Virus record (IMG/VR): IMGVR_UViG_3300009428_000009 | Location: 1-58,295 of that record | Direction: 5' to 3' (one strand) | DNA length: 58,295 nucleotides | From: a virus | In this document: positions 1 through 58,295 of the stretch, one piece after another | Layout: the number at the start of each line of letters is the position of its first letter | How positions within the stretch are numbered: position 1 is the first letter of the stretch | Position numbers and translations under genes: made by a program | Notes under the pieces: generated by a model | Databases searched by the model: none | Told to the model about the DNA's origin: nothing | The model's input: the letters and a program-made list of their open reading frames with translations, nothing else

Positions 1-1397
1 ATACAACAGGTGTGACAACTTCTGGAACACCGGGAAATGCTGGGGCTTACACCCAGATAGTTGTGGCATCTGGTGCGCCGACACTTTATTATTACTGCAC
101 AAATCACTCATCTATGGGATGGAAAGCAAACACTCCAGCATCAGGTCTCTTTCCTATTAATAGACAACCCTTTACGGACAGTAATACAAAATTGCATATT
201 GCTTCAAATATGACTGGTGGCGAACAACTAGCATATAACATAGATGGTACATTAATTATTAATAATAAATCAATAAAACTTAATAATGCTTCAAATGACC
301 TGGGTGACTGGCATCACCATTCATTCAACTATAGAGGATCGGATAATGTTCTATTTTCATATTTTGATGGAAATAAAATAGATTCTATGAATATAGAACT
401 TGATATAGAGGAATTGTCAAAGTCTAACTTATTATTGGCATCAACAGACGATTATGACATAACATCTCATTCTATAGTTAAAAGTTTTTCTAATTTGTAT
501 ATTAAAGAAATGCGTGTTAGTAGAAAAATGAGAGAGAGTGGCGATGTATTTACATTACCCGATGCTGATTTAACAACAGACAGCTATACAGTTATACTAG
601 ATGCAACAGTATCCGGAAATCCATTATCTATAGATGTTAGTCCTTACACAGCAGACGCAAAAGCTTATAGAAAAGTGCATAGTTTTAATCCTGGAATAGA
701 AAGTGCTGCTTTTGAACCTCTCGTAACTATTGGCTCCGGTACAAACGCGCCCGCTAAAAATGAAGAACCGTTAAATTTTACTCTCAGAGATGGTTACAGA
801 CCTGTACCTCATTATGTTTTTAAGTATGAATCAGACGGTCTACTAAGTAATCCTACAGGATATACATCTATTGTAGAATCTGACGGCAGCTACATCGGAG
901 AGCTAACAGGTTTTATACATGATAGTTTAGTTACTCCAGATTCTGATTTAGCTTTTGATAGATCAAGTCATATTATAAAACTTAAAAGGTTTGACGATTT
1001 AGGAGATAGTATCAATTGGTCATACACAAAAAGTATACCTAGAAATAATATTCAACTAGGTAGATATGACGATGATAGTAATTCTATATTTTATGTCAAA
1101 GCGTATGATATATCAGAATCGAATCTTCATTGGAATACAGATTTGAATTTTGTCGGTAAACATATAGATTCAGCAACTCGAACTCCTCATATTGAGAGCG
1201 GCACACGATTAAACGATTCAACATCGGGAGATATAGAAGTCATTTTCGAATACAACGGTGACATGGGAGTTGGCGTTACATATATAGCTGATATACAATA
1301 TATTCGTATATTTGATCTAGATAGTTCAAAAGCGATAGGCTTTGACTCAACTCAAGTCACATTCGATCCATTTCAATCTTATGAGGGATATCTATAA
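1..1397 (+). CDS. Virion/fibre protein, 5'-truncated: cupredoxin-like end plus LamG-like lectin region
   Basis: The frame is already open at the left edge, so the real N terminus is outside the window; a GTG at 12 is only the first possible start inside it. The first ~45 residues repeat the end of the cupredoxin-like domain of the complete 189-residue protein at 36784, including 'YYYCTNHSSMG' with Cys, His and Met in C-x2-H-x2-M spacing. The next ~150 residues (a 'YFDGN' turn, then 'LYIKEMRVSRKMR') resemble the concanavalin/LamG jelly-roll common in phage fibres. The rest is Asp/Ser-rich, probably beta, and unassigned. The stop codon overlaps the next ATG (TAATG). A structural, possibly host-binding role is inferred from composition and from the neighbouring fibre and neck genes. 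Confidence 0.75.
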   Translation, partial: TTGVTTSGTPGNAGAYTQIVVASGAPTLYYYCTNHSSMGWKANTPASGLFPINRQPFTDSNTKLHIASNMTGGEQLAYNIDGTLIINNKSIKLNNASNDLGDWHHHSFNYRGSDNVLFSYFDGNKIDSMNIELDIEELSKSNLLLASTDDYDITSHSIVKSFSNLYIKEMRVSRKMRESGDVFTLPDADLTTDSYTVILDATVSGNPLSIDVSPYTADAKAYRKVHSFNPGIESAAFEPLVTIGSGTNAPAKNEEPLNFTLRDGYRPVPHYVFKYESDGLLSNPTGYTSIVESDGSYIGELTGFIHDSLVTPDSDLAFDRSSHIIKLKRFDDLGDSINWSYTKSIPRNNIQLGRYDDDSNSIFYVKAYDISESNLHWNTDLNFVGKHIDSATRTPHIESGTRLNDSTSGDIEVIFEYNGDMGVGVTYIADIQYIRIFDLDSSKAIGFDSTQVTFDPFQSYEGYL

Positions 1398-4114
1398 TGT
1401 CTGAAATTTACTACCATGCGGGTTCATTTAAATTTAGCAAATATTTAGATGACGGCACTTTAGTACCTATTAGTGTGCTGAATGATGGTGTTGATAGTGT
1501 GACATTTAAAGATGGAGTATGGACGTCAAGTTTCGATTCTAGTTTTGATTTTTCTGATAAACCTATAACTCCAATCATATCTTTATACACAGAAGATTCA
1601 GATGGAAACGCTATAACATGGACGCCAGTTTTAGAAAATATAGTTTCAAGTAAAGTTATAACCAAAGTTGTTGGTGGAGACGGCATATATACGATATCTC
1701 CTACATTAGATTTGACGGATTCAGCTTCTATAGAAAAATCTTTGAGTGAAAATAACATTTATAAATTTAAAGGAACTATTGTTAGTCCTACTAAAATACC
1801 TAAAACTTCTGGCGATTCAAATAATATTCATATCGATCAAGGCTTAATAATTCGGTTTAAGTATAATGTTGATAGACTCGACTTGTTCGAAACTAATTTA
1901 GCAGAATCTTTAAAATTTATGAATATGACTTCAAGTCCTGACGTTTTATATGACGCTAATAAAGGAGTTCCTCTGATTTTATCTACAACCGCAGAAGGAT
2001 TAGATTATAACTCTGATGGAACAATGTTGTATATCGCACAAAATACAGGCACAAAATCTATACAGCAATACCAAGTTCCGGCACCATATGATTATAGAGC
2101 GTTTGTTGGTAATGAGCAACCCATAGCATCCTTCGACACATATACACAATTAGGAATATCAAATGGTGAGGCCAATAATTCTAGTTATTTAGAAGGAGTC
2201 GCGTTGAGCGATTCTGAGAATAAGATGTTTGTTGCGGATAGAGGTCACAATAAAATATATCAATACGAATTGACTTCTCCCGGAGATATTTTAACAACAG
2301 AATATCTTACAAATTATTATGAAAATACCCAAGTAGCAATTGGTCAAAAATCTAATTCGGATAAAAGGAAAAATACGCGGACGTCAAGTTTTACGGTTAG
2401 GTTTAGTACTTATTATGGTTTCCAGAACTCATACGGATTATGGAGAAATGGCGTGCATGTTCCAGGAAATGTACTCACAAACTTATCGCAATATCCTAAA
2501 ACCAACATCACACAAATGTCTGCTGATGGAAAACATTATTACCTCATGGACCACCTTCATATAAAATATTTTGAGTTGACAATTCCTTACAACATATCAT
2601 CTGCACAATATGTATCAACACACACGTTTTCTGTGACTTCAACGATTGCCAAATCCGGCAGCCCATATAGAAGTGATTTTATTCATTATTACCAAGCAAC
2701 TTGGAATTATCTAGAGAATTTATCTACAACTACAACTACTGGCCCAGCACATACAGAAACACAGTTCGGCAGTTGGACAACTAGTCGCTATACTAGACCG
2801 ACATCCAATGCTAATCCTCCAATACCCGTTACTAACGAGAGATGGAAAATGTCGCGGTACATATTTTTGTATAGTTTTTACTATAATTATTTGAACAGGT
2901 ATCTTAGCTACTATGGGTACTATTTAAGCGTTTTTACATCATATGCTCAAGCATTTACGATTAGTGCAGATGGAAATCATCTTTATGTATTATGGGGTAT
3001 CGCAAGGCAAAATGGTAAAATACTTCAATATGACCTGAGTGTTAAATTTGACGTATCTACTGCTACAAAAGTATCTGAAGTACCACATCGAATTGGTAAA
3101 ATTTTGAGCGACAACATGATGGAGTTTAAAGATTTGGGCGCTATTTCTATGCAAATTAGCTCTGATGGTCAATATCTGTATATTTTAGACACATATAATG
3201 AAGGCGTACATCAATATACTATGAGTGTACCTTGGGCACTTTCCACGATAGAAACTGATGAAAATATATTTCCTGATGCTGCGGTCTCACCTTATACTAG
3301 CAAGACTGCATCACTCTATTACCTTTCAAGTTTTGTGCCTACACATATGAAAATTAGTGCGAGTGGTGCAAAACTTTATATTTCGGATGACACGGAAATT
3401 CTAGAATATAATATGTCCACAAATTATATGTTATCGACGGCAACACAACAAAATACTTATACAAATATTGATCTTTCCGAAAATTTAGGTTTTGACATTG
3501 CAGGCGATTCTACAGATATAGTGACAACCAATAAAATATTTTTAGCGTCACCAGCGAACAAAAGTATCACTCAATTCAAAATGACAGGAAGCACTAATGA
3601 TAGTGCGCCTATAGGATTAGCTTCTTTAGAGCATAATCAAAAATTTCTTGATCTTAACGGAACAGTTTCGGGGTTATCAAATATTTTGCTTGCTAATAAA
3701 GGAACAGAGATGTACCTTTCTAGTAACACGACAAATCAAATTTACAAGTATAATTTATCGGATTCAAATGAAATATATAGTGCGACCTTCGATTCAGCTT
3801 TTTCTACATCATTTACAAATGTTTCTTCTATGCACTTAAATCCAGATGAAACTAAGATGTTTATTGGCGGCGGCAACACAAGTTTGTCCAGCGTTAGAGA
3901 ATACGATTTAGATAAGACGCCTGGATTATTTAAGAATAGTTCATTTAATAATGATGTGTATATATTGTCGGGCGTTTTTAATAGAGATATTAGAGATATT
4001 AGCTTCAATTCTGACGGTAGTAAATTTCAGACATTAACTAAAAAAGACACTAATAATAATATTTCAATAGATACATATACAGCAAAAGTAAACTTCAATG
4101 TGCGGGCTGTATAA
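1397..4114 (+). CDS. Large virion/fibre protein with beta-propeller-like repeats
   Basis: A 905-residue protein translationally coupled to the preceding gene. It carries at least seven spaced copies of a short motif, [small/N/S]-x-D-G-x-x-[hydrophobic]-Y-[hydrophobic], for example 'NSDGTMLYIA', 'SADGKHYYLM', 'SADGNHLYVL', 'SSDGQYLYIL', 'NPDETKMFIG' and 'NSDGSKFQTL'. Each copy is typically followed by 'IxQY(D/E)L'. Such periodicity is typical of WD40/YncE-like beta-propeller blades. A Tyr/Ser-rich stretch of about 150 residues interrupts the blades near the middle. The first ~170 residues are a separate beta-rich region. No catalytic motif is visible. The position next to the neck genes suggests a decoration, whisker or fibre protein that binds a ligand on the host surface (inference). 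Confidence 0.65.
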   Translation: MSEIYYHAGSFKFSKYLDDGTLVPISVLNDGVDSVTFKDGVWTSSFDSSFDFSDKPITPIISLYTEDSDGNAITWTPVLENIVSSKVITKVVGGDGIYTISPTLDLTDSASIEKSLSENNIYKFKGTIVSPTKIPKTSGDSNNIHIDQGLIIRFKYNVDRLDLFETNLAESLKFMNMTSSPDVLYDANKGVPLILSTTAEGLDYNSDGTMLYIAQNTGTKSIQQYQVPAPYDYRAFVGNEQPIASFDTYTQLGISNGEANNSSYLEGVALSDSENKMFVADRGHNKIYQYELTSPGDILTTEYLTNYYENTQVAIGQKSNSDKRKNTRTSSFTVRFSTYYGFQNSYGLWRNGVHVPGNVLTNLSQYPKTNITQMSADGKHYYLMDHLHIKYFELTIPYNISSAQYVSTHTFSVTSTIAKSGSPYRSDFIHYYQATWNYLENLSTTTTTGPAHTETQFGSWTTSRYTRPTSNANPPIPVTNERWKMSRYIFLYSFYYNYLNRYLSYYGYYLSVFTSYAQAFTISADGNHLYVLWGIARQNGKILQYDLSVKFDVSTATKVSEVPHRIGKILSDNMMEFKDLGAISMQISSDGQYLYILDTYNEGVHQYTMSVPWALSTIETDENIFPDAAVSPYTSKTASLYYLSSFVPTHMKISASGAKLYISDDTEILEYNMSTNYMLSTATQQNTYTNIDLSENLGFDIAGDSTDIVTTNKIFLASPANKSITQFKMTGSTNDSAPIGLASLEHNQKFLDLNGTVSGLSNILLANKGTEMYLSSNTTNQIYKYNLSDSNEIYSATFDSAFSTSFTNVSSMHLNPDETKMFIGGGNTSLSSVREYDLDKTPGLFKNSSFNNDVYILSGVFNRDIRDISFNSDGSKFQTLTKKDTNNNISIDTYTAKVNFNVRAV

Positions 4115-4117
4115 ATA
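4110..4117 (+). promoter_or_regulatory. T4-type late promoter box, neck/tail operon
   Basis: Exact TATAAATA, the -10 box read by the gp55 late sigma factor, which this phage encodes. It overlaps the TAA stop of the preceding gene. By T4 geometry the transcript would start near 4123, about 23 nt before the gp13 ATG. Confidence 0.85.
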
Positions 4118-4145
4118 GAAGTAAAGATATATAACGGGACGTAAA

Positions 4146-4904
4146 ATGAGTACAAATCATCCAGATACCAGAGACGATCTTATAAGCTATTGCAAGCGCA
4201 AGCTGGGCGAACCTGTGCTTGAAGTAAATGTTGCACTTGAACAAGTCGAAGATAGAATTGACGATGCCTTAGAGTATTATCAAGAATTTCATTCAGATGC
4301 AACAATCAGAACATATCTGAAGCATCTAGTAACTGAATCTGATGTAACGAATGGATATATTCCTATATCATCTGACGTTATTTTTGTGCAGAGACTATTT
4401 CCTGTAAATTCCGCAAGTGGCGTTAACGATTGGTCTGGAATAAAATATCAAATTATGCTAAATGATGTTGGTAATCTAGGTAACTTTATGAGTGAATTAG
4501 TATACTATGAACAGATGCAACAACACATGTCTTTACTTGATATGAAAATCAACGGAACTCCTCAAGTGTCGTTTTCTCGGCGTCAAAATCGTCTAGTAAT
4601 TCACGGCGAATTTGGAGCAGGCGATATTAAAGCTGGTGATTATATAATTGCTCAAGTTGTTCAAATCATTAATCCCGAAACACATACTTCCATATACAAT
4701 GATATGTGGCTAAAAGAATATGCGACAGCACTCATTAAAAGGCAATGGGGCGCAAATCTTATTAAGTTTGAAGGCATGCAACTACCGGGTGGAGTTATCC
4801 TTAACGGTAGACAGATATACGAAGATGCTACAGTAGATATAGAAAAACTGGAAGAAAGAATTAGATTAGAACAAGAATTGCCCGTAGATTTTTTTGTGGG
4901 ATAA
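4146..4904 (+). CDS. 13: Neck protein gp13 homologue (head completion)
   Basis: Homologue of T4 gp13, a neck protein that closes the filled head and forms the surface to which the tail docks. The 252 residues open with 'LISYCKRKLGEPVLEVNVA' followed by 'QVEDRIDDALEYY', the signature of the marine gp13 family. A long C-terminal helical part contains 'WLKEYATALIKRQWGANL'. The gp13-gp14-gp15-gp16-gp17 order that follows supports the call. It is the first gene after the late promoter and is followed 4 nt later by gp14. It is somewhat shorter than T4 gp13, as is usual in marine relatives. Confidence 0.92.
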   Translation: MSTNHPDTRDDLISYCKRKLGEPVLEVNVALEQVEDRIDDALEYYQEFHSDATIRTYLKHLVTESDVTNGYIPISSDVIFVQRLFPVNSASGVNDWSGIKYQIMLNDVGNLGNFMSELVYYEQMQQHMSLLDMKINGTPQVSFSRRQNRLVIHGEFGAGDIKAGDYIIAQVVQIINPETHTSIYNDMWLKEYATALIKRQWGANLIKFEGMQLPGGVILNGRQIYEDATVDIEKLEERIRLEQELPVDFFVG

Positions 4905-4908
4905 GTAA

Positions 4909-5511
4909 ATGGCAACTAATATATACTTTTCACAAAAACACACTAATGAACAAAATCTTCACGAGGACATAATTATTGAGTCCTTAAAGCTGTATGGGCA
5001 AGATGTATATTATCTTCCTAGGTCTATAGTGAATGAAAATAAAGTTTTCGGTGAAGATATACCATCAGTATTTAATTCATCCTACAAGATTGAAATGTAC
5101 ATCGAAAACGCAGAAGGTTTTGATGGTGATGGTGATCTTTTTACAAAATTTGGAGTTGAAATTCGTGATGCAGCAACTTTTATTGTAGCAAGGCGAAGAT
5201 GGAGTGGCATCATTGGTCAAGGATCAAACGATATAGAAACTGAAAGACCCGTTGAAGGTGATCTTATCTGGTTACCTCTTTCAAATTCTATGTTTGAGAT
5301 TATGCATGTTGAACACGAATCTCCATTTTATCAGTTAAGTAATTTACCAACATATAAAATGAGATGTGAATTGTTTGAATACAACGGAGAAGATTTCAAC
5401 ACTTCATTAGAATCTCTAAATTCTATAGAAACTGAAGGATCTTATACTTATGAGTTGACTCTGAATCAACCAGAAATAGCAACAGCAACAGCGGTGGTAG
5501 GTTCAGTATGA
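4909..5511 (+). CDS. 14: Neck protein gp14 homologue
   Basis: Homologue of T4 gp14, partner of gp13 in the neck at the head-tail junction. Family features include the N-terminal 'QNLHEDIIIESLKLYGQDVYY', then 'IPSVFNSSYKIEMYIEN', 'GVEIRDAATFIVARRRW' and 'RPVEGDLIWLPLSNSMFEI'. The first of these is given only to its key residues: HED, ESLKLYG, YYLPR. The 200-residue length is near that of related phages. The C terminus runs by an ATGA overlap into a Gly/Thr-rich repeat protein that may have been split off from gp14. Confidence 0.9.
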   Translation: MATNIYFSQKHTNEQNLHEDIIIESLKLYGQDVYYLPRSIVNENKVFGEDIPSVFNSSYKIEMYIENAEGFDGDGDLFTKFGVEIRDAATFIVARRRWSGIIGQGSNDIETERPVEGDLIWLPLSNSMFEIMHVEHESPFYQLSNLPTYKMRCELFEYNGEDFNTSLESLNSIETEGSYTYELTLNQPEIATATAVVGSV

Positions 5512-6599
5512 GTAGTATTATTTCATTAAATTTGACTAACACAGGCAGTAGATATGATAGTGCGCCTTCTGTTATTATATCTCTACCACAAGGCACTCCA
5601 ATACTTGCAACAGCAACCGCTGCAGTGGACGGACTGGGAAAGGTTAGTGGTGCAGTAGTAACAAATTCAGGCAGTTATTATATAACTCAACCTCAAGTTA
5701 CTATAGATATACCTTCGGATTCTAGCAACAAAAATGCTATCGCGTCTTTGGTGTGGGATAATTTAAATAAGAACGTGTATTCGGTAGCAATAGACGATTC
5801 CGGAAAATTCTATAACAGTGTGCCTACTGTGACGTTTTCCGATCCTGACTCTTTACCCGGAACTTTAGCAACAGCAACAGCAACTATAGAAAATAATAGA
5901 GTCTCGACATTAACATTGAGTGATGCTGGTGCGGGTTACACTAGTGCTCCGACAGTAACTATAGCTTCACCAACCGGAACTCCTAATGATTTTAGAGCGC
6001 AAGCAGCGGTTATAATGAAAAGCGAAGATAGCAATAATAGCATATTTTCTGTAAGTATTTTAGATTCTGGTGATTTTTACACAGGTATTCCGAATATAAC
6101 AATAGACTCTGCGACTGGCACAAATCAACTTTTTAGAGCGCGGGCTCAGGCAATATTTGATTTTGATAATAAGAGATTGTTAAGATTAGAGTTAATACAT
6201 AAAGGTAAGTATTACGATTCGATTAACCCTCCTCTAGTGACTATTGCAGAACCTAAAGCATTGACTCAATTAAATTTTAATATAGGAGAAAAGATAAGGC
6301 ACTCTGTTGGCAGTACTACACTAAGAGGCGAAGTATCCGCATATAGTAAGACGAATGCTACAATGTCGCTAATTCATGTAGGTGCGGATGATGGTAAATA
6401 TCATTCTCTCGTTGCATCTGGGGACTCTGATATTATAGGAGCAGAAGGTTCTTATGTCGGAATAGCAACAGTTACGGATAATAATAAAATTCAAATAAAC
6501 TCGCAAAATGATATATTCGATGCTACAGCTTCTAATGTTTTGCTTGATTTTCTAGACTTCTCCGAGACTAATCCCTTTGGCGATCCAGGAGACACATAA
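5508..6599 (+). CDS. Structural protein of short beta repeats (neck-associated)
   Basis: The 363 residues contain at least five degenerate repeats of about 40-45 residues with the core 'G-x-[FY]-Y-x-[ST]-x-P-x-V-T-[IF]': 'SGSYYITQPQVTI', 'SGKFYNSVPTVTF', 'AGAGYTSAPTVTI', 'SGDFYTGIPNITI' and 'KGKYYDSINPPLVTI'. Each is followed by an Ala/Thr-rich strand of the 'ATATATI' type. This repeat is common in marine phage virion proteins and in bacterial surface proteins. The start overlaps the gp14 stop and its stop overlaps the gp15 start, so it is translated with the neck and tail proteins. It is probably an exposed neck appendage or whisker-like protein; no enzyme motif is visible. Confidence 0.65.
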   Translation: MSSIISLNLTNTGSRYDSAPSVIISLPQGTPILATATAAVDGLGKVSGAVVTNSGSYYITQPQVTIDIPSDSSNKNAIASLVWDNLNKNVYSVAIDDSGKFYNSVPTVTFSDPDSLPGTLATATATIENNRVSTLTLSDAGAGYTSAPTVTIASPTGTPNDFRAQAAVIMKSEDSNNSIFSVSILDSGDFYTGIPNITIDSATGTNQLFRARAQAIFDFDNKRLLRLELIHKGKYYDSINPPLVTIAEPKALTQLNFNIGEKIRHSVGSTTLRGEVSAYSKTNATMSLIHVGADDGKYHSLVASGDSDIIGAEGSYVGIATVTDNNKIQINSQNDIFDATASNVLLDFLDFSETNPFGDPGDT

Positions 6600-7384
6600 T
6601 GTTAACGTATTTTTACCACGAGAGAATTAGAAAATCTGTTGCAATATTTGGAACAATGTTTAATAACATCTATGTTTTGAGAAAAGATTCTTCAGGAAGG
6701 GTAAGAAGTCAGGTCAAAGTTCCTCTGTCGTATGCACCTAAGGCTAAATATCTTGACAGAATTAGAGAAAATCCAGATTTAGATACTGACACAAAAGTTG
6801 CAATAAAGCTTCCTAGAATGTCGTTTGAAATTGTTGGCATGACGTATAATTCGGAACGAAAGCTACCTAAGATGAATACGTTTAATAAAACGCTTTCAAC
6901 TACACAGAAAAATAAATTCTATAGTCCCGCACCGTACGATATTATCTTTCAATTAAATATTTACGCTAAAACACAAGACGATGCTCTACAAATGGTAGAG
7001 CAAATAATACCTTATTTTAATCCGCATTATACAATTACTATGAAGCCTTTTGCTACCCTAGCGTCTGATATTAGGGAAGATATTCCTATCACTTTAAACG
7101 GCGTTACGTTTTCGGATGATTTTGAAGGATCTCTTGAACAAAGAAGAACTATAATATATACTTTAGACTTTACGATGTTAGCAAACTTCTATGGACCTAT
7201 AACGTCTGGAAATGTTATAAGAAAAACAATTACGGACGTACACAGTCAAATTTTGGGAGATTCTAGTGATCCGCAGTTCGCGCAATATGTGATAGAGCCT
7301 AATCCACTAGGTCTCACGCCACCTCTAGGAGATAGCGATTTCGGATTTTCGATAATTACTAATGAAACTTTTGATTCCGCATAA
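6599..7384 (+). CDS. 15: Tail sheath stabilizer/completion protein gp15
   Basis: Homologue of T4 gp15, which caps the tail and joins sheath to neck. Recognisable family segments are the N-terminal 'YFYHERIRKSVAIFGTMFNN', 'PRMSFEIVGMTYNSERKL', 'FQLNIYAKTQDDALQMVEQI' and the 'YFNPHYTIT' turn. Length (261 residues) is close to the T4 protein (272). The ATG overlaps the stop of the repeat protein upstream. The small terminase gene follows 9 nt after the stop. Confidence 0.93.
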   Translation: MLTYFYHERIRKSVAIFGTMFNNIYVLRKDSSGRVRSQVKVPLSYAPKAKYLDRIRENPDLDTDTKVAIKLPRMSFEIVGMTYNSERKLPKMNTFNKTLSTTQKNKFYSPAPYDIIFQLNIYAKTQDDALQMVEQIIPYFNPHYTITMKPFATLASDIREDIPITLNGVTFSDDFEGSLEQRRTIIYTLDFTMLANFYGPITSGNVIRKTITDVHSQILGDSSDPQFAQYVIEPNPLGLTPPLGDSDFGFSIITNETFDSA

Positions 7385-7393
7385 GGAAATATA

Positions 7394-7750
7394 ATGAACG
7401 ATTCAGATAATGCAATAAACGATATAGAGTTTACGCGACAGACATATTATGATTTGATTAATAAAGGGCAAAATGCTTTAGATGAAATGACTTCTATTGC
7501 TAGTGCTTTAGAGCATCCAAGAGCATTTGAGGTGGTCGCGGGTCTCATCAAAACAGTTTCAGATACTAACGATAAATTGTTGGATCTTCACAAAAAAAGG
7601 TTGGAACTTTCTCAAGCAAATAAACATAAACAAATTGAAGGTAGCACTACAAATAATTTGTTTGTAGGCTCTACTGTTGAACTACAAAGGATGCTTTTAG
7701 ATATAGATAAAAATGATAATATGATTGATGTTACAGATGATACTAAATGA
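7394..7750 (+). CDS. 16: Terminase small subunit gp16
   Basis: Homologue of T4 gp16, the DNA-recognition and regulatory partner of the packaging motor gp17. The 118-residue protein is mostly helical. The family core 'ALDEMTSIASALEHPRAFEV' is followed by 'LIKTVSDTNDKLLDLHKKRLEL', the latter forming the central coiled-coil helices (key residues DTNDKLLDLHK). The length is shorter than T4 gp16 (164 residues) and typical of marine relatives. 'GGAAATATA' precedes the ATG. It overlaps the start of gp17 by about 20 nt, the same coupling as in T4. Confidence 0.9.
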   Translation: MNDSDNAINDIEFTRQTYYDLINKGQNALDEMTSIASALEHPRAFEVVAGLIKTVSDTNDKLLDLHKKRLELSQANKHKQIEGSTTNNLFVGSTVELQRMLLDIDKNDNMIDVTDDTK

Positions 7751-9344
7751 AAAAGAAAGCTATCTTGGTAATCCTCAAGTAAAGAAAGATGGCGTTATTC
7801 AGCAGTGGACAAACGCTGATGTACAAGAGTACGCAAAATGTATGCACAACCCTGCATATTTTGCCAAAACCTATTGTAAAATTATATCTTTGGATCGCGG
7901 TCTAGTTCCATTTGAATTATACGCATATCAAGAGGAAATGTTTAAATCGTTTAATGAGAATAGATTCTCAATCGTTTTGGCATGTAGACAGTCAGGAAAA
8001 TCTATATCATCATGTGCATATTTACTCTGGTATGCTCTATTCCATTCCGAACAAACTATTGCAGTCATGGCAAACAAAGGCGCTACAGCAAGAGAAATGA
8101 TCGGTAGGGTCACACTCATGTTAGAAGGCTTGCCATTCTTTCTTCAACCTGGATGTAAAGCATTAAACAAAGGCTCTATAGAGTTTAGCAATAATTCTAA
8201 GATTGTGGCTGCGGCTACTTCAGGATCATCTATTCGTGGTATGTCAGTAAACTTACTATATCTTGACGAATTTGCATTTGTAGAAAATGCAGCAACATTC
8301 TATACATCAACATATCCTGTTGTGTCTAGCGGTGAATCTACAAAGGTTATTATTACTTCAACAGCTAATGGTGTCGGTAACGTCTTTCATAAAATTTGGG
8401 AAGGCGCAATGCAGAACACTAACGAGTATAAACCATTTCGTGTTGATTGGTATGATGTTCCTGGACGTGATGAGGCTTGGAAAGCTTCAACTATCGCTAA
8501 TACTTCACAACTACAATTTGATCAAGAATTTGGCAATACCTTTATGGGTACAGGAAATACACTGATAGCTGCTGAATGTCTGTTGGCATTAAAAGCAAAA
8601 GAACCTTTAAGACGTATTGACAGAGACTCAGTTTTAGTGTATAAAGAACCTGTAAAGAACCACAATTATGTTTGTATGGTAGACGTTGCTCGTGGCAGAG
8701 GTCAAGATTATTCAACATTTAATATAATAGATGTAACAGAAGGTGAGCCTATTGAGCAAGTCGCAGTTTATCGAAATAATTTAATATCTCCTTTATTGTT
8801 TCCTAATATTATTGTAAAATATGCAGCAACATATAATGAAGCCACAATCGTGGTCGAATCTAATGATGCAGGTCAGGTAGTGTGTAACGGTCTATACCAC
8901 GATTTAGAGTATGAGAATATGTTTGTTGAGTCTGTAGTACATGCAGACAAAATTGGCATCAATATGACGAAAAAAGTCAAACGTATAGGATGCTCTGCTA
9001 TAAAAGATTTATTAGAAACAGGCAAGCTAATAATACATGATGAGGAAACTATTTTAGAAATATCAACATTTGAAGCCAGAGGCAATTCATTCGAGGCTAG
9101 TAACGGAAATCACGACGATTTAATGATGAATTTTGTTCTTTTCGGATACTATACAGGTACATCAGACTTTCAAGAATTGAGTGATATAAATGTTAAAGAC
9201 CTCATGTTCTCACAAAGAATGCACGAAATTGAAAACGACATGTTGCCGTTCGGATTTATTGACGATGGTAGAGATGAACCACTAGCGCAACCAGATGATC
9301 CTTGGGGAGTAATTCAACCAGAAGTTTGGCATGATTATCGCTAA
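7728..9344 (+). CDS. 17: Terminase large subunit gp17 (packaging ATPase-nuclease)
   Basis: Motor protein that packages DNA into the prohead and cuts it. The N-terminal ATPase has Walker A 'CRQSGKS' near residue 90, Walker B 'LLYLDEF' near 180 and coupling motif 'TSTANG'. The C-terminal RNase H-like nuclease shows 'MVDVARGRGQDYS', 'VVESNDAG' and 'NGNHDDLMM', carrying the acidic metal ligands. Length (538) is slightly below T4 gp17 (610). Possible starts are TTG 7725, ATG 7728 and ATG 7737, all inside the gp16 gene. None has a clear Shine-Dalgarno sequence, so translation is probably coupled to gp16. All key residues are present. Confidence 0.96.
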   Translation: MLQMILNEKESYLGNPQVKKDGVIQQWTNADVQEYAKCMHNPAYFAKTYCKIISLDRGLVPFELYAYQEEMFKSFNENRFSIVLACRQSGKSISSCAYLLWYALFHSEQTIAVMANKGATAREMIGRVTLMLEGLPFFLQPGCKALNKGSIEFSNNSKIVAAATSGSSIRGMSVNLLYLDEFAFVENAATFYTSTYPVVSSGESTKVIITSTANGVGNVFHKIWEGAMQNTNEYKPFRVDWYDVPGRDEAWKASTIANTSQLQFDQEFGNTFMGTGNTLIAAECLLALKAKEPLRRIDRDSVLVYKEPVKNHNYVCMVDVARGRGQDYSTFNIIDVTEGEPIEQVAVYRNNLISPLLFPNIIVKYAATYNEATIVVESNDAGQVVCNGLYHDLEYENMFVESVVHADKIGINMTKKVKRIGCSAIKDLLETGKLIIHDEETILEISTFEARGNSFEASNGNHDDLMMNFVLFGYYTGTSDFQELSDINVKDLMFSQRMHEIENDMLPFGFIDDGRDEPLAQPDDPWGVIQPEVWHDYR

Positions 9345-9355
9345 AATAGATATTA

Positions 9356-9363
9356 TATAAATA
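9356..9363 (+). promoter_or_regulatory. T4-type late promoter box, tail sheath gene
   Basis: Exact TATAAATA in the 83-nt gap between gp17 and gp18. Predicted start of transcription near 9369, giving a leader of about 59 nt before the gp18 ATG at 9428. Confidence 0.85.
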
Positions 9364-9427
9364 ACAGTAATTGAACATAATCGTATTATGAAAACTTATA
9401 ATTCTATACTTGGAAAAGGAAATAGAC

Positions 9428-11173
9428 ATGGCGTTATTCTCACCATCAGAGTCTCCTGCTGTAGTTGTAAAAGAAATAGACCTTACTAATGGCGTTGCCA
9501 ATGTACCTACATCTACAGGTGCATTTGTTGGCAACTTTAATTGGGGTCCTTGCGACGAACCGACTCTCATAAATAATGAAGCGAAACTGGCAAACGTATT
9601 TGGCTCACCAGATACCATAAATACAGTAGACTTTCACTCAGCAGCATATTATCTAAGATATTCCGACGATCTTTACATTGTTCGGGAGTATACAAGTACT
9701 GCATTGAACGCATGTGATTCAGATGCAGATCACGCACCACTAGTAACAAATACAGACAATTTTGACGGTCAAGTTTCGACTTTAGAGTCTACTGATTCTC
9801 ATACATTTATCGCAAAATATCCAGGCGAACTAGGAAATTCTTTGATGATTTCTGTCGTAGGCGCCGGCGATACTGATTATGCAAATTGGCCATATAAAGC
9901 AAATTTTGACGCTCAGCCAGAAACATCGTCTTGGTGTGTTGGAATTGATTCAGCAAATGCTACTCAATCCAACAGTACTATCAAAGATGAGGCACACGTT
10001 GTCGTTATTGATAAGGGTGGCAAAATTACGGGTACGCAAGGAACAATACTCGAAACTTTCCCATTCGTTTCTATGGCACTTGGCGCAAAAACTTCAGACG
10101 GTACGTCAAGCTACATTAAAAACGTAATTAACACGCAGTCTAATTACGTTTGGCTTGCAGGCTTTAACGGGAAATACGGTACCAACGCAGGCACCGCAGC
10201 CACAACAAGCAGCAACTATACAGCTGGTTTCACAGCCGATGTAGATTTAGCTCTTACTGGCGGCGCAAACTCAGCATTACTTACAGCATCAGACTATGGT
10301 ACTGGATTTGATAAGTTTGAAGATCCAAACGCATTAGCAATCGACTTCTTAATTGCTCCTAGCGTTGCAAATTCGACAGATCAAACTACTATTGTTAATG
10401 ATCTTGTAGGAATTGCACAAAGTATCAGAAAAGATTGTATGGTTGTTACTTCACCAAATAGAAGTGCTGTACTTGGAGCTGCAACTCCTGTTGCAACAAC
10501 ACTCACAGCCGTTGCAGGATTCACGCGCAGTTCATATCTTGCTGTAGACAATCAATTCTTGAAAGTCTATGATAAGTATAATGATAACTATATCAATATT
10601 CCTGCGGCTTCATCAACTGCTGGACTCATGGCAGCAACAGATAACAACTTTGCACCTTGGTTCTCACCTGCAGGAACACGTAGAGGTCAATATTTTGGCG
10701 TCACAAGTTTGGCATATTCTCCAAACAAATCTGAAAGAGATCAGCTATATCAAGCTGGGATCAATCCTATTGCAAACATCCCAGGTCAAGGCATCTTGTT
10801 ATATGGTGATAAAACTCACCTTGCAAGACCATCAGCATTTGATCGAATCAATGTTCGTAGATTGTTTCTTGTACTTGAAAGAGCAATTTCAGCGGCAGCA
10901 CAAAACATTCTGTTTGAATTTAACGATGAATTTACCAGAGCAGAATTTGTGAATATCATCGAACCACTTCTCCGAGACGTGAAGGGTAGACGTGGTATCA
11001 CAGATTTCAAAATGGTTTGCGATGAAACAAACAACACACCGTTGGTTGTAGACACAAATCAATTTGTAGCTAGCCTATTCATTAAACCAGCAAGATCAAT
11101 CAATTTCATCACACTTAACTTTGTTGCAGTACGCACCGGTGTTTCGTTTGAAGAAGTTGTTGGCACTGTATAA
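9428..11173 (+). CDS. 18: Tail sheath protein gp18
   Basis: Contractile tail sheath subunit that surrounds the tube. The start 'MALFSPSESPAVVVKEIDL' matches the sheath family and is preceded by 'AAAAGGAAATAGAC' as ribosome site; an in-frame TTG 18 nt upstream is a less likely start. Sheath features include 'GAFVGNFNWGPCDEPTLI', 'YYLRYSDDLYIVREY', 'APWFSPAGTRRGQ', 'LYQAGINPIANIPGQGI' and the C-terminal 'NVRRLFLVLERAISAAAQ' with the 'FITLNF' strand that links neighbouring subunits. Length (581) is below the 659 of T4, mostly from a smaller middle domain. It has its own late promoter and is followed by the tube gene. Confidence 0.96.
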   Translation: MALFSPSESPAVVVKEIDLTNGVANVPTSTGAFVGNFNWGPCDEPTLINNEAKLANVFGSPDTINTVDFHSAAYYLRYSDDLYIVREYTSTALNACDSDADHAPLVTNTDNFDGQVSTLESTDSHTFIAKYPGELGNSLMISVVGAGDTDYANWPYKANFDAQPETSSWCVGIDSANATQSNSTIKDEAHVVVIDKGGKITGTQGTILETFPFVSMALGAKTSDGTSSYIKNVINTQSNYVWLAGFNGKYGTNAGTAATTSSNYTAGFTADVDLALTGGANSALLTASDYGTGFDKFEDPNALAIDFLIAPSVANSTDQTTIVNDLVGIAQSIRKDCMVVTSPNRSAVLGAATPVATTLTAVAGFTRSSYLAVDNQFLKVYDKYNDNYINIPAASSTAGLMAATDNNFAPWFSPAGTRRGQYFGVTSLAYSPNKSERDQLYQAGINPIANIPGQGILLYGDKTHLARPSAFDRINVRRLFLVLERAISAAAQNILFEFNDEFTRAEFVNIIEPLLRDVKGRRGITDFKMVCDETNNTPLVVDTNQFVASLFIKPARSINFITLNFVAVRTGVSFEEVVGTV

Positions 11174-11192
11174 GAAAGTATAGGAGAAAAAA

Positions 11193-11720
11193 ATGGCTAT
11201 CTTAGGTGTAGACGATTTCAAAGCAAAACTAAGAGGTGGGGGCGCCCGCTCAAATCTCTTTAAAGCAACAATTAACTTTCCAGGTTATGCTGCGGGTGAC
11301 GTTGAATTAACATCATTCATGTGTAAAGGAGCCGCGCTTCCAGCATCGGAAATCTCGACAGTTCCAGTACCATTTCGTGGCAGAACTCTGCAAATTGCGG
11401 GTGATCGTACATTCCAGCCCTGGCAGGTAACGATCTATAATGACACAGATTTTGGTACAAGAAATGCGTTAGAACGCTGGATGAATGGTATGAATGCACA
11501 TTCAACAAATACTGGCGTAACTGATCCGACAGCATATCAGGCAGACTTGTTAGTTGATCAATTAGACAAAGATGAGAGTGTACTAAAGCGGTATGTCTTT
11601 CGTGGATGTTTTCCAACTAATATTTCGACTATTGAGTTGTCATATGACGAAGCCGCTGCAATCGAAGAATTTACTTGTGAATTCCAGATACAGTATTGGG
11701 AAAGTAATACGACCTCATAA
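11193..11720 (+). CDS. 19: Tail tube protein gp19
   Basis: Main subunit of the inner tail tube. The 175-residue protein (T4 gp19 is 163) has the tube fold signature: 'RSNLFKATINFPGYA', then 'LTSFMCKGAALPASEIST', then 'FRGRTLQIAGDRTFQPW' and the C-terminal 'IEEFTCEFQIQYWE' strand. 'AGGAGAAAAAA' precedes the ATG. It sits directly after the sheath gene as in T4. A paralogous tube-fold protein is encoded at 24326. Confidence 0.96.
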   Translation: MAILGVDDFKAKLRGGGARSNLFKATINFPGYAAGDVELTSFMCKGAALPASEISTVPVPFRGRTLQIAGDRTFQPWQVTIYNDTDFGTRNALERWMNGMNAHSTNTGVTDPTAYQADLLVDQLDKDESVLKRYVFRGCFPTNISTIELSYDEAAAIEEFTCEFQIQYWESNTTS

Positions 11721-11725
11721 AGTTG

Positions 11726-11733
11726 TATAAATA
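11726..11733 (+). promoter_or_regulatory. T4-type late promoter box, portal/fibre operon
   Basis: Exact TATAAATA six nt after the gp19 stop codon. With T4 geometry transcription would begin near 11739, immediately before a stable hairpin, so the portal mRNA would start with that hairpin. Confidence 0.85.
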
Positions 11734-11742
11734 AGAGTGATA

Positions 11743-11764
11743 GTGGGGAGATTCGTCTCCCCAC
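11743..11764 (+). other. GC-rich hairpin at the predicted 5' end of the gp20 transcript
   Basis: GTGGGGAG and CTCCCCAC are perfect reverse complements. An extra A-T pair closes a TTCG tetraloop (A-TTCG-T), giving a 9-bp stem. It is not followed by a T-run ('CATAATTAC'), so it is a poor intrinsic terminator by sequence. It may protect the 5' end of the late mRNA or attenuate read-through from gp19. Confidence 0.7.
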
Positions 11765-11796
11765 CATAATTACATTATAACTATTAGGAAAATTAC

Positions 11797-13335
11797 ATGG
11801 CTGATAATAGCATTAGACTTTTTGGTTTTGAATTAAAGAGAACTAAAAAAGAAGATAATATAGAGAAACTAAAATCTGTTGTCGCTCCACAGAGTGACGA
11901 TGGTGCAGGTTATGTTACCGCTTCAGGCAGTCATTTCGGACAATATGTTGACATTGATGGCGATAATGCCAAAGATATGTTTGCTCTCATCAACAAATAT
12001 AGAGGCATTGCTGTACATCCAGAAGTCGATATGGCTATTGAGGATATCGTAAATGAAGCAATTGTAAATAACGGAGATGAGGACGCACTTAGCTTAAACT
12101 TAGATAATGTGGAAGCGCCAGATAATATCAAGAAATCTATGGAAGAAGAATTTAATAATGTTCTTTCGATGTTCGATGCTACAGAACACGCGCACGATTT
12201 GTTTAAGAGGTGGTATATCGACGGTAGAATTTATCATCATGTTTTAGTTGACGAAAAGAACGAAAAGCAAGGTATTCAGGAAGTACGTTTCATTGATGCC
12301 ACAAAAATTAGAAAAGTTAAAGAAGTTAAGACTAAAAAAGATCCAGTCACAAATGCAGATATTATCGAGTCTATAAACGAATATTATGTATATCACGACA
12401 AAAATGGAACAAAATCTTTTGGTCAAACACATAATAAAGGCATAAAATTTACAGCAGATTCTATTAATTATGTGACAAGTGGTTTGCTAGATGAGACTAG
12501 AAAAAAAGTTGTATCTCATTTACATAAATGTATCAAGCCTGTTAATCAATTAAGAATGATGGAAGACTCTCTGGTAATTTATAGATTGAGTCGTGCGCCC
12601 GAGCGTAGAATTTTTTATGTCGATGTGGGCAACCTACCCAAAGGTAAAGCCGAAGAATACATGCGAAATATTATGTCTAAGTATAGAAATAAACTTGTAT
12701 ATGACGCAAGCACTGGCGAAATGCGCGATGATAGAAAACACATGTCAATGCTAGAAGATTTTTGGTTACCTAGACGTGAAGGTGGCAGAGGAACTGAAGT
12801 CACAACACTTCCTGGCGGCGACAATCTTGGTCAGATTGATGACATTATTTATTTTCAAAAAAGAGTTTACAGAGCATTAAACGTGCCCATGAATAGACTT
12901 GAGCAAGAGGCACAGTTTTCTCTAGGTCGTGGAAATGAAGTGAGCCGCGAAGAAATTAAATTTCAAAAATTCATCGACAGACTGCGTAAGAAATTTGGAA
13001 TGATTTTCTTAAACGTATTGAGAAAACAACTCATATTAAAAAAAATTTGCACAGATGCAGATTGGGAAGAATGGAAAACGCATATTAGCGTAGATTATGC
13101 AAGAGATAATTACTTTGCAGAACTAAAAGAGTCTGAGGTACTACGCGAAAGATTACAAACACTAGATCAAATGACGCAGTATGTCGGAGATTATTTCTCT
13201 AAAGCTTGGGTTCTTAAAAATGTTTTGAGATATGATGATAAGGATGTTAAAGACATGAAAAATGAAATTGCTGCTGAAATAAAAGCGGGCGATATTGATG
13301 ATCCGAGGGCAGAAGATAACGACGATCGGCGATAA
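11797..13335 (+). CDS. 20: Portal vertex protein gp20
   Basis: Portal ring subunit at the special head vertex through which DNA enters and leaves. Family segments are 'YRGIAVHPEVDMAIEDIVNE', 'KRWYIDGRIYHHVLVD', 'IKPVNQLRMMEDSLVIYRL', 'RAPERRIFYVDVGNLPK', 'LEDFWLPRREGGRGTEV' and 'LPGGDNLGQIDDI'. The clip and stem region ends in 'LNVPMNRLEQE'. The length (512) is close to T4 gp20 (524). The ATG follows 'AGGAAAATTAC'. It is expressed from the late promoter upstream. The next gene, 3 nt later, is a fibre and not the prohead core gene as in T4. Confidence 0.96.
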   Translation: MADNSIRLFGFELKRTKKEDNIEKLKSVVAPQSDDGAGYVTASGSHFGQYVDIDGDNAKDMFALINKYRGIAVHPEVDMAIEDIVNEAIVNNGDEDALSLNLDNVEAPDNIKKSMEEEFNNVLSMFDATEHAHDLFKRWYIDGRIYHHVLVDEKNEKQGIQEVRFIDATKIRKVKEVKTKKDPVTNADIIESINEYYVYHDKNGTKSFGQTHNKGIKFTADSINYVTSGLLDETRKKVVSHLHKCIKPVNQLRMMEDSLVIYRLSRAPERRIFYVDVGNLPKGKAEEYMRNIMSKYRNKLVYDASTGEMRDDRKHMSMLEDFWLPRREGGRGTEVTTLPGGDNLGQIDDIIYFQKRVYRALNVPMNRLEQEAQFSLGRGNEVSREEIKFQKFIDRLRKKFGMIFLNVLRKQLILKKICTDADWEEWKTHISVDYARDNYFAELKESEVLRERLQTLDQMTQYVGDYFSKAWVLKNVLRYDDKDVKDMKNEIAAEIKAGDIDDPRAEDNDDRR

Positions 13336-13338
13336 AAT

Positions 13339-16300
13339 ATGGCGGATATTATTAAGTGGGCTGCACAACCTAGCGGTATAGAAGGCAGAACGGAATTAAG
13401 AAACGACACTGAAATAAAATTGCCTCATGGAACAACTGCTGTTTTCGTGGGCGTTGTACTTGATCCGTTATTTAATAAAGCGTCAGGTTCGAAAAGACCT
13501 ACAGTCTGGAAACCAAGACAAACAGGAGGCGTAAACTTAGCATTTACTCATCCTGAAAATGGATATGGCTCCGACGTTTCATCATTTTATTTAATCGGAA
13601 TACCAATATCTCCTCTGAATAGCGTATTTGCAATAGATACTTTTTCTGCAGTAGATAATGAAGCCCGAGACGGCTATCTGTGGTCGGAAGAAACGACTTA
13701 CACTAATATATTTTTTAATGTCGCACTACTAGACATTATAGATGATCCTCTTTTTGACATAAATACAGGATTAGGTGGGGGCGCTGATGGTATAGCTATC
13801 GGAGATTCATCTATTTCAGGTACAGTTTTTCCGCCTGGTCTAGGTGTTTTTACCGGAATAGAAGCAGATAGTATAAGAGCAGATCTTGGTGTTTTTGGTA
13901 GAATAGAAGCTGATAGCGCACATTTTATTGGTTTACGCGCAGACAGTTCCAGAATGAGATTCCTCTATTCTGATAGCATACGATCTTTATACTCATATTC
14001 AACTATAGGTGAAGCATTTTCACTGATAAGTGATTCTGCTACAATAAATAACGTGAACGCTGTGGATATCGTCACAGTAAATTTGACTGCAAGAGATGGA
14101 GTCATTACGACAGCACAAATAAATAAAACTAACGGCGGCAGCGTTTACATGGACAGCTCTGTTCGTGCTGGAAGATATATGCTTGATGCTGGTATATATG
14201 ACCGCAATGATTGGTTTTCTGATATTAAAGCACTTGCAGAAGATAATTTTGGAGGTCTTTATTATATAAAAGAAGATTTGACTGGCAAGGATAAAAAAAT
14301 TGCGTCTTTAAAATATGATGAAATTAAAGATGAATGGGAATTTAATCCGCCTCTGGCAAAAAATATTGGATCAGAGAATGTAGACTCAGGTATGCATCAT
14401 GGCAAAGGATTGCCCGGTCAATTACTATCATATAGTAAATACGATAGTGCATATGTCTGGGATTATCCTTTTGTCATAGCAAGATTCGCATATGACAGTG
14501 ATGAAGTTACTAGACTTTTGAATGATTTTCCTACTGGACTATCAGACACAGATTCATCAAAGAGTGAGTGGGAAAAATTTAAGATATATCGTCACGAAGA
14601 TAGCATAGGCAGCTTTCCAGGTAAAACTCGTATAGATCAATTAGAGTTTGATTCTATCAATGTTATCTTCTCCACCAAGTCTCGCGTGCCGGGTGTGACA
14701 AATATTAATAGAGGATACGAATTTGACAGTATAACTGGTCAAGATATTAACTTTTCGGGCGCGACAATTAGTGGTAATGTTGGATCAAGTATATTCAATC
14801 CTAGAAACGAGATTCAAGGATATTACTCTCCTGAACCAGTTTCAAAATATAACTTACAAGTAACAATGTCGGCAGCAAGCGAAACTGTGCCTCAAGCTGG
14901 TGCCATAGGTATTCTTGTAGGGTTAGTTAAAACCGCGACTGAAGAAAAAACATTAACTCTATTTAGAAGTACTGTAGACTTGGGAAGAGACGATTCAGCA
15001 GGACCATACACATATACTTTTAACGAACCTCCTGGCTGGACTTCATATCATAAACATACAGTAATGAACTATTCCTTAGTATATAATGCATTCCAACCAG
15101 ACGAAAAAATTATATATTCTGAAGCATCCGAAACACCAACGCCGAATAGAAATATGTCTTGGGCTACAGCGGGTAGCACAACAGTTAAAATAGAGAAAAA
15201 TGAAAATGGTCTTAAAATTGATACTACGCCGTTTGGAAGCTCAACATTTATTACTAATCAAATAAACATCGATTTAAATCAAACAGATTACAGAAGTGGT
15301 GTGGACTTATCAATATTTGCACAGGATGTACACTGGGGATTTGCGTTTCATAATATAAATCAAGGATTGATATCAAACATAAAATTTTCAACTTTAGATA
15401 CTGGAAAATTTAATTGGGATGAGACAACTGTTGTTGATTTAAAAAAGAGAGATACTTACCTATTTTATGACTCTGATAAAGCAGCTAAGTATGGTGAGAC
15501 AGTAGGCTATAAAAAAGTTAATACAGACAGCGAAGGAAATGATATTCTTGGTGGCGATTTGGCAACAGGAAGATTTTATCATAATCCAGAGACAAAAAAG
15601 ACTTGGTATCAAGATCCTTGGCGAACTATTCTAGTAGGTCAAATCTTACAAGACGATGAAAACCCAGCTTTATTGATACCTGAAGGCAAAGTAGACATTC
15701 GAGCTACTGGAGTTACTGGAGACGTTAGATATTTTATTTTCAACGGTAGGTCTTTAGATAGAATTAGAAAGTCTGGTCCATTGGATCCAGATTCGCTATT
15801 TTATGAACATGCTGCAGATTTTGTGGGTCTAACATTTACAAAATTAAGTAAATTTGGCATAATTGAAGATGTTGTAAACTTAGGTCCTAGTGCATATGGC
15901 GGTCTAGCCGCTTTGATTTCAGCCATGATAGACGGCGAAATGGGAGTTATACATTCCGGAGGCGTGTGGTCACCATCATCTATACCTGCAGGATTCGAAG
16001 CTGCATGTTTATCAGTAAATTTAGCTAGATTAGCGAGTACACCTTCAACTTCTGACGCTCATTACGTTTCAGGACTTTCTTATGCTGGAATATTTCAAGT
16101 GGGAGGTGCATCATATGAAGCTGCAGCGCAGCCACCTTCAGTAGCAAATAGTTTAGATAATCATGTAGATCTGGTTGTGCAGTTCCTATCAAATACTTTT
16201 ATTGTTCAAGATACACAGCAAAGTCCTTCAGCTTTAACAAATTGGCAAGGTGATATTGCAGCTAGAATAACTAATAAAGGACATTTACTCACAGACACAG

Positions 16301-18117
16301 TAGAACTTACTGGACAAATACTTGGACCATCAAATCTTATTATTGATCCTGCTACACATGGTGATAGCACTGGATTAGTGACTATTAAAGGCAATTTGAC
16401 TGTTAATGGTACGACTACAACAGTAAATTCAACAGAAGTCACAATCGCAGATAAAAATATTATATTAGCTTCTGGCGCAACAGATGCAGCTTCGGCAGAC
16501 GGCGCTGGCATAGATATTGATGGTCCACCAGCATATATCAGATGGATGAATGATAGTGGCGGCATTTGGACTTTCAGCCATCCATTTGCCACAGTCCCAA
16601 ATGCACTTGGCCACTATACTACAGATGAGATACAAGAAGGCGACATAAACGAATATCACACCAACGAGAGGGTTAGAGAATTATTTTCTGCCGCAAATAC
16701 TGGCACAGGCACATACGCTCAATTAGCATATACCGAGGCGAGTGGAACATACACATTAAACGTAGATGCCTTAGAAACTGCAGAGTTGCCAGAACTAGAT
16801 ATAACAACAGTAAATACTGGAACTGGAACATATGCTCAACTATTAGCATACGATGCAGCAACAGGAACTATAACTTTAAATGTAGACGAACTAGTTGCTG
16901 CCGAAATACCTCAAATACCTGCAGCTAAAATTGATTCCGCAGCGGGACCGTTGGCTCCGGCCTTGATGCCTGTTGTTCCAGAGTCTGCCATAACGGAACA
17001 TGCAGAAGCTATTACAGCAGCACAAAATTCTGATGGATCATATTCAAACTTTACTATAGTTGAAGATAATCCGACAAACGAAGGTTCACTTGCTTATGCA
17101 GAAGCTACAGGACAATTTAACATTAGTTTTCCTCATAGTTTTTCAAGATTTTGGATAAAGAGTTATGACGCTGCAAATTCTCCATATGACCAAGAGATAT
17201 TTTCAACTAGTGATCCAGCATCAGGATCTGGCAGAGATGGCTTTTATTGGAATGGTGGTACTGGTATTCGTTTAATGCCAACAATGTCTGCAGATTGGGC
17301 GGAAGATAGTGTTTCTGTCACATTATACGCTTGGCTAGATTCATTGCAAGATGTAACGATTACGAACCCACAGCAATATGATATATTAGAGTACAACGGT
17401 GATAGTTGGACTAATGTAGCTCCGCCACCGCCTTTAACTATAGGCCCTAATGCTGTAGCAGATTCCGTAGACGCTGCTTTATTTTATGATTCTGCAACAG
17501 GAATACTTCAATTTAAACCTTCATTCTTTATAGGTCAAATAGTTGGAGCTGACGCCAGTTCAACTACATTGAACGCAGATAAACAAAATATTACGTTTGC
17601 TTCCTCAAATGCAGCACTTTCTATTACAGCATTGAATCAGACAGTCACGTTTGATATTGACGATGATGCTTTAGGCGGCGGTACAACATATACGGCAGTA
17701 GCGAATAAGGGTATAACAGTAGACGCTACAAATGAAACCTTAGCCATGAGTGGTAATTATACTGGCGATTTCACTGTAGCAGGAGAAATTAGAGCTACAG
17801 GAAATATAATAGCTGCACACTCATCAGATTCTAGGTTGAAAGAAAATATAGAGAAAATAAACAATTCTTTAGATAAAATTTCTTCATTAAGTGGATATAC
17901 TTTCAACTGGAACGAAAAAGCTGAAGGTAGAAATACAGATTTAAAAGATGTTGGTGTTATTGCGCAGGAAGTTGAGGCAGTGATGCCAGAAATTGTTATA
18001 GATAGAATAGATGGTTATAAGGCAGTATACTACGAAAAACTTATTCCTTTATTGATAGAATCAATAAAAGAATTAAAAGGACGTATTGAAAAATTGGAAA
18101 ATGAGGAAAATAAATAA
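13339..18117 (+). CDS. Very large tail fibre protein with C-terminal S74 endosialidase-type chaperone
   Basis: The largest gene here (1592 residues). The C terminus 'SDSRLKENIEKI...SLSGYTFNW' with 'DVGVIAQEVEAVMPEIV' and 'YEKLIPLLIESIKELKGRI' is the intramolecular chaperone/peptidase S74 domain. This domain trimerises fibres and cuts itself off before the conserved Ser of 'SDSRLK'; a final coiled coil follows. The body is Asp/Ser/Ala-rich beta sequence with internal duplications, for example 'GVFTGIEADSIRADLGVF' and two copies of 'NTGTGTYAQL' about 40 residues apart. It starts 3 nt after gp20 and its stop overlaps the next start. A role as the main receptor-contacting fibre is inferred. Confidence 0.85.
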   Translation: MADIIKWAAQPSGIEGRTELRNDTEIKLPHGTTAVFVGVVLDPLFNKASGSKRPTVWKPRQTGGVNLAFTHPENGYGSDVSSFYLIGIPISPLNSVFAIDTFSAVDNEARDGYLWSEETTYTNIFFNVALLDIIDDPLFDINTGLGGGADGIAIGDSSISGTVFPPGLGVFTGIEADSIRADLGVFGRIEADSAHFIGLRADSSRMRFLYSDSIRSLYSYSTIGEAFSLISDSATINNVNAVDIVTVNLTARDGVITTAQINKTNGGSVYMDSSVRAGRYMLDAGIYDRNDWFSDIKALAEDNFGGLYYIKEDLTGKDKKIASLKYDEIKDEWEFNPPLAKNIGSENVDSGMHHGKGLPGQLLSYSKYDSAYVWDYPFVIARFAYDSDEVTRLLNDFPTGLSDTDSSKSEWEKFKIYRHEDSIGSFPGKTRIDQLEFDSINVIFSTKSRVPGVTNINRGYEFDSITGQDINFSGATISGNVGSSIFNPRNEIQGYYSPEPVSKYNLQVTMSAASETVPQAGAIGILVGLVKTATEEKTLTLFRSTVDLGRDDSAGPYTYTFNEPPGWTSYHKHTVMNYSLVYNAFQPDEKIIYSEASETPTPNRNMSWATAGSTTVKIEKNENGLKIDTTPFGSSTFITNQINIDLNQTDYRSGVDLSIFAQDVHWGFAFHNINQGLISNIKFSTLDTGKFNWDETTVVDLKKRDTYLFYDSDKAAKYGETVGYKKVNTDSEGNDILGGDLATGRFYHNPETKKTWYQDPWRTILVGQILQDDENPALLIPEGKVDIRATGVTGDVRYFIFNGRSLDRIRKSGPLDPDSLFYEHAADFVGLTFTKLSKFGIIEDVVNLGPSAYGGLAALISAMIDGEMGVIHSGGVWSPSSIPAGFEAACLSVNLARLASTPSTSDAHYVSGLSYAGIFQVGGASYEAAAQPPSVANSLDNHVDLVVQFLSNTFIVQDTQQSPSALTNWQGDIAARITNKGHLLTDTVELTGQILGPSNLIIDPATHGDSTGLVTIKGNLTVNGTTTTVNSTEVTIADKNIILASGATDAASADGAGIDIDGPPAYIRWMNDSGGIWTFSHPFATVPNALGHYTTDEIQEGDINEYHTNERVRELFSAANTGTGTYAQLAYTEASGTYTLNVDALETAELPELDITTVNTGTGTYAQLLAYDAATGTITLNVDELVAAEIPQIPAAKIDSAAGPLAPALMPVVPESAITEHAEAITAAQNSDGSYSNFTIVEDNPTNEGSLAYAEATGQFNISFPHSFSRFWIKSYDAANSPYDQEIFSTSDPASGSGRDGFYWNGGTGIRLMPTMSADWAEDSVSVTLYAWLDSLQDVTITNPQQYDILEYNGDSWTNVAPPPPLTIGPNAVADSVDAALFYDSATGILQFKPSFFIGQIVGADASSTTLNADKQNITFASSNAALSITALNQTVTFDIDDDALGGGTTYTAVANKGITVDATNETLAMSGNYTGDFTVAGEIRATGNIIAAHSSDSRLKENIEKINNSLDKISSLSGYTFNWNEKAEGRNTDLKDVGVIAQEVEAVMPEIVIDRIDGYKAVYYEKLIPLLIESIKELKGRIEKLENEENK

Positions 18118-19892
18118 TGGTTTTACCGTACCATGGTCCTATATCATTAGATGATATAGAGAATGAGTTTGGTGGGACGAATGCTCAAGGATTATTCGAA
18201 TATTATCGAGGTGGATCATTGGGGGGAAACTTTGTACCAAATAATATAACTACAAAAAATATCCCAGCCGGCAGCGCTGGCACTACTATTAGTCTGTTTG
18301 ATTTTTATGGAGCAGCAAATAGTGTTACAGGAAATCCAATTGCTGCAACCATTTATATGACAGGTACTAGGTCTGTTAGATCCCTAACAAGTGAATCTAA
18401 AGGTGCAACAAAAACTTATTACTTTGGAAAAGATTTCGGCACTGGCGGAATTCCTTGGAGTACTGATATGGATGTATATGATGGAGGTACATGGGGATTT
18501 TATGCGTTAAGTGCCGGCGGCGGTGGTAGTTTAAGTGAGAGAACTACTAACTACCAAGGTCAGCAATGGCTCATGGGCGGTAGTGGCGGTGGTGGAGGCT
18601 CATGTTTGTTGACTACTCACGGCATCCCTTTTGATAAAAATAGACAATATAAGATTGAAATTGGATCACCAGGTTATGCCGGCGGTTCTTACCACAATGG
18701 TGCCACCACATTGGGCGGTGGCGCAGGTGGACCCATTATAATTAGTAGTTCTTCTGGCGTAACTGGAGACGATCATGTAGACAATATTATAGCTAAAGTA
18801 AACGGCGGTGGTGGGGGTGGATCAGATTTCTATTATGTCCCACCCAGCACAGCGATGCAGACGCTAATTTATGGCGGTGCTGGTGGCACTATCCCTGTTC
18901 AACCAAGCAACTCATTTATTGGAATAGGTGGCACTGGTGGAGAAGGTGTAACAGTACTCAGACCTACTACAGCGGCAGCTTTCGGCGGTGGCGGTGGCGG
19001 CGCAGGCGGCTTCGACGCGACAGGAGTAAATCAAGCAGATGGAGGTGACGGCGGTACAAATGGTGGCTCTGGAAGCCAAGGCAATTTTGGCGGCGCAGGC
19101 GGTGGTGCATCTGAAGCAACATTTAGTACATATAACGGTGAATACACGTGGTACACTACGTTTGGCGGTTCATTTAATTCGCCTGGCGGATATAATAGTG
19201 GTGGAAGTAGTATTTTACCATTACTATCTGGCAATGGCGAATCTTGGCGACGAGTCATATATGATGGAACTAATCCCCCATTTGTAGACCCATATCCACC
19301 TTTTAGCAATAACAATAACAATGCTTTTTGGAGCAAACATTCTGGCGTTGGGTATCAGGGCGGATCAGTTACATCTTTTCCGTCGGCATCACACAGCTCT
19401 GGTCCCCCAACTTATTCTTCAAGTGCCGATGAGTTAAAGTTTGAAAATAGTGCTAAATACAGACACTACCAAAAAAGCTCAAGTAGAAGAAATTATCCCC
19501 AAAATTGGTTTAGTAAATTTTTTCTAACTGGACAGTACACTAACGAAAATCTAACTCCACTGACTGGTGGTAGAGATTCTAGAGGTGTAGCGGGCACAAA
19601 CGCAGGTAATAACTCTATGGGCGGTGGTGGAGTGTATGGAGGATTTTCTGGAGCAGATCATAGAACCTACTTAAATAGTATCACAGCGGATACTAGCGGC
19701 AACCGTTTTAATGCATTTGGCTGTGGTGGTGGTGCGGCAAGTAACTATTTTTTAAGTGGTGGCAACAATATAGGAACTGAGCAGCCGGGTATGCCTGGAG
19801 GTCCAGCAATGGTTGTAATATGGTTTTCAACAAATTCAACTGGTACAGGTGGTTTCAAGAAATTGCCATATAATGAAGGTACACCAATATAA
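18117..19892 (+). CDS. Glycine-rich tail adhesin-like protein
   Basis: The 591-residue protein has a short N-terminal domain 'PISLDDIENEFGG...ISLFDFYGA', typical of a family attached to marine T4-like fibres. A long Gly-rich region follows ('GGSGGGGGS', 'GGGGGGSDFYY', 'GGGGGGAGGF', 'GGAGGGAS'). Runs of Gly-Gly-Gly spaced by polar residues recall the polyglycine-II sandwich of the T-even gp38 tip adhesins, where variable loops between Gly motifs bind the receptor. Placement right after the S74 fibre fits a tip adhesin or fibre-tip protein. The Gly-rich fold assignment is an inference. There is no signal peptide and no catalytic motif. Confidence 0.7.
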   Translation: MVLPYHGPISLDDIENEFGGTNAQGLFEYYRGGSLGGNFVPNNITTKNIPAGSAGTTISLFDFYGAANSVTGNPIAATIYMTGTRSVRSLTSESKGATKTYYFGKDFGTGGIPWSTDMDVYDGGTWGFYALSAGGGGSLSERTTNYQGQQWLMGGSGGGGGSCLLTTHGIPFDKNRQYKIEIGSPGYAGGSYHNGATTLGGGAGGPIIISSSSGVTGDDHVDNIIAKVNGGGGGGSDFYYVPPSTAMQTLIYGGAGGTIPVQPSNSFIGIGGTGGEGVTVLRPTTAAAFGGGGGGAGGFDATGVNQADGGDGGTNGGSGSQGNFGGAGGGASEATFSTYNGEYTWYTTFGGSFNSPGGYNSGGSSILPLLSGNGESWRRVIYDGTNPPFVDPYPPFSNNNNNAFWSKHSGVGYQGGSVTSFPSASHSSGPPTYSSSADELKFENSAKYRHYQKSSSRRNYPQNWFSKFFLTGQYTNENLTPLTGGRDSRGVAGTNAGNNSMGGGGVYGGFSGADHRTYLNSITADTSGNRFNAFGCGGGAASNYFLSGGNNIGTEQPGMPGGPAMVVIWFSTNSTGTGGFKKLPYNEGTPI

Positions 19893-19912
19893 AAAGTCAA
19901 AAAATAACTTTG

Positions 19913-19920
19913 TATAAATA
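19913..19920 (+). promoter_or_regulatory. T4-type late promoter box, prohead operon
   Basis: Exact TATAAATA in the 54-nt gap before the prohead core genes. Predicted start near 19926, just upstream of the 'AAGGAGAA' ribosome site of the first core gene. It should drive the core, protease, scaffold and capsid genes up to the terminators after gp23. Confidence 0.87.
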
Positions 19921-19946
19921 ACAGTGTAACAAGGAGAAGAATTGAA

Positions 19947-20228
19947 ATGGATGATGAATTAGATATTGATGTAGATGATATTGACATTAATGTAGACGAT
20001 ATTAATGTAGACGATATAGAGATGAAAGATATTAGTGACGAGGATTTGATGGACGACGATGAGCCTACGAATCCTGTAGAAGATATGATTGATGCAATTG
20101 CAAGCGATGAATTTAATTCGGCTGAGACATTATTTCAAGATGTATTGGGTAGTAAACTTAGCGATGAATTAGAAATGCAAAGAATTAATATCGGCAGTAA
20201 TATGTTTGCTACTGCCGAAGCAGAATGA
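19947..20228 (+). CDS. 67: Acidic prohead core protein, gp67-like
   Basis: A 93-residue, extremely acidic protein in the position of T4 gene 67, whose product is a minor prohead core protein cut to small peptides during maturation. The N-terminal half is a tandem of 'D-[DI]-x-[VI]-D-D-I' units produced by a near-repetitive DNA tract. The C-terminal half 'PVEDMIDAIASDEFNSAETLFQDVLGSKL' (key residues NPVED, SAETLFQ, LGSKL) is typical of the marine gp67 family. 'AAGGAGAAGAATTGAA' precedes the ATG. Confidence 0.75.
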   Translation: MDDELDIDVDDIDINVDDINVDDIEMKDISDEDLMDDDEPTNPVEDMIDAIASDEFNSAETLFQDVLGSKLSDELEMQRINIGSNMFATAEAE

Positions 20229-20238
20229 AAGAATACAA

Positions 20239-20442
20239 ATGAAAACTTTTAATGAACTAAAAGAATCGTTGTTGACTGAGAAAAAAGTTAAGGTTGGAGA
20301 TCAAACGATTGTTGTCACTAAAGCTGGTGATCGATTTAAAGCTACTATCGACGGCGAACATTTAGATGATTACGATTCTGAAAAAGATGCTATTAAAATG
20401 GCTAAAGAGTTTATTAAACAATTTTCTAAAGGTAAAGGATAA
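20239..20442 (+). CDS. Small prohead core protein with capsid-targeting N terminus
   Basis: A 67-residue protein between gp67 and the protease, where T4 has the core protein gp68. It starts 'MKTFNELKESLLTE-K'. This resembles the T4 internal-protein capsid-targeting peptide (MKTYQEFI-x-E) and includes a gp21-type cleavage site [L/I]-x-E after residue 14. The mature part 'VKVGDQTIVVTKAGDRFKA' is a small beta domain, followed by 'EKDAIKMAKEFIKQF' as a helix. The ATG at 20239 is preferred over one 33 nt upstream inside gp67 because it begins the tag. The same tag recurs in seven proteins between 34630 and 39969. Confidence 0.72.
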   Translation: MKTFNELKESLLTEKKVKVGDQTIVVTKAGDRFKATIDGEHLDDYDSEKDAIKMAKEFIKQFSKGKG

Positions 20443-20445
20443 GAC

Positions 20446-21093
20446 ATGAAACTAATCGCAGAATATTGTGACCACGATCTATCACTGGTCACTGAAGGTA
20501 AAGGCGAAGCTAAGTCTTATCAAATCGAAGGTGTATTTGCACAAGCTGACCAAAAAAATCGTAACGGTAGAAATTATCCGAAAGCGATTATGGAAAAAGC
20601 TGTAGGCAAATATGTTACAGAACAAGTTTCCAAAGGTCGTGCTGTTGGTGAGTTAAATCACCCCGAAGGCCCGACTATTAATTTGGATAAAGTATCCCAT
20701 CGTATTACGGATCTCAATTTTGAGGGAAATAATGTGATGGGTAAAGCACTTATATTAGATACTCCTATGGGTAAGATTGTTAAAGGTCTGCTAGATGGCG
20801 GTGTTCAACTAGGTGTTTCGACTCGTGGTATGGGAAGTCTGGAAAATCGTAACGGCGTGATGGAAGTTAAAGACGATTTCGTCCTTAGCACTATCGACAT
20901 TGTCCAGGATCCATCTGCACCTAATGCTTTTGTTAATGGAATTATGGAAGGTGTAGAGTGGGTTTGGAATAATGGTCTGATCGAGGCTCAAGACATTGAA
21001 AAAATAGAGACTGAAATAAAAAGAGCACCATCAAGAGCATTGCAAGAAGCGCAAGTTCGTGGGTTTGAAAATTTCCTCTCGTTATTGAAATAA
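20446..21093 (+). CDS. 21: Prohead protease gp21
   Basis: Serine protease that matures the prohead by cutting scaffold, core and capsid proteins after [L/I]-x-E. The 215 residues match T4 gp21 in length and motifs: 'IEGVFAQADQKNRNGRNYPK', then 'GRAVGELNHPEGP' with catalytic His72, then 'GVQLGVSTRGMGSL' with catalytic Ser125. Its own N terminus has 'LSLVTE-G' (residues 13-18), a plausible self-cleavage site of the same consensus. It lies between core and scaffold genes as in T4 and starts 3 nt after the tagged core protein. Confidence 0.95.
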   Translation: MKLIAEYCDHDLSLVTEGKGEAKSYQIEGVFAQADQKNRNGRNYPKAIMEKAVGKYVTEQVSKGRAVGELNHPEGPTINLDKVSHRITDLNFEGNNVMGKALILDTPMGKIVKGLLDGGVQLGVSTRGMGSLENRNGVMEVKDDFVLSTIDIVQDPSAPNAFVNGIMEGVEWVWNNGLIEAQDIEKIETEIKRAPSRALQEAQVRGFENFLSLLK

Positions 21094-21107
21094 AAAAGGA
21101 GTCAAGT

Positions 21108-22208
21108 ATGACTGATCAAGATCAAGAATACGTTGAAGTCCATGATGAGGAAATTGTGGAATCTAACGAAGAACTAGATGTATCGGAGAGCAGCATGGAG
21201 CTGCCAGCCGGTGGATCTGAAGATGCTGGTACCGGAGGCCCCGCTGATCCAGCAAAAGCCGCTGGTGATACTAGCAATGTAAAAAAAGCATCACCCCCGA
21301 AAACTAAAGCGGGTATGATCAATGCAATGAGCCAAAAAATGTCAGAGCTTAACAAAGTTAAGTTGATGGCGGCTTATTCAAGCATGATGGGCGAAGAAAT
21401 TGAAGTAAGTGACGAGGAAGAAGTGATGGTAGAAGATACTACCGAAGCTGATCTCGAAGCACTGATTTCAAGCGATGAGTCACTATCAGAAGATTTTAAA
21501 GATAAAGCTGGCACTATTTTTGAAGCCGCATTGAACCTTCGGGTTGAATCAAAAGTTCAAGAATTGGAAGAAGCATTTAGCAATAGAATCGAAAGCCTCG
21601 AAGAGCAATACGCCGACGAGACTTCGGAAGCAATTGTGGAAGCCAAAAGCGAATTGGTAGACAAAATTGATTCTTATCTTAACTATGTAGTCGAACAATG
21701 GGTAGAAGAAAACCGTCTCGCTGTTGAGACTGGTATTCGGAATGAAATTTCAGAAGGATTTATGAGCAAGTTGAAAGACCTGTTTACTGAGTCATATATC
21801 GAAGTTCCAGAATCCAAAGTTGATCTAGTTGACCAGCTTGCAGAGGAAGTCCAAGAACTTGAGACTCGCCTAAACAAGCAAACAGCTACTAATATGGAAA
21901 TGAATGAGCATGTAAAAGACCTACAGCGCCTCGCGATAATTCGTGAAGCTTCTAAGGATCTTGCAGATACTCAAGCAACCAAATTAGAAAAACTAGCAGA
22001 AGGAATCGAATTTGAGGACGTTGAGTCGTTTCTCTTTAAAGTCGAAACCATCAAGGAATCATATTTTTCAAATAAATCAGATGTAGAAACACATGCTGAT
22101 CTAGTTGAAGAAACAATGATTACTGAAGAAAGCGAAGAAACAGAAGCGCCTGTTGATGTTTCCTCTAGCATGGCACATTATGTTGCCGCACTTAAAAATA
22201 ATACCTAG
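21108..22208 (+). CDS. 22: Prohead scaffold protein gp22
   Basis: Major core/scaffold protein around which the capsid assembles before it is degraded by gp21. The 366 residues are highly acidic. After a low-complexity N terminus, 'AGMINAMSQKMSELNKVKLM' (key residues AGMIN, MSELNK) is the signature of the marine gp22 family. A long predicted coiled coil follows, with 'LEEAFSNRIESLEEQYADE' and 'VDLVDQLAEEVQELETRL'. Several [L/I]-x-E sites are available for proteolysis. 'AAAGGAGTCAAGT' precedes the ATG. Base composition is richer in C/G at third positions than the fibre genes, as in the adjacent capsid gene. Confidence 0.92.
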   Translation: MTDQDQEYVEVHDEEIVESNEELDVSESSMELPAGGSEDAGTGGPADPAKAAGDTSNVKKASPPKTKAGMINAMSQKMSELNKVKLMAAYSSMMGEEIEVSDEEEVMVEDTTEADLEALISSDESLSEDFKDKAGTIFEAALNLRVESKVQELEEAFSNRIESLEEQYADETSEAIVEAKSELVDKIDSYLNYVVEQWVEENRLAVETGIRNEISEGFMSKLKDLFTESYIEVPESKVDLVDQLAEEVQELETRLNKQTATNMEMNEHVKDLQRLAIIREASKDLADTQATKLEKLAEGIEFEDVESFLFKVETIKESYFSNKSDVETHADLVEETMITEESEETEAPVDVSSSMAHYVAALKNNT

Positions 22209-22219
22209 GAGTTATTAAA

Positions 22220-23569
22220 ATGCAAACAACTAACTACAATACACTTATTGAAAAGTGGGCACCAGTTCTGAATGAAGAATCTGCTGGCGCAATTCAAGAC
22301 AAGCACCGCAAGTCGGTAACTGCTGTTGTTCTTGAGAACCAAGAAAAAGCTCTCATGGAGCAGCGCACACAATACCAAGGTTTTGGTGGACTGACTGAAG
22401 CAGCTCCAGCAAACAACACTGGTAACGTACAAAATTGGGACCCAGTTCTGATTTCGTTGGTTCGTCGTGCTATGCCTAACATGATGGCATATGACGTATG
22501 TGGTGTTCAGCCAATGACTGGTCCAACTGGACTGATCTTTGCAATGAAATCTACCTACAAAACTACTCGCGCTGGTGCAACTAGCGGCAATGAAGCACTG
22601 CATAGCGAAGCCGTCACTGGCTTCTCAGGCGATTCCGCTACAACTAACATTGTAGATGGTTCTGGTCTTGCTGGTGTTGCTGATGCTAACGCAGACTCAA
22701 CTATCGACGATAACCGTAATAGTGCAGCTCCTGCAGGCGGCATGACTAAAGTTGAAGGCGAAGGACTGGGCACATCCGGCGCAAGCGCATGGGCAGAAAT
22801 GGGTTTCACCATTGATCGTGCAGACGTATCAGCCAAAACACGCGCATTGAAAGCAGAATATTCGCTTGAACTCGCACAAGACTTGAAAGCTATCCACGGT
22901 CTGGACGCTGAAAGTGAACTGGCTAACATTCTTTCGACTGAAATCCTCGCGGAAATCAATCGTGAAGTTATCCGCACAATCAACAGCCAAGCTAAAACTG
23001 GCGCAAGTCAAGCTAACACCCTTCTTAACGGTGTGTTTGATCTGCAAACAGATGCAGACGGTCGTTGGAGTGTTGAAAAGTTCAAAGGTCTGATGGTACA
23101 AATCGAGCGCGAAGCAAACGCAATCGCAAAAGATACTCGCCGCGGTCGTGGTAACTTTATCATCACTTCTTCGGACGTTGCGTCATGCTTGGCTGCAACC
23201 GGAATGCTAGACTATGCTCCAGCAATCTCTGCCAACTTGAACGTAGATGATACAGGAAACACTTTTGCTGGTGTTCTTAACGGTCGTACAAAAGTATATG
23301 TTGATCCATATGCAACTGTTGACTACATCACATGTGGCTATAAAGGTACAAATGCATACGATGCTGGTATCTTCTATTGCCCATACGTACCTCTCACAAT
23401 GGTTCGCGCTGTTGCTGAGGATAGCTTTCAACCAAAAATCGGCTTTAAGACCCGCTACGGCATGGTTTCGAATCCTTTTGTTGGTCCAACAGCTTCTGAC
23501 GGTCTTGCAAACGCTAAGACTAATCAGTATTACAGAATCTTCAGAGTTGACAACATTCTGGGTGCATAA
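22220..23569 (+). CDS. 23: Major capsid protein gp23
   Basis: Main HK97-fold subunit of the head. It begins 'LIEKWAPVLNEESAGAI', then 'ENQEKALMEQRTQYQGFG' and the cleavage site 'GGLTE-A' after Glu60; T4 gp23 is cut after 'LTE' at residue 65. The mature part has 'LVRRAMPNMMAYDVCGVQPM', 'TGPTGLIFAMKS', 'KAEYSLELAQDLKAIHGLDA' and 'DTRRGRGNFIITSSDVAS'. The length (449) is shorter than in T4 (521) and typical of marine relatives. Codon use is visibly more C/G-ending than elsewhere, consistent with very high expression. Strong hairpin terminators follow directly. Confidence 0.97.
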   Translation: MQTTNYNTLIEKWAPVLNEESAGAIQDKHRKSVTAVVLENQEKALMEQRTQYQGFGGLTEAAPANNTGNVQNWDPVLISLVRRAMPNMMAYDVCGVQPMTGPTGLIFAMKSTYKTTRAGATSGNEALHSEAVTGFSGDSATTNIVDGSGLAGVADANADSTIDDNRNSAAPAGGMTKVEGEGLGTSGASAWAEMGFTIDRADVSAKTRALKAEYSLELAQDLKAIHGLDAESELANILSTEILAEINREVIRTINSQAKTGASQANTLLNGVFDLQTDADGRWSVEKFKGLMVQIEREANAIAKDTRRGRGNFIITSSDVASCLAATGMLDYAPAISANLNVDDTGNTFAGVLNGRTKVYVDPYATVDYITCGYKGTNAYDAGIFYCPYVPLTMVRAVAEDSFQPKIGFKTRYGMVSNPFVGPTASDGLANAKTNQYYRIFRVDNILGA

Positions 23570-23578
23570 GAACAAAAA

Positions 23579-23606
23579 AAAGAGCGCCACACAGAGGGCG
23601 CTCTTT
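23579..23606 (-). terminator. Intrinsic terminator for the minus-strand cassette
   Basis: AAAGAGCGCC and GGCGCTCTTT form a 10-bp stem with an 8-nt loop. Read on the minus strand, the stem is followed by a run of T from the A-tract at 23574-23581, so the uridine tract serves transcripts coming from the two minus-strand genes. On the + strand this hairpin is followed by 'ACTACTACT' and lacks a T-run. Confidence 0.8.
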
Positions 23607-23616
23607 ACTACTACTC

Positions 23617-23647
23617 AAAGACAGTGTTTCGGCACTGTCTTTTTTTT
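23617..23647 (+). terminator. Intrinsic terminator after gp23
   Basis: AAAGACAGTG and CACTGTCTTT form a 10-bp stem around TTTCGG (a T-G pair could close a TTCG tetraloop), followed by eight T. This is a strong rho-independent terminator for the capsid operon. The T-run reaches into the stop codon of the converging minus-strand gene. Confidence 0.92.
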
Positions 23648-23855
23648 AATCTAAAATGCAATTCCATTGTTCATTCACATAGAACGCTTTTAATGTATTA
23701 TCTTTGCCGAATGGCGAGATAATTTCGCATACTGGAGGATTAGTATCATCTTCCCGCACATCATATCGCATACTCATAGAACCTTCTACAATTTCACAAT
23801 CGTGGTGTGATGGCTGAACCATCGATCCTACAAACCTAACTGTTACGACTTGCAT
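23646..23855 (-). CDS. Hypothetical protein, minus-strand cassette gene 2 (69 aa)
   Basis: Not recognised. The chosen start is the Met of 'MQVVTVRFVGSMVQPSHHD'. It has 'GAGGAG' seven nt upstream and overlaps the stop of the preceding minus-strand gene in a TAATG junction. A longer frame starting 51 nt upstream has no ribosome site and lies inside the other gene. The protein is small, probably beta-rich ('QVVTVRFVG', 'CEIISPFG'), and ends 'FYVNEQWNCILD'. It has no membrane segment. It is transcribed opposite to all neighbours from the promoter at 24245-24273. Confidence 0.65.
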   Translation of the reverse strand: MQVVTVRFVGSMVQPSHHDCEIVEGSMSMRYDVREDDTNPPVCEIISPFGKDNTLKAFYVNEQWNCILD

Positions 23856-24208
23856 TATAAAACTCCTCTTTTCATTTTCCAATTTTGGATTGTTTTGTAG
23901 TACCAATCTTCATTTTTATTCCGAAGAATTTGAAGTGGGGAACTATCTAAACCTTCTTCATTTCTTGCATCAACATATTCTTCAACAGTAAAAGACTTTA
24001 ACAATTCTGCTACAAATTTTGCTTTTGTGAATGGACCACTATGCTTGAAACGAGCGATGAATAGGTCTTTGCTTTTGCCGACAAGTGACGGATGAACATT
24101 TACGCCGTTTTTACTGACAACAGGCCAAACGGGACGATCTGTATAATCTCCAGTGTAGTGCAAATAACCACCGTGGTATGTGAAGTCTTTTTTGTTGAAC
24201 TTAGTCAT
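23855..24208 (-). CDS. Hypothetical protein, minus-strand cassette gene 1 (117 aa)
   Basis: Not recognised. The 117-residue soluble, basic and aromatic-rich protein begins 'MTKFNKKDFTYHGGYLHYTG' and contains 'GVNVHPSLVGKSKDLFIARF', a central helix 'KAKFVAELLKSF' and a C-terminal basic helix ending 'WKMKRGVL'. It is the first gene of the only minus-strand unit here. Its 3' end supplies the ribosome site of the next gene. Its place between capsid and tail genes, with its own sigma70-type promoter, suggests a host-takeover or accessory cassette expressed early; this is inference from layout only. Confidence 0.7.
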   Translation of the reverse strand: MTKFNKKDFTYHGGYLHYTGDYTDRPVWPVVSKNGVNVHPSLVGKSKDLFIARFKHSGPFTKAKFVAELLKSFTVEEYVDARNEEGLDSSPLQILRNKNEDWYYKTIQNWKMKRGVL

Positions 24209-24244
24209 TTGTGAACCCTTTCAAGTGATTCTGTTTCTATAACT

Positions 24245-24273
24245 AATGTAACATAATAGCTTTGTAATGTCAA
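24245..24273 (-). promoter_or_regulatory. Sigma70-type promoter for the minus-strand cassette
   Basis: On the minus strand: TTGACA (24273-24268), 17-bp spacer, TACATT (24250-24245). The first gene starts about 37 nt downstream of the -10. It lies back-to-back with the + strand late box at 24286. Confidence 0.7.
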
Positions 24274-24285
24274 GCTTTATTTTTA

Positions 24286-24293
24286 TATAAATA
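24286..24293 (+). promoter_or_regulatory. T4-type late promoter box, tube-fold gene
   Basis: Exact TATAAATA preceded by a T-rich stretch; predicted start near 24299, about 27 nt before the ATG at 24326. Confidence 0.82.
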
Positions 24294-24325
24294 GAGATAT
24301 AATTAGATCGAATCGGATATATCTT

Positions 24326-24823
24326 ATGTCAGCATTAACACAAAATATGAACTATCTTCAACCCACAAACTTTAAGGTTGTGATAGATCACTCTAAATTT
24401 GGGAACTTAGAATTTTTTGCACAAAGATTAATTCATCCCGGAGTTTCGATCAATTCCCCGTCCGTTCCATTTAAGAGAATACAAACGATAACTTTACCTG
24501 GCGATACTCTCACATTTGAAGATTTGTCGATGGATATTTTAGTAGATGAAAATCTAAATACTTATATTGAAGTATTTAATCTGATTCAAAATATGGTAAC
24601 AGAAAAATACGAAAGTCCTATGTCAAAAAGTTCTAAGAACGGTTCAGCCATGGATATTACAGTGACGATTACTAGTAGCCATAATAATGTGGTAAAAACA
24701 ATTCGATATATCGATTGTGTCGCTACATCAATAGGAACAATTTTGTTAGAAGCCACATCCGAAACATCGCCTGTTATCACGTTTCCTGTTACGTTTAGAG
24801 TCGGCTACTATGAGATAAAATAG
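24326..24823 (+). CDS. Tail tube-fold protein (gp19/gp54-like)
   Basis: A 165-residue protein with the tube fold pattern: 'NFKVVIDHSKFGNLEFFAQR', then 'LIHPGVSINSPSVPF', 'LPGDTLTFEDLSMDILVDE', the helix 'IEVFNLIQNM' and the closing strand 'VITFPVTFRVGYYEI'. It resembles gp19 but is clearly diverged from the tube subunit at 11193. The likely role is a tube initiator or baseplate-tube adaptor, as gp54 or gp48 perform in T4; which one cannot be decided from sequence alone. A late promoter precedes it, fitting a virion role although the next genes are recombination genes. Confidence 0.72.
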   Translation: MSALTQNMNYLQPTNFKVVIDHSKFGNLEFFAQRLIHPGVSINSPSVPFKRIQTITLPGDTLTFEDLSMDILVDENLNTYIEVFNLIQNMVTEKYESPMSKSSKNGSAMDITVTITSSHNNVVKTIRYIDCVATSIGTILLEATSETSPVITFPVTFRVGYYEIK

Positions 24824-24861
24824 CACTATATATATTATGAATTTGATTATGGAGACTTGAA

Positions 24862-25308
24862 TTGCTTACACTTGAGACTACGCTAGAAGAATGGCAGAAA
24901 GACTGCCAAATAGACGAAACAAATTTAGTTAGAGCGACAGTAGATATTGCTAAACTGCACTCTAAATATTTGCAGGTTCTCGCTATAAATAAACTTCAAC
25001 TCAAAAAATCTAAGATGAAACAGAATATTCTTTTAAAAGAGAAATGGCTGTACTATAATGGTAAGATGGATCAAGACGCTATTGAGGCACATGGTTGGGA
25101 TTATGATCCGTTTAATGGAGTTAAGGTAATGAAAGGCGATATGAACAAATGGTACGATTCAGATGTGGATATTCAGCGCAGTGAAGAAAAAATAGAATAT
25201 TATAAAACTTTCGTTGAAACACTAACGGAGATTGTTGAAAATTTAAAATGGAAACATCAAAGTATCGGCAACATCATTAAATGGAAACAGTTTGAAGCGG
25301 GAGGCTAA
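24862..25308 (+). CDS. uvsY: Recombination mediator UvsY
   Basis: Loads the UvsX recombinase onto gp32-covered ssDNA. The 148-residue protein (T4 UvsY 137) shows the family pattern: N-terminal 'LEEWQKDCQIDETNL', 'KYLQVLAINKLQLKK', 'LKEKWLYYNGKMDQD', and C-terminal 'WKHQSIGNIIKWKQFEAG' (T4 ends in 'MRAFEAGK'). A TTG start is used, with 'GGAG' seven nt upstream; no in-frame ATG is available nearby. It is followed 2 nt later by a ribbon-helix-helix gene and then UvsW, the T4 order of uvsY and uvsW. Confidence 0.9.
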   Translation: MLTLETTLEEWQKDCQIDETNLVRATVDIAKLHSKYLQVLAINKLQLKKSKMKQNILLKEKWLYYNGKMDQDAIEAHGWDYDPFNGVKVMKGDMNKWYDSDVDIQRSEEKIEYYKTFVETLTEIVENLKWKHQSIGNIIKWKQFEAGG

Positions 25309-25310
25309 AA

Positions 25311-25538
25311 ATGGGCAGCAAACATCCTAAAGTTCCTACTTTCAGTGTTAGAGCAAGGCTCGACGTTGAACTTTTATCAGAAGTTGACTCTTATATCACT
25401 AGATATAGGACTAGAACACAAATTATCGAAGAGGCTTTGAGATTATATCTGCCTGTTCTCGCACAGACAGATAAGAGAAAGAAAATAGAACAAAACGCAA
25501 ATTCATCAAGTTGGAGAGACGGACTATTAGATGATTGA
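25311..25538 (+). CDS. Ribbon-helix-helix DNA-binding protein
   Basis: The 75 residues contain a compact CopG/Arc/MetJ-type fold: a beta strand 'TFSVRARLD', helix A 'VELLSEVDSYITRY', a turn and helix B 'RTQIIEEALRLYLP'. These proteins bind DNA as dimers through the paired strands. A charged tail 'KRKKIEQNA' and 'SSWRDGLLDD' follow. It lies between uvsY and uvsW and overlaps the uvsW start (ATGATTGA). It may regulate this recombination operon or host genes; the target cannot be seen. Confidence 0.75.
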   Translation: MGSKHPKVPTFSVRARLDVELLSEVDSYITRYRTRTQIIEEALRLYLPVLAQTDKRKKIEQNANSSSWRDGLLDD

Positions 25539-27039
25539 AAAAATTACTGTAATGAAGAAAAACGAAAGTCAGCTACTAGTTGACTGCGACAGCGGCATTC
25601 TTATGGAACTAAACGAATACTTTAGCTTCTTTGTAGATGGTTACAAATTTATGCCGCTCTATAAAAACAAAGTTTGGGATGGCAAAATTCGCATATTTAA
25701 CGGAATGACGCAAGAATTGCCTGCTGGTCTATTGCATCAACTAAAAGCTTTTGCGAAACAGCGCGGATATGAACTTGATTATGAGGACGGTGAGTATGGT
25801 TCACCAGAACAGTACAATCAAGTTGATCCTGACAATATTATGCAATTTATCGAAACTTTAAAATTAAGAAGTCGTGGTAATCCCATTACAGTAAGAGACT
25901 ACCAATTCGATGCTATATGCACAGCAATTAAAAATAAAAGATCAATTTTACTTTCTCCAACAGGCTCAGGTAAATCTTTAATTATCTATGTACTAATGCG
26001 TTGGTATATGCAAAATCACGAAGATAAAGTTTTAGTTATTGTTCCTACAACTTCTTTAGTACAGCAAATGTTTGCAGATTTTGGCGACTATTCAACACAT
26101 GATAGTTCGTTTGATATAGAAAAAGAAGCGCACGTTATCTATTCCGGAAAAGCAAAGCATGATCTTGAGGAACGTATTGTTATCAGCACATGGCAATCTA
26201 TTTACAAACTACAGCCTAATTGGTTTGCGGAATTTGGCGTAACATTTGGTGATGAGTGTCACGGATTCAAATCGAAATCATTATCATCAATTATGAATAA
26301 ATGTGTTAATACCGCATATCGCTTCGGTACTACAGGTACACTAGATGGTACACAGACACACAAACTTGTGTTAGAAGGTTTGTTCGGTAAAGTAAGAAAA
26401 GTAACTACAACAAAGAAACTACAAGACGATGATACCTTAGCTGCATTGAATATCTTTATGTTAACCCTAGAATATAACGACGAAGATAAGATAGAAAATG
26501 TAGGAAAAACTTATGCACAAGAAATAAACTGGATCGTACTAAACGAATCGAGAAATAATTTTATACGAAATTTAGCTATTGACGCTAAAGGAAATACTCT
26601 TGTTTTATTTCAATTTGTCGAAAAGCATGGCAAAGTGTTGTATGATATTATATCAGAAAAAGCGGAAGAAAATCGAAAAGTATTCTATGTATCAGGTCAA
26701 ACAGAAGCAACAGATAGAGAGGCAATCAGAAAAATCGTTGAGACACAAGAGAACTCTATAATTGTAGCATCATTAGGAACATTTAGTACTGGTATAAATA
26801 TAAAGAATCTACATAACATCGTATTTGCTTCACCTAGTAAATCGCAGATTAGAGTTTTACAGAGTATCGGAAGAAGTTTGAGAAAAAGTGATGATGGGAG
26901 AGTTAGTAAGCTATACGATCTAGTAGACGACCTACAGCACAAATCAAGAAAAAACTACGCGCTTCTCCACGGCGAAGAAAGATTAAAGATATATACCAAA
27001 GAGCAATTCGATTATAAAGAGTATAGGATTAAGTTATGA
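25531..27039 (+). CDS. uvsW: Recombination helicase UvsW
   Basis: SF2 RNA-DNA/branch-migrating helicase that remodels forks and removes R-loops, shifting replication from origins to recombination. The 502 residues match T4 UvsW (503). Visible motifs are Q-motif region 'VRDYQFDAICTAIKNKRSI', Walker A 'SPTGSGKSL', DExH box 'FGDECHGF', motif III 'GTTGTLDG', motif V 'GTFSTGINIKN' and motif VI 'QSIGRSLRKS'. The N-terminal double-domain 'KNKVWDGKIRIFN' (also in T4) is present. The final codons overlap the next gene by four nt. Confidence 0.96.
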   Translation: MIEKITVMKKNESQLLVDCDSGILMELNEYFSFFVDGYKFMPLYKNKVWDGKIRIFNGMTQELPAGLLHQLKAFAKQRGYELDYEDGEYGSPEQYNQVDPDNIMQFIETLKLRSRGNPITVRDYQFDAICTAIKNKRSILLSPTGSGKSLIIYVLMRWYMQNHEDKVLVIVPTTSLVQQMFADFGDYSTHDSSFDIEKEAHVIYSGKAKHDLEERIVISTWQSIYKLQPNWFAEFGVTFGDECHGFKSKSLSSIMNKCVNTAYRFGTTGTLDGTQTHKLVLEGLFGKVRKVTTTKKLQDDDTLAALNIFMLTLEYNDEDKIENVGKTYAQEINWIVLNESRNNFIRNLAIDAKGNTLVLFQFVEKHGKVLYDIISEKAEENRKVFYVSGQTEATDREAIRKIVETQENSIIVASLGTFSTGINIKNLHNIVFASPSKSQIRVLQSIGRSLRKSDDGRVSKLYDLVDDLQHKSRKNYALLHGEERLKIYTKEQFDYKEYRIKL

Positions 27040-27497
27040 AAAATAGTAACATTTTACAAATTAAACTTTCAAACGGCGACGAATTATTATGTGATATGAT
27101 TGAATTACCTGAAGAAGAATATGAAGATGAATTTGAAGTTATTGTTAAAAACGCATTTATGATTGTTAAGCAAGAATTGAGTGGGAACAAAACTCTAGGA
27201 ATGTTACGACCATGGATGTCTTTCACGGACGATACACAACTAAATCTTGTTTCTCTTAATTGCCAACATATTATGGCAAGAACTATTCCAAGTGAAGATT
27301 TAATGAACCAATATGATGCTGCTGTAGAAATATTAAAAGAAAGCAGAGAAAATATAAAATCTGAAGAAATAGACGTTAAACTAGACGCAACTACTTGGAT
27401 GGAAAGATTAGGAATGAGTCATGTTGATTTGAAATCTGATTCTGATTCTACTGTAATAAACTTCCCTAGAGGAAACACTATACCCCCGCTTCACTAA
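27036..27497 (+). CDS. Conserved hypothetical protein, possibly Sm-like N-terminal domain
   Basis: The 153-residue protein starts 'NILQIKLSNGDELLCDMIEL', followed by 'FEVIVKNAFMIVKQ' and 'LRPWMSFTDDTQLNLVSLN'. The pattern of an initial strand, NGDEL turn and 'V.VKNA..I' resembles bacterial Sm/Lsm-type small barrels and recurs in T4-like marine phages at the same position between uvsW and 55. A helical segment with 'EDLMNQYDAAVEILKE' and a low-complexity tail follow. The Sm-like reading is tentative. It overlaps uvsW by ATGA and is the last gene before two opposed promoters. Confidence 0.6.
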   Translation: MKNSNILQIKLSNGDELLCDMIELPEEEYEDEFEVIVKNAFMIVKQELSGNKTLGMLRPWMSFTDDTQLNLVSLNCQHIMARTIPSEDLMNQYDAAVEILKESRENIKSEEIDVKLDATTWMERLGMSHVDLKSDSDSTVINFPRGNTIPPLH

Positions 27498-27507
27498 GAA
27501 GAGTCTT

Positions 27508-27535
27508 ATTATAACAGAATTTTCATAAATGTCAA
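27508..27535 (-). promoter_or_regulatory. Consensus sigma70 promoter pointing antisense into the uvsW operon
   Basis: Minus strand: TTGACA (27535-27530), 16-bp spacer, TATAAT (27513-27508). Both hexamers are perfect. No convincing minus-strand gene follows, so transcripts would run antisense through 27497 toward uvsW. Confidence 0.6.
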
Positions 27536-27572
27536 GACGAAATCGCCTCAATATCAAATAAAAATTTATTTC

Positions 27573-27601
27573 TTGACTAGATTGAAAAATTGTGCTATAA
27601 T
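27573..27601 (+). promoter_or_regulatory. Sigma70-type promoter for gene 55
   Basis: TTGACT, 17-bp spacer, TATAAT; the gp55 ATG follows 27 nt after the -10 box. An early or middle promoter for the late sigma factor is expected. Confidence 0.85.
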
Positions 27602-27627
27602 GTTAGTAATTATGAAGGAAATGTGAA

Positions 27628-28224
27628 ATGACTAGAAAAAAAACAAAGAATGCACACTATGTAAATAATCAAGAATTTTCTGCAAACATCGTGGAGTATG
27701 TAAAAACAGTCAATTCCGCTAGAGATGCGGAACAAGATTTACCTATTGTTCCGAACTACTTAGCGAGATGTTTCCTTAATATTGCAGAAAATTTATCTCA
27801 CAAGTCTAATTTTATTAGATATACGTACCGTGAAGAAATGGTAATGGACGCAGTCGAAAATTGCTTAAAAGCTGTTGAGAATTATAATATCAATGCTGTA
27901 ACACGCACGGGTAAGCCGAACGCATTTGCATATTTTACACAGATCATTTGGTATGCATTTCTTCGACGTATCGCAAAAGAAAAGAAACAGCAAGAGATAA
28001 AAGAAAAATATCTGTCGCAATCCGGCATTGAAGCTTTTCTGGTAACAGAACAAGGCGAGGCTTCAGCCAGTGTTGCGACTCACTTTATTGACGTATTGAA
28101 AGACCGTATCGACAAAGTTAAAGAATATGATACAGAATTGAAAGAATTTGGTAAGAAGGAGAAACAAATGCGTAAGAAAAGAAGTGTCAATGTAGACTCC
28201 GATCTAAAAGATTTTCTAGAATGA
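27628..28224 (+). CDS. 55: Late-transcription sigma factor gp55
   Basis: Binds host RNA polymerase core and reads TATAAATA late promoters, with activation by the sliding clamp gp45. The 198 residues (T4 185) show 'AHYVNNQEFSANIVEYVKT', 'RCFLNIAENLSHKSNFIRYT', 'EEMVMDAVENCLKAVENYN', 'PNAFAYFTQIIWYAFLRRIAKEKK' (key residues AYFTQI, FLRRI) and a C-terminal 'SDLKDFLE'. The tail corresponds to the clamp-binding 'SLDFLYE' of T4 gp55. It precedes genes 47 and 46 as in T4. Seven exact late boxes in the window fit its activity. Confidence 0.94.
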   Translation: MTRKKTKNAHYVNNQEFSANIVEYVKTVNSARDAEQDLPIVPNYLARCFLNIAENLSHKSNFIRYTYREEMVMDAVENCLKAVENYNINAVTRTGKPNAFAYFTQIIWYAFLRRIAKEKKQQEIKEKYLSQSGIEAFLVTEQGEASASVATHFIDVLKDRIDKVKEYDTELKEFGKKEKQMRKKRSVNVDSDLKDFLE

Positions 28225-28364
28225 TGGGTGATATAGTCGAATTTCCTAAGAAATCTGAAGCGGACATTCAGTATGAGGAACTTGAGTCTCAGCAAAAAAT
28301 TATTATGGAACAAAAACTTGAAATTGAAAGAAGATTGAATGGCAAAAATAGCAATCCTGAATGA
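28221..28364 (+). CDS. Small protein between gp55 and gp47 (47 aa)
   Basis: A short frame 'MMGDIVEFPKKSEADIQYEE...' ending '...RRLNGKNSNPE'. It overlaps the gp55 stop (ATGA) and runs 26 nt into gp47. It starts with the 'VEFP' type N terminus followed by a charged helix. Similar small proteins sit next to gene 55 or 47 in related phages as far as I recall. The function is unknown; coupling and absence of a gap argue that it is real. Confidence 0.55.
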   Translation: MMGDIVEFPKKSEADIQYEELESQQKIIMEQKLEIERRLNGKNSNPE

Positions 28365-29403
28365 TACCCACACAGGTATTAGAAATAGCTCGGATATATT
28401 TTTAGAAAATGCATCTAAATTTTACAATGAAATAATGTTTCCCTACTGTGACGCCCAAAATATCAAGCAAATCTTACACTTGGGCGATTATTACGACCAC
28501 CGGAAATTTATTAACTTCAAATCTCTAACGCATAATAGAAAAAGTTTTCTAAATCCTATGCGTGATCGTGGCATGACTATGGACATTATTCCAGGTAACC
28601 ACGATACATATTTTAAAAATACAAATGATTTAAATTCACTAAAAGAATTATTGGGTCACTATATGAACGAAATTCATATCATTATGAAACCCACAGTGAT
28701 GAATTATAGTGGTCTTGATATTGCATTACTACCCTGGATAACATCCGAGAACTATGAAGAATCCATGAATTTTATCAAAAATTGTAAGGCGTCTATTCTT
28801 GGTGGTCACTTAGAGTTGTGTGGTTTTGATATGATGCGAGGTATTCAAAGTCATGGAGGTTTAGACAAAGATATATTTTCAAGATTTGAGACTGTTATAT
28901 CTGGACATTACCATACAAAGTCTCAGCAAGAAAACATCATGTATTTGGGCACACAAATGGAATTTTTCTGGTCAGACGCTCATGATCCTAAGCACTTTCA
29001 TGTATTAGATACTGAAACCCGAGAAATAGAAGCTATTAGAAATCCATTCACATTATTTGAAAAAATAGTTTACGATGATACCAAACATGATTATACGTCA
29101 TATAATGTCGATAACTTAGATGAAAAATTTGTAAAAATAGTTGTGGTAAATAAGTCTGACCCCTTTACATTCGATAGATTATGTGATAGAATACAAAGTA
29201 AGAACATCCATGAACTTAAAATTGCAGAGAACTTTGAAGAATTTATAGGAGAAAGAGTTGGCGATGAAGGTGTTTCTATAGAGGATACGACAACTTTGTT
29301 GGATAGTTATGTAGACAATGTAGATACGGATTTAGATAAAAATAGAATCAAAATTGAAATGAGAAATCTTTTGACTGAAGCACAAGTATTGGAAATATCT
29401 TGA
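28339..29403 (+). CDS. 47: Recombination endonuclease subunit gp47 (Mre11/SbcD-like)
   Basis: Nuclease partner of gp46 in DNA-end resection and host DNA degradation. The calcineurin-like metal centre is visible: 'LNDTHTG' (D-x-H), 'LGDYYDHRK' (G-D-x2-D), 'PGNHDTYF' (G-N-H-D), 'GGHLELC' and 'GHYHTK' (G-H-x-H). The length (354) is near T4 gp47 (339). The C-terminal part has the capping domain that contacts gp46. It overlaps the gp46 start by four nt (TTGA). Confidence 0.96.
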   Translation: MAKIAILNDTHTGIRNSSDIFLENASKFYNEIMFPYCDAQNIKQILHLGDYYDHRKFINFKSLTHNRKSFLNPMRDRGMTMDIIPGNHDTYFKNTNDLNSLKELLGHYMNEIHIIMKPTVMNYSGLDIALLPWITSENYEESMNFIKNCKASILGGHLELCGFDMMRGIQSHGGLDKDIFSRFETVISGHYHTKSQQENIMYLGTQMEFFWSDAHDPKHFHVLDTETREIEAIRNPFTLFEKIVYDDTKHDYTSYNVDNLDEKFVKIVVVNKSDPFTFDRLCDRIQSKNIHELKIAENFEEFIGERVGDEGVSIEDTTTLLDSYVDNVDTDLDKNRIKIEMRNLLTEAQVLEIS

Positions 29404-31115
29404 TAGTATTTAAATCATTGCGTTATAAAAATTTCTTGTCTACGGGTAACAACTGGACAGAAATAAATTTGAATAAAATAAAGTCCACATTGATTGTTGG
29501 ACAAAACGGCGCTGGCAAATCTACGCTACTTGACGCACTCTCATTTTCTTTGTTTGGCAAACCTCATCGTAATATTAACAAGCCACAACTAGTAAACTCT
29601 ATAAACAATAAAGATTGTGTTGTTGAGGTTGAATTTACTGTCGGCAGTAATGAGTTTAAAATTGTGAGAGGTATAAAACCCACAGCCTTCGAGATTTGGA
29701 CAAACGGCTCTATGGTTGATCAATCATCACATGCTAAAGAATATCAAAAAATATTAGAGCAAAACATTTTAAAGCTGAATCACAAATCTTTTCACCAGAT
29801 CATCGTTCTAGGTTCATCTTCTTTTATTCCTTTCATGCAGCTACCTGCCCAACACCGTCGAGATGTTATTGAAGATTTATTGGATATCAACGTCTTTTCA
29901 AAAATGAATACTATTTTGAAAGAGAAAAATTCAAGACTAAAAGATAAGTCAAAGGAAATAAAGTATTCGTTGGATTTGTTAGATAATAAAATTTCAACTC
30001 AAAAGAAATATATTGACGGTATAACATCATTGAACGACGATTTTATTTCTAAGCGCAAAGCAGATATAGAGAAAATCAGAAAGGATATCTCTATATTAGA
30101 AAAAGAAAATATCATATGTGATGAATTTGTCCAAGAAAATCAATCTAATATGCAAATAGAGTTGAATAAAGCTAATGACAAAAAACAGACACTTTTGCAA
30201 TACCAAGCGCAATTTCAGACAAAAATAAAAACACTTGTCAAAGATGCAAAATTTTATGAACAAAACGAAACATGTCCAACATGTACTCAGAATATTGATA
30301 GTGTACTACGCGACACGAATCTTGCGGAAGCACAATCAAAAGCTAAAGAACTAAAAGAAGCTATGGAACAAGGCTCTAAAGAGTCTGCTATTGTAGAAGA
30401 AACTATTGAGCGTTTCACAGGTTTAGCAAATAACATCCGAGCAAAATTGTCCACTATATCTTCTAACAGCACTACAATTTCTAGAATGCAAACACAAATA
30501 CAATCTTATCAAGACGAATTAAATACGACACAGGGCGCGTCAGGCGATTTAAATAAGGCAAATACCGAATTAAACGATATGTTTGATGATCAGAAAAGCA
30601 TAAATTCTGATAGATATGAATTGAATGAAAATATGCTTTATAACAGTGTTATGACTGAAATGTTAAAAGATACTGGAATTAAAACTAAAGTTATTAAAGA
30701 ATATCTTCCGGTCATAAATAATCTTGTAAACAAATATTTGCAGGTCCTAGATTTTTTTGTACATTTCGATCTAGATGAAAGTTTTCAAGAAACTATCCGA
30801 TCTCGCCATCGTGATGCGTTTTCATATGATTCATTTTCTGAAGGAGAAAAACAGCGTATCGACCTGGCACTACTATTCACTTGGCGTCAAATAGCTAAGA
30901 TGAAAAATTCTGTAGCTACAAACTTATTGATATTAGATGAAACATTTGATTCATCATTGGACCATGATGGGGTTGACAATCTTATGAAAATACTCTATAC
31001 TCTTGACGATGATACTAACGTGTTTGTCATATCACATAAAGGCGAAATACTAGATGGAAAATTCGAAGAAAAGCTGGAATTTTACAAAGACAAAAATTTC
31101 AGCAAGTTAAAATAA
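29400..31115 (+). CDS. 46: Recombination endonuclease subunit gp46 (Rad50/SbcC-like)
   Basis: ATPase subunit of the gp46/47 resection complex. The N-terminal 'YKNFLSTGNNWTEI' is followed by Walker A 'GQNGAGKST'. A coiled coil is interrupted by the zinc hook 'CPTC' near residue 298. Then come the ABC signature 'SFSEGEKQRIDLAL', Walker B 'LLILDETFD' and switch His 'VISHKGE'. The 571 residues are close to T4 gp46 (560). The start is TTG overlapping the gp47 stop; no ATG exists upstream in this frame close by. A sigma70 promoter follows the stop by a few nt. Confidence 0.96.
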   Translation: MIVFKSLRYKNFLSTGNNWTEINLNKIKSTLIVGQNGAGKSTLLDALSFSLFGKPHRNINKPQLVNSINNKDCVVEVEFTVGSNEFKIVRGIKPTAFEIWTNGSMVDQSSHAKEYQKILEQNILKLNHKSFHQIIVLGSSSFIPFMQLPAQHRRDVIEDLLDINVFSKMNTILKEKNSRLKDKSKEIKYSLDLLDNKISTQKKYIDGITSLNDDFISKRKADIEKIRKDISILEKENIICDEFVQENQSNMQIELNKANDKKQTLLQYQAQFQTKIKTLVKDAKFYEQNETCPTCTQNIDSVLRDTNLAEAQSKAKELKEAMEQGSKESAIVEETIERFTGLANNIRAKLSTISSNSTTISRMQTQIQSYQDELNTTQGASGDLNKANTELNDMFDDQKSINSDRYELNENMLYNSVMTEMLKDTGIKTKVIKEYLPVINNLVNKYLQVLDFFVHFDLDESFQETIRSRHRDAFSYDSFSEGEKQRIDLALLFTWRQIAKMKNSVATNLLILDETFDSSLDHDGVDNLMKILYTLDDDTNVFVISHKGEILDGKFEEKLEFYKDKNFSKLK

Positions 31116-31119
31116 AAGG

Positions 31120-31148
31120 TTGACAATACAAATAAACTATGATATAAT
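31120..31148 (+). promoter_or_regulatory. Sigma70-type promoter for gene 45
   Basis: TTGACA, 17-bp spacer, TATAAT, both perfect, beginning just after the gp46 stop codon. The gp45 ATG follows 30 nt after the -10 box. Confidence 0.9.
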
Positions 31149-31178
31149 AATTCAGATACACACAATGGAGACTATATT

Positions 31179-31856
31179 ATGCGACTATCTACACAGACAA
31201 TTGAGATTCTTAGAAATTTTGCCTCGATCAATAGTAATATTGTTATTGAAGAAGGTCAAACGATTAGAACTATTTCCGAAGCAAAAAACATTCTGGCTAA
31301 AGTTACTGTTGAAGAAACATTTCCACAAGAGTTCGGTATTTACGATCTAAGTGAATTTCTTAGCGTACTGAGATTAGTAGATGAGCCAAAACTTACATTT
31401 GCTGATAAGCATTGCGTTGTCGGTGATTCCTCAGGTCGTTCGAATATTAAGTATTTCTTTTCTGATACAGAAATGCTCACAAAAACAACTAAAGATGTTA
31501 GAATGCCAGAAGGCAATATTAAACTGACATTAGACGAAACTACACTCGGAAATGTAAAAGCTGCAGCTAGTGCGCTCGGACATTCAGAACTAGTTATTCA
31601 AGATGGTGGTGACGGTCTTGCTAAATTGACAGTAACCACGTTAGAGAACGCAACAGCAAATACTTATTCTATTGATATCCCTGCGACTTCTGATATTGCT
31701 ACATATAAGTTCGTGTATAATATTAATAATCTTAAAATTCTTACAGGAACCTACGATGTTGAAATTTCATCTAAACTAATTTCAAAACTAACTAATACTG
31801 AGAACGGACTGCAATATTGGATTGCACTTGAAAAAACATCAACTTACGGAGAGTAA
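31179..31856 (+). CDS. 45: Sliding clamp gp45
   Basis: DNA polymerase processivity clamp and activator of late transcription. The 225 residues (T4 228) start 'MRLSTQTIEILRNFASINSN' and contain 'EFGIYDLSEFLSVLRLVDEP' and 'IKYFFSDTEML' of the family, with a C-terminal 'LQYWIALEKTSTYGE'. It is in the T4 order 46-45-44-62-regA. 'TGGAGACTATATT' precedes the ATG. Several proteins in this window end in peptides that look suited to bind it. Confidence 0.95.
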   Translation: MRLSTQTIEILRNFASINSNIVIEEGQTIRTISEAKNILAKVTVEETFPQEFGIYDLSEFLSVLRLVDEPKLTFADKHCVVGDSSGRSNIKYFFSDTEMLTKTTKDVRMPEGNIKLTLDETTLGNVKAAASALGHSELVIQDGGDGLAKLTVTTLENATANTYSIDIPATSDIATYKFVYNINNLKILTGTYDVEISSKLISKLTNTENGLQYWIALEKTSTYGE

Positions 31857-31863
31857 ATTACAA

Positions 31864-32064
31864 ATGGCTGATAAAGATCCACATAAAAAAGCATACGACC
31901 TTATGAATCAAATTTCGCGGAGTGCTATTGCTGTTATTGACACAGTTACACAACGGGGTGGTTTTAGAGGAGAAGAACTTTCGACTATCGGTCAATTGCG
32001 TGATCAATGTACACAGGGAGTGCAGGTTGTAGAAAACTATAAACAAGAGCAAGCTGAAGAATGA
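31864..32064 (+). CDS. Small hypothetical protein downstream of the clamp (66 aa)
   Basis: Starts 'MADKDPHKKAYDLMNQISRS', then 'GGFRGEELSTIGQLRDQCTQ' and an acidic Gln/Glu-rich end. Predicted helical and soluble. An in-frame ATG 42 nt upstream lies inside gp45, and the start at 31864 gives a clean N terminus 7 nt after the gp45 stop. Not recognised. T4 has rpbA in this neighbourhood, but no similarity is visible. A hairpin follows the stop. Confidence 0.65.
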   Translation: MADKDPHKKAYDLMNQISRSAIAVIDTVTQRGGFRGEELSTIGQLRDQCTQGVQVVENYKQEQAEE

Positions 32065-32075
32065 AAATAAAGTTG

Positions 32076-32095
32076 GGGAGAGCATTTGCTCTCCC
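32076..32095 (+). terminator. GC-rich hairpin after the clamp operon
   Basis: GGGAGAGC and GCTCTCCC form a perfect 8-bp stem with an ATTT loop, followed only by 'TTACC'. Terminator-like position between gp45 unit and the gp44 promoter, but the short T-stretch makes partial termination or RNA end protection equally possible. Confidence 0.65.
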
Positions 32096-32102
32096 TTACC
32101 AC

Positions 32103-32131
32103 TTGACATTAGGCAACTAATGTGTTATTAT
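32103..32131 (+). promoter_or_regulatory. Sigma70-type promoter for gene 44
   Basis: TTGACA, 17-bp spacer, TATTAT; the gp44 ATG lies 27 nt past the -10 box, directly after the hairpin that ends the clamp unit. Confidence 0.8.
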
Positions 32132-32157
32132 ATGATGAACAAAGCGAAAGATATTAG

Positions 32158-33096
32158 ATGAGTGATGAATTCCTATGGGTAGAAAAGTATCGCCCGACTA
32201 CGATAGATGAAACTATTTTGCCAAAAGATTTGAAATACACTTTAACTGAGGTGATCAAAACTGGTGAAATACCAAATATGTTATTTTCTGGCACAGCAGG
32301 CTGCGGTAAGACTACGGCTGCAAAAGCTATATGTAAAATGCTAGATTTAGATTATCTAGTAATCAACGGAAGTGAAGAGGGTAATATCGACACTCTGCGC
32401 GGCAAAGTTAGACAGTTTGCGTCAACAGTATCATTACAGGGTGGATACAAAGTTGTTATTCTAGACGAGGCAGATTATCTAAATCCACAATCTACACAAC
32501 CAGCACTGCGCGGCTTCATTGAAGAATTTTCTAATAATTGTAGATTTATTCTGACTTGTAATTTTAAAAACCGCATCATTGAACCTTTACACTCTCGGTG
32601 TGGTGTATATGATTTCAATACATCTAAAAAAGCGATGGCGTCATTAGCCAGTCAGTTTATGAAAAGATTGAAAATTATTTTAGAAACTGAGGGCGTTGAA
32701 TATAACGATCCTGATGTTGGCGAAATTATATTGAAACATGCTCCTGACTGGAGAAGGGTATTAAATGAAGTACAGAGACGGTCTATCGGCGGTGTGCTTA
32801 GTGCTGGCAGTTCTAGTAGTTCTGGCATGGATGAGATTAGCAATCTCATAAAATTGCTTAAAGATAAAGATTTCAAGAAAATGCGTATCTGGGTTGCAAA
32901 TAATATGGATACTGACAGTAGTGCTATTTTTCGCGGCATTTATGATAAAATGTCTGCTACTGTTAAGCCAACGAGTTTACCTGCTGTTGTTCTTATTCTT
33001 GCGGATTATCAATATAAAAATGCATTTGTTGCCGATGCAGAAATCAATACGGTAGCGTGTTTAACAGAATTAATGTCTAATGTGGAGTGGCTATAA
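32158..33096 (+). CDS. 44: Clamp loader large subunit gp44
   Basis: AAA+ ATPase that, with gp62, opens gp45 and loads it at primer ends. It starts 'FLWVEKYRPTTIDETILP', the RFC/DnaX family start. Walker A 'GTAGCGKTT', Walker B 'VVILDEADYL', sensor 1 'FILTCNF' and the arginine finger 'HSRC' follow. The length (312) matches T4 (319). It overlaps the next gene by TAATG. Confidence 0.97.
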   Translation: MSDEFLWVEKYRPTTIDETILPKDLKYTLTEVIKTGEIPNMLFSGTAGCGKTTAAKAICKMLDLDYLVINGSEEGNIDTLRGKVRQFASTVSLQGGYKVVILDEADYLNPQSTQPALRGFIEEFSNNCRFILTCNFKNRIIEPLHSRCGVYDFNTSKKAMASLASQFMKRLKIILETEGVEYNDPDVGEIILKHAPDWRRVLNEVQRRSIGGVLSAGSSSSSGMDEISNLIKLLKDKDFKKMRIWVANNMDTDSSAIFRGIYDKMSATVKPTSLPAVVLILADYQYKNAFVADAEINTVACLTELMSNVEWL

Positions 33097-33692
33097 TGTC
33101 AGCAGATGATTGCGTAATTTTTGATTTTGAGACCCTTTCTTCGGACGTCAATAGAGGTGTTGTCCTATCTATAGGATTACTTACGTATACAAGTGGTAGA
33201 TTCAGCAATGATCCTTATACATATGAGGAATTGCTAGAAAATACAAAATATATGAAATTTGATGTTACTGAGCAAGTTAAGAAATATGATAGAAAAATTC
33301 AGAAAGGCACATTAGATTGGTGGAATACGCAAGGTCCTGAAGCTAAGAAAGTGCTTGATCCTGATCCTAGTATTGATCAATCTATTGACAAGCTGTATAA
33401 TTTTTTTGTAATAAATGTAAACATGAATAATCTAAAGACAGTATTCACTCGTGGAAACACATTTGATATTCCCATTCTTGAAGGCATCTTAAAAGAAACT
33501 GGAAATGCTATTCCGTATCCTTTCTGGATGGTACGTGATACAAGATCATATCTTGACGGTCTCTTATATGGATCAAATACAAGAAACAGTTATATTCCAG
33601 ACGGATGCAAAGAAAAATTCATAGCGCATGATGCCCGGCATGATGTTGTGATGGATGTGATGCGTATGCAGACGATCATAAAGGCATTATAA
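33096..33692 (+). CDS. dexA: DexA-like 3'-5' exonuclease
   Basis: DnaQ-type 3'-5' exonuclease resembling T4 DexA (227 residues; 198 here). Metal-binding motifs are 'FDFETLS' (D-x-E), 'TRGNTFDIPIL' (second Asp) and 'HDARHDVVMDV' (H and D of the third motif). 'WWNTQGPEAKK' in the middle is typical of the family. The start ATG overlaps the gp44 stop with 'GGAG' eight nt upstream; a GTG start 9 nt earlier is less likely. Its insertion between 44 and 62 is unlike T4, where the two loader genes are adjacent. A role in DNA degradation or proofreading is possible. Confidence 0.88.
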   Translation: MSADDCVIFDFETLSSDVNRGVVLSIGLLTYTSGRFSNDPYTYEELLENTKYMKFDVTEQVKKYDRKIQKGTLDWWNTQGPEAKKVLDPDPSIDQSIDKLYNFFVINVNMNNLKTVFTRGNTFDIPILEGILKETGNAIPYPFWMVRDTRSYLDGLLYGSNTRNSYIPDGCKEKFIAHDARHDVVMDVMRMQTIIKAL

Positions 33693-34075
33693 TGAATCAT
33701 TTTGATTATTTAAATTCAATCAATATTAAAAAAGACGATATTATGGTAGACGATTTAGCAGAGAAAGCGTATAGTAGCTGGATGGTAAATCGTGGCTTAT
33801 CTTATTTTCACGACACTATTGGTATTGCAAATCAAATGAATATTAATCATACTATTCCTGCTAGAATGCAGTACGACTTTTTGAATAATATGGTAAGAAA
33901 ACGCAAACGATTTTCTAAGTGGTTCAAAGCAGAGAAAGTTGGAAACTTAGAATTAATCAAAGAGTATTATGGATACTCGAATCCTCGTGCCAAAGAGGTA
34001 CTATCTCTTATTTCAAAAGAGCATTTAGACCATATTAAACAAAAGTTGAGTAAAGGTGGTAAAAAAGCGCGATAA
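33692..34075 (+). CDS. 62: Clamp loader small subunit gp62
   Basis: Partner of gp44 in the clamp loader. Family pattern: 'DYLNSINIKKDDIMVDDLAE' (key residues YLNSIN, K), 'SSWMVNRGLSYFHDTIGIAN', 'QYDFLNNMVRKRKRFSKWFK' and the tail 'IKQKLSKGGKK'. The 127 residues are shorter than T4 gp62 (187) but typical of marine phages. It overlaps the exonuclease stop (TAATG). Confidence 0.9.
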   Translation: MNHFDYLNSINIKKDDIMVDDLAEKAYSSWMVNRGLSYFHDTIGIANQMNINHTIPARMQYDFLNNMVRKRKRFSKWFKAEKVGNLELIKEYYGYSNPRAKEVLSLISKEHLDHIKQKLSKGGKKAR

Positions 34076-34092
34076 CGTAAATTCTTAAAATG

Positions 34093-34100
34093 TATAAATA
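34093..34100 (+). promoter_or_regulatory. T4-type late promoter box before regA
   Basis: Exact TATAAATA 17 nt after the gp62 stop; predicted start near 34106. It could drive regA and read on into the tagged island that begins at 34630. Confidence 0.8.
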
Positions 34101-34144
34101 GCATTGTCATGTAATGAAAATATAAGAAAAAAAGTGAGTTGACA

Positions 34145-34555
34145 ATGGATGAATCAAATATAGTTGCTTGGACTCCGGAATCCATGTTAGAGATTACCTT
34201 AAACGAACCTGACGATTTTCTGAAGGTTCGTGAAACTTTAACTAGAATCGGCGTTTCGAGTAGAAAAGAGAATAAATTATTTCAATCGTGTCATATTCTG
34301 CATAAGCAGGGTAGATACTTTATAGTACATTTTAAGGAACTATTTCTACTAGATGGTAAAAAATCTAACCTTGAAGAAAGTGACGTTGCTAGAAGAAACA
34401 CTATAGCAACACTCATTTCTGATTGGGGATTGATTACTTTAGTTAATGGTAAGGCAGCCGAAATTATGGCACCTCTGAGACAGATTAAGATTATTCCTTT
34501 TAAAGAAAAAGTAAATTGGGAATTGTGTCCCAAATATAACATCGGAAAAAAGTAA
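34145..34555 (+). CDS. regA: Translational repressor RegA
   Basis: RNA-binding repressor that blocks translation of many early mRNAs at their start sites, including its own. The core 'LEITLNEPDDFLKVRETLTR', 'LFQSCHILHKQGRYFIVHFK', 'RRNTIATLISDWGLITLV' and the closing 'WELCPKYNIGKK' are near-identical in pattern to T4 RegA. Met codons at 34145 and 34184 are possible starts. The second gives 123 residues, very close to T4 (122), but the first has the longer purine-rich leader. The 44-dexA-62-regA order is T4-like. A late box upstream is unexpected for a repressor of early genes. Confidence 0.94.
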   Translation: MDESNIVAWTPESMLEITLNEPDDFLKVRETLTRIGVSSRKENKLFQSCHILHKQGRYFIVHFKELFLLDGKKSNLEESDVARRNTIATLISDWGLITLVNGKAAEIMAPLRQIKIIPFKEKVNWELCPKYNIGKK

Positions 34556-34589
34556 ATCTACTATTGACATTATTGGACTAGCGTGTTAG

Positions 34590-34597
34590 TCTAAATA
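34590..34597 (+). promoter_or_regulatory. Likely variant late promoter box before the tagged island
   Basis: TCTAAATA differs from the TATAAATA late box by one base and lies 33 nt before the first tagged gene, the usual distance in this genome. A TTGACA at 34564-34569 has no good -10 at 17 bp (TAGTCT), so late expression is the better reading. Confidence 0.45.
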
Positions 34598-34629
34598 TAA
34601 GAAATAGAATCAGTCAAGGAAAAAAAGAT

Positions 34630-35193
34630 ATGAAATCTTTTAAGTCGCATATGCTTAATGAAAGCGCCCTAAGTGCATTAAGAGTTGCTACAAAGGCACA
34701 TGAAGGACAATTTAGGAAAAGTGGTGGTAGATATATTGCTCATCCAAAAGAAGTTGCGAAAATAGTCGCAAAATTCAAACCTAAATCCTCAAATCTATCT
34801 GCACTAGTTCAAGCTGCATATCTACACGATACGTTAGAGGACACTGACTTATCGCATGACGATTTGGTCAAACAGTTTGGTGGATTAGTTGCAAATTTAG
34901 TTGATCAATTGACAACTAAGAAAGATGATCTAGAAGCTGCCGGCGGCAAAGGTGAATATATCAAAGGCAAAATGGTTAATATGACAAGCTGGGCACTTGT
35001 TATTAAACTTGCAGATAGATTAGCAAATGTGTCTGATATTGCAAAGCAGCCAGCATCATGGCAAAAGAAATATGCGGGCGATACAAAAATAGCCTTAGAC
35101 GCTGTAAAAGCTGATCGTAAGGATCTTAGTCCTACACATAAGAAAATCATAAAAAACATAGAAACTATTATCAAACCTTATGTGAAAGGATAA
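34630..35193 (+). CDS. Alarmone-hydrolase-like HD protein with capsid-targeting tag
   Basis: HD-domain protein of the RelA/SpoT-MESH1 hydrolase type, which removes the 3' pyrophosphate of (p)ppGpp. The motifs are complete: 'AHEGQFRKSGGRYIAHP' (His38), 'YLHDTLEDTD' (His66-Asp67, Glu70-Asp71) and 'VIKLADRLANV' (Asp129, Asn133). The 187-residue size and lack of a synthetase domain fit small alarmone hydrolases. The N terminus 'MKSFKSHMLNE-S' matches the internal-protein targeting peptide with a gp21-type site after Glu11, so packaging and injection with the DNA are predicted. Such hydrolases can also remove pyrophosphate from the tRNA 3' end. Hydrolase call strong; delivery is inferred. Confidence 0.85.
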   Translation: MKSFKSHMLNESALSALRVATKAHEGQFRKSGGRYIAHPKEVAKIVAKFKPKSSNLSALVQAAYLHDTLEDTDLSHDDLVKQFGGLVANLVDQLTTKKDDLEAAGGKGEYIKGKMVNMTSWALVIKLADRLANVSDIAKQPASWQKKYAGDTKIALDAVKADRKDLSPTHKKIIKNIETIIKPYVKG

Positions 35194-35198
35194 ATGCT

Positions 35199-35546
35199 AT
35201 GAAATCTTTTACTAGATTTATAACTGAATTGACGAAAAATCAACGTAAGAAAAAAGAGTCTTACGCATTGACCTATATCAGGCAAGGTAAGATGGGTATT
35301 CTAAGGATTCGACCATTACCAGGCAGTAAGTGGGTTGAGGTTCGAGGCAAAGCAGGATTTGAAAATGATTACGACGAAAATGATTATTTACACAGAACCA
35401 TGTCTCTTATAGGCAAAGGTGTGAATGTATCAGATTTTGTAAATGGTACAGAGGTTGTATTATATGATAGGGGTGATCCGACAGCAAAGCTAGCCGTAAG
35501 ATCAATTAGAGCAATTGTCAGATATCCAGATGTACAACACTGGTAA
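35199..35546 (+). CDS. Unknown protein with capsid-targeting tag (115 aa)
   Basis: Function not recognised. The N terminus 'MKSFTRFITE-L' is the same tag as in its neighbours, with a predicted cut after Glu10. The mature part is basic at first ('TKNQRKKKESYALTYIRQG') and then a small beta-rich domain ('GILRIRPLPGSKWVEVRG', 'VSDFVNGTEVVLYDRGD', 'VRSIRAIVRYPDVQHW'). It starts 5 nt after the HD gene and is followed 10 nt later by the nucleotidyltransferase gene. Co-packaging with them is expected if the tag works. Confidence 0.75.
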   Translation: MKSFTRFITELTKNQRKKKESYALTYIRQGKMGILRIRPLPGSKWVEVRGKAGFENDYDENDYLHRTMSLIGKGVNVSDFVNGTEVVLYDRGDPTAKLAVRSIRAIVRYPDVQHW

Positions 35547-35556
35547 GGAATAAACC

Positions 35557-36771
35557 ATGAAAAGTTTTATATCTCATTTGAATGAAAGTATGGTCGATGA
35601 CCTTCTGTCAACGCAGATACGAAAAGCAATCAAAAGCGCGGGTGGGAAAATATATCAAATAGGCGGTGTTGTCCGTGATGAAATGATAGGTAAAATATCT
35701 AAGGATCTTGATATTATCATTGTTGGAATCGAGTTAGATGATATAGAAAAAATTCTAAAGCCTCACGGTAAAGTCAACATGGTAGGCAAGTCGTTCGGCA
35801 TTCTAAAATTTGTTCCTACAGGCTCTACTGAAGCTGAGGATGTAGATATTTCTGTGCCAAGAATTGACTCAAAAAGCACAGGCTCAGGTCATAAAGACTT
35901 TGAAGTAGAACTTGGTAAAGGCATTACGCTACAGCAAGATCAGCTAAGGCGCGATTTTTGGATAAATGCACTAGCGAAAGATGTTGATACTGGTGAGATA
36001 ATAGACGTTGATGGTAAAGGCATGAAGGATATAAAGAATAAGCAAATCCGCATGATCAGTCCAACATCGTTCGAGGATGATCCTCTCAGAATGTTTCGAG
36101 CTGTGCAGTTTGCATCAAGATTTGATTTTACTATCGAAAAAGAGACATACAAGGAAATGAAGAAAAGAGCAAGCACTATCTCTACCATTTCTGCAGATAG
36201 ATTCCAAGAAGAATTTAAAAAGCTTTTCAGTAAATCTAAGAAACCTAGTATTGGTGTAAAAATACTATTCGATTCTGGTTTGATGAAACATATATTTAAA
36301 TCAATTAAATTAAAATCAAACGATTTGAAAACAATTGACGCTCTCGGCAAAAGTGATTTTGCTGTATTCATGGGAATATTACTTAGCGACTACGGAAACA
36401 AAGCAGGCTCAACTGCCAAAACAGTCATACGACTTTCGAATACGGATGCAAAAATTGTTCAAAATGTCGTAGACTGGAAAGAAGGTATGAATAATGTTGA
36501 GCTTGCAAACTATGCTAAAAGTGTTGATGTTAGAGCTATAGACGCATTTTTATCTGCAAAAGGATCTAAAACTCTGTCGAGTAGACTAAAGGGTATAAAA
36601 TATATTTCAGTAAAAGACATGCCAATAGATGGTAGAGATGCAGTTAAAGCTGGATTTAAGGGTAAAGCTATTGGAGATGTATTACAATCTGCACTAGACT
36701 ATTCTATTAAGACTGGTAAAAGCAATAAAGAAGATTTATTAAAACATATAAATAGTAAAAACAAACGATGA
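35557..36771 (+). CDS. CCA-adding enzyme/poly(A) polymerase-like nucleotidyltransferase with capsid-targeting tag
   Basis: Class II tRNA nucleotidyltransferase family. Head domain 'IGGVVRDEMIG' (residues 35-45), catalytic 'DLDIIIV' (Asp50, Asp52) and third acid in 'VDISVPR'. The class fingerprints are 'RRDFWINALA' (131-140) and 'EDDPLRMFRAVQFASRF', followed by a helical C-terminal body. Enzymes of this family add CCA or A to RNA 3' ends. The 404-residue length is normal. The N terminus 'MKSFISHLNE-S' is the island tag with a cut after Glu10, which a cytosolic enzyme would not need. Repair of damaged tRNA ends after injection is the suggested role (inference). Its 3' end contains a late promoter. 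Confidence 0.85.
   Translation: MKSFISHLNESMVDDLLSTQIRKAIKSAGGKIYQIGGVVRDEMIGKISKDLDIIIVGIELDDIEKILKPHGKVNMVGKSFGILKFVPTGSTEAEDVDISVPRIDSKSTGSGHKDFEVELGKGITLQQDQLRRDFWINALAKDVDTGEIIDVDGKGMKDIKNKQIRMISPTSFEDDPLRMFRAVQFASRFDFTIEKETYKEMKKRASTISTISADRFQEEFKKLFSKSKKPSIGVKILFDSGLMKHIFKSIKLKSNDLKTIDALGKSDFAVFMGILLSDYGNKAGSTAKTVIRLSNTDAKIVQNVVDWKEGMNNVELANYAKSVDVRAIDAFLSAKGSKTLSSRLKGIKYISVKDMPIDGRDAVKAGFKGKAIGDVLQSALDYSIKTGKSNKEDLLKHINSKNKR
36747..36754 (+). promoter_or_regulatory. T4-type late promoter box inside the nucleotidyltransferase 3' end
   Basis: Exact TATAAATA within the last codons of the preceding gene; predicted start near 36760, about 24 nt before the cupredoxin-like virion gene. Confidence 0.75.
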
Positions 36772-36783
36772 GGAGACCGACAC

Positions 36784-37353
36784 ATGGCGTTCGTAAATAT
36801 TACAAACAATTCTAGTTGGCAATATGATAACGCTCCGCCTGATCCCGGTGCTAATAGCCCATTAAGACCTCTATGGTTAAAACAAACAAATGGTATTAGA
36901 ACTACAAATGGTCATGCTGTGTATACAAGTGTCCGCAGAACAGTAAGTGCTGGTACTGTTACCTTTGCTGTAACAGTTTCAAATCCAGGAGTAGGAAATA
37001 GATATTATATAGATGCAGTTGGGCCCGAGAGAATATTAAGTTTATCAGAAGGTAGAACATATAAATTTGATCAATCAGATTCTTCTAACTCAAACCATCC
37101 ATTAAGATTCAGTGCTACATCTAATGGGACACATGGCGGTGGTAGTGAATACACAACGGGCGTAACAACGTCAGGAACTCCGGGAAGTGCTGGAGCATAT
37201 ACTCAGATAACTGTTGCTGTTGGTGCTCCTAATTTATATTATTACTGTACAAACCACAGCAATATGGGTGGGACTGCAAACACTCCAGCATCTAGTACGT
37301 CTGCCTCTCCTGCAGGCGAAATTAGTAAAACTTTTTGGGATAATGTAGCATGA
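36784..37353 (+). CDS. Cupredoxin-like virion protein
   Basis: A 189-residue protein with the N-terminal segment 'SSWQYDNAPPDPGANSPLRP' seen in marine phage structural proteins, then a cupredoxin-like domain (about 70-165). Potential type-1 copper ligands are all present: His105 in 'NSNHPLRF', Cys155, His158 and Met161 in 'YYCTNHSNMGG'. The C-x2-H-x2-M spacing is that of amicyanin. It lacks the targeting tag that all neighbours carry and has its own late promoter, so it is probably an external virion protein. It is a paralogue of the truncated gene at the left edge (close protein and DNA similarity). The stop overlaps the next start. Confidence 0.7.
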   Translation: MAFVNITNNSSWQYDNAPPDPGANSPLRPLWLKQTNGIRTTNGHAVYTSVRRTVSAGTVTFAVTVSNPGVGNRYYIDAVGPERILSLSEGRTYKFDQSDSSNSNHPLRFSATSNGTHGGGSEYTTGVTTSGTPGSAGAYTQITVAVGAPNLYYYCTNHSNMGGTANTPASSTSASPAGEISKTFWDNVA

Positions 37354-37616
37354 AAACTTTTAAAGCATATATTAGTGAAGGTAGAGACTATAAAAAAGAA
37401 CGCGAAAACTATCTTGGTACTCCTGAGCAGATGAAAAGAAATGCAGCTAGAAAAAGAGCAAGACGCGCCGCTGTTCGGTCTGGAATGGCAGAGGATGGAG
37501 ATGGTCGTGACATCCATCACAAAGATAATAATCCTCTCAACAATGACTTGAAAAATCTAGCGTCAGTCACAGTAAGATATAATCGTAGAGAACCGAGACT
37601 CAGGAATAGAAAATGA
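37350..37616 (+). CDS. Small HNH-motif protein with capsid-targeting tag
   Basis: The 88 residues hold a single HNH-like motif 'RDIHHKDNNPLNNDLKNL' (His56, His57, Asn residues), preceded by a strongly basic helix 'RNAARKRARRAAVRS'. The N terminus 'MKTFKAYISE-G' is the island tag. As I recall, untagged marine relatives begin at about 'GRDYKKE', exactly where the gp21-type cut after Glu10 would leave the mature protein here. A DNA-binding or nicking protein that enters with the genome is possible. The basic helix may also help pack it on DNA. Start and stop both overlap neighbours (ATGA). Confidence 0.8.
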   Translation: MKTFKAYISEGRDYKKERENYLGTPEQMKRNAARKRARRAAVRSGMAEDGDGRDIHHKDNNPLNNDLKNLASVTVRYNRREPRLRNRK

Positions 37617-38569
37617 AAACATTCTATCAATATATGCAATTAGAGGAAGTTTTTAGTCAGGCAAGCTTGTCCAATCATCTCTTTAATATGCCTCTTTTCG
37701 GCGGCAAAGATGGTGATATAATGTCATTTAAAATACCTATGGGTAATGCAAACATAAAAAGAGTGATGCCAACTGAAATTAGAGGCTCTGTTTTTCATGT
37801 CACTAGCGAAAGTAATCACGATAAACTTGTTAAAGGACAAAACAAAAAATCTGGACTGTCCGCATTTAGAAATATGAAACCAAGTAGTATGGATAGAGGT
37901 ATTGCGTCTGGCGGTGGTTTTATCTATGAATTAGATGCTAATCTTTTAGGTTCATTCGAAACGGATGTGCGTTCAGGCGTAGATAAGACTGGTAGAAGAT
38001 GGGTAACATTGCAATCATTATTAGACACTGGATTCCATAACACTTCTGATTTCCCACATATCAACGATTTACATAGACCACTTGAGAAAAACGACTTGGG
38101 TAGTTTACCCAAAGATATAGAAACATATGTGAGAAAAGTATTAGGCAATTTAGATGGACATACAAAAAGAGGCTTACGCCCTGATTGGGTAGATGTACCA
38201 AGACACTTAGAAGATAAACATGGTTCGCCTGACTCAGCTGGCGCAAAAAAAGAGATGGGCAATATTATCAAGGGTTATATTGATACAGTCAACAAATCTT
38301 ATATGAAAAATTCAAAGAAAATAGCGACTGCACTAAAAAAACAATATGTTGATAAGTTGGACAAGGCTGCCTGGGACGAAATGATTGTCAATCAGTATAA
38401 AGTTAAAAAACTACATGTACTACTCTCCGCACCACAATTTGTAAATGGATTATGGTCAGATGTTACAGATGCAATGGAAGATGCTAAAAGTAGAGGTATA
38501 GAGGTTGTTGAGTGGGATAATTCTAGAGATTTACAGTCCCATATATTAGCAACAAGGATTAAAAGTTAA
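37613..38569 (+). CDS. Internal virion protein candidate A (possible ART-like fold)
   Basis: The 318-residue protein is a paralogue of the one at 39028. Shared blocks are 'KGQNKKSGLSAFRNM', 'RGIAS', 'IYELDANLLGSF', 'GRRW', 'IIKGYI' and 'WDEMIVNQYK'. An 'H-x-T' segment ('VFHVTSE', His62), followed about ten residues later by K-x-G-x-N and then Ser-Ala-Phe, recalls the NAD-binding strand of ADP-ribosyltransferases of the PARP/DarT type. This likeness is weak and needs a structure search. The N terminus 'MKTFYQYMQLEE-V' is a variant of the island tag. T4 packages the ADP-ribosyltransferase Alt in the same way, which makes an Alt-like role attractive (inference). Confidence 0.6.
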   Translation: MKTFYQYMQLEEVFSQASLSNHLFNMPLFGGKDGDIMSFKIPMGNANIKRVMPTEIRGSVFHVTSESNHDKLVKGQNKKSGLSAFRNMKPSSMDRGIASGGGFIYELDANLLGSFETDVRSGVDKTGRRWVTLQSLLDTGFHNTSDFPHINDLHRPLEKNDLGSLPKDIETYVRKVLGNLDGHTKRGLRPDWVDVPRHLEDKHGSPDSAGAKKEMGNIIKGYIDTVNKSYMKNSKKIATALKKQYVDKLDKAAWDEMIVNQYKVKKLHVLLSAPQFVNGLWSDVTDAMEDAKSRGIEVVEWDNSRDLQSHILATRIKS

Positions 38570-39027
38570 TGATAAGTTTTAAATCACATTTGGGCGAATC
38601 GTTCAACACTAAAATTCAGTGGAAACAAACTAGCACCAGACCTGAAACTGAAAAATATCTCGGTCGAATAGGTAAACAATTTGTAGAAATGATTTATAAT
38701 TGGTCACAATCTAAAAATATTCCTGAAAAATCGGACGTTAATATTGTATTCAGTGTTGGTGGTGATATGTCTGTTACTGGTAAAGGCGACCAAATGCAAA
38801 TATTTGGCGCAGTAATAAACCACATAAAAGAATTTATAGAGAAAAATCCACAAATAAAAGTCGCAAGTTTTACAGCATCTAAATCTGCCGAAGATGGTGA
38901 GAGCGGAAGCAGAAACAAATTATACAGTAAATTAGTAAAACGATTTGCTACTAAAATGGGCTTTAAAATTGAAGAACTAGATTTGGATGAATTATCTCTT
39001 TATATATTGACAAGGAAAGCAAAATAG
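38569..39027 (+). CDS. Unknown protein with capsid-targeting tag (152 aa)
   Basis: The N terminus 'MISFKSHLGE-S' is the island tag with a cut after Glu10. The mature part has an alpha/beta pattern: 'DVNIVFSVGGDMSVTGKGD', then 'IFGAVINHIKEFIEKNPQIK' and a C-terminal 'SRNKLYSKLVKRFATKMGFK'. The last block (S-R-x-K-L-Y-x-x-L-V-K-R) recurs in small phage proteins that loosely resemble acetyltransferase C termini, but I cannot assign a fold. It lies between the two paralogous candidates and starts on the overlapping stop of the first. Confidence 0.7.
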   Translation: MISFKSHLGESFNTKIQWKQTSTRPETEKYLGRIGKQFVEMIYNWSQSKNIPEKSDVNIVFSVGGDMSVTGKGDQMQIFGAVINHIKEFIEKNPQIKVASFTASKSAEDGESGSRNKLYSKLVKRFATKMGFKIEELDLDELSLYILTRKAK

Positions 39028-39969
39028 ATGCAAAATTTTAAGTCTTATTTATTAGAATTGCATGGTAAAAGTAGTTTATCTCAAAAGCTATTTGATATCA
39101 AAAAAAGCGATAATGAAGGCATTGCAAATTTTTGGATGCCTATGTCCTCAGCACAAATGAAACAGATCACTCCTACTCCTCCAAGAATAACTTGCTGGCA
39201 TATTGCAGCTCAACAGTTTCATAAAACGATGTTTAAAGGTGAGAACAAAAAGCGCGGCATTTCCGCATTTTTGAATATGTCCTCTACGAGTCTTGCTAGA
39301 GGTGTCGCCACTAGTGGTGCTCAAGTTATCTATGAATTGGAAGCTGATTTGTTAGGATCGTTCTCCGGTGATATTGGATCAGAACCCGACAATTCGGGCA
39401 GGCGTTGGTATGAAATGTATGAATTGGCTCGCTCTGATACATACACTGATAAATTTGAAAATACCAAGGTCGATCTAAAGGATTTGGGAACTATGCCTGC
39501 TGATATGGAAAAATATGTTATAAGTGCTATTGAAAGAGTTTGGGGTAAAAAACCTAATAATAAAGGCGAAAGTCTAACCATGTATTGGCAACTTCTGCCT
39601 GCAGAATTAAAGCAAAAAAATAGAAGCGGAGAACTTTCTGATATTATCAAAGGTTATATTGAAGCCGCAACAAAAACATATAAGAAGAATGCTAAAGCAC
39701 TTGCCAAAAAGATACAAAGTCATTATAATGAAGATCGGATGCCAGCTGGACAATGGGACGAGGTAATTGTTAATAATTATAAAATAAGACAAGTACATAT
39801 GACCCATGAAATAAGAAATGATATGCGCTCTGGTGTTCAATTTGAATGGGACAAAGCTGAGGATTGGATTGAAAATAAACTCGGCAAAGAGATTGAGATG
39901 CACGACAGAAATCAAGATTTGGCAATAGAGATTTCTAGAATAAACGCTAATATGCGAATAAAATTTTAA
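39028..39969 (+). CDS. Internal virion protein candidate B (paralogue of candidate A)
   Basis: The 313-residue protein shares with the one at 37613 the blocks 'GENKKRGISAFLNM', 'RGVAT', 'IYELEADLLGSF', 'GRRW', 'DIIKGYI' and 'WDEVIVNNYK', with the His of 'CWHIAAQ' (His58) in place of 'VFHVTSE'. Its N terminus 'MQNFKSYLLE-L' fits the island tag. The pair are diverged outside these blocks, so they may differ in target. A weak ADP-ribosyltransferase-like pattern is the only functional hint. It is the last gene of the tagged island; a strong sigma70 promoter begins 7 nt after its stop. Confidence 0.6.
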   Translation: MQNFKSYLLELHGKSSLSQKLFDIKKSDNEGIANFWMPMSSAQMKQITPTPPRITCWHIAAQQFHKTMFKGENKKRGISAFLNMSSTSLARGVATSGAQVIYELEADLLGSFSGDIGSEPDNSGRRWYEMYELARSDTYTDKFENTKVDLKDLGTMPADMEKYVISAIERVWGKKPNNKGESLTMYWQLLPAELKQKNRSGELSDIIKGYIEAATKTYKKNAKALAKKIQSHYNEDRMPAGQWDEVIVNNYKIRQVHMTHEIRNDMRSGVQFEWDKAEDWIENKLGKEIEMHDRNQDLAIEISRINANMRIKF

Positions 39970-39976
39970 ATAAATC

Positions 39977-40005
39977 TTGACATTACTCTTGAAATAGACT
40001 ATAAT
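39977..40005 (+). promoter_or_regulatory. Perfect-consensus sigma70 promoter for the Hsp20 operon
   Basis: TTGACA, 17-bp spacer, TATAAT, both hexamers exact. It leaves an unusually long leader of about 100 nt before the Hsp20 ATG. Confidence 0.92.
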
Positions 40006-40111
40006 AATACATATATACTACAGAGACAGCTTGTAGAGGTTGTCCAATGAAGGCGGGATGCAGAATAATCTGGTCCCAGAACATTCTTGCTTGGAAGAGG
40101 AGAACCCCAAA

Positions 40112-40582
40112 ATGACAGGCATTCAAACACTATTTCCACGATCATCTTTTGTAGGATTCGATCATTTGTTTAACGAAATGGAACACACAGTTCGTCATGC
40201 ATCTGATCACTATCCACCTCACAATATTATTAAAGCGAGTGAGCATGAATATCTTATTGAACTTGCAGTTGCAGGCTTTTCAAAAGATGAATTATCAATA
40301 GAAGTTAAAGATAGAACTTTGATGATAACTGGAGAACACGTTAGCAAAGGAAGAGACTTTATTCATCGAGGTATTAGTACCAAGAAGTTTAAACGTACTT
40401 TTCGATTGTCTGAACACGTTCAAGTAAACGGAGCAGATATTCAAGATGGCATACTTGCCGTAGAACTGAAGTATGAAATCCCAGAAGAAATGCGTCCTCG
40501 TAAAATTTCAATAGGAAAAAACGAGGAAAACTCAAATGCAACATATACTAACAAGTCACAACTACTTAACGAAAGCAATTAG
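40112..40582 (+). CDS. hsp20: Small heat-shock protein (Hsp20/alpha-crystallin family)
   Basis: ATP-independent holdase chaperone. The 156 residues start 'MTGIQTLFPRSSFVGFDHLF', then carry the alpha-crystallin domain: 'IIKASEHEYLIELAVAGFSK', 'LMITGEH' and 'FKRTFRLSEHV', then 'DIQDGILAVEL'. A C-terminal I-x-I motif 'KISIG' follows. Met 40112 is chosen because 'GAAGAGGAGAA' precedes it; a TTG 72 nt upstream in frame has no ribosome site. Hsp20 genes are frequent in T4-like marine phages, where they may assist assembly or protect host proteins. The last 47 nt overlap the next gene. Confidence 0.93.
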   Translation: MTGIQTLFPRSSFVGFDHLFNEMEHTVRHASDHYPPHNIIKASEHEYLIELAVAGFSKDELSIEVKDRTLMITGEHVSKGRDFIHRGISTKKFKRTFRLSEHVQVNGADIQDGILAVELKYEIPEEMRPRKISIGKNEENSNATYTNKSQLLNESN

Positions 40583-40787
40583 TTCATTAATTGATCTGAT
40601 CAACGATTCTCTCAACCGTTTGTGGGTTTCTATGATTAGAGCGAGGCAAGTAGAAGCCAACCGAAAAATTGCCCCTATGCTAAAAGGCGAATATCCAAAT
40701 ATGACAGTAGATCAAATTTGGGATTTATTGAATAGAAGTACCATGGGTTTAGAAAACTTAGATCATCTTCCAAGGGCAGAAAGATGA
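40536..40787 (+). CDS. Small hypothetical protein (83 aa)
   Basis: Starts inside the Hsp20 3' end, with 'GAGGAAAACTCAA' as ribosome site. Amphipathic N terminus 'LTKAISSLIDLINDSLNRLW', then 'IRARQVEANRKIAPMLKGEY' and 'TVDQIWDLLNR'. Soluble, mainly helical. Not recognised. Its stop overlaps the next start (ATGATG). Confidence 0.65.
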   Translation: MQHILTSHNYLTKAISSLIDLINDSLNRLWVSMIRARQVEANRKIAPMLKGEYPNMTVDQIWDLLNRSTMGLENLDHLPRAER

Positions 40788-40936
40788 TGGAATTACTTAT
40801 GAAACTATTTAATTTTGTTAAGCCTAAAACTGAGATTGAATTGAGAGATGAATATTTCTCAAAAGCTAAATCTCACGCCGATCTAGAAAGGCGAATGAAA
40901 GTATGGGAGAATGATAACCTCAGAGGTTGGGGGTGA
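40784..40936 (+). CDS. Small DUF3563-like protein (50 aa)
   Basis: Short frame with an N-terminal 'MMELLMKLFNFVKPK' and the pattern 'RDEYFSKAKSHADLERRMKV'. The 'x-L-A/S-x-[AS]-x-s-x-x-D-L-E-R-R-M' motif is the hallmark of a tiny protein family (DUF3563-like) frequent in proteobacteria and T4-like marine phages. The function is unknown. It overlaps the preceding stop, which supports its being translated. Confidence 0.65.
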   Translation: MMELLMKLFNFVKPKTEIELRDEYFSKAKSHADLERRMKVWENDNLRGWG

Positions 40937-41012
40937 TTGTATACGTTATGGTAATGAATTACCGATTATACCGACAAATAATAGAATATTTTTGGTATAA
41001 AATAAATTAAAA
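40937..41012. other. Noncoding gap
   Basis: AT-rich stretch of about 76 nt between the DUF3563-like gene and a hairpin. It contains the short inverted repeat GGTAAT/ATTACC (40954-40966, loop of one base) and no promoter that I can support. Confidence 0.4.
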
Positions 41013-41034
41013 ATTGGGGCAGAAATGCCCCAAT
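41013..41034 (+). other. Perfect hairpin with GAAA tetraloop
   Basis: ATTGGGGCA and TGCCCCAAT pair perfectly around a GAAA tetraloop. The + strand continues 'CACACACAA' without a T-run, while the minus strand would have T-rich sequence after it. It may be an mRNA processing or protection element rather than a + strand terminator. An ATG at 41025 lies in the stem and is not a credible start. Confidence 0.7.
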
Positions 41035-41060
41035 CACACACACAAATTATGGAGAATGTG

Positions 41061-41366
41061 ATGAAAGACTATGTTAATGACGCTTGGAATAGTGTAATGG
41101 ATGCAAATATCAATCCATTAAAGAATATACCAAACCTACAAGTTAGACATTTAATTATGCAAATTCTTGCATGGATGTGGGTATCTGTATGTTCCATGTA
41201 CGTGGGCAGCATTGCCTTCTGGGGAATTAATGCAATTGCTCATACGCTCTTACTTGCAGCTATTGTAATTACCGTAGGTACTTTTGAGACAGCAAAACGA
41301 AAGCCTAAAGTTTTTAATAGAATTGACGGATACAACGGACGTCAGAATAATGGCGAACATAATTAA
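41061..41366 (+). CDS. Small membrane protein (101 aa, two membrane segments)
   Basis: Starts 'MKDYVNDAWNSVMDANINPL' with 'GGAG' six nt upstream; an upstream in-frame ATG at 41025 is inside a hairpin. Two hydrophobic helices are 'ILAWMWVSVCSMYVGSIAFW' and 'AIAHTLLLAAIVITVGTF' with a short polar turn. A basic tail 'ETAKRKPKVFNRIDGYNGR' follows. It is probably an inner membrane hairpin protein; related small membrane proteins occur in marine myoviruses, function unknown. Confidence 0.72.
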   Translation: MKDYVNDAWNSVMDANINPLKNIPNLQVRHLIMQILAWMWVSVCSMYVGSIAFWGINAIAHTLLLAAIVITVGTFETAKRKPKVFNRIDGYNGRQNNGEHN

Positions 41367-41385
41367 ATTTAGATAGGATCACACA

Positions 41386-41607
41386 ATGGCACACAAAAAT
41401 CCCTTTGAAATCCGCGCAGAAATGTTAGCGATGGCAAAAGATTACATGGATCAGCAATGGTCAATGAATATTCAACTTGCAAATGATATGCACGAACAAG
41501 GTAAAAAATCGATGGAAGAGGTTAAAGAAGCATACAAAATTTATTCAACAGAAGAATTAATGGAAAAAGCCAAAGAAATGTATGCATTTGTCTCAAAAAA
41601 AGACTAG
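41386..41607 (+). CDS. Conserved small helical protein (73 aa)
   Basis: Begins 'MAHKNPFEIRAEMLAMAKDYMDQQ' (key residues NPFEIRAE, AKDYMD) and continues as charged helices 'KSMEEVKEAYKIYSTEELME'. The NPFEIRAE-type N terminus is a conserved marine T4-like phage protein of unknown role, with slight phasin-like helical character. Its TAG stop is part of the -35 hexamer of the polymerase promoter. Confidence 0.7.
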   Translation: MAHKNPFEIRAEMLAMAKDYMDQQWSMNIQLANDMHEQGKKSMEEVKEAYKIYSTEELMEKAKEMYAFVSKKD

Positions 41608-41633
41608 ACAATATCTATCACCTATGCTATAAT
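41605..41633 (+). promoter_or_regulatory. Sigma70-type promoter for gene 43, -35 overlapping a stop codon
   Basis: TAGACA, 17-bp spacer, TATAAT with an extended TGC just before the -10 box. The stop codon of the upstream gene is the first three bases of the -35 hexamer. Confidence 0.85.
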
Positions 41634-41661
41634 ATATAGAATGATTTATGGAGAATGATAC

Positions 41662-44160
41662 TTGGCAGCTTTTTATACGAATGTAGCGCGATACGGCAAC
41701 TCACTCTTATACCGTGGTTATAACGACCACGGTGTGAGAATTGAAAAGCGTGTCAAATTTAAACCCACGTTGTTTGTGCGTAGTAAAACCCAGACAGATT
41801 GGAAATCACTTGACGGCGTTTCTCTACAACCAGTAGATTTTGAATCTATGCGTGATGCTAAAGAATGGCTAGAAACGTATAAAGATATGGATAATGTCAA
41901 AATTTACGGCAACACAAATTACATTCAACAGTTTATTGTATCTGAATTTCCTAAAGATATTCAATTCAATCGTAAACATGTGAATGTTGCAAATCTAGAT
42001 ATCGAAGTTGCGTCAGACGATGGTTTTCCAGAACCAGAAACTGCTAATTATCCTGTAATTTCGATCTGTCTGAAAAGTTCCACAAGCGAAATATATCACG
42101 TTTGGGGTCTTGGTGACTTTGATGCTGATAAGCGTGAAAATCAAGACATAATGGTTCAATACCGCAAATGTAGTAGTGAGACTGAATTACTCGCAAAATT
42201 TATGACATACTGGACAAAGAATACGCCAGACGTTATTACAGGTTGGTACATCAAAAACTTTGATATGCCGTACTTGATTAATCGTGTTGCTAAGTTAGCT
42301 GGCACAGAAGTCTCTAACAAATTCTCACCTTGGGGTCTTGTTAGCGAGAGAAATGTTACTGTCCAAGGTCGCGTTATGAAAAGCTACGAAATTACTGGCA
42401 TATCACAACTTGATTATATTGAATTGTTTAAAAAGTTTGGTTATTCTTACGGCAATCAAGCATCATACAAGTTAGATCATATTGCTAATGTTGTTCTTGG
42501 CGAAAAGAAATTGTCATATGAAGAACACGGCAATCTGCATACTCTTTATAAAAACGACCATCAACTATTCATTGATTATAACATTAAAGACGTTTGGCTA
42601 GTTGGTAAAATTGACGAAAAAATGGATTTGATTACTCTTGCGTTGACCATGGCGTACCGCGGTGGCGTGAATTATGATACGACTATGGGTACTACTGCCA
42701 TATGGGACTCTATTATCCATCGTGATTTGAATAAGAAAAATATCATTATCTCGCCTAAAGATGATAAGCACAAAACTCCTTATCCCGGCGGCTATGTAAA
42801 AGATCCACACGTTGGTGCCCATGAGTGGGTTGTTTCTTTTGATTTGAACTCACTATATCCAAGTCTAATTGTGCAATATAATATGTCACCTGAAACGCTA
42901 GTTGTTGATCCTGATGAGCGTCACCAATCTGGCGTAGAACACTATATGCACAATGCACCTAACGTCAACAAAGATTTATCTATAGCAGCCAACGGCGTGA
43001 CATTTAGTAAAGAAAAACAAGGTATTCTGCCTAAGATTATTTCCGATTATATGTTAGAGCGAAAAGCGACTAAAAAAGCAATGTTGTCAGCAATGCAGAA
43101 ACACGCAGACAATCCATCAGATGCACTTTCAAGAGAAATCAATCAACTTGAAAATCGTCAGATGGCAATTAAAATTCTACTCAATTCATTATATGGCGCA
43201 ATCGGCAATCAACATTTTCGTTACTTCGACCAGCGGATTGCCGAAGGTATCACACTCTCAGGTCAGTTATCCATTCAATGGGCTGAACGCTGCATTAATG
43301 ATGAAATGAATAAGATTTTAAAAACTGATAACACAGATTATGTTATTGCGATGGATACAGATTCACTCTATATTAACTTCGGACCATTCATCAAAAAATT
43401 AGCACCTAAAGATCCAGTAAAAGCACTTGATAAGATTTGTGCAGAGCATTTTGAAGCTGTACTTCAGAAAGGCTATGATGATCTTTTTCGACAGATGAAC
43501 GCATATACAAATCGTATGATTATGGAACGCGAAGCTATTGCAGACCGTGGTTTATGGATGGCAAAAAAGCGTTATATCTTGAATGTGCATAATAACGAAG
43601 GTGTTCAATATAAAGAACCGAAACTAAAAATCATGGGTATTGAAGCTGTAAAATCGTCAACTCCTCAAGTTGTCCGTGATAAATTTCTGCAAGTTTTTAA
43701 GATTATCATATCTGGTTCAGAAATGGATACACGAAAATTTATCAACGATTTTAAGACAGAGTTTAAATCACTGCCGCCCGAAGCAGTATCTTTTCCTCGT
43801 GGTTGTAGCGAAGTGAAAAAATATGCAGATCGTAAAACGATCTTTAAGAAAGGTACACCAATTCACGTTCGTGGCGCACTATTGTATAACAATCAAATAA
43901 AAGATAAAGCGTTAGATAAAAAATACTCTCCTATTCAAAACGGCGAAAAAGTTTTATTCAGCTATCTAAAGATGCCTAATCCAATTCGACAAAATGTTAT
44001 ATCTTTTCCAGACTATATTCCGCCGGAAATGAATTTAGCTAGATACGTTGATTATGAAACACAATTTTCTAAAACCTTTCTTGATCCTATCACACCAATT
44101 CTAGATGCTGTTGGTTGGTCTGTTGAAGAAAAAGCTACCCTAGAAGATTTTTTTGGTTGA
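41662..44160 (+). CDS. 43: DNA polymerase gp43 (family B)
   Basis: Replicative polymerase with proofreading exonuclease. Exonuclease motifs are 'VANLDIEVAS' (D-x-E), 'NFDMPYLINR' (second Asp) and 'YNIKDVWLV' (YxxxD-like). Polymerase motif A is 'SFDLNSLYPSLI', motif B 'KILLNSLYGAIGN' and motif C 'AMDTDSLYI'. A C-terminal 'TLEDFFG' corresponds to the T4 clamp-binding tail 'SLDFLFG'. The 832 residues are slightly shorter than T4 (898). The start is TTG, with 'GGAG' eight nt upstream; a nearby ATG is out of frame. Its stop lies in the -35 of the next promoter. Confidence 0.97.
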   Translation: MAAFYTNVARYGNSLLYRGYNDHGVRIEKRVKFKPTLFVRSKTQTDWKSLDGVSLQPVDFESMRDAKEWLETYKDMDNVKIYGNTNYIQQFIVSEFPKDIQFNRKHVNVANLDIEVASDDGFPEPETANYPVISICLKSSTSEIYHVWGLGDFDADKRENQDIMVQYRKCSSETELLAKFMTYWTKNTPDVITGWYIKNFDMPYLINRVAKLAGTEVSNKFSPWGLVSERNVTVQGRVMKSYEITGISQLDYIELFKKFGYSYGNQASYKLDHIANVVLGEKKLSYEEHGNLHTLYKNDHQLFIDYNIKDVWLVGKIDEKMDLITLALTMAYRGGVNYDTTMGTTAIWDSIIHRDLNKKNIIISPKDDKHKTPYPGGYVKDPHVGAHEWVVSFDLNSLYPSLIVQYNMSPETLVVDPDERHQSGVEHYMHNAPNVNKDLSIAANGVTFSKEKQGILPKIISDYMLERKATKKAMLSAMQKHADNPSDALSREINQLENRQMAIKILLNSLYGAIGNQHFRYFDQRIAEGITLSGQLSIQWAERCINDEMNKILKTDNTDYVIAMDTDSLYINFGPFIKKLAPKDPVKALDKICAEHFEAVLQKGYDDLFRQMNAYTNRMIMEREAIADRGLWMAKKRYILNVHNNEGVQYKEPKLKIMGIEAVKSSTPQVVRDKFLQVFKIIISGSEMDTRKFINDFKTEFKSLPPEAVSFPRGCSEVKKYADRKTIFKKGTPIHVRGALLYNNQIKDKALDKKYSPIQNGEKVLFSYLKMPNPIRQNVISFPDYIPPEMNLARYVDYETQFSKTFLDPITPILDAVGWSVEEKATLEDFFG

Positions 44161-44185
44161 CAAGTAGGCTTGTTTATGCTATATT
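44157..44185 (+). promoter_or_regulatory. Sigma70-type promoter for the helicase-HNH gene, -35 containing the gp43 stop
   Basis: TTGACA, 17-bp spacer with extended TGC, TATATT. The TGA of gp43 is inside TTGACA. Confidence 0.83.
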
Positions 44186-44227
44186 GTAGTAGTAAAGAGA
44201 ATCGCACATACTGAAAAGGTTTATATC

Positions 44228-46051
44228 ATGGCGTTCCCGTTCGAAAATAAAGATCCCGTTTACGAAACTATGGCGCTCTTGCGCGATTATCAGAAAGAGT
44301 TTATTTCTGATCCCATCTTAAATGAGATTCGTCAACCATCATCAGATATGATGAATGTGGTTTCTGCAGGCACAGGATCTGGAAAAACTCACACTATAGT
44401 ACATAACATAATTCCTACAATATTCAAAGAAGATTTAGCAGACATTGTAATTTTTACTTGTCCTAACGATGCATCTTTAGAAGATATAGAATCGCTAGTT
44501 AGAGCGTGGCTACCTGAAAGTGGAAATCAGGATGATTTGGCATTAGTTTATATGAAAGACGCCTTTGGCAATTCATCTGTTAATATGCGAACTTTTAGTG
44601 GACCAACTATCGTAGTCGCACATCCTACAGCGATATCACAAAATTCTGAACTTTTTCAAAAATTAGGCAAAAAATATCGCATTGTTGGAATTAGCGATGA
44701 AGCTCATATCGGTTTACAATCACGCGGCGCCGAAGAATATATGATTGCGTATGGTTATCCTTCTTATGTCACATCTGAAGATGATGCCGCCTGGCTTAAC
44801 ACATTTTTAGAAATGGGTGCCAACACTTGGTTTTTAATAACAGCTACTCCTAGAAATACTGTAAAAAATTCTTCTTGGATGAAACTGTTATCTGTATGCC
44901 CTAAAGAAAAAACTTTAGAGTTTCATAGCTGTAATCGCGGCGTTAACTTTTACCCTGTTGCAGAATATAGTGAGCTTATAGAAGAATTGGTAGCAGAGCA
45001 GGAAGCAGAATATCAAGAAATGAAAGATATCCATGCAAAATATGGATTGGAAATTGCAAAAGCAATTATTGGAATTCAAGGCATGGCAAAAGGTAGTTTT
45101 GCATCATCCCATGAAATTTACGATAGTTTCCCTGCTCGGGATTACCACGGCAAAGTTGCAATTGTAGTTTCAAAAAGAAAAGCAATAAAAGGACTTTCTA
45201 AAAACCAAATCAACCGGCAATACGGTTCTGGCGGTAGTCAACCAAAAGCTGCAGAATTGTTTGATGGATTATCAGATAAAACAAAAGATGTTTATATTGT
45301 TATTGCTACTAAACATCTGGATAATGCAGTAAATATTCCTAGCATGAATCTTCTAATATCTACAAATATTAGAGCAGCTAGTAATGATTTATCTGTAACA
45401 TCTAGTGTCGAGCAATTCATGGGTCGTGCAAATAGATTTCCTAAAGTCAAAGGTATTTCTAATATGCGTGAAGCTGTTGCAGCTAAGTTGAAAGCTATTA
45501 AAGACGGAGTTCCCAAAGAAATTGCAGAACGCTGGTTTGAAGTTACTTTTGGTTACACAATCTTTTTGCCTGATACACCGCAAAATCGCGCCGGTGCAGA
45601 CGCATTTTTTAAAAACCAGACATTAAGTGTAGATGATTGGAAAGACTATCTAAATACATTAGAAAGCGATATTCTAATCAACGGTTCTTCTGAAAATGTA
45701 TTGAATGTTACTGACGATAAAGAGCAAAGCACACGAAACTGGGGCGGACTTAAATCACCTTGGGCGCAGCCGGGCGATCTGAGTTATAAAAATCAAAAAG
45801 GTTGTTTATGTGAAAAATGTCCAAGAGACGAAAATGGCGTGCCTCAATGCGCTGCAACATTTCATGCTCTTGGTTACACAGAGGAAGAATATTTTGAATC
45901 TTTAGATGTAAATCACAAAAATGGAGATCACACTGATAACCGTCCTGAAAATCTTGAAACTTTATGTGCTAACATGCACCGAGCAATAACTAAGCGAGAA
46001 AAACACGCCACAAATCTTCAGTATCGAAACAACATTGTCAATATCTCTTGA
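44228..46051 (+). CDS. SF2 helicase fused to a C-terminal HNH nuclease
   Basis: A 607-residue two-domain protein. The helicase part has the Q-like 'LRDYQKEFISDP', Walker A 'SAGTGSGKTH' (47-55), DEAH box 'GISDEAHIG' (155-162), motif III 'LITATPRN' (203-210) and motif VI 'SVEQFMGRANRF'. The C-terminal ~85 residues carry a zinc Cys pair 'CLCEKCP' (526-532) and a classic HNH core 'DVNHKNGDHTDNRPENLETL' (from 560). This fusion is not a standard T4 gene and recalls restriction or defence enzymes more than UvsW or gp41. Possible roles are degradation of competing DNA, or fork processing. It has its own promoter and stands between polymerase and MazG genes. Confidence 0.88.
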   Translation: MAFPFENKDPVYETMALLRDYQKEFISDPILNEIRQPSSDMMNVVSAGTGSGKTHTIVHNIIPTIFKEDLADIVIFTCPNDASLEDIESLVRAWLPESGNQDDLALVYMKDAFGNSSVNMRTFSGPTIVVAHPTAISQNSELFQKLGKKYRIVGISDEAHIGLQSRGAEEYMIAYGYPSYVTSEDDAAWLNTFLEMGANTWFLITATPRNTVKNSSWMKLLSVCPKEKTLEFHSCNRGVNFYPVAEYSELIEELVAEQEAEYQEMKDIHAKYGLEIAKAIIGIQGMAKGSFASSHEIYDSFPARDYHGKVAIVVSKRKAIKGLSKNQINRQYGSGGSQPKAAELFDGLSDKTKDVYIVIATKHLDNAVNIPSMNLLISTNIRAASNDLSVTSSVEQFMGRANRFPKVKGISNMREAVAAKLKAIKDGVPKEIAERWFEVTFGYTIFLPDTPQNRAGADAFFKNQTLSVDDWKDYLNTLESDILINGSSENVLNVTDDKEQSTRNWGGLKSPWAQPGDLSYKNQKGCLCEKCPRDENGVPQCAATFHALGYTEEEYFESLDVNHKNGDHTDNRPENLETLCANMHRAITKREKHATNLQYRNNIVNIS

Positions 46052-46076
46052 CAAGGCAGATTAAATGTGATAAAAT
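46048..46076 (+). promoter_or_regulatory. Sigma70-type promoter for mazG, -35 containing the upstream stop
   Basis: TTGACA, 17-bp spacer, TAAAAT. The TGA stop of the helicase-HNH gene lies in the -35 hexamer. Confidence 0.8.
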
Positions 46077-46108
46077 AACTATTATCGATTAAATATTAAG
46101 GATACATT

Positions 46109-46429
46109 ATGGAAACTACACAAAAACTGCATGTTGCTGCATTAGTAAATAAAATTGGCGATTGGCACGAAGAACGCAATTTAATTGAAGGTTCTACCGA
46201 TAAAGATCAGGTGTTGAAGCTAATGCAAGAATTAGGCGAGTTGTCTGATAGTGTATGTAAGGGCAATGACATTCGGGATGATCTAGGCGATATGATGGTT
46301 GTGATGATCAATATTATGAAGCGTAATAATATTACCATGAATAACTGTCTAACCGTTGCTTATAATGATATTAAAGATCGTAAAGGTCGAATGATTGATG
46401 GCATCTTTGTAAAGGAAGCGGATTTATAA
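46109..46429 (+). CDS. mazG: MazG-like nucleotide pyrophosphohydrolase
   Basis: Compact all-helical (d)NTP pyrophosphatase. The metal-binding pattern E-x2-E and D-x2-D is visible in 'LMQELGELSD' and 'DIRDDLGDMMVVMINI', followed by 'CLTVAYNDIKDRKGRMIDG', the usual MazG closing motif (key residues AYNDIKDRKG). The 106 residues match a single-domain MazG. In marine phages MazG is thought to adjust nucleotide pools, or possibly alarmone levels; the latter is disputed. 'AAGGATACATT' precedes the ATG. The next gene starts directly after its stop. Confidence 0.92.
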   Translation: METTQKLHVAALVNKIGDWHEERNLIEGSTDKDQVLKLMQELGELSDSVCKGNDIRDDLGDMMVVMINIMKRNNITMNNCLTVAYNDIKDRKGRMIDGIFVKEADL

Positions 46430-47365
46430 GTGTATAGTCTTACTATATTTAAAAATCTGTATGACAACAAAACCCATCGTAAGATGAATTTCTTGCGGTG
46501 GGAGGACTATACTAAATTTCTATATGATTTATCTAAAATTCCAAGAAAAGGAAAGCATGATGCACAACTTATATCTCCTGCTAGTTACGTTTCTGATACA
46601 ACTAGGGCAAACGCGAATGTTTTGGATTGGTCAAGTTGGGCTGCTGTTGATGTTGATGATCATGTCTTTAAAGGAAAATTAGAAAGTGAACTTTTTGACC
46701 GTTTTGGCGAGTTTAATTATATTTGCTATTCTACGGCAAGTAGTTCACTTGAACACCCAAAGTTTAGACTTGTGTTCCCACTTACGGCATCGATTGATGC
46801 ATCTAAAATCAAACACTTCTGGTTTGCACTCAATAAAGAACTCGGAGAAATCGGAGATGGTCAGACTAAAGACTTATCTAGAATGTATTACATCCCTGCG
46901 AATTATGATAATTCTAATAACTTTATATTCAGCAATACTTCTGGCTCTGATATGGATGCAAATCGTATAATATCAAAATACCCTTATAAAGAAAAAACTG
47001 GTTCTTCTTTCATAGACAGACTACCTAAAGATACTATAGATAAAGTAATACAATATAGAAAAGATCAGCAGAAAAATACTGATATACGTTGGACTGGTTA
47101 TAGAGATTGTCCGTTCGTTAATAAAAATCACATTAAAGAATGGTTTGCTATATCTGGTACTGACAACTCAGGTCGTTATGCTATGATATATAAGATTATG
47201 GTATCTACTGCAATGAACGCAATTAAGCGAGAGTATCCTATAAGTGCATATGAGGTCGAGCAACTTGTCAGAGAATTAGACGATGAGACTTCACAGAAAT
47301 ATGAAAAAAGACCTCTTGGAGTTGAAGCCGATAGAGCAATAGAGTATGCTTATAGAAATATATAA
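46430..47365 (+). CDS. Primase-polymerase-like protein (archaeo-eukaryotic primase fold, atypical)
   Basis: The 311-residue protein has a pattern resembling the AEP primase superfamily of phages and plasmids: 'WAAVDVDDHVF' (Asp74, Asp76 as the D-x-D pair), then 'YICYSTASSSLEHPKFRLVF' (the S-T-H-S strand and R-L-V-x-P-L block) and 'LSRMYYIPANYD'. The usual His of 'YSTHS' is Ala here, so catalysis may be altered. A C-terminal helical region ends 'DRAIEYAYRNI'. The start is GTG with 'AAGGAAG' upstream, immediately after mazG. It could be the primase of this phage, since gp61 is not in the window. Confidence 0.6.
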   Translation: MYSLTIFKNLYDNKTHRKMNFLRWEDYTKFLYDLSKIPRKGKHDAQLISPASYVSDTTRANANVLDWSSWAAVDVDDHVFKGKLESELFDRFGEFNYICYSTASSSLEHPKFRLVFPLTASIDASKIKHFWFALNKELGEIGDGQTKDLSRMYYIPANYDNSNNFIFSNTSGSDMDANRIISKYPYKEKTGSSFIDRLPKDTIDKVIQYRKDQQKNTDIRWTGYRDCPFVNKNHIKEWFAISGTDNSGRYAMIYKIMVSTAMNAIKREYPISAYEVEQLVRELDDETSQKYEKRPLGVEADRAIEYAYRNI

Positions 47366-47377
47366 CGGGGATAGTGA

Positions 47378-48322
47378 ATGAGTAAAATTATAATGTACTG
47401 GTCTAATATACCAGAAAGATTCGGATATAATACTGTTGATGAATGGTCAAATAGTGAACTAAAGTTTTCATTATTACATGATTTAGTATTCAAATCACAT
47501 GAAAGATTAAACAACGATGTAGAAATATGGACTCACCAAAAAGTCACAGAGTTTTCATATGACATTAAAATCAAAAACGCCGAAGAAGTTATCTCAGCTA
47601 AAGATGCCTTCAATGCATTATCGTTTGGTCATTCAATCGCTTTTGTGTCTGACGCAGTTCGTCTTAAAAGAGCAAGTGAGACTTTAGGTATTGTACTTGA
47701 TATGGATAGTGTTATACTTAAATCTTTTCCTGAGCATGATAGTTGGTTCAGTACAATGCCGTCGAAAAAAACTGGTGGTATGGTTCCTCAGTGGGGACCT
47801 AATAAGCCTCCCATGACTGTACACGATGGATCTTGGGACGGCAAAGAACTTAGTGCATTTCCAATAAAAATTGGTGAAACGACACAACAGGAAATATCTG
47901 ATCTATCAGATAGAATAGTTGAAAAATTAAAAATTAAGCCAAAAGGCACTACGGATGAATGGAACTCTATTCTTTGGACTGTTAAAAATATTGCAAATAG
48001 AGATACTACAGCAAAGATATTTCAACCAATTTATATGAGTCCTGTTCCTGCATGGAAAGGCAGAGGCAAATGCTATACTATCGAAAGTCCAACTCGACTA
48101 GACGGTAAAACTCAGATTTTTGGACACACTATGCCTTCCATTGATGAAATTATGTCAAAATCTTACATTGTCGCACACTTCTTTGAAAGTGCTTTTCAAG
48201 ACGCAGAAATGATTAACGAAAAACTTTGGGATAACATTCCTGATGATTGTCTGTTAGCGAGAGAAATGGACTTAGTGGGATATAAAAGAAATAAACCACT
48301 TTCTTTAGACGATTTTATGTAG
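47378..48322 (+). CDS. Glycosyltransferase (GT32-like, GT-A fold) with clamp-motif tail
   Basis: The 314-residue protein has the block 'SFGHSIAFVSDAVRLKRASE', followed by 'GIVLDMDSVILKSF'. This is the S-D-x-x-R-x-x-x-L-x-x-x-G-x-x-L-D-x-D signature of OCH1/GT32-type sugar transferases, with D-x-D binding the metal and nucleotide sugar. The N-terminal 'IIMYWSNIPERFG' is also typical. The last residues 'LSLDDFM' resemble the clamp-binding tails of gp43 and gp55 here, so recruitment to replicating DNA is possible. Substrates could be DNA, surface polysaccharide or virion proteins. Confidence 0.75.
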   Translation: MSKIIMYWSNIPERFGYNTVDEWSNSELKFSLLHDLVFKSHERLNNDVEIWTHQKVTEFSYDIKIKNAEEVISAKDAFNALSFGHSIAFVSDAVRLKRASETLGIVLDMDSVILKSFPEHDSWFSTMPSKKTGGMVPQWGPNKPPMTVHDGSWDGKELSAFPIKIGETTQQEISDLSDRIVEKLKIKPKGTTDEWNSILWTVKNIANRDTTAKIFQPIYMSPVPAWKGRGKCYTIESPTRLDGKTQIFGHTMPSIDEIMSKSYIVAHFFESAFQDAEMINEKLWDNIPDDCLLAREMDLVGYKRNKPLSLDDFM

Positions 48323-48338
48323 AAGTGAGGATAGTATT

Positions 48339-48503
48339 ATGAAATTTAGTAGAAACAGTATTGGTGGTGTAAAAATTGAAATAGAAATTCCCGATGATAT
48401 CACCCTTGACGAGGTGCTTGAAGAATTTCAAAACTTTCTCCGTGCTTGTGGATACACAATTGAATATAATAAAGTTCTTGATTTAAGAGATATGGACGAA
48501 TGA
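48339..48503 (+). CDS. Small conserved phage protein (54 aa)
   Basis: A short frame with 'GTGAGG' upstream: 'VKIEIEIPDDITLDEVLEEF', then 'QNFLRACGYTIE'. The pattern I-T-L-x-E-V-L-x-x-F-x-x-F-L-x-A-C-G-Y-x-I occurs in many tailed phages beside the following protein family. The function is unknown. It overlaps the next start by ATGA. Confidence 0.68.
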   Translation: MKFSRNSIGGVKIEIEIPDDITLDEVLEEFQNFLRACGYTIEYNKVLDLRDMDE

Positions 48504-49015
48504 AAGTTAAAATTGGTGGATATCCTAATTATAGATTCTATCATAACTGGCTGTACGACTGGTTTGGGTATTCACCTAAACAGAAAACTAGCATTCGTAT
48601 AGACAGATATGATACTTGGAGTATGGACGATACTCTTGCTACTATCATCTTACCCATGCTTGTGCAACTAAAAGATACTAAACATGGCTCTCCAAATGTG
48701 GACGGCACTGATGTACCAAAAGAACTTCGTGCTACTAAAAAACAACTAGCCGCGTATGATAAAACAGGTGATGTTGATCCTAAACACTTTGAGCGTTGGG
48801 ATTGGATCATGGATGAAATGATTTGGGCATTTGAGCAGAAGTGTCGAGATAATTGGCAAGATGATTACTATGGTCCGTACATTGAAGGTGATTCTGGTTT
48901 ATTTTTAAATGGTCATTTTGAATGGCAAGATCGTGAACGCCAACAAGTACACCAACTAAGAATGACCAACGGATTTAGACTGTTTGGAAAATATTATGAA
49001 AACTTATGGGATTAG
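48500..49015 (+). CDS. Conserved phage protein of unknown function (171 aa)
   Basis: A protein family found in many tailed phages. The core is 'SIRIDRYDTWSMDDTLATII', then 'LPMLVQLKDTKHGSPNVDGT', and a C-terminal 'WDWIMDEMIWAFEQK' helix (key residues WIMDEMIWAF). A Trp/Tyr-rich N terminus 'YRFYHNWLYDWFGY' precedes it. I know of no established function. It follows the 54-residue protein by overlap, and that pair commonly travels together as far as I recall. Confidence 0.8.
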   Translation: MKVKIGGYPNYRFYHNWLYDWFGYSPKQKTSIRIDRYDTWSMDDTLATIILPMLVQLKDTKHGSPNVDGTDVPKELRATKKQLAAYDKTGDVDPKHFERWDWIMDEMIWAFEQKCRDNWQDDYYGPYIEGDSGLFLNGHFEWQDRERQQVHQLRMTNGFRLFGKYYENLWD

Positions 49016-49358
49016 ATATATGACTAATAAAGACTATGTGGTAGTAACTACAGTATCATCTTTCCGTCATCGCTATGTGATGCATAAAGATGACCTACGT
49101 AAACTAAATTCTGATGTAGAGCCGAATGACGCCGAACTTGATGATTGGGCGTCAGATACGGTCATTTGTGAAGAATGTGATGAGTTTTCTCAATATCACA
49201 TAGGCGAACAGGGATGTGATGTTTATCAATGTTCCGAGGAAGAAATGCTTACCTTATTTGATAGAGACAACGATTATCTCAGTAATTGGGAGCAAGATCA
49301 AAAAATTAAATGGGTGCTAGATAAATTACACAAGCCCAAGATAGGAACTTACAAATGA
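48996..49358 (+). CDS. Hypothetical protein with Cys-rich centre (120 aa)
   Basis: The chosen ATG starts 'MKTYGIRYMTNKDYVVVTTV', followed by 'SSFRHRYVMHKDDLRKLN', a motif seen in marine phage proteins. 'VICEECDEFSQYHIGEQGCD' contains a C-x2-C pair and a later Cys, suggesting a small metal site. It overlaps the 3' end of the preceding gene by 20 nt. The alternative start is ATG at 49020. The function is unknown. The stop overlaps the aldolase start. Confidence 0.68.
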   Translation: MKTYGIRYMTNKDYVVVTTVSSFRHRYVMHKDDLRKLNSDVEPNDAELDDWASDTVICEECDEFSQYHIGEQGCDVYQCSEEEMLTLFDRDNDYLSNWEQDQKIKWVLDKLHKPKIGTYK

Positions 49359-50182
49359 GTAAATTTATTGCAGCAATGGACCACAGTGGTGGATCAACAG
49401 GTGGAGTTTTAGAACGCTACGGACAAGAATATACTGAAGATGATAAAATGGAAAAAGTCCATGCAATGCGTATGCGTATGGTAAATAGTCCTAAATTTAC
49501 TTCAGAAAATATAAAAGGAGCAATTCTATACAAAGACACTTTAGATAGAGGTATGGCTCCGATTTTACACGCTAAACAGATACCAATTTATTTGAAAGTC
49601 GATAGCGGGTGTAATCCAGATGGAACTCTTAAAGAGTTTGATATAGATGAGATGATTCAGTTTGCGACTTCGCATGGCTGTACTGGCACAAAAATGCGAA
49701 GTATTGTCCATAGTGTTGATATGATAGCGCCCGTATTAAATCAACAGTTTAAACTTGCTAAAGAAATCGCTGAAGGATTTCTTATGCCAATTATTGAACC
49801 AGAAGTTCCTATCGATTCTCCAGATAAAGCAGAAATTGAATGGAAAATGCATGTTCAACTTAGAAATAAGTTAGATAAATTTCTTTCTAATAAAAATACT
49901 TTGGGTTTGACACGATTGTTTACGATGCTAAAGCTAACTCCACCAGAGTCTGATAATCTTTATTATGAATTGACCAAGCATTATAATATAGACAGTATTG
50001 TTGCATTGAGTGGAGGTTATTCTACAAATGAGGCATGTGAGCGTCTTTCAAAACAGAGGAACATATCTGCAAGCTTCAGCCGTGCCTTAAGTGAAGGACT
50101 ATTCCTTAGTCAGTCGGAAGAAGAATTTAATAATCGTATAAATCAGAATATAGACCAAATTTGTAGAGCGAGTGGAGGATAA
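49355..50182 (+). CDS. Fructose-bisphosphate aldolase, class I (bacterial FdaB type)
   Basis: Cytosolic Schiff-base aldolase: fructose 1,6-bisphosphate to or from dihydroxyacetone phosphate plus glyceraldehyde 3-phosphate. It aligns by eye along its length with the bacterial class I type: 'FIAAMDHSGGSTGGVLERYG', 'KGAILYKDTLDRG', 'IYLKVDSG', 'GTKMRS' (Lys113), 'PIIEPEV', 'MLKLTPPE' (Schiff-base Lys193), 'IVALSGGYST' and 'ASFSRALSEGL'. The 275 residues are slightly shorter than cellular homologues (about 295). All key motifs are intact. It heads a close-packed set with cupin, PEP carboxykinase, phosphomannomutase and nucleotidyltransferase, pointing to gluconeogenic use. Confidence 0.93.
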   Translation: MSKFIAAMDHSGGSTGGVLERYGQEYTEDDKMEKVHAMRMRMVNSPKFTSENIKGAILYKDTLDRGMAPILHAKQIPIYLKVDSGCNPDGTLKEFDIDEMIQFATSHGCTGTKMRSIVHSVDMIAPVLNQQFKLAKEIAEGFLMPIIEPEVPIDSPDKAEIEWKMHVQLRNKLDKFLSNKNTLGLTRLFTMLKLTPPESDNLYYELTKHYNIDSIVALSGGYSTNEACERLSKQRNISASFSRALSEGLFLSQSEEEFNNRINQNIDQICRASGG

Positions 50183-50186
50183 AAAT

Positions 50187-50534
50187 ATGACTATTGCAGG
50201 AAAAGTATGGGGCCAAACAGAATTGATTGAAGCAAATGGTGCATTAGAATTTCATCGTATTGAAATGGAAGGCGGCGGTGTCTGTTCAAAACATCTACAT
50301 GAGTATAAATGGAATGGCTTTTACATTGAGTCGGGAATTATGCTTGTTCGCGTCTGGCAAAATGATTATGATTTGATTGATGAAACTATTTTGAACGCTG
50401 GTGAATATACTAAAGTGAAACCCGGTGTGTATCACCAATTTGAGTGTATTGAGCCAGGCGTGGCATTTGAATTATACTGGGCAGAATTTAACCATAATGA
50501 TATTGTAAGAGAAACGATCGGATATAAGGAATAG
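50187..50534 (+). CDS. Cupin-domain protein
   Basis: Single small beta-barrel of the cupin type (115 residues). Motif 1 is 'CSKHLHEYKWNGFYIESG', with His-x-His and Glu, and motif 2 is 'AGEYTKVKPGVYHQFECIEP', with Pro-Gly and His. The layout is like the cupin part of mannose-6-phosphate isomerases and related sugar-binding cupins, but the substrate cannot be read from sequence. The ATG at 50187 follows 'GGAGG'; a GTG 15 nt upstream would place the ribosome site in the coding region. It lies between aldolase and PEP carboxykinase, so a hexose-phosphate isomerase role is a working guess. Confidence 0.75.
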   Translation: MTIAGKVWGQTELIEANGALEFHRIEMEGGGVCSKHLHEYKWNGFYIESGIMLVRVWQNDYDLIDETILNAGEYTKVKPGVYHQFECIEPGVAFELYWAEFNHNDIVRETIGYKE

Positions 50535-50537
50535 CTG

Positions 50538-51851
50538 ATGGCAAACATTAGTATCACGACAGAGCCGACAGGTAGAAGTCCAGAAAACAAATACTTCTTT
50601 GGGACAGCTACAAACGAATTATGTACTAAAAGACCAAAATATTGCAAAGTTGGTGATCCTAACGAATATAATCAATTCGCGTCAAGAATGAAATCTGAAA
50701 ATTCTACGACCAAACGTAATTTTCCTTTGTGTTTCGAGACTGCAGGTATTCGTTTCGAGGTCCATACTAATGACGAGCGCCACGAACAGTTTGTTAGGAA
50801 TATGTTTACTGTTTTGCCCCGGGGCTTTGGTCACTGGGTACCAGATTGGACAATATTACACAATACTGAAATATCAGTTCCTCATCCTAGAATTTTTGTC
50901 CACTTAGACAAAAAAGAAATGCTTATTGCAGGTACTACATTTTTGGGCGAAATTAAGAAGGGCGTATTTGGAATTGTTAGTTTTGAAATTCCAAAGCATG
51001 GCATATTGCCTATGCATTGTAGTGCGTTCACATATAACGATACAACTAATTTGATGTTTGGTTTGAGCGGCACAGGTAAAACAACATTAAGTAGTGATCC
51101 TGATTTTCGTCTAATTGGTGACGATGAAATCACTTGGGACTATTATGGTATAGAAATGATCGAAACTGGCTGCTATGCTAAAAGTGAAGGACTTTCGGAA
51201 GAAACACATAAGACAATTTATGATGCAGTAGCTCTTGCAGAGAGTCGAGAGAATCTAGTAATCGAAAACCCAGGAGTGCCTAACGCAAGACTTAGCTATC
51301 CACTAGATTGTGTTGAGAACGCCCATAGTCCAAAAGATGAGCTAGATCATCCGACTAATATTTTCTTCCTAACATTTGATGCAGAAGGTATTTTACCTGC
51401 TATTAGCAAAATCAAAGGCGACACAGTAAAATTGCTTTTCGAAACAGGATATACAAGTGTTATGCCTGGAACAGAACGCGGTGTTCGCGAAATAACAAAA
51501 ACATTTTCGCCTTGCTATGGTTCGCCGTTTATGCCGAGACCAGTTAAAGAATACAGTGAATTGCTAATGCAAAAAATCAATTCAAATGATTGCAATGTAT
51601 ATCTTGTCAACACTGGAATGAATAGTGCTGGAGAAAGATTTGATCTAAAACTTACAAGGGAAAGCATAAAGACTGCTATTGACGATAAACTAGACACTGC
51701 ATATATTAAAGTCGATGATATTAGCTTTTGCATGATTAAGTCGTTCGGAAAATATGCGTCAAGTGAGTTGATGCCTGCACATTATCAAGGCGCGGAGTAT
51801 AAAGCAAAACTGACTAGATTGATAAATGAATTGAAAGATAACAGAATATGA
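50538..51851 (+). CDS. pckA: Phosphoenolpyruvate carboxykinase (ATP type)
   Basis: Catalyses oxaloacetate + ATP to PEP + ADP + CO2. All active-site motifs of the ATP-type enzyme are present: 'TGRSPENKYFF' (Arg13, substrate), 'GEIKKGVFG' (paired Lys), 'PMHCSA' (metal His), P-loop 'GLSGTGKTTLSSDP', kinase-2 'LIGDDEITWD', 'GCYAKSEGLS' and 'PGTERGVREIT'. 'TFSPCYGSPF' and 'YLVNTGMNSAGER' also match. The 437 residues are about 100 shorter than cellular enzymes (about 530), through a trimmed N terminus and shorter segments between TGR and the nucleotide site. It is in a tight operon with aldolase and phosphomannomutase. I know of few or no phage examples. Confidence 0.93.
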   Translation: MANISITTEPTGRSPENKYFFGTATNELCTKRPKYCKVGDPNEYNQFASRMKSENSTTKRNFPLCFETAGIRFEVHTNDERHEQFVRNMFTVLPRGFGHWVPDWTILHNTEISVPHPRIFVHLDKKEMLIAGTTFLGEIKKGVFGIVSFEIPKHGILPMHCSAFTYNDTTNLMFGLSGTGKTTLSSDPDFRLIGDDEITWDYYGIEMIETGCYAKSEGLSEETHKTIYDAVALAESRENLVIENPGVPNARLSYPLDCVENAHSPKDELDHPTNIFFLTFDAEGILPAISKIKGDTVKLLFETGYTSVMPGTERGVREITKTFSPCYGSPFMPRPVKEYSELLMQKINSNDCNVYLVNTGMNSAGERFDLKLTRESIKTAIDDKLDTAYIKVDDISFCMIKSFGKYASSELMPAHYQGAEYKAKLTRLINELKDNRI

Positions 51852-52552
51852 TACACCACATTTTCGATGTTGATGGTACACTTACTCCAAGTCGTGGTAA
51901 AATAGATGAAAAATTTAGTTCGTTCTTCTTTGACTTTTGTACATTGAATAATGTATATCTTGTTACAGGTAGTGATATTCAAAAAACGAGAGAACAAGTT
52001 GGTAATGTCATTTGGGGTATAACAAAACGCAATTATCAATGTTCTGGCAACGATGTATGGGAAAGGGGCAAAAATGTTCGCAAGGGTACAATAAAACTAC
52101 CTGATACAATGTGGGGATATCTAAATAAAGAGATAACTGAAAGTGAATTTCCTGTTAGAACAGGCATTCATATTGAAGAAAGACCCGGGCTAGTAAATTT
52201 ATCTATTGTAGGCAGAAACGCAGGTCAACGCGCTAGAACTCAATATATTCATTGGGACAATCATACGAGTGAGAGAAAGAAAATAAGTGAACGATTATCA
52301 AAACTTTTCCCAGATTTTGACTTTAAACTTGGTGGCGAAACTGGCATCGATATCACTGTTAAGGGAAATAATAAATCACAAGTATTGACAGATTTTGAAA
52401 ATTGTGATATAATAAACTTCTACGGTGATAAATGCGACTTGGGTGGTAATGACCATGAGATTGCTCTTGCAGTACATGACCGCGGCGGCAAAAATGCTAC
52501 ATATCAAGTAAAAGATTGGAAAGAGACTTGGGAAATATTAAAACAAAAATAG
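51848..52552 (+). CDS. Phosphomannomutase, HAD type IIB (eukaryotic PMM-like)
   Basis: Interconverts mannose 6- and 1-phosphate. Motif I 'IFDVDGTLTPSRGKI' holds Asp7 and Asp9, motif II is 'LVTGSDIQKTREQVG', and the cap domain follows. 'QCSGNDVWERGK', 'VNLSIVGRNAGQRARTQY' and 'NFYGDKCDLGGNDHEIAL' match the PMM1/PMM2 family (N-x-S-P-x-G-R-N and F-G-D-x-x-x-x-G-G-N-D). The 234 residues are near the 240-260 usual size. The ATG overlaps the stop of PEP carboxykinase. It supplies mannose 1-phosphate for sugar-nucleotide synthesis. Trehalose or sucrose phosphatases of the same class are less likely. Confidence 0.88.
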   Translation: MIHHIFDVDGTLTPSRGKIDEKFSSFFFDFCTLNNVYLVTGSDIQKTREQVGNVIWGITKRNYQCSGNDVWERGKNVRKGTIKLPDTMWGYLNKEITESEFPVRTGIHIEERPGLVNLSIVGRNAGQRARTQYIHWDNHTSERKKISERLSKLFPDFDFKLGGETGIDITVKGNNKSQVLTDFENCDIINFYGDKCDLGGNDHEIALAVHDRGGKNATYQVKDWKETWEILKQK

Positions 52553-52959
52553 GAATTACGGCTTCAACTTTTGACCTATTACATGCAGGTCATATTGCAA
52601 TGCTTCGGGAAGCTAAGACAAAATGCAATCATCTGATCTGTGCATTGCAAGTCGATCCATCTGTGGACAGACCTAACAAGAATAAGCCCATACAAACTTT
52701 AGTTGAGCGTCACACACAACTATCTGGAGTAAAATATGTCGATGAAATTATTCCATATCAAACTGAGCAAGATTTAGAAGATATTTTGAGTATGTTTCCT
52801 ATTGACGTAAGAATAATTGGCGAAGAATATAAAAGCACTACATTCACTGGTCGTCAAATTTGCGCGGAACGCGGCATAGAAATATTTTATAATAAACGAG
52901 ACCACAGATTTTCATCTAGTGATTTGAGAAAAAGGGTACATGATGGGAAAAAGAAGTGA
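52528..52959 (+). CDS. Cytidylyltransferase-like nucleotidyltransferase
   Basis: Rossmann-like enzyme of the TagD/RfaE type that transfers a nucleotide to a sugar or polyol phosphate. It has 'GITASTFDLLHAGHIAMLRE' with the H-x-G-H motif, 'VERHTQLSGVKYVDEIIPY', 'DVRIIGEEYKS' and the closing 'RFSSSDLRKRV' (S-x-S-x-L-R). Only TTG starts are available (52528 or 52516), both inside the phosphomannomutase gene, so translation is coupled. Size (about 143 residues) matches single-domain enzymes. It may activate the product of the neighbouring mutase or glycerol phosphate; the exact substrate cannot be told. Confidence 0.83.
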   Translation: MGNIKTKIGITASTFDLLHAGHIAMLREAKTKCNHLICALQVDPSVDRPNKNKPIQTLVERHTQLSGVKYVDEIIPYQTEQDLEDILSMFPIDVRIIGEEYKSTTFTGRQICAERGIEIFYNKRDHRFSSSDLRKRVHDGKKK

Positions 52960-53473
52960 CTTTGAAAGAGTAGAAAGAGATTTTTATCCTACACCTGAGG
53001 CGGCAGTCTTGCCACTTTTGCCACACTTGCCTGAGAGTTATTTTACTTTTATAGAGCCTTGCGCTGGTGATGGTAGACTTACAAAACATTTGCATTTTAA
53101 TATGGATTGTAAATCGTTATCAAATACAGATATAGAACCTAGAGTTGATTGGGTAAAACAAAAAGATGCATTTGATATATTGATTGATGATAATGTAGAT
53201 TATGTAATAACTAACCCACCTTGGAATAGAAAATTTCTACATCCATTTATAGAGTATTTTGCGCCAAAGCGTCCAACTTGGTTGCTATTCGATGCTGATT
53301 GGATGCATACAAAGCAGAGCGAACCTTATATGAAAATGTGTTCTAAGATTGTAAGTATAGGTAGGGTCAAGTGGATAGAAGGAAGTAAGAGTGTTGGTAA
53401 AGACAATTGTTGCTGGTATCTATTTCAAGAAAAAGCACAAAGAACACAATTTTATGGTAGACAATCATTATAG
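52940..53473 (+). CDS. DNA N6-adenine methyltransferase-like protein
   Basis: SAM-dependent methyltransferase of the phage Dam-like type. It starts 'DFERVERDFYPTPEAAV' (the D-x-Y-P-T-P entry), has the SAM loop 'FIEPCAGDGRLTKHL' and the catalytic 'VITNPPWNRKF' (N-P-P-W). The 177 residues form a minimal catalytic domain without target-recognition domain. It overlaps the nucleotidyltransferase by 20 nt. It probably methylates phage DNA for protection, alongside possible glycosylation. The C-terminal part contains the -35 of the uvsX promoter. Confidence 0.85.
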   Translation: MMGKRSDFERVERDFYPTPEAAVLPLLPHLPESYFTFIEPCAGDGRLTKHLHFNMDCKSLSNTDIEPRVDWVKQKDAFDILIDDNVDYVITNPPWNRKFLHPFIEYFAPKRPTWLLFDADWMHTKQSEPYMKMCSKIVSIGRVKWIEGSKSVGKDNCCWYLFQEKAQRTQFYGRQSL

Positions 53474-53486
53474 AATATGCTATAAT
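53458..53486 (+). promoter_or_regulatory. Sigma70-type promoter for uvsX
   Basis: TAGACA, 17-bp spacer with extended TGC, TATAAT. The -35 is within the last codons of the methyltransferase; the uvsX ATG follows 26 nt after the -10. Confidence 0.82.
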
Positions 53487-53511
53487 GGCAAAATAAACAC
53501 AGGAGAATTAT

Positions 53512-54561
53512 ATGTCGGTAATGGACAAACTCAAAAAGAACTCAAAACTAAAGAATACTGAAGTTCTTTCGGAGTCTAAATTTTTTAATAATAAAGAGAA
53601 AGTTTCAACATCTGTACCTATGATCAATGTTGCACTTTCTGGATCAGTAGATGGTGGTCTTACTCCCGGACTGACGGTACTTGCTGGACCATCTAAACAT
53701 TTTAAAACTTCATTCACGCTGCTAATCGCTGCAGCGTATCTAAACAAGTATCCTGATGCTATCATGCTATTCTATGATTCAGAATTTGGCTCACCAGCTT
53801 CTTATTTTGAGCAATTCGATATTGACACGACTCGCGTTCTGCATACACCAATTACCAATGTCGAAGAATTGAAATTTGATCTCATCGGTCAGTTAGAAGG
53901 TCTAGACCGCAAAGATCGTGTTATAGTTGTCATTGACTCTATCGGCAATCTTGCATCTAAGAAAGAAATGGAAGACGCAATCAACGAAAAATCTGTGGCT
54001 GATATGTCACGGGCAAAAGCACTCAAGGGTCTATTCAGAATGTGTACGCCATATCTTGCTATGAAAGATATTCCTATGATTGCAGTCAATCACACATACA
54101 AAGAAATTGGTTTGTTTCCTAAAGATATTGTATCAGGTGGCACAGGCATTTATTACAGCGCAAATAATATTTGGATCTTGGGACGCCGTCAAAACAAGAA
54201 AGGTACTGAGATTCAAGGCTATGACTTTGTTATCAATGTTGAAAAATCTCGGTTCGTCAAAGAAAAATCTAAGATACCAATCAGTGTAACGTGGGAAGGT
54301 GGAGTAGCTGCTTGGTCTGGACTATTAGAGGTCGCACTTGCTGGAGGCTATGTTGTTAAGCCGAGTAATGGCTGGTATAGTTCTGTCGATATGTCAACGG
54401 GTGAAGTATCAGAAAAGAAAGTACGCGAAGCAGGCACACTGGAAGAAGATTTCTGGAAACCTATTTTTGATACTACAGATTTTGCAGAATTTATCAAAAA
54501 ACAGTATACTATTGGTCACCAGACAGAAGTAGATTTTGATGATTTGTTAGAAGGAGAATAA
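53512..54561 (+). CDS. uvsX: Recombinase UvsX (RecA-like)
   Basis: Forms filaments on ssDNA for strand exchange in recombination-dependent replication. It matches T4 UvsX: 'ESKFFNNKEKVSTSVPMINV', 'VLAGPSKHFKTSF' (Walker A, G-P-S-K-x-x-K-T-x), 'FYDSEFGSPASYF', 'VVIDSIGNLASKKE' (Walker B), 'DMSRAKALKGLFRM', 'NHTYKEIG', 'GGTGIYYSANN' and 'VEKSRFVKEKSKIPI', ending in an acidic tail 'DFDDLLEGE'. The 349 residues are slightly shorter than T4 (391), mainly in the acidic tail. 'AGGAGAATTAT' precedes the ATG. Confidence 0.97.
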   Translation: MSVMDKLKKNSKLKNTEVLSESKFFNNKEKVSTSVPMINVALSGSVDGGLTPGLTVLAGPSKHFKTSFTLLIAAAYLNKYPDAIMLFYDSEFGSPASYFEQFDIDTTRVLHTPITNVEELKFDLIGQLEGLDRKDRVIVVIDSIGNLASKKEMEDAINEKSVADMSRAKALKGLFRMCTPYLAMKDIPMIAVNHTYKEIGLFPKDIVSGGTGIYYSANNIWILGRRQNKKGTEIQGYDFVINVEKSRFVKEKSKIPISVTWEGGVAAWSGLLEVALAGGYVVKPSNGWYSSVDMSTGEVSEKKVREAGTLEEDFWKPIFDTTDFAEFIKKQYTIGHQTEVDFDDLLEGE

Positions 54562-54562
54562 T

Positions 54563-54874
54563 ATGGCTATAACTTCACATTTGATCGAAAACGATCACTA
54601 TGAATTGGTTCCGTCGAAAGAGTCTGACGATGCATGGAATATTAGATTTTTGAAAGGGGACTACGTTGAAAGCGTAGTCTCCATCGGAACTATTAAAGTT
54701 GGTGAAGAAATTCCAGGTGGAGATGATCATCAACTTACGTTTGATTTTAATGTTTCGTATTCTCCTGACGATACTCTTACTGAGGATGATGAAGATTTTC
54801 AAGAGTACGTTGGTAAAATTTTACTGCATATTATAGAAGATAGTATAAAAAGATCAGAAAATAAGGTTGACTAA
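54563..54874 (+). CDS. Conserved T4-like hypothetical protein (103 aa)
   Basis: Small beta-rich acidic protein: 'DHYELVPSKESDDAWNIRFL', 'KGDYVESVVSIGTIKV', 'LTFDFNVSYSPDDTLTEDDE', then a C-terminal helix 'LLHIIEDSIKR'. Proteins with the same 'HYEMVP...AWNVRILKGDF' pattern follow uvsX or precede replication genes in many T4-like marine phages, by recollection; the function is unknown. It starts one base after the uvsX stop. Confidence 0.72.
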   Translation: MAITSHLIENDHYELVPSKESDDAWNIRFLKGDYVESVVSIGTIKVGEEIPGGDDHQLTFDFNVSYSPDDTLTEDDEDFQEYVGKILLHIIEDSIKRSENKVD

Positions 54875-54895
54875 ATTACCTATATAGTATATAAT
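54867..54895 (+). promoter_or_regulatory. Sigma70-type promoter for the GREB1-like glycosyltransferase
   Basis: TTGACT, 17-bp spacer, TATAAT; the TAA stop of the upstream gene begins at the last base of the -35 hexamer. The next ATG follows 30 nt after the -10. Confidence 0.85.
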
Positions 54896-54924
54896 GTAAG
54901 AATATCAGCAAGAGGTATTATTGA

Positions 54925-55875
54925 ATGACTAACCCAGACTATCCAGTTTACATCATATCTAAGGGTCGATCTGATTCGATGGTAACATCCAGATCACTCG
55001 CCCGTATGAAAATCCCACATTATATTGCAATTGAACCTCAAGACGAGGACGATTATAAAAAATCACTAGATGTATTTGCAATTAGGGACTATGTTACATT
55101 ATTGATTGCTCCGTTCTCAAATCACGGTGACGGACCCGGTCGCGCTAGAAACTGGTGCTGGGATCATTCAATGACTTTAGGTTTTGAACGTCATTGGGTA
55201 CTAGATGATAATATATCTGACTTTTACAGATTACACGAAAACAAACGTATTAGAGTCGAGACTGGTGCAATATTTAAAGCAGCGGAAGAATTTACAGATA
55301 GATACACTAACGTCCCTATCTCTGGTTTTCAGTATCGTTTCTTTATTGCGCCAAATCAAAAGTATCCCGCTTTTGTTAAAAACACAAGAATTTATTCATG
55401 CTTATTAATTGCAAATGATTGCAAGCATAGATGGCGCGGAAGATATAATGAAGATACTGATATTTGCTTGCGAGTACTGAAAGACGGTGACTGTACTATT
55501 CAATTCAATGCTTTCATGCAAGGCAAGTTAGCTACACAAACACTAAAGGGTGGCAATACGGCAGAATTTTATCATGTTGAAAATACAGATCAGAAAAGTA
55601 TCGTGACAGGTAAAGATTTGAATGATACTGGCTATAATAGCTTAGGCACTGCTAATAAATCTCAAATGCTAGTTGATATGCATCCAGACGTTGCTAGAAT
55701 AGCTTGGAGATATGGTCGCTGGCATCACTATGTAGACTACTCTCCTTTTAAAAAGAATATGTTAAAATTTAGAGAAAACTATGTGCCCATGAGCGGCAAT
55801 AACGAATACGGTCTTAAACTTGTGAGTGATGAAAAATATAAACTCCGAAACTATAAAGGAAAGAAGGATGTGTGA
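54925..55875 (+). CDS. GREB1/TAGT-like DNA glycosyltransferase candidate
   Basis: The 316-residue protein is of the GT-A-like family linked to TET/JBP base-modification systems in phages (GREB1 C-terminal type). The signature is 'PVYIISKGRSDSMVTSRSLA', then 'YIAIEPQDEDDYK', 'GPGRARNWCWDHSMTLGFER' and the metal site 'HWVLDDNISDFYRLHENKR', then 'RGRYNEDTDICLRVLKDGDC' with the second acidic motif (E-D-T-D). Known or proposed relatives attach sugars to hydroxymethylated bases. No TET or hydroxymethylase gene is in this window. The 3' end overlaps the next small gene. Confidence 0.78.
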   Translation: MTNPDYPVYIISKGRSDSMVTSRSLARMKIPHYIAIEPQDEDDYKKSLDVFAIRDYVTLLIAPFSNHGDGPGRARNWCWDHSMTLGFERHWVLDDNISDFYRLHENKRIRVETGAIFKAAEEFTDRYTNVPISGFQYRFFIAPNQKYPAFVKNTRIYSCLLIANDCKHRWRGRYNEDTDICLRVLKDGDCTIQFNAFMQGKLATQTLKGGNTAEFYHVENTDQKSIVTGKDLNDTGYNSLGTANKSQMLVDMHPDVARIAWRYGRWHHYVDYSPFKKNMLKFRENYVPMSGNNEYGLKLVSDEKYKLRNYKGKKDV

Positions 55876-56146
55876 TTTTATCAGCGATACTGTGGTACAA
55901 GATAAAAATAGAAAGTTCTTTCAACCAGATTGTGATATTTGCGGAAAACCAAATGCAGCCCAACAACTTAATGGAGACTGGGCTAACGACATTAAATATG
56001 GATCTCCTAGATGGCGTATTTATGTTGATCCTTTAACAAAACAAAGATATCATGCGTGTGGTTGTTGCCATGAACTTATTCGACCTGGTAATAAACCAAC
56101 AGATACAATAGTACACTGGAAAGAGGTAATTAATAATGTCAGATGA
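55868..56146 (+). CDS. Small zinc-ribbon-like protein (92 aa)
   Basis: Starts at 'MCDFISDTVVQDKNRKFFQP' with 'AAAGGAAAGAAGG' upstream. It has a C-x2-C knuckle 'CDICGKPN' and a second cluster 'HACGCCHELIRPGNKPTD', together a likely zinc site. It overlaps the glycosyltransferase 3' end and the next start. The function is unknown; a zinc-binding helper of the surrounding DNA-modification genes is possible. Confidence 0.68.
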   Translation: MCDFISDTVVQDKNRKFFQPDCDICGKPNAAQQLNGDWANDIKYGSPRWRIYVDPLTKQRYHACGCCHELIRPGNKPTDTIVHWKEVINNVR

Positions 56147-56471
56147 TAAAAAAGTAGAAGAATCTGGACAATATGATAATTTTATGGATCATATGGGCGA
56201 AACAATAGCAGGCACTGCCTCACTTGCAGATTTTGTCGATATTGAGGATAATCGTGACAACTGGGAAAAACACTGGGTTGGTATGCCCACTTATACTCAG
56301 GAACATAATAAGACATATAAAACTGTTATGATGCATTTTCGTAATGCTGAAGATTATAAAGAATATTGTGATTTGATTGGTCAAGCCATGACTATGAAAA
56401 CGAAAAGTGCATGGTATCCCGCATTAGACCGTGAAGCAAATAGTCTACTACGTTGGATAGAAGATGATTGA
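56136..56471 (+). CDS. Conserved protein related to ParB-associated domains (111 aa)
   Basis: Contains 'NWEKHWVGMPTYTQEHNKTY', then 'TVMMHFRNAEDYKEYCDLIG' and 'AMTMKTKSAWYP'. The pattern W-x-G-M-P-x-[FY]-x-Q, H/R-F-x-x-x-E-D, and T-x-K-T-K-S-x-W-[YF]-P recurs in phage and plasmid proteins, often fused to ParB-like nuclease domains; here it stands alone. It lies between the two glycosyltransferases of the modification region and overlaps both neighbours. Confidence 0.7.
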   Translation: MSDDKKVEESGQYDNFMDHMGETIAGTASLADFVDIEDNRDNWEKHWVGMPTYTQEHNKTYKTVMMHFRNAEDYKEYCDLIGQAMTMKTKSAWYPALDREANSLLRWIEDD

Positions 56472-57318
56472 AAAGATTTATATACCTACTGTTAAACGAG
56501 TAGATAATCAAATAACTTATAATTGTCTCTCAGATTCTTTAAAAAAACGTGTTGTTTTTGTAGTACAAGCTTGGGAAAGAGAACAATACAAATATGATAC
56601 AGAATATCTAGTTTTACCAGATTGGCTAACATATAAGCATCCACACGCTATCGCAGAAACTAGGAATATAATATATCAACACGCTAAAACTAGCAAATAT
56701 ATGATGGCAGACGATGATATGGTTATTGTCAGAAGAAATCAAAAATATTTTGGATTACCGTCTAATATGGAAAAAGCAAAACGAATAGCCACTCTAGATG
56801 ATGTGGATTATCTTTTTGCAAACGCATCAAAAATCTTAACTGATAATAATGATGCTTGTTACTTAGGAGTTTCTTCGGAAGCTTTTGCTCCTCCACCACA
56901 AGCTATTACAAAACTTCAGGCTATTTATCAAATTTGGTTTATAGACGGAAACAAATTATATGATACATTTTGCGACAATAAAAAATTATTGTCAAGCACA
57001 ATGCATACTTCGGACGATACTCTTTTTAACATAGTCATGGCTACAAATGGCAAAGCTGGTTGGAAAATGAACGATTTTTGCGCTAAAAACAAAAGTGTCG
57101 ATAAAAAAGCAAATATTGGTTCTGTTCTATGGGATAATAATAAAGACGATCAATCCCGACAAGATCAGCGTCTTTTAGCTGAAATGTATCCAAAATATTA
57201 TAAGATAAAAGACGATGCTGCACTGGCATATAGAGGGTTAGTACTAAAGGCTAGGTTCGAATATAAAAAAGCTTATGTCGATGCACACGCCTCGAAATTA
57301 GACGATTTTCTATCTTGA
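56464..57318 (+). CDS. Glycosyltransferase-like protein with clamp-motif tail
   Basis: The 284-residue protein has a GT-A-like N-terminal pattern: 'IYIPTVKRVDNQITYNCLSD' (I-P-x-x-x-R), 'VFVVQAWEREQYK', 'KHPHAIAETRNIIYQHA' (x-G/A-I-x-x-T-R) and metal site 'YMMADDDMVIVRRN' (D-D-D). This is similar to phage proteins grouped with TET/JBP-associated transferases. The C terminus 'SKLDDFLS' closely resembles the gp55 tail 'SDLKDFLE' and gp43 'TLEDFFG', so clamp binding is predicted. T4 alpha-glucosyltransferase has been reported to bind gp45. The substrate is unknown. The stop lies in the gp41 promoter -35. Confidence 0.7.
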   Translation: MIEKIYIPTVKRVDNQITYNCLSDSLKKRVVFVVQAWEREQYKYDTEYLVLPDWLTYKHPHAIAETRNIIYQHAKTSKYMMADDDMVIVRRNQKYFGLPSNMEKAKRIATLDDVDYLFANASKILTDNNDACYLGVSSEAFAPPPQAITKLQAIYQIWFIDGNKLYDTFCDNKKLLSSTMHTSDDTLFNIVMATNGKAGWKMNDFCAKNKSVDKKANIGSVLWDNNKDDQSRQDQRLLAEMYPKYYKIKDDAALAYRGLVLKARFEYKKAYVDAHASKLDDFLS

Positions 57319-57343
57319 CCTCTCGTAAAAAATATAGTATAAT
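57315..57343 (+). promoter_or_regulatory. Sigma70-type promoter for gene 41, -35 containing the upstream stop
   Basis: TTGACC, 17-bp spacer, TATAAT; the TGA of the glycosyltransferase gene is within the -35. The gp41 TTG follows 24 nt after the -10. Confidence 0.85.
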
Positions 57344-57366
57344 AGACGTTTAACGAAGGAAATAAT

Positions 57367-58295
57367 TTGAGTAATATAGAGCAAGTAATTCTAAAAAACA
57401 TCCTTACTGATGAACAGTATATGAGAAAAGTTTTGCCGTTCGTGCAAGTGGAATATTTTGAGGGTGTTTATAAAACTCTGTTTGTCGAAATTGGTAAATT
57501 TGTTGCAAAATATAATAAATTACCTACAGCAGAAACTTACAAAATTCAGCTAGACGAATCTGGTTCTTTGACTGAAGAAAACTATAATCAAGCGATAGAA
57601 GTAATACCACAACTCTTTGATAAAGAGAAATCAGACGAGGAATGGCTTTTAGATCAAACTGAAAAGTGGTGTCAAGACAGAGCATTATTCAATGCGGTTA
57701 TGGAGTCGATCAGTATTATTGACGGCAAACATAAGTCACTCACTAAAAACGCACTACCCGAGATTTTGACAAAAGCTTTAGGCGTTTCATTTGATACGAA
57801 TATCGGACACGACTATTTGGCAAACTTTGCTGAAAGATATGAGTTTTATCATCAAGATGAAGAAAGACTGCCGTTCGATCTTGAATATTTCAATATCATC
57901 ACGAAGGGTGGTCTACCAAGAAAAACACTAAATATTATTCTCGCAGGCACTGGTGTTGGTAAATCTCTGTTTATGTGTCACCAAGCAGCGGCAGCATTAA
58001 CAGATGGTAAGAATGTATTATATATCACAATGGAAATGGCAGAAGAACGCATTGCAGAACGTATTGACGCAAACTTGCTAAACGTACCTATCGCGGATCT
58101 CACAGAATTGAGTAAAGAAAATTTTGCAGAGCGCGTTGCGAATATCTCTAAAAGAACGAACGGTAAACTAATCGTAAAAGAGTATCCTACAGGTCAAGCA
58201 AATACTGCACACTTTCGAAATTTGCTGGGCGAATTAAAACTGAAAAAATCGTTTGTGCCTGATATTGTCTTTATTGATTATCTAAATATATGTGC
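57367..58295 (+). CDS. 41: Replicative DNA helicase gp41 (DnaB-like), 3'-truncated
   Basis: Hexameric 5'-3' fork helicase. The frame runs off the right edge. It starts at TTG ('MSNIEQVILKNILTDEQYMR') with 'GAAGGAAATAA' upstream. Recognisable parts are 'EKWCQDRALFNAVMESISII' (T4 'EKYVQQRAMFNA'), 'ALGVSFDTNIGHDYL', 'ITKGGLPRKTLNIILAGTGV' leading into Walker A 'GTGVGKSLF', 'VLYITMEMAEERIAERIDAN' and 'LIVKEYPTGQAN', with Walker B 'DIVFIDYLNIC' at the edge. About two thirds of the protein are present. Confidence 0.95.
   Translation, partial: MSNIEQVILKNILTDEQYMRKVLPFVQVEYFEGVYKTLFVEIGKFVAKYNKLPTAETYKIQLDESGSLTEENYNQAIEVIPQLFDKEKSDEEWLLDQTEKWCQDRALFNAVMESISIIDGKHKSLTKNALPEILTKALGVSFDTNIGHDYLANFAERYEFYHQDEERLPFDLEYFNIITKGGLPRKTLNIILAGTGVGKSLFMCHQAAAALTDGKNVLYITMEMAEERIAERIDANLLNVPIADLTELSKENFAERVANISKRTNGKLIVKEYPTGQANTAHFRNLLGELKLKKSFVPDIVFIDYLNIC

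What the first reader, a model, noticed from the sequence alone, without database searches (positions are those of the whole stretch)
34630..39969. Island of seven proteins with a shared capsid-targeting N terminus: a predicted injected effector set
Seven of the eight proteins encoded here start with a ~10-residue peptide: MKSFKSHMLNE, MKSFTRFITE, MKSFISHLNE, MKTFKAYISE, MKTFYQYMQLEE, MISFKSHLGE and MQNFKSYLLE. Each ends in [L/I]-x-E, the T4 gp21 protease consensus. The T4 internal proteins carry a ~10-residue capsid-targeting sequence of the type MKTYQEFI-x-E. The same phage has LVTE in gp21, LLTE in a core protein (20239) and LTE-A in gp23. The mature domains are unrelated to one another, so the shared start is not common ancestry of whole genes. 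The one untagged gene (36784) is an external virion type with its own late promoter. The inference is that these proteins are packed in the head, trimmed and injected.
Basis: partly seen in the sequence, partly recalled or inferred. Interest (0 to 1): 0.93.

Follow-up and report, generated by a model that had tools for sequence, protein, structure and literature searches.

The report
Phage head-delivery tag on cargo enzymes
A marine relative of phage T4 puts the same ten-residue address label on seven proteins, among them a predicted alarmone hydrolase and a tRNA-repair enzyme, which probably loads them into the phage head so they enter the host with the DNA; published mass spectrometry of related phages fits this.

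Summary
All seven N-terminal peptides are at the stated coordinates. With a tag profile trained only on unrelated cargo genes of other phages, the seven island ORFs and the prohead-core gene 20239 are the only 8 of 72 window ORFs above threshold. The tag matches the T4 capsid targeting sequence at the four residues mapped genetically (4, 7, 8, 10; PMC9026906). A profile trained without T4 ranks IPIII and IPII second and third among 285 T4 ORFs. In cyanophage S-CREM2 all five proteins scoring 8 or more are in the published virion proteome (p=3e-5 among non-structural proteins). Relatives carry the tag on 38 unrelated families. A late promoter precedes regA in 18 of 19 island-bearing loci and 0 of 49 others. 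Corrections: 37613 and 39028 are paralogs, and the whole island lies behind late promoters. Cleavage and injection remain inferred. Verdict: a marine (Kyanoviridae-like) version of the T4 internal-protein system carrying enzymes: an alarmone-hydrolase-type HD protein, a CCA-adding-type enzyme, a GNAT-like protein, a small HNH protein and two unassigned families. The most novel reading, an injected tRNA 3'-end repair kit, is untested.

The parts
34093..34100 (+). late promoter TATAAATA, 52 bp upstream of regA, reading into regA and the first half of the island
   Evidence: present upstream of regA in 18/19 island-bearing loci and 0/49 others
34145..34555 (+). regA translational repressor, gene just upstream of the island
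   Evidence: Pfam Translat_reg E=1.5e-43, for the ORF beginning at 34139
34630..35193 (+). tagged (MKSFKSHMLNE|S) stand-alone HD_4 protein, small-alarmone-hydrolase / SpoT-hydrolase type
   Evidence: Pfam HD_4 5e-15; PDB RelA/SpoT and MESH1 hydrolases 7e-21 to 1e-8; tag score 11.8
35199..35546 (+). tagged (MKSFTRFITE|L) 115-aa basic protein of unknown function, tagged in all full-length relatives seen
35557..36771 (+). tagged (MKSFISHLNE|S) class II tRNA nucleotidyltransferase (CCA-adding / poly(A)-polymerase family)
   Evidence: Pfam PolyA_pol 1e-18 and RNA-binding domain 8e-15; NCBIfam CCA models to 1e-37, below curated cut-off; PDB CCA-adding enzyme 2e-21
36747..36754 (+). late promoter TATAAATA inside the 3' end of 35557, upstream of the second half of the island
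36784..37353 (+). untagged tail-fibre/baseplate-type protein; shares a repeat with the first gene of the window; not part of the cargo
   Evidence: PHROG tail families to 1e-18
37350..37616 (+). tagged (MKTFKAYISE|G) 88-aa HNH_3 protein; in L100/L204 the same domain is the C-terminal part of a cytidylyltransferase-type protein
   Evidence: Pfam HNH_3 1.4e-6
37613..38569 (+). tagged (MKTFYQYMQLEE|V) member of a large multicopy cargo family, paralog of 39028
   Evidence: ADP-ribosyltransferase fold only a weak hint
38569..39027 (+). tagged (MISFKSHLGE|S) 152-aa protein with predicted GNAT-like acetyltransferase fold
   Evidence: AF2 pLDDT 77; Foldseek PDB top hits GNAT, best E=1.6e-4, prob 1.0, TM 0.37; tagged relatives in Vibrio phages
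39028..39969 (+). tagged (MQNFKSYLLE|L) member of the same family as 37613
   Evidence: AF2 pLDDT 84 with residues 1-12 below 50
20239..20442 (+). prohead-core protein (gp67/68 position) with the same N-terminal signal (MKTFNELKESLLTE)
   Evidence: tag score 11.7, the only non-island ORF above 8
20446..21093 (+). gp21 prohead protease (Peptidase_S77), predicted to remove the tag
   Evidence: PF03420 E=1.6e-41

Best explanation
The island is a cargo operon for delivery inside the phage head. Each protein begins with a capsid targeting sequence of about ten residues equivalent to that of T4 internal proteins: an aromatic residue at 4 and an aromatic or His at 7 bind the prohead core; Leu/Ile at 8 and Glu at 10 are the gp21 cleavage site. 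The genes are expressed late from two TATAAATA promoters, the proteins enter the core, gp21 removes the tag, the mature proteins stay with the packaged DNA, and they are ejected into the next host with it. The mature parts are mostly enzymes that can act before any phage gene is expressed: a (p)ppGpp/tRNA-pyrophosphate-type HD hydrolase, a CCA-adding-type enzyme, a GNAT-like protein, a small HNH protein, a 115-aa unknown and two copies of an unassigned family. Shown here: the shared bounded tag, its specificity, its association with virion proteins in relatives, and late-promoter linkage. Inferred: cleavage, injection, and the functions in the host.
For: Tag enrichment and specificity. Between unrelated tagged proteins identity falls to background (0.05-0.06) just after the tag, with peaks at residues 2, 4 and 10. 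T4 genetics places targeting at residues 4 and 7 and processing at 8 and 10 (PMC9026906). A marine-trained profile ranks T4 IPIII and IPII 2nd-3rd of 285 ORFs. S-CREM2: the five top-scoring of 219 proteins (cytidylyltransferase, APH-like kinase, SAM hydrolase, gp136, gp13) are all in purified virions, Fisher p=3e-5 among non-structural proteins, and gp6, the gp15-14-13 operon and gp154 have TATAAATA 28-30 bp upstream. S-SCSM1 and S-SZBM1 virion NMNAT/cytidylyltransferase are tagged. Late promoter 18/19 versus 0/49. In contigs chosen by the 37613/39028 family, 250 of 731 ORFs are tagged, spanning 38 mature families. Cargo is basic, like T4 internal proteins (p=2e-11). Gene fusions keep an [LI]xE junction.
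Against: No virion proteome exists for this phage. S-CREM2 numbers are small (5 proteins) and CsCl virions can carry contaminants. In S-SZBM1 the best-scoring tagged protein (105 aa) was not detected. Many virion-detected proteins lack the tag, e.g. S-SCSM1 ORF90, 92 and 93. Depletion of internal cleavage sites in cargo is only mild (p=0.014). T4 Alt and IPI are missed by the profile, so it is not the only route. A few HNH relatives have a degenerate tag (ITDE). The loci are related, so counts are not independent.
Confidence: 0.87

Rival explanations
1. The tag only recruits proteins to the prohead core as accessory scaffold; they serve head assembly and are not meant to act in the next host.
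For: The prohead-core protein 20239 carries the same signal; T4 IPIII mutants slow head assembly (PMC9026906).
Against: Cargo are folded enzymes of 38 or more unrelated families with divergent, swappable repertoires; five tagged proteins remain in mature S-CREM2 virions; T4 IPI-III are injected anti-restriction proteins (PMC12373910).
Confidence: 0.06
2. The shared N terminus is a translation or expression leader (or binds another phage/host protein) with no role in packaging.
For: Nucleotide identity in the tag is high even between unrelated genes (0.72 at codon 10 against 0.28 after it), as a cis-acting RNA element might give.
Against: Constraint peaks at residues 4 and 10 and fits the T4 targeting and processing residues; tag score predicts virion presence; the tag is absent from equally late tail genes of the window.
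Confidence: 0.04
3. The genes are a mobile cassette (HNH-linked) whose common start reflects recent recombination at gene starts, not function.
For: An HNH protein lies in the island; L100 carries the same genes at another locus with the tag MKTFYQY on four different proteins; within-contig tags are slightly more alike than between contigs (0.572 vs 0.554, p=0.004).
Against: The tag persists on homologs down to 26-30% identity and across Kyanoviridae, T4 and Vibrio Straboviridae phages; recombination alone would not keep F4, L8 and E10.
Confidence: 0.03

Closest known systems
Phage T4 internal proteins IPI, IPII, IPIII with the capsid targeting sequence (CTS)
   Same: N-terminal peptide of about 10 residues ending [L/I]-x-E, aromatic at residues 4 and 7, gp21 protease in the same genome, clustered accessory genes with unrelated mature parts; T4 IPII/IPIII are recovered by a profile trained on marine phages
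   Different: T4 IPs are small inhibitors of GmrSD restriction enzymes; here the cargo includes enzyme-type domains up to 404 aa and the phage is Kyanoviridae-like, with the island next to regA
Virion-associated enzymes of cyanophages (S-CREM2 SAM hydrolase, APH-like kinase, NMNAT/cytidylyltransferase; S-SCSM1 and S-SZBM1 NMNAT-like proteins)
   Same: Enzymes found in purified virions; they carry the same tag, and the S-CREM2 ones the same late promoter
   Different: The S-CREM2 paper does not use the words targeting, cleav- or N-terminal; cargo differs from the window's
T4 Alt
   Same: ADP-ribosyltransferase packaged in the head and injected
   Different: Its N terminus does not score with this profile; an ADP-ribosyltransferase assignment for 37613/39028 is not established
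Phage SSU5 small alarmone hydrolase PaSpo
   Same: Stand-alone small alarmone hydrolase of a phage, shown to undo tRNA 3'-CCA pyrophosphorylation by toxSAS FaRel2 (PMC11559606)
   Different: No packaging signal is described for it in the passages read

Membership tests
T4-type CTS-bearing internal proteins | N-terminal peptide of 10-19 residues with targeting residues 4 and 7 and processing residues 8 and 10 | tested here: met
   all seven island genes; position profile against T4 genetics
T4-type CTS-bearing internal proteins | gp21 (S77) prohead protease encoded, cleaving after [L/I]-x-E | tested here: met
   PF03420 E=1.6e-41; LVTE, LLTE and LTE-A in gp21, core protein and gp23; cleavage itself not testable
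T4-type CTS-bearing internal proteins | late expression | tested here: met
   TATAAATA at 34093 and 36747, conserved; by sequence only
T4-type CTS-bearing internal proteins | present in mature virions | not testable with these tools
   no proteome for this phage; met for tagged proteins of relatives S-CREM2, S-SZBM1 (one of two) and S-SCSM1
T4-type CTS-bearing internal proteins | tag removed by the protease; protein injected with DNA | not testable with these tools
   needs N-terminomics and an injection assay
T4-type CTS-bearing internal proteins | mature parts unrelated to one another | tested here: met
   six distinct families among seven proteins; 37613 and 39028 are paralogs
Small alarmone hydrolase (34630) | stand-alone HD_4 domain aligned to RelA/SpoT and MESH1 hydrolases, HD and ED pairs and ADRL-N motif conserved, no synthetase domain | tested here: met
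   187 aa only; activity not tested
CCA-adding enzyme (35557) | class II nucleotidyltransferase head and RNA-binding domains | tested here: met
CCA-adding enzyme (35557) | CCA rather than A-adding or poly(A) specificity | tested here: inconclusive
   best NCBIfam models are CCA enzymes but below curated cut-offs; pcnB and A-adding models also match
ADP-ribosyltransferase (37613/39028) | ART fold | tested here: inconclusive
   top PDB hit is the ART CteC but E=0.21, prob 0.13; no Pfam ART hit in 44 members
GNAT acetyltransferase (38569) | GNAT fold | tested here: inconclusive
   Foldseek E=1.6e-4, prob 1.0, top hits GNAT, but TM 0.37, 7-sequence alignment and pLDDT 77

The most novel reading that the evidence does not exclude
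The island is a pre-loaded translation-protection kit. An injected small alarmone hydrolase strips pyrophosphate from tRNA 3' ends (or clears alarmones) and an injected CCA-adding enzyme rebuilds trimmed tRNA ends, so that toxSAS/CapRel-type or tRNA-trimming defences are countered from the moment of infection. More broadly, marine T4-like phages would use one interchangeable N-terminal tag to deliver dozens of unrelated enzymes, a secretion-like effector system whose repertoire can be read from sequence.
Probability: 0.3. Interest if true: 0.93.

Novelty: new variant of a known kind. Interest (0 to 1): 0.83.

Why it matters
Published work names the T-even internal proteins as injected, and cyanophage papers report puzzling enzymes in virions without a signal. 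The tag joins the two. A ten-residue profile predicts which proteins a T4-like phage carries in its head, recovers known T4 internal proteins, fits published cyanophage proteomes, and points to 38 unrelated cargo families in marine contigs. That makes an open question (what do virions inject, and why) directly testable, and gives a route to new anti-defence proteins. A packaged alarmone-hydrolase-type protein and CCA-adding-type enzyme would be an unusual delivered cargo.

Tried and rejected
Assigning 37613/39028 as ADP-ribosyltransferases: sequence motifs looked suggestive to me, but the fold search is not significant, Pfam finds nothing in 44 members and a profile search of PDB sequences finds nothing; left open. 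tblastn of 35199 and of 37613 in isolate phages: no match. A simple regex test on S-CREM2 was weaker than the profile (p=0.018 and 0.012 among non-structural proteins for two patterns fixed beforehand); a third pattern there was made after seeing the data and is not relied on. Strong depletion of internal [LI]xE in cargo as proof of cleavage: only mild. Concerted evolution of tags within a genome: significant but tiny effect. PADLOC found no defence-system match beyond a weak homing endonuclease for the HNH.
Full report
WHAT WAS CLAIMED AND WHAT IS THERE. The window is a virus record of 58,295 bases from a T4-like phage: gp21 protease at 20446-21093 (PF03420, E=1.6e-41), regA at 34145, DNA polymerase at 41662. 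Its gp21 is closest to that of phage C48C1 (Kyanoviridae; 74% identity). Between regA and an Hsp20 gene lie eight + strand ORFs.

MORE THAN CHANCE. I built a position-specific profile of the tag (residues 2-4 and the five residues ending in Glu). A version trained on 57 non-redundant tags from genes of other contigs with no similarity to any window protein scores 8 or more for exactly eight of 72 window ORFs: the seven island genes and the prohead-core gene 20239. Shuffled island N termini give a mean of 0.1 of 8. In 1169 ORFs from 80 regA-neighbourhood contigs only four reach 8. Caution: the training tags were found with a first profile that included island relatives and the window's own tags, so the two profiles share an idea of the motif, though not sequences homologous to the window.

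THE TAG IS A SEPARATE, BOUNDED MODULE. Profile searches with the 37613/39028 family brought 79 marine loci; the search patterns lay in the mature domain, not in the tag. Of 109 distinct N termini of this family 82 score 8 or more, and several of the others look like mis-called starts, although most homologs are only 25-36% identical to the window protein. In those contigs 250 of 731 + strand ORFs are tagged, in 38 mature families including DUF6267, NT5C-like, AAA/zeta-like kinase, RimK-like ATP-grasp, methyltransferase and cytidylyltransferase proteins. Between unrelated tagged proteins, identity is 0.83 at residue 4 and 0.64 at residue 10, then falls to 0.09 at residue 11 and 0.05-0.06 from residue 12 on. 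Positions 2-10 were selected by the profile; the absence of any shared sequence beyond it was not. HD and CCA homologs in isolate phages mostly align only from about residue 14-23 on, so the tag is an addition to an older domain. L100 carries the same gene set at another locus, beside DUF6267 and cytidylyltransferase-type genes, with the tag MKTFYQY on four different proteins.

LINK TO THE T4 SIGNAL. In T4 IPIII, the first ten residues suffice for packaging; residues 4 and 7 govern targeting, residues 8 and 10 processing, and Asp at 10 blocks processing but not targeting (PMC9026906). The marine tag is constrained at 4 and 10 and, less, at 7 and 8. A profile trained without T4 ranks gp61.1, IPIII and IPII first to third of 285 T4 ORFs. 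It misses IPI and Alt, so it is specific but not complete. In KVP40-like Vibrio phages, relatives of 38569 begin MKFSEYQNELTEAF or MKFSEYQRLNES.

LINK TO VIRIONS. The virion proteome of cyanophage S-CREM2 is published (PMC10665884). Scoring its 219 annotated proteins with the first profile (trained without it), the five best are all virion-detected: cytidylyltransferase gp154, APH-like kinase gp14, SAM hydrolase gp6, gp136 and gp13. Among non-structural proteins this is 5 of 5 above threshold against 21 of 188 below, Fisher p=3e-5. The genes gp6, the gp15-14-13 operon and gp154 have TATAAATA 28-30 bp upstream. The virion-detected cytidylyltransferase of S-SZBM1 (MRFRQFIIE) and NMNAT of S-SCSM1 (MKSFLQFLKE) are tagged as well; a second tagged S-SZBM1 protein of 105 aa was not detected. 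The S-CREM2 paper describes the enzymes as possibly encapsulated and does not mention a signal. Two explanations for detection remain open: true packaging, or carry-over of abundant late proteins, which the authors themselves raise. That T4 IPII and IPIII are found by the same signal makes packaging the better one.

EXPRESSION. All nine exact TATAAATA sites in the window are on the + strand, and seven lie 34-72 bp upstream of a gene start: head, tail and core genes, regA and 36784. One precedes regA by 52 bp and one precedes 36784 by 37 bp, so both halves of the island can be read late. A site upstream of regA is present in 18 of 19 loci where a tagged gene follows regA, and in 0 of 49 other regA loci (p=1.5e-15; loci are related, so the p value overstates independence).

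CLEAVAGE. Indirect evidence only. The [L/I]-x-E site is kept in nearly all tags. Where the 38569 domain is fused behind another tagged domain, the junction reads KYESYIAE-AFNTK or KYESHIGE-AFNTK, a tag remnant that would still be cut. Internal [LI]xE is mildly rarer in cargo than in untagged proteins (observed/expected 0.98 against 1.19, p=0.014). Cargo is more basic than untagged proteins (p=2e-11), as are T4 internal proteins.

WHAT THE CARGO MAY DO. 34630 is a stand-alone HD_4 protein aligned to RelA/SpoT and MESH1 hydrolases with the metal and catalytic motifs kept. 35557 is a class II tRNA nucleotidyltransferase; CCA specificity is likely but not proven. 38569 is predicted to have a GNAT fold. 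37350 is a small HNH protein; in L100/L204 its domain forms the C-terminal part of a cytidylyltransferase-type protein. 35199 and the 37613/39028 family are unassigned; an ADP-ribosyltransferase fold for the latter is only a weak hint. The pairing of a hydrolase and a CCA enzyme invites one idea. toxSAS toxins, including CapRel, pyrophosphorylate tRNA (for FaRel2 the 3' CCA end), and a phage SAH (PaSpo of SSU5) removes that mark (PMC11559606 and PMC9712102). An injected SAH plus CCA enzyme would protect tRNA ends before phage genes are expressed. This is a hypothesis; stringent-response control or NAD(P)-type chemistry are alternatives for the HD protein.

COMPARISON AND NOVELTY. Internal proteins with this signal are known in T-even phages, where IPI-III inhibit GmrSD restriction enzymes (PMC12373910), and a review proposes that the signal lets T4-like phages package various proteins. 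In the library searched I found no report of the signal in cyanophages or other marine T4-like phages; the library lacks preprints and most subscription journals. I therefore rate it a new variant of a known kind: the same delivery principle in another phage family with a large, enzyme-rich repertoire.

LIMITS. This phage has no proteome; the record is a fragment; gene starts were called by a simple script; profile thresholds were chosen by me; many loci are close relatives; S-CREM2 supplies only five positive proteins.

Noticed in passing
L216 18966-19130 (T4 gene 61.1, NC_000866): T4 gp61.1 (54 aa, MKTFKEFIKED...) scores highest of 285 T4 ORFs with the marine tag profile, above IPIII and IPII: a candidate unrecognised internal protein.
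   Followed up: partly
L114 7704-10313 (S-CREM2 gp12): The virion-detected protein annotated as Cas9 nuclease has a tag-like stretch LRFASFMAEA 16 residues inside its annotated start, suggesting a mis-annotated start or an internal signal.
   Followed up: no
L089 3703-4542, L099 1636-2472, L102 11745-12590: Two cargo domains fused in one ORF with a tag remnant at the junction (KYESYIAE-AFNTK): a possible polyprotein cut by the prohead protease.
   Followed up: partly
window 34093-34100 and relatives: A late promoter lies upstream of regA, normally an early gene, only in phages with tagged genes behind it (18/19 versus 0/49).
   Followed up: yes
L204 12285 onward (contig of L100): The HNH-like domain of 37350 is the C-terminal part of a 768-aa cytidylyltransferase-type protein.
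   Followed up: no
L206 1111-3361 (Vibrio phage phi-Grn1): Three tandem genes related to 38569 all start MKFSEYQ with an LTE or LNE site: likely internal proteins of KVP40-like phages.
   Followed up: partly
L107 82-1131, 12203-16866: Methylophilales phage Melnitz has a tagged RimK-like ATP-grasp protein and a run of tagged genes around its DUF6267 and cytidylyltransferase-type genes.
   Followed up: no
L144 1898-2329: A tagged 143-aa protein with a weak 2H phosphoesterase match (PF13563, E=0.008); a possible injected cyclic-nucleotide or RNA-end enzyme.
   Followed up: no
window 12-1397 and 36784-37353: The partial first gene of the window and 36784 share a tail-fibre type repeat (TTSGTPGxAGAYTQ...LYYYCTNHS).
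   Followed up: no

Follow-up and report, generated by a model that had tools for sequence, protein, structure and literature searches.

The window, that is, the whole 58,295-base virus record analysed here, is from an uncultured T4-like phage. A gp23-like major capsid protein of a T4-type head is encoded at 22220..23569 on the plus strand (megablast matches to major head protein genes), and this region matches gp23 from Vibrio and Synechococcus phages. A probable gp21-like prohead protease lies at 20446..21093, also on the plus strand; positions 20896-20979 were matched by megablast to the head maturation protease of cyanophage S-WAM1. The two genes of interest are likewise on the plus strand and are designated P0001 (37613..38569, 318 aa, paralogue A; supported by ORF, HMM, alignment and AlphaFold2 model) and P0002 (39028..39969, 313 aa, paralogue B; ORF, alignment and AlphaFold2 model). 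Both encode N-terminally tagged proteins that resemble ADP-ribosyltransferases (ARTs). A paralogue pair had been predicted at these positions, and the ORF check and BLASTP bear this out: 110 of 324 positions are identical (34 %, E value 9e-50). The genes are near neighbours and are not adjacent, because a tagged 152-aa ORF (38569-39027, plus strand) lies between them. The sequence blocks said to be shared by the two proteins are real, with the reservation that 'RG-[IV]-A' is general in the family for its Gly alone (G96, 80/80 members). The block 'WDE-x-IVN' also contains E256 of P0001 (E245 of P0002), which was overlooked in the original prediction and is the residue of most weight for the ART reading.

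In the internal protein IPIII of T4, positions 4 and 7 of the tag serve targeting and positions 8 and 10 serve cleavage, and the T4 protease gp21 cleaves after L/I-x-E, as described in PMC9026906. The P0002 tag, MQNFKSYLLE (39028..39057, plus strand), has F4, Y7, L8 and E10, which are the exact T4 positions. The P0001 tag, MKTFYQYMQLEE (37613..37648, plus strand), has F4 and Y7, and its L-x-E occupies positions 10-12, two residues later than the T4 rule. Each protein thus begins with a T4-type capsid-targeting sequence, as had been proposed, and carries the N-terminal tag and L/I-x-E cut site of a capsid-targeted internal protein. All four positions fit in 61 of 78 family members, the criteria being that position 4 is aromatic, position 7 aromatic or His, position 8 aliphatic and position 10 Glu; the count covers members whose chosen start residue is M, V or L, and 2 of the 80 fell outside this filter. 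This match to the key positions of T4 internal proteins supports the view that the tag marks injected proteins. By the published positions 4, 7, 8 and 10 the tag is of the same kind as that of T4 IPI-IPIII; unlike in T4, it is found on many enzymes in this phage group. Behind the tag, the proteins are not known to be related to IPI-IPIII.

P0001 and P0002 belong to a larger putative cargo block (34630..39969, plus strand), in which seven of eight consecutive ORFs are tagged and the ORF at 36784 is not. The other tagged genes, all on the plus strand, encode an HD_4 (RelA/SpoT-like) hydrolase (start 34630), a 115-aa protein (start 35199), a tRNA nucleotidyltransferase (start 35557) and an HNH protein (start 37350). 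Only 7 of the 61 ORFs listed for the window are tagged, and every one lies inside 34630-39969. Across 87 loci the tag occurred in 270 of 1035 plus-strand frames and in none of 1588 minus-strand frames; the plus-strand rate is descriptive, because the pattern was written after the family had been seen, and the minus-strand zero serves as the control. The same loci yielded 124 distinct non-family N-termini with the tag, and the tagged companions in relatives include DUF6267 and NT5C proteins. Judging from the tag, these companions would also be packaged in heads.

The family was built by single-member searches, and then with growing alignments, over viral contigs. The last scan of IMG/VR contigs gave 224 relatives among 311 candidate stretches, and 79 loci from it were retained. 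A profile search of the six-frame ORFs of all loci identified 164 ORFs of the family, of which 151 were nearly full length and 120 distinct; removal of 13 fragments, 31 duplicates and 40 sequences at ≥85 % identity left a non-redundant set of 80 rows. Members are mildly basic, with a median pI of 8.9 and 58 of 80 positively charged. Two MAG contigs with family members had been binned as Saprospiraceae and Flavobacteriales, a binning that carries little information on the host.

No Pfam or PHROGs family covers this family (80 members searched), and no ART family is named by either database among the matches listed for those members. A search of 50,697 phage records by tblastn with 11 queries gave no credible match (best E value 3). 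Three sets of candidates were rejected. PF21111 (CDI toxin EC869-like) scored 17 bits against a cut-off of 27 in 1 of 80 members and was considered a chance match; sub-threshold PHROGs matches were spread over unrelated families, with no ART among those listed; and a profile search of PDB sequences gave helical chance matches to the insert only. In hhalign comparisons with small yardstick profiles of KptA (6 sequences), DarT (7) and PARP (2), the probabilities were below 1 %. The yardsticks were drawn from 6 of 11 KptA places, 7 of 9 DarT and 2 of 4 PARP, with fragments, frames with stops and loci with no or the wrong ORF after filtering left out. Seven families of the same phages, used as controls, also gave low probabilities (0.1-5.8 %), and the three highest of these aligned at the shared N-terminal tag alone. 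A profile match to a named ART family would add support, but in a fold as diverse as this it does not define membership. A literature search, with most subscription papers beyond its scope, found no published description of the family; the most fitting designation for it is an unnamed ART family.

AlphaFold2 models were obtained for P0001 (21 alignment rows; pLDDT 80.1, pTM 0.80) and, with the other query and a deeper alignment of 80 rows, for P0002 (pLDDT 87.5, pTM 0.87). When Foldseek candidates were ranked with VIA-align, ranks 1-4 for P0001 were all ARTs. The top match was Tpt1 (7yw4; Z 7.0, 99 residues, 3.9 Å), and CteC (8htf/8htd/8ux2) gave Z values of 6.2-6.5 over up to 163 residues. 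ARTs, as assigned from their titles, made up 37 of the 50 matches listed, and the NADase Tne2 was also present. For P0002, ranks 1-9 were all ARTs (CteC, Tpt1, DarT1 and DarT), with CteC bound to NAD at the top (Z 5.1, 159 residues, 4.8 Å). PARP was also among the ART folds matched by the models. The ART fold, a split β-sheet around an NAD cleft, is thus supported by both models, with best Z values of 7.0 and 5.1; these lie below the guide line of 8, and according to the tool's own note lower values can reflect a mere common arrangement and are not decisive. By Foldseek itself, neither model had a PDB match at E ≤ 0.001, and the P0001 model had none in BFVD. The fold assignment is a good one and does not, of course, amount to proof, because the profile searches gave no link to any ART and Z is below 8. 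Weight is given to the ART reading because many different ART families head both lists, and because of the site residues described below.

With Z below 8 for both models, these could also be structural or chaperone-like internal head proteins whose likeness to ARTs is incidental or whose site is catalytically dead. PMC9026906 describes the roles of IPII and IPIII of T4 as still unsolved, which leaves room for such proteins. We nevertheless judge this reading very unlikely: His and Glu at the pocket positions in 80/80 members and Ser in 77/80 fit enzymes better than filler, as do several distinct paralogues per contig.

The conservation of an enzyme site was followed across the 80 members (P0001 numbering). 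F24, H62, G96, D118, G127, R129, Y222 and E256 are invariant; R57, K79, D124, G101 and R128 are retained in 79/80, and F85, E106, W192 and D255 in 78/80. The conserved upstream His of the original prediction (His62/His58) is thus confirmed in all members. The proposed NAD-site residues of P0001 are His62 on β1 (codon 37796..37798), Ser83 on β2 (37859..37861; position inferred from strand order) and Glu256, the putative catalytic residue, where β5 begins (38378..38380), all on the plus strand. By alignment, their counterparts in P0002 are His58 (39199..39201), Ser79 (39262..39264) and Glu245 (39760..39762), also on the plus strand. The S83/S79 position is Ser in 77 members and Ala in 3, so that the combination H-S-E is found in 77/80 and H-A-E in 3/80. 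His or Arg on β1 together with an acidic residue on β5 is a feature of ARTs, and is represented here by H62 and E256. With ART folds ranked first for both models (Z below 8), and with the β1 His, β2 Ser and β5 Glu conserved in homologues, the guess that these proteins are ARTs is supported by the structure prediction and fold search that had been suggested for it.

VIA-align reports the two ends of each aligned range in place of a full alignment, and residue equivalences with known enzymes were derived from these ends, with the short flanks assumed to be ungapped. By this range arithmetic, H62 of P0001 and H58 of P0002 both fall on CteC 65. H62 falls on PARP1 862 in 7/7 usable rows, namely those in PARP1 numbering with a first model residue of 50-53, and on diphtheria toxin 21 in 3/3 rows. 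E256, counted back from the range end, falls on PARP1 988 in 4 of 8 rows and on 987 or 989 in the other 4. For diphtheria toxin, in which we take the site residues to be H21 and E148, the mapping of E256 misses E148 by at least 4 positions. The tankyrase His, presumably residue 1031, is missed by one residue in the mapping of the family His. The published motifs are R65, S97 and E220 for CteC, an R-S-E enzyme (PMC10810742), and H862, Y896 and E988 for PARP1 (PMC3868897). At the second position, where PARP/diphtheria-type enzymes have Tyr, the candidates here are Ser, placed by strand order (77/80), or F85 (78/80). An ART family of the H-Y-E type has also been published from N4-like phages.

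Phages are known to package ARTs in their heads, and Alt is filed in the R-S-E class of ARTs, according to PMC9503650. The proteins had been proposed to be Alt-like, and in general terms there is a likeness: both are ARTs of T4-type phages (by prediction in the present case) that are carried in the head and injected (again predicted here), and both have neighbouring relatives, T4 alt being adjoined by partial alt copies according to a record note. Kinship with Alt itself was not supported. The best BLASTP E value against T4 Alt, reckoned for a single comparison, was 0.099, the family profile scored Alt at -1.0 bits, and the proteins are 313-318 aa long, as against 682 aa for Alt, a mono-ADP-ribosyltransferase with its own short N-terminus. 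The R-S-E triad of Alt/VIP2 is absent, the β1 residue being His in 80/80 members. The family is therefore placed outside the Alt family, because His replaces Arg on β1, there is no sequence similarity and the N-terminus is of another, internal-protein kind.

CteC, the ubiquitin ADP-ribosyltransferase of Chromobacterium violaceum, ranks at or near the top of the fold lists of both models. It differs in having R-S-E in place of the H-S-E-like combination, in its inserts and in sequence (6-11 % identity). The helical insert of P0001 (38018..38371, plus strand; from AlphaFold2 secondary structure) is a region of low identity: mean identity across members is 0.50-0.54 in the core strands, 0.32 in the helical insert and 0.26 at the C-terminus. 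By analogy with CteC, this insert may set the target.

The fold results also bring to mind nucleic-acid ARTs or RNA 2′-phosphate transferases (DarT- or KptA-like) that would be injected as members of an RNA-repair kit and have DNA or tRNA as their substrate. Tpt1 is the best fold for P0001, Tpt1/KptA and DarT are the next best for P0002 (DarT structures at ranks 3 and 6), and Tpt1/KptA, the tRNA 2′-phosphotransferase, shares with P0001 the His on β1 and a similar spacing to β2. The tagged tRNA nucleotidyltransferase nearby, a sub-threshold 2′-5′ RNA ligase-like protein in locus L023 and the mildly basic character of the members point the same way. Against this, Tpt1/KptA is an RNA repair enzyme of the H-H-h class, and its hydrophobic third residue is not found here; the family is not KptA, because the third position is Glu (80/80). 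Tpt1 has an extra RNA-binding N-terminal lobe, and no counterpart of that size is present here. There was, in addition, no profile match to KptA and no Pfam or hhalign signal for DarT (7-sequence profile). A role in nucleic acid modification or repair is therefore considered unlikely.

Both models have the type VI secretion NADase Tne2 among their matches, and ART-fold NADases are described as an established kind in PMC9503650. A CTP_transf_like enzyme, possibly of NadM type, also occurs in related loci. Injected NADases could consume NAD+ or NAD-derived signals and so blunt NAD-dependent defences. Early depletion of NAD+ would starve the phage too, however, and a choice of target, for which a pure NADase would have no need, is suggested by the length and variability of the insert and by the coexistence of several subfamilies in one genome; this reading likewise seems improbable.

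Taken together, the data make it probable that P0001 and P0002 are ARTs of a previously unnamed family that are packed in the head and injected with the phage DNA. The tag suggests docking of each protein in the prohead core by way of its first ~10-12 residues, and cleavage by a gp21-type protease after the L/I/M-x-E motif; the product of 20446..21093 would probably be the protease that removes the tag. The mature enzyme of ~34 kDa would then enter the cell at ejection. On the basis of fold and conservation, NAD+ is predicted to bind in the ART cleft, held from β1 by H62/H58, with E256/E245 positioning the nicotinamide ribose; nicotinamide would leave and ADP-ribose would be handed to a host macromolecule. 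The paralogues may act on different targets, as part of a larger tagged kit with the RelA/SpoT-type HD hydrolase and the tRNA nucleotidyltransferase. We also offer, as a possibility somewhat short of probable, that the family is a new H-S-E class of ARTs between H-Y-E and R-S-E, expanded in uncultured marine T4-like phages into arrays of two or three such enzymes in a single genome, all packaged in the head and bearing helical target-recruiting inserts of their own.

A large family that fits the head-packaged ART kind is present in more than 200 viral-contig stretches, unmatched in PHROGs, Pfam and the phage collection searched. H62, S83 and E256 are concrete residues for mutation. The short, transferable tag makes it possible to examine which proteins enter the cell with a phage; it flags likely cargo in raw sequence, so that for an uncultured group of viruses the injected proteome becomes readable. 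If the proposal is correct, the tagged kit of ARTs, RelA/SpoT-type hydrolase and tRNA nucleotidyltransferase would arrive with the DNA, before phage gene expression.

A phylogenetic tree of the 80 rows, made by a quick method, bears on the origin of the pair. P0001 groups with L001, next to L016/L026, and P0002 groups with L005; both fall within one six-row group (98 % support), and the split therefore predates the phages sampled near them. The predicted duplication with divergence stands as an old event and not as a recent one, which the tree rules out, each paralogue having its own orthologues in other contigs. Three tandem members each, falling in different subfamilies, were found, for instance, in L033, L093 and L095, and the 28 same-contig pairs of members are 28-47 % identical. 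L014 has no P0001-type gene between its HNH gene and the 152-aa and P0002-type genes that come next; P0001-type genes come and go between contigs.

Comparison with L001/L002 gave dN/dS values of 0.14-0.16 for P0001 and 0.07-0.09 for P0002 (0.14 and 0.07 against L001), values that indicate purifying selection on both genes at the sequence level. Against L001, dS was 0.68 for P0001 and 0.91 for the HNH gene, as compared with 0.10-0.31 for the other tagged genes; these high values suggest that the HNH-P0001 segment may have been exchanged.

When compared with L001, a locus from another contig that carries relatives of the two tagged ART-like paralogues, the HNH gene and the paralogue P0001 (both within window positions 37350-38569) gave dS values of 0.91 and 0.68, respectively. 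These are far above the values for the other tagged genes (0.10-0.31). This points to a likely exchange of the segment 37350-38569, at the edge of which the HNH gene lies.

Tagged enzymes also lie in the same block as the paralogues. The HD_4 (RelA/SpoT-like) hydrolase at 34630-35193 is possibly an injected alarmone hydrolase, and the tRNA nucleotidyltransferase at 35557-36771 (PolyA_pol plus RNA-binding domain) may be an injected tRNA repair enzyme. The 115-aa product of 35199-35546, likewise tagged, belongs to no family; at the protein level it is 99% identical to its L001 version, and it is present too in the related loci L003, L005, L006 and L016. The tagged block also contains a 189-aa protein without a tag (36784-37353). 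Its PHROG matches are tail-fibre-like, and the start of the window ORF at 12-1397 closely resembles a stretch of it (GAYTQI...YYYCTNHS-MG).

Long ORFs were observed in two related loci. In L019, from a contig binned as Flavobacteriales, a PolyA_pol/tRNA nucleotidyltransferase, a single domain of the ART-like family (nt 3031-3915) and a CTP_transf_like domain are joined in one 1907-aa ORF (835-6558), which looks like a cargo polyprotein. A terminase-like gene lies downstream. L016 contains two long ORFs with 'LPEGF' joints, of 1072 aa (1-3219), within which the joint recurs, and 768 aa (8471-10777), the latter fusing CTP_transf_like and HNH domains. These may be tagged cargo polyproteins that the prohead protease cuts.

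In a further locus, L023, a tagged 143-aa protein (1898-2329) has two H-x-[ST]-like motifs and matches the 2'-5' RNA ligase superfamily below threshold (PF13563, E value 0.0077).

What the first reader, a model, noticed from the sequence alone, without database searches (positions are those of the whole stretch)
47378..57343. Possible self-supplied DNA glycosylation system coupled to the replisome
The sugar-supply cassette is flanked by a GT32-like transferase (47378), a GREB1/TAGT-like transferase (54925), a ParB-associated small protein (56136) and a third GT-like protein (56464), together with a DNA methyltransferase, UvsX and gp41. GREB1/TAGT-type enzymes are linked to glycosylation of modified bases. 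Two of the transferases end with a clamp-like motif. A simple reading is that sugar precursors are made by phage enzymes and attached to DNA at the fork to block host nucleases.
Basis: inference. Interest (0 to 1): 0.85.

Follow-up and report, generated by a model that had tools for sequence, protein, structure and literature searches.

The report
Polymerase-style tails on phage sugar enzymes
A marine virus of bacteria related to phage T4 carries sugar-attaching enzymes that end in the same short tail its DNA polymerase uses to hold the replication clamp, which suggests that it decorates its DNA as the DNA is copied, although the enzyme that would prepare the bases has not been found.

Summary
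The gene content is confirmed. The window is a 58-kb fragment of an uncultured T4-like phage. It carries two TAGT-family transferases (54925, 56464), a probable third transferase (47378), a TAGT partner protein (56136) and an operon-like run with aldolase, PEPCK, phosphomannomutase-like and nucleotidyltransferase genes. The clamp motif is real. 47378 and 56464 end in the peptide type found on the phage's own polymerase and late sigma factor; T4's versions of those two bind the clamp gp45. Over 127 loci, 17 of 21 distinct tails of these two transferase families carry it, against 0 of 367 in other identified families. Relatives show the same tail on Tet/JBP dioxygenases, ADDT (amino acid:DNA transferase) proteins and some DNA methyltransferases. 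In Ackermannviridae the tails of hypermodification kinases and ADDTs resemble their own polymerase's, which differs. Replisome-tethered DNA glycosylation is therefore the best reading. Weaknesses: no base-hydroxylating enzyme is in the window, and none of the known types is in 20 relatives' contigs (22-172 kb) carrying the 56464-type transferase; the acceptor is unproven; PEPCK and aldolase are unlinked from the transferases in a 151-kb relative. Verdict: reader partly supported.

The parts
27628..28224 (+). gp55-like late sigma factor; C-terminus SDLKDFLE (canonical clamp client, positive control)
   Evidence: homologous to the C48C1 'late sigma transcription factor' at 58%; role of the gp55 C-terminus from PMC2988020
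31179..31856 (+). gp45-like sliding clamp, presumed docking partner
   Evidence: homologues at the gp45 place in relatives; the corresponding C48C1 gene is annotated 'DNA polymerase processivity factor'
41662..44160 (+). DNA polymerase gp43; C-terminus ATLEDFFG (canonical clamp client)
47378..48322 (+). Probable glycosyltransferase (DxD at 108-110) with clamp-type C-terminus PLSLDDFM
   Evidence: no family match
49355..50182 (+). Class I fructose-bisphosphate aldolase-like
   Evidence: PF00274 2.1e-5; NF003784 3.6e-71, below its equivalog cut-off; MLKLT with the presumed Schiff-base lysine (site recalled)
50172..50534 (+). Cupin
   Evidence: PF07883 4.3e-7
50538..51851 (+). ATP-type phosphoenolpyruvate carboxykinase, 437 aa, shorter than cellular enzymes
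   Evidence: PF01293 7.7e-95; motifs GRSP, KKG, MHCSA, GLSGTGKTTLS, IGDDE, TERG present; PDB 6at3 3.3e-62
51848..52552 (+). Phosphomannomutase-like HAD protein
   Evidence: PF03332 6.1e-24; phrog_29277 1e-76
52516..52959 (+). RfaE/TagD-type nucleotidyltransferase (HAGH, SSSDLR)
52940..53473 (+). Short DNA methyltransferase-like protein (NPPW)
   Evidence: phrog_799 1.1e-33, positions 200-370 of 458
53512..54561 (+). UvsX recombinase, landmark of the T4 replication module
54925..55875 (+). TAGT-family glycosyltransferase 1; no clamp-type tail
   Evidence: PF20691 152.5 bits; 51.8% to the phiAS5 'beta-glucosyl-HMC-alpha-glucosyltransferase'; 0 of 52 distinct tails with the motif
56136..56471 (+). 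TAGT/ParB-associated partner protein, no Pfam family above its cut-off
   Evidence: fused to TAGT in 22 proteins; C-terminal part of ParB_N proteins
56464..57318 (+). TAGT-family glycosyltransferase 2 with clamp-type C-terminus ASKLDDFLS
   Evidence: PF20691 44.5 bits; D83-D84-D85 and tail L279, F282 invariant in 15 of 15
57367..58293 (+). gp41 replicative helicase, running off the window end

Best explanation
This is a DNA-modification module of a T4-like phage, built round its replisome. Two transferases (47378 and 56464) carry at their C-terminus the peptide with which the phage's polymerase and late sigma factor presumably bind the gp45 clamp. They would ride the clamp and sugar-modify freshly copied DNA. 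The second TAGT (54925), which has no tail, together with its partner 56136 would act on the same DNA, perhaps adding a second sugar as TAGT does in T2/T6. Phosphomannomutase and nucleotidyltransferase genes next to the transferases would help supply an activated sugar; aldolase and PEPCK may feed hexose phosphate. Shown: families, tails, conservation, synteny, fusions. Inferred: clamp binding, DNA as acceptor, order of transfer, identity and supply of the sugar. Missing: the enzyme that puts the acceptor hydroxyl on the base.
For: Tail specificity (127 loci, distinct tails): gp43 13/14, gp55 6/22, 56464-type 13/14, 47378-type 4/7, all other identified families 0/367, unidentified ORFs 12/563; transferases 17/21 against 0/367, Fisher p = 3e-26. 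Relatives put the same tail on Tet_JBP (15 of 15 C-termini, one gene broken), on ADDT (7 of 7), and on some DNA methyltransferases (C48C1 D12, STLDAFFG; L028 N6_N4, PLKEFLD). L156 has a tailed Tet_JBP plus ADDT between primase and UvsX, the same slot. T4 order gp43-imm-42-b-gt-segA-uvsX-40-41 matches the window's gp43-[47378, sugar genes]-UvsX-[TAGT1, 56136, TAGT2]-gp41. Fusions of the 56136 domain with TAGT and ParB. T4 alpha-GT pulls down gp45; TAGT adds the second glucose in T2/T6 (PMC13216743, passages).
Against: No hydroxymethylase or Tet/JBP in the window, none over cut-off in 20 contigs with a 56464-type transferase; phrog_160 in 9 of 39 records, 8 of them cultured phages and one a contig with a genuine thymidylate synthase. 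In a wider set only 33 of 53 distinct 56464-type tails keep the relaxed motif, and 3 homologues of 47378 with complete ends, L019-L021, lack it. TAGT1 has no tail. T4 alpha-GT binds gp45 without a C-terminal motif, and in T4 clamp binding was judged not to be the main determinant of alpha-glucosylation (PMC13216743). 47378 matches no family and its model is poor. G054 encodes several further GTs without tails, so virion or surface glycosylation by such phages is also possible.
Confidence: 0.62

Rival explanations
1. The tailed transferases do ride the clamp, but they glycosylate a protein on or near the fork (clamp, polymerase, a nucleoid or defence protein) rather than DNA bases.
For: No enzyme supplying a base hydroxyl was found in the window or in 20 contigs with a 56464-type transferase; protein hydroxyls need no such enzyme.
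Against: TAGT relatives with known chemistry act on DNA (PMC13216743 and PMC13390438, passages); the sister lineage puts the same tail on DNA-base enzymes; the partner domain is fused to ParB.
Confidence: 0.13
2. The transferases decorate virion proteins or the host surface, and the replication-module location is an accident of gene order.
For: G054 carries GT25, PLOD-type and other GTs, so such phages do glycosylate things; the sugar-nucleotide genes vary between relatives.
Against: The GTs of G054 that lack tails lie outside the replication module, except TAGT1, while tails matching the polymerase are found on 56464- and 47378-type enzymes. Virion glycosylation would not select for such a tail.
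Confidence: 0.1
3. The aldolase-cupin-PEPCK-PMM-nucleotidyltransferase run is an auxiliary central-metabolism cassette (gluconeogenic rerouting of host carbon) with no dedicated link to DNA glycosylation.
For: In G054 PEPCK and aldolase lie kilobases from the transferases; L010-L018 have the transferases with other neighbours; PEPCK and aldolase make no nucleotide sugar.
Against: In L046, with TAGT1 at 74% identity, cupin, aldolase, PMM and nucleotidyltransferase again stand beside TAGT2 and TAGT1; in the window the genes overlap or nearly touch; PMM and nucleotidyltransferase stay close to the replication genes even in G054.
Confidence: 0.45
4. The C-terminal motif is a chance or compositional resemblance without function.
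For: It is short; 12 of 563 distinct tails of unidentified ORFs match.
Against: 0 of 367 tails in other identified families, shuffled tails about 0-1%; invariant L and F in an alignment of 57% mean identity; in Ackermannviridae the enzymes follow their own polymerase's different tail.
Confidence: 0.04

Closest known systems
T4 alpha-glucosyltransferase with gp45 (replication-linked glucosylation of hmC)
   Same: Phage DNA transferase that associates with the sliding clamp (pull-down reported in PMC13216743, passages; Sommer 2004 cited there and in PMC6024577, not read). Glucosyl-hmC genes 42 and b-gt occupy the gp43-uvsX slot.
   Different: T4 AGT has no C-terminal gp43-type motif and is GT-B; here two other families carry the tail; no gene 42 found.
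T2/T6 beta-glucosyl-HMC-alpha-glucosyltransferase / TAGT (PF20691)
   Same: 54925 and 56464 are TAGT by Pfam.
   Different: 56464 has a clamp-type tail and a close 56136 partner gene; acceptor unknown; 54925 is about 50% identical to the Aeh1/phiAS5 proteins.
Mosigvirus/RB69 5-arabinosyl-dC system
   Same: Two transferases, one inside a sugar-gene cluster with isomerase, epimerase, kinase and NTP-transferase (PMC13390438, passages).
   Different: The TS-superfamily 5-hodCMP synthase is not found in the window or in 20 contigs with a 56464-type transferase; the cassette genes differ.
Tet/JBP- and ADDT-based hypermodification (ViI, M6 type; phage TET)
   Same: The sister lineage (C48C1, L142-L156) uses the same tail and, in L156, the same slot.
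   Different: The window itself has no Tet_JBP and no ADDT match in the 45 proteins scanned with Pfam.

Membership tests
TAGT (PF20691) | Pfam score over gathering cut-off | tested here: met
   54925: 152.5 bits, 56464: 44.5 bits, cut-off 27.5
TAGT (PF20691) | GT-A type acidic motif | tested here: met
   56464 D83-D84-D85 invariant in 15 of 15; 54925 DDN at 94 and DTD at 177 (role recalled)
TAGT (PF20691) | Transfers sugar to DNA | not testable with these tools
   needs an enzyme assay
GT32 | Profile match | tested here: not met
   47378 has no Pfam match up to E 0.1 and none in PHROGs or NCBIfam
GT32 | DxD and GT-A fold | tested here: inconclusive
   D108-M-D110 invariant in 11 of 11; model pLDDT 57.6, best PDB fold match E 0.48
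gp45 sliding-clamp clients of T4-type phages | C-terminal hydrophobic/acidic peptide like gp43 and gp55 | tested here: met
   SLDDFM and KLDDFLS against own TLEDFFG and SDLKDFLE; controls
gp45 sliding-clamp clients of T4-type phages | Physical binding to the clamp | not testable with these tools
   needs a binding assay
T-even glucosyl-hmC system | TS-superfamily dCMP hydroxymethylase (gene 42) | tested here: not met
   PF00303 and phrog_160 absent from the window; the window is a fragment, so not absolute
T-even glucosyl-hmC system | Slot between gp43, uvsX and gp41 | tested here: met
   T4 map against window map
Tet/JBP-based hypermodification | Tet_JBP dioxygenase (PF12851) | tested here: not met
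   absent from the window; the model does ring in C48C1
ATP-dependent PEPCK | P-loop, metal and substrate motifs | tested here: met
   PF01293 7.7e-95; motifs; below the NCBIfam pckA cut-off, 284 against 590 bits

The most novel reading that the evidence does not exclude
A general rule of phage biology: enzymes that chemically remodel phage DNA after synthesis (sugar transferases, Tet/JBP dioxygenases, hydroxymethyl-dU DNA kinases, amino acid:DNA transferases, some methyltransferases) take on the clamp-binding tail of the phage's own polymerase, so hypermodification happens at the fork. Three tail types were seen, each shared with the cognate polymerase: SL-x-x-FF in this T4-like clade, NLLSMM in five enterobacterial Ackermannviridae, and RLW/KLW in two Vibrio Ackermannviridae. 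In the window's own lineage the tethered enzymes act on a base acceptor made by an unknown hydroxylase.
Probability: 0.6. Interest if true: 0.88.

Novelty: new variant of a known kind. Interest (0 to 1): 0.74.

Why it matters
If the tails bind the clamp, phages that make exotic DNA do so co-replicationally, leaving little unmodified DNA exposed to restriction or CRISPR enzymes. Polymerase-matched tails would also become a simple sequence handle for finding unknown DNA-modifying enzymes in uncultured phages. The 56464-type relatives with near-genome-length contigs and no known base hydroxylase point to undiscovered acceptor chemistry, which nucleoside mass spectrometry of an isolate would settle.

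Tried and rejected
Structure route: AlphaFold of 47378 (A1, 11 sequences) gave pLDDT 57.6 and no significant fold match; of 56136 (A3) pLDDT 53, unusable. PDB sequence searches of 47378 (profile) and TAGT1 gave nothing significant.

T4 hydroxymethylase, Tet/JBP and ADDT were each sought as the missing step and not found in the window (PF00303, phrog_160, PF12851 by whole-record search; ADDT only through Pfam scans of 45 distinct window proteins). A Pfam scan of 34 otherwise unlabelled G054 proteins was run to look for a replacement hydroxylase: three 2OG-FeII oxygenase matches of other families are candidates only. PADLOC gave nothing useful for the transferases.

The idea that all 56464-type enzymes keep the tail was rejected: 33 of 53 distinct tails in the wider set (relaxed pattern; strict 21), 13 of 14 in the first set (strict). 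The idea that TAGT1 is tethered by such a tail was rejected: 0 of 52 distinct tails in the first set, 1 of 38 in the second. The idea that T4 alpha-GT uses the same C-terminal peptide was rejected. PEPCK matches in the phage collection are mostly in records that look bacterial (my judgement); one lies in a 636-kb uncultured phage record.

Rows dropped: the search for related loci kept 80 of 328 TAGT1 relatives and 80 of 155 TAGT2 relatives. Family searches were run on subsets: 50 records, 24. Tail counts used ORFs of at least 100 aa with complete ends, identical 12-residue tails counted once, 82 ORFs were counted with repeats. In one search the two T4-like controls gp43 and gp55 and the unidentified ORFs were kept out of the comparison group of 367.
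Full report
What the window is. It is an IMG/VR virus record of 58,295 bases without end repeats, classed as linear and often a fragment. It reads as a T4-like phage from neck, tail and capsid genes to the replication genes, ending inside gp41. The closest named genome by polymerase is Phage C48C1 (Kyanoviridae, 156 kb circular, gp43 58.4% identical).

Checking the parts. TAGT1 (54925) and TAGT2 (56464) are both over the Pfam TAGT cut-off. TAGT1 has 24 phage records at E 1e-5, best 51.8% identity, and 328 relatives in IMG/VR, of which 80 were kept. TAGT2 and 47378 have no match in 50,697 phage records. 47378 matches no family; its DxD is invariant in 11 of 11 homologues, and in relatives it and TAGT2 each occur next to TAGT1 and 56136, so I treat it as a transferase by inference. 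56136 is a domain found fused to TAGT in 22 proteins, including Aeh1, PTm1 and phage 65, and as the C-terminal part of a ParB_N protein in L019-L022 (ParB_N tested on L019).

The tail. The last residues are SLDDFM (47378) and KLDDFLS (56464); the phage's own gp43 ends TLEDFFG and its gp55 SDLKDFLE. In T4, gp43 ends SLDFLFG and gp55 SLDFLYEAND. [quoted passage not shown] A first count found the motif in 86 of 1741 ORFs from 127 loci. The refined count on distinct complete tails gave gp43 13/14, gp55 6/22, TAGT2 13/14, 47378-type 4/7, other identified families 0/367 and unidentified 12/563; shuffling the tail residues gives about 0-1%. In an alignment of 15 TAGT2 proteins with 57% mean column identity the tail's L279 and F282 are invariant. 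A wider profile search weakened this: 33 of 53 distinct TAGT2 tails match the relaxed motif, 21 the strict one; the others include LEDLF and LEHLF forms, which I did not count. L019-L021, where the partner carries a ParB domain, have 47378-type proteins that end before the tail.

The same tail on other DNA enzymes. In C48C1 a Tet_JBP protein (PF12851, 3.3e-17) ends ISLEEFFV and a D12 adenine methyltransferase ends STLDAFFG. Fifteen relatives of that Tet_JBP all keep an L[DE]xFF end, one of them in a broken gene; many are near-identical, so they are not 15 independent events. Next to it in L149, L153 and L156 stand an ADDT (amino acid:DNA transferase) and a P-loop kinase, in L149 and L153 also an acetyltransferase-like protein (Pfam run on L149 and L156). 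All 7 IMG/VR Tet_JBP contigs tested hold an ADDT (7 of 24 records; C48C1 does not), and 7 of 7 of these ADDTs end in a related tail. In the 153.9-kb contig G047, 7 of 165 ORFs of at least 90 aa carry the relaxed motif: gp43, gp55, Tet_JBP, the acetyltransferase-like protein, ADDT and two others. In L156 the tailed Tet_JBP and ADDT lie between primase and UvsX, the window's slot.

Covariation with the polymerase. In the Ackermannviridae Vi01, GG32, Klebsiella Madison, Serratia 2050H1 and Dickeya Kamild the polymerase ends around NLLSMM or NLLAMM; the 5-hmdU DNA kinase 2 protein and the ADDT end in similar tails (NLMSLLKR, SLLGLMRKA and the like), while the neighbouring genes printed do not. In Vibrio 1.244.A and K471 the polymerase ends RKLW, and the kinase, the ADDT and the HMUDK_hel protein end KRLW, RKLW or KKLW (Pfam names were tested for 1.244.A, not for K471). 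I read this as tails following the cognate polymerase. Kuja's polymerase ends TKLW but its two TAGT proteins do not. Six of these seven phages were picked from one homology listing and GG32 from another, not at random.

Position. T4 has gp43, imm, 42, b-gt, segA, uvsX, 40, 41 in order. The window has gp43, helicase-HNH, MazG, primase, 47378, three small ORFs, aldolase, cupin, PEPCK, PMM, nucleotidyltransferase, methyltransferase-like, UvsX, 54563, TAGT1, 55826, 56136, TAGT2, gp41, mostly overlapping or with short gaps. C48C1 has a nucleotide-sugar epimerase and a UDP-glucose dehydrogenase between primase and UvsX.

What is missing. No TS-superfamily protein and no Tet_JBP in the window. In 20 contigs with a TAGT2-type enzyme (22 to 172 kb), 0 of 20 hold PF00303 and 0 of 20 Tet_JBP over the cut-off. 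PF00303 rang in 8 of 50 records and phrog_160 in 9 of 39. Reading the sequences, most are ordinary thymidylate synthases; those of phage 65 and Kuja look hydroxymethylase-like to me, though PDB searches rank thymidylate synthases first. PTm1's second copy is about 40% identical to the Thanatos protein annotated as deoxycytidylate 5-hydroxymethyltransferase. So TAGT1-type enzymes do co-occur with base-hydroxylating candidates in some cultured phages, but not visibly in the window's relatives. Contigs following gp41 in close relatives show a ThyX-like protein (my reading of the sequence) and no hydroxylase that I recognised. G054 has three 2OG-FeII oxygenase matches.

Sugar supply. PEPCK keeps its catalytic motifs but is short and scores below NCBIfam's pckA cut-off. 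The nucleotidyltransferase is RfaE-domain/TagD-like, so ADP- or CDP-linked products are possible; the sugar is unknown. L046 repeats cupin, aldolase, PMM and nucleotidyltransferase beside TAGT2 and TAGT1. G054 holds all the same genes, but aldolase (103.8 kb), PEPCK (139.7 kb) and TAGT2 (131.7 kb) are apart, while PMM, TAGT1, 56136 and the nucleotidyltransferase sit with gp43-UvsX. I therefore believe the PMM and nucleotidyltransferase link more than the PEPCK and aldolase link.

Literature. T4 alpha-GT co-purifies with gp45 and beta-GT does not, and the authors attribute the predominance of alpha-glucosylation mostly to expression, not clamp binding; TAGT adds the second glucose in T2/T6 (PMC13216743, passages). 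Mosigvirus sugar clusters and the 5-hodCMP synthase: PMC13390438, passages. Thanatos deoxypentose: PMC12838424, passages. RB69: PMC6024577, passages. Searches pairing phage DNA hypermodification or Tet with sliding clamps listed no paper on polymerase-type tails on such enzymes (only listings seen; open-licence PMC papers only, no preprints).

Verdict. DNA glycosylation is likely but unproven; the self-supply of sugar is possible.

Noticed in passing
L312 5001-7693, L313, L309, L311, L307, L310, L314: Ackermannviridae hypermodification enzymes (5-hmdU DNA kinase, ADDT) carry C-terminal tails resembling their own DNA polymerase's, of two different types (NLLSMM, RLW/KLW).
   Followed up: partly
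L149 9935-14682; L156 7335-11193: Uncultured T4-like phages with a Tet_JBP - ADDT - P-loop kinase cluster, that is, hypermodification apparently starting from a finished base by oxidation instead of from a hydroxymethylated nucleotide.
   Followed up: partly
L255-L257 (contig G054, about 29-60 kb): Several proteins with radical-SAM-like cysteine motifs (CxxxCxxC-type, my reading) and 2OG-FeII oxygenases among tail-fibre-region genes of a phage; unusual.
   Followed up: no
L261 5970-6332 (contig G054): A 121-aa protein ending ASLENFFG (clamp-type tail) stands shortly upstream of the phage PEPCK gene.
   Followed up: no
window 50538-51851: A phage-borne ATP-type PEPCK of 437 aa; 2 loci in IMG/VR by close search and also in contigs G054 and L028.
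   Followed up: partly
L125 38604-42048 (C48C1): Tailed Tet_JBP followed by a 344-aa unknown protein and a UDP-galactopyranose mutase, suggesting a galactofuranose-bearing base.
   Followed up: no
window 44228-46051: Helicase-like protein with a C-terminal HNH domain between gp43 and MazG.
   Followed up: no

Follow-up and report, generated by a model that had tools for sequence, protein, structure and literature searches.

A probable gluconeogenic gene module in marine T4-like phages, with a possible sugar branch in one clade

In which direction, and towards which product, would carbon flow through a block of five genes, among them those of a PEP carboxykinase (PCK), an aldolase and a phosphomannomutase, carried by a marine T4-like phage? 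The question is raised by IMGVR_UViG_3300009428_000009, a linear viral record of 58,295 bases that was analysed over its whole length and is called here the window; it is a fragment and may lack further pathway genes. Phage family matches for the gp43 polymerase, UvsX, a DnaB-like helicase, a primase-like protein, terminase and tail sheath placed the window among T4-like myoviruses, and the gp43 gene that anchors this identity (41662..44160, + strand; phrog_262, 1032 bits) has Phage C48C1, of the Kyanoviridae, as its nearest isolate (58%). The five ORFs (49355-52959), which overlap or nearly abut as the initial annotation had described, are all on the + strand and all above their Pfam cut-offs. 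They lie between a DNA primase-like gene (46430..47365, +; phrog_9765, syntenic in contig L004) and the T4-like core gene of the UvsX recombinase (53512..54561, +; phrog_97, 306 bits), and a DNA methyltransferase-like gene (52940..53473, +; phrog_799) flanks this interval, with a different MTase at the matching position in L002 and L004. Cargo genes gather in the primase-UvsX interval, a hot spot where L004 has metK, L016 has purM, and Phage C48C1 has a nucleotide-sugar epimerase with a UDP-glucose dehydrogenase; in window relatives, metK and purM were found inserted adjoining pck (L004:10024-11112; L003:4961-5827). Elsewhere in the window, the polymerase is immediately followed by a helicase-like protein (44228-46051) that matches an HNH endonuclease at its C terminus and is absent from that place in L004, and two adjacent paralogues without assigned function (37613-38569 and 39028-39969; 34% identity) are conserved in L004.

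The first gene of the block encodes a class I (Schiff-base) FBP aldolase of FdaB-like type (49355..50182, +; 275 aa), which scored 23.9 bits against PF00274 (gathering cut-off 22.2) and matched PDB chain 2iqt_A at E=2.5e-41, while its 240 bits over the full length of the FdaB equivalog NF003784 stayed below the cut-off of 392. Both lysines highlighted by the initial annotation, Lys113 and the Schiff-base Lys193, are present together with Arg115 and are kept in 80/80 unique phage aldolases, as are all seven active-site motifs. It is followed by a predicted small cupin of the Cupin_2 type with no assigned substrate (50187..50534, +; PF07883 over cut-off; phrog_7851), which also stands directly after the aldolase in L004 and L016; its identification as a mannose-6-phosphate isomerase, suggested by a fusion protein in L031, was rejected for want of similarity. 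The fourth gene encodes a eukaryotic-type (HAD-IIB) phosphomannomutase-like enzyme, PMM (51848..52552, +; 234 aa; phrog_29277), an assignment that agreed with the initial annotation: it reached 85.5 bits against PF03332 (cut-off 22.4) and E values of about 1e-23 to 1e-21 against PMM2-type PDB entries, and the DxDGT nucleophile motif (here DVDGTLT) was found in 16/16 sequences. The last gene encodes a TagD/RfaE-type nucleotidyltransferase, NTase, with an HxGH motif (52516..52959, +; PF01467 over cut-off; phrog_7878, 113 bits) and 69% identity to Vibrio phage proteins. Its scores for glycerol-3-phosphate cytidylyltransferase (TIGR01518, 66 bits, cut-off 165) and heptose-1-phosphate adenylyltransferase (TIGR02199, 75 bits, cut-off 181) fell, like all others, under the equivalog cut-offs, and its substrate is therefore left open. 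Since these stringent NCBIfam cut-offs were missed, the aldolase, PCK and NTase are regarded as divergent homologues. All five genes are under purifying selection, with dN/dS of about 0.05-0.16.

The third gene encodes an ATP-type PCK in a shortened phage form (50538..51851, +), which scored 319 bits against PF01293 (gathering cut-off 26.5) and 284 bits against the pckA equivalog TIGR00224, below its cut-off of 590. The phage form has 437 aa against 540 aa; several loops and about 47 residues at the N terminus are missing from it. Residues R65, K212, K213, H232, S250, K254, D268, D269, E270 and R333 (E. coli numbers) are kept in 46/46 phage relatives, and T255, which closes the S250-T255 P-loop, is intact in the window, the exceptions among the 46 phages being one T255S and two truncated ends. 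The catalytic motifs listed in the initial annotation were thus largely upheld, except that the arginine of its GTERG motif is the lid residue 396, variable among relatives (A, S, K, Q, N), and not the catalytic R333, which lies within NARLS and is invariant, including in L003 and L004. Among the known active-site positions, only Tyr207 shows a fixed change, being replaced by Phe in every phage PCK; in the E. coli enzyme this tyrosine lines the CO2 site. An AlphaFold model (pLDDT 78.6, pTM 0.83) has the PEPCK fold, matching ATP-type PEPCKs with Z of 31-35 over 393-415 aligned residues, 1ii2 among them (Z 35.0, rmsd 2.8, 413 residues) and also 6at3, a structure in which the Y207F mutant of the E. 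coli enzyme binds oxaloacetate. Compared with the E. coli and Thermus ATP-PCKs, the phage enzyme shares the fold (Z 33-35) and the catalytic residues, but it is shorter, about 30% identical and carries Y207F.

In two trees, the second including 78 cellular sequences, the phage PCKs formed a single clade with 100/100 support. The phylogeny advised by the initial annotation to find the donor thus recovered a phage-only clade, but its very long stem branch was too long for a donor to be placed. No isolated phage of the INPHARED collection carries a member of this clade; the matches obtained there from Salmonella, Escherichia and Staphylococcus records look like bacterial sequence and were rejected as isolated-phage carriers, and the remaining one was a huge phage. 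A huge uncultured phage, LR756504, has its own near full-length pckA (L011:8001-9224), which is like that of the window in being a phage ATP-PCK and differs in exceeding 500 aa and nesting among Bacteroidota; it is a separate acquisition.

The search of viral databases for PckA, the aldolase and their linkage, another of the checks proposed, was carried out as a profile scan of IMG/VR, which yielded 70 PCK loci, 78 GAPDH loci and, for the aldolase, the best 80 of 268 stretches. After removal of near copies, 36 PCK loci remained; they are short, and the partner counts are lower bounds. At least 18 of them hold an aldolase and at least 13 a GAPDH, with either enzyme in 23, both in 8 and neither, within the stretches available, in 13. 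The gluconeogenic set is stronger than the initial annotation had claimed, since other phages repeatedly have a third enzyme, GAPDH, next to the PCK and the aldolase. For example, aldolase, gap, pck and a small HAD phosphatase gene abut or overlap in this order in L033, prs-gap-pck abut in L181 and L188, and pyrF, prs, HAD, gap, aldolase and pck fall inside about 13 kb in L177; L030 carries pck, HAD, pyrD, gap and aldolase, and L042 and L060 carry pyrF, prs, pck, pyrD and gap. L201, a close relative of the window (polymerase 85%), carries pyrD-gap upstream of its polymerase, with an aldolase following the primase, and L194, which has the same type of module, runs from pck through a kdsB-like gene, cupin, PMM, nucleotidyltransferase and UvsX to gap.

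Under a crude null of one copy per 200 genes and four neighbouring slots, with clusters partly dependent, the aldolase lay at most 2 genes from pck in 7/28 PCK clusters (p about 1e-6) and near gap in 7/40 gap clusters (p about 1e-5), the HAD gene lay near the aldolase in 18/46 aldolase clusters (p 4e-19), and gap lay near pck in 3/28 PCK clusters, a weaker result (p 0.02); these statistics are indications of association only. No transaldolase-family gene was found in 48 records and no family member of class I FBPase, GlpX or PGK in the records tested, all of them fragments.

Four of five GAPDHs tested from relatives exceeded the cut-off of the type I family TIGR01534 (367.2 bits), and the fifth scored 366.2. 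The catalytic Cys motif was present in 34/34 sequences of the close group, and the NAD-selecting Asp32 was replaced in 31/34, that is, in every readable one, as it is in the PDB match 8wwz. This chain carries the name GAPDH 2, and we take it for a GapB-type enzyme, which is NADP-dependent and gluconeogenic; in B. subtilis, the NADP-type isoform is the gluconeogenic one. The GAPDH of the relatives has, by these residues, an NADP-type coenzyme site. Genes for GAPDH, as well as prs and pyr genes, are absent from the 58-kb window fragment, and because L201 and L194 hold gap, the window phage may carry it outside the fragment. In L211 and L214-L242, another GAPDH type was observed that is more distant (40-45%) and never stands alongside PCK or aldolase in those contigs.

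The small HAD phosphatase beside the aldolase is a capless protein of about 112 aa without a Pfam match (L033:9179-9517; L030:1276-1614; L006:8927-9265), present in 39/61 non-redundant phage aldolase loci and retaining all motif I, II and IV residues. Its cyanophage relatives are annotated as phosphoheptose isomerase. By both sequence and fold, the nearest solved relative is AfhF of phage HY126 (9iqw), a D-arabinose 1,5-diphosphate phosphatase (E 6.8e-13; Z 10.3, rmsd 3.5, 97 residues), from which it differs in having only about 30% identity. The small HAD phosphatase, which is not encoded in the window, could be the enzyme of the missing FBPase step.

Taken together, the block probably belongs to a gluconeogenic module of auxiliary metabolism that recurs among marine T4-like phages, and forms the part of it present in the window. 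The module would feed PRPP and nucleotides, with an added sugar branch in the window's clade. In such a module, the phage PCK would convert oxaloacetate of the TCA cycle to PEP, and enolase, phosphoglycerate mutase and phosphoglycerate kinase of the host would lead from there to 1,3-bisphosphoglycerate; the phage GAPDH, encoded in relatives and with its NADP-type site, would then yield triose phosphate, and the class I aldolase would join trioses to FBP. Fructose 6-phosphate would then arise through either a host FBPase or the small HAD that relatives encode next to the aldolase. Its carbon would pass to ribose phosphate, PRPP and nucleotides, for which relatives carry prs, pyrF, pyrD and purM; a further branch in the window's clade would lead through PMM and NTase to an activated sugar. 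In this account the genes present, their linkage, the intact active sites, the purifying selection and the PEPCK fold are observed, while enzyme activity, direction, the HAD substrate and the endpoint are deduced. Nucleotides are the usual demand of a replicating phage (compare PMC4022391). A bolder version, which is possible rather than probable, holds that widespread uncultured marine T4-like phages carry a dedicated 'reverse glycolysis to PRPP' module, made of pck, NADP-type gap, class I aldolase, a new small HAD fructose-bisphosphatase, prs and pyrF/pyrD, turning TCA carbon of heterotrophic hosts into nucleotides.

A flow ending in sugar nucleotides had been proposed in the initial annotation, and as a reading of the whole block it would mean that PCK and aldolase supply hexose phosphate from which cupin, PMM and NTase make an activated sugar, for a surface glycan or for DNA glycosylation by phage glycosyltransferases. 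PMM and NTase adjoin or lie near PCK in the window's clade, L194 has its kdsB-like gene between pck and cupin, L028 carries DegT and gmd-like genes, and the fusion in L031 joins an NTase to a mannose-6-phosphate isomerase; moreover, two glycosyltransferases of the window (54925-55875 and 56464-57318) match phrog_842 (beta-glucosyl-HMC-alpha-glucosyltransferase), which hints that DNA or the surface is glycosylated. However, PMM or NTase occurs in only 11/36 non-redundant PCK loci, mainly of the window's own clade, the NTase falls below every equivalog cut-off and so has no assigned substrate, and no GDP-mannose pyrophosphorylase was identified within the block. Elsewhere, the partners of PCK are prs, pyrF, pyrD, purM and metK, with prs, pyrD, pyrF or purM in at least 9/36 loci, and for this reason PRPP and nucleotides are the likelier common endpoint. 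The sugar ending may apply in the window's clade, and as an account of the whole module it is somewhat doubtful.

The main rival on direction is a glycolytic flow from FBP through triose to PEP, which PCK would carboxylate to oxaloacetate with a gain of ATP, the derived aspartate entering pyrimidines. The same genes would suffice for it, the neighbouring pyrF and pyrD require aspartate-derived carbon, and some bacterial ATP-PCKs do carboxylate PEP, such as those of Actinobacillus and Anaerobiospirillum, whose structures are among the PCK fold matches. Sequence by itself does not fix the direction, since the reactions of aldolase and GAPDH can go either way and PCK works towards oxaloacetate in some bacteria. 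The gluconeogenic direction is nevertheless favoured because the GAPDHs lack Asp32, as in the NADP-type isoform that is gluconeogenic in B. subtilis, because prs adjoins gap-pck in L181 and L188, pointing to pentose supply, and because Y207, a CO2-site residue of the E. coli enzyme, is Phe in every phage PCK. A carboxylating, glycolytic module is hence considered unlikely.

It could also be supposed that no integrated pathway exists and that the primase-UvsX interval merely collects independent metabolic genes, as its cargo of metK, purM and the sugar genes of Phage C48C1 would allow. Identical partners nevertheless recur next to PCK at other genome positions and in divergent phages, some of them abutting, which makes a chance assembly an unlikely account as well. 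The further supposition that the shortened PCK has lost carboxykinase activity and serves as another kinase or a regulator draws on its length of 437 aa against 540, the fixed Y207F, the long stem branch and scores far under the equivalog cut-offs; it is distinctly improbable in view of the metal, P-loop and substrate residues that are invariant in 46 phages, apart from the one T255S and the two truncated ends, and of the strong PEPCK fold match, which includes the oxaloacetate-bound Y207F mutant. Finally, misassembly of a host fragment, named as a risk at the outset, is so unlikely as to be negligible, since the independent contigs L002 and L004 hold the same block with core phage genes and the same junctions, the GC3 of the block falls within the range of the window's structural and replication genes, and no supporting point was found.

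The probable gluconeogenic module can be compared with the carbon genes already described in phages. The cyanophage genes talC, zwf and gnd push the pentose phosphate pathway (PMC6359870), and the module resembles them in that marine T4-like phages redirect central carbon, plausibly to nucleotides; it differs in relying on the gluconeogenic steps of pck, gap and class I aldolase, with no transaldolase-family gene in the 48 records. In an environmental viral genome of T4-like type, an aceBA operon of the glyoxylate shunt has been interpreted as favouring gluconeogenesis (PMC5332604), and there too an uncultured T4-like phage combines gluconeogenesis-favouring genes with surface-sugar genes, but the steps are others, isocitrate lyase having been found in 0/32 records (fragments) of the window's group. 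Similarly, pps in deep-sea viruses was read as favouring gluconeogenesis (PMC10653327). As for the impression of the initial annotation that this carbon flow looks new, it does not hold for the single genes, since viral pckA and ALDO are reported among the auxiliary metabolic genes of trench sediments (PMC12448302) and viral fbaB is listed as not validated (PMC12713726); the passages concerned list the same enzyme names singly in viral contigs, with no linked pck-gap-aldolase module described. For the linkage, no prior report of a linked pck-gap-aldolase module or of a phage-only PCK clade was found in the open PMC papers searched, which is weak evidence of absence.

A PCK encoded by phages contrasts with the lysogenic repressor of lambda, which turns the host pckA down (PMC6359870). 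Most of the phage carbon genes known so far belong to phages that infect photosynthetic hosts, and they push the pentose phosphate route; the 'reverse glycolysis to PRPP' module, if true, would be the gluconeogenic counterpart of that cyanophage strategy. A conserved phage-only PCK clade linked to genes for GAPDH, aldolase and PRPP/pyrimidine synthesis would show how the demand for sugar phosphates is met by phages whose hosts live on organic and amino acids, and would make the carbon flow of the virocell in uncultured marine phages directly testable.
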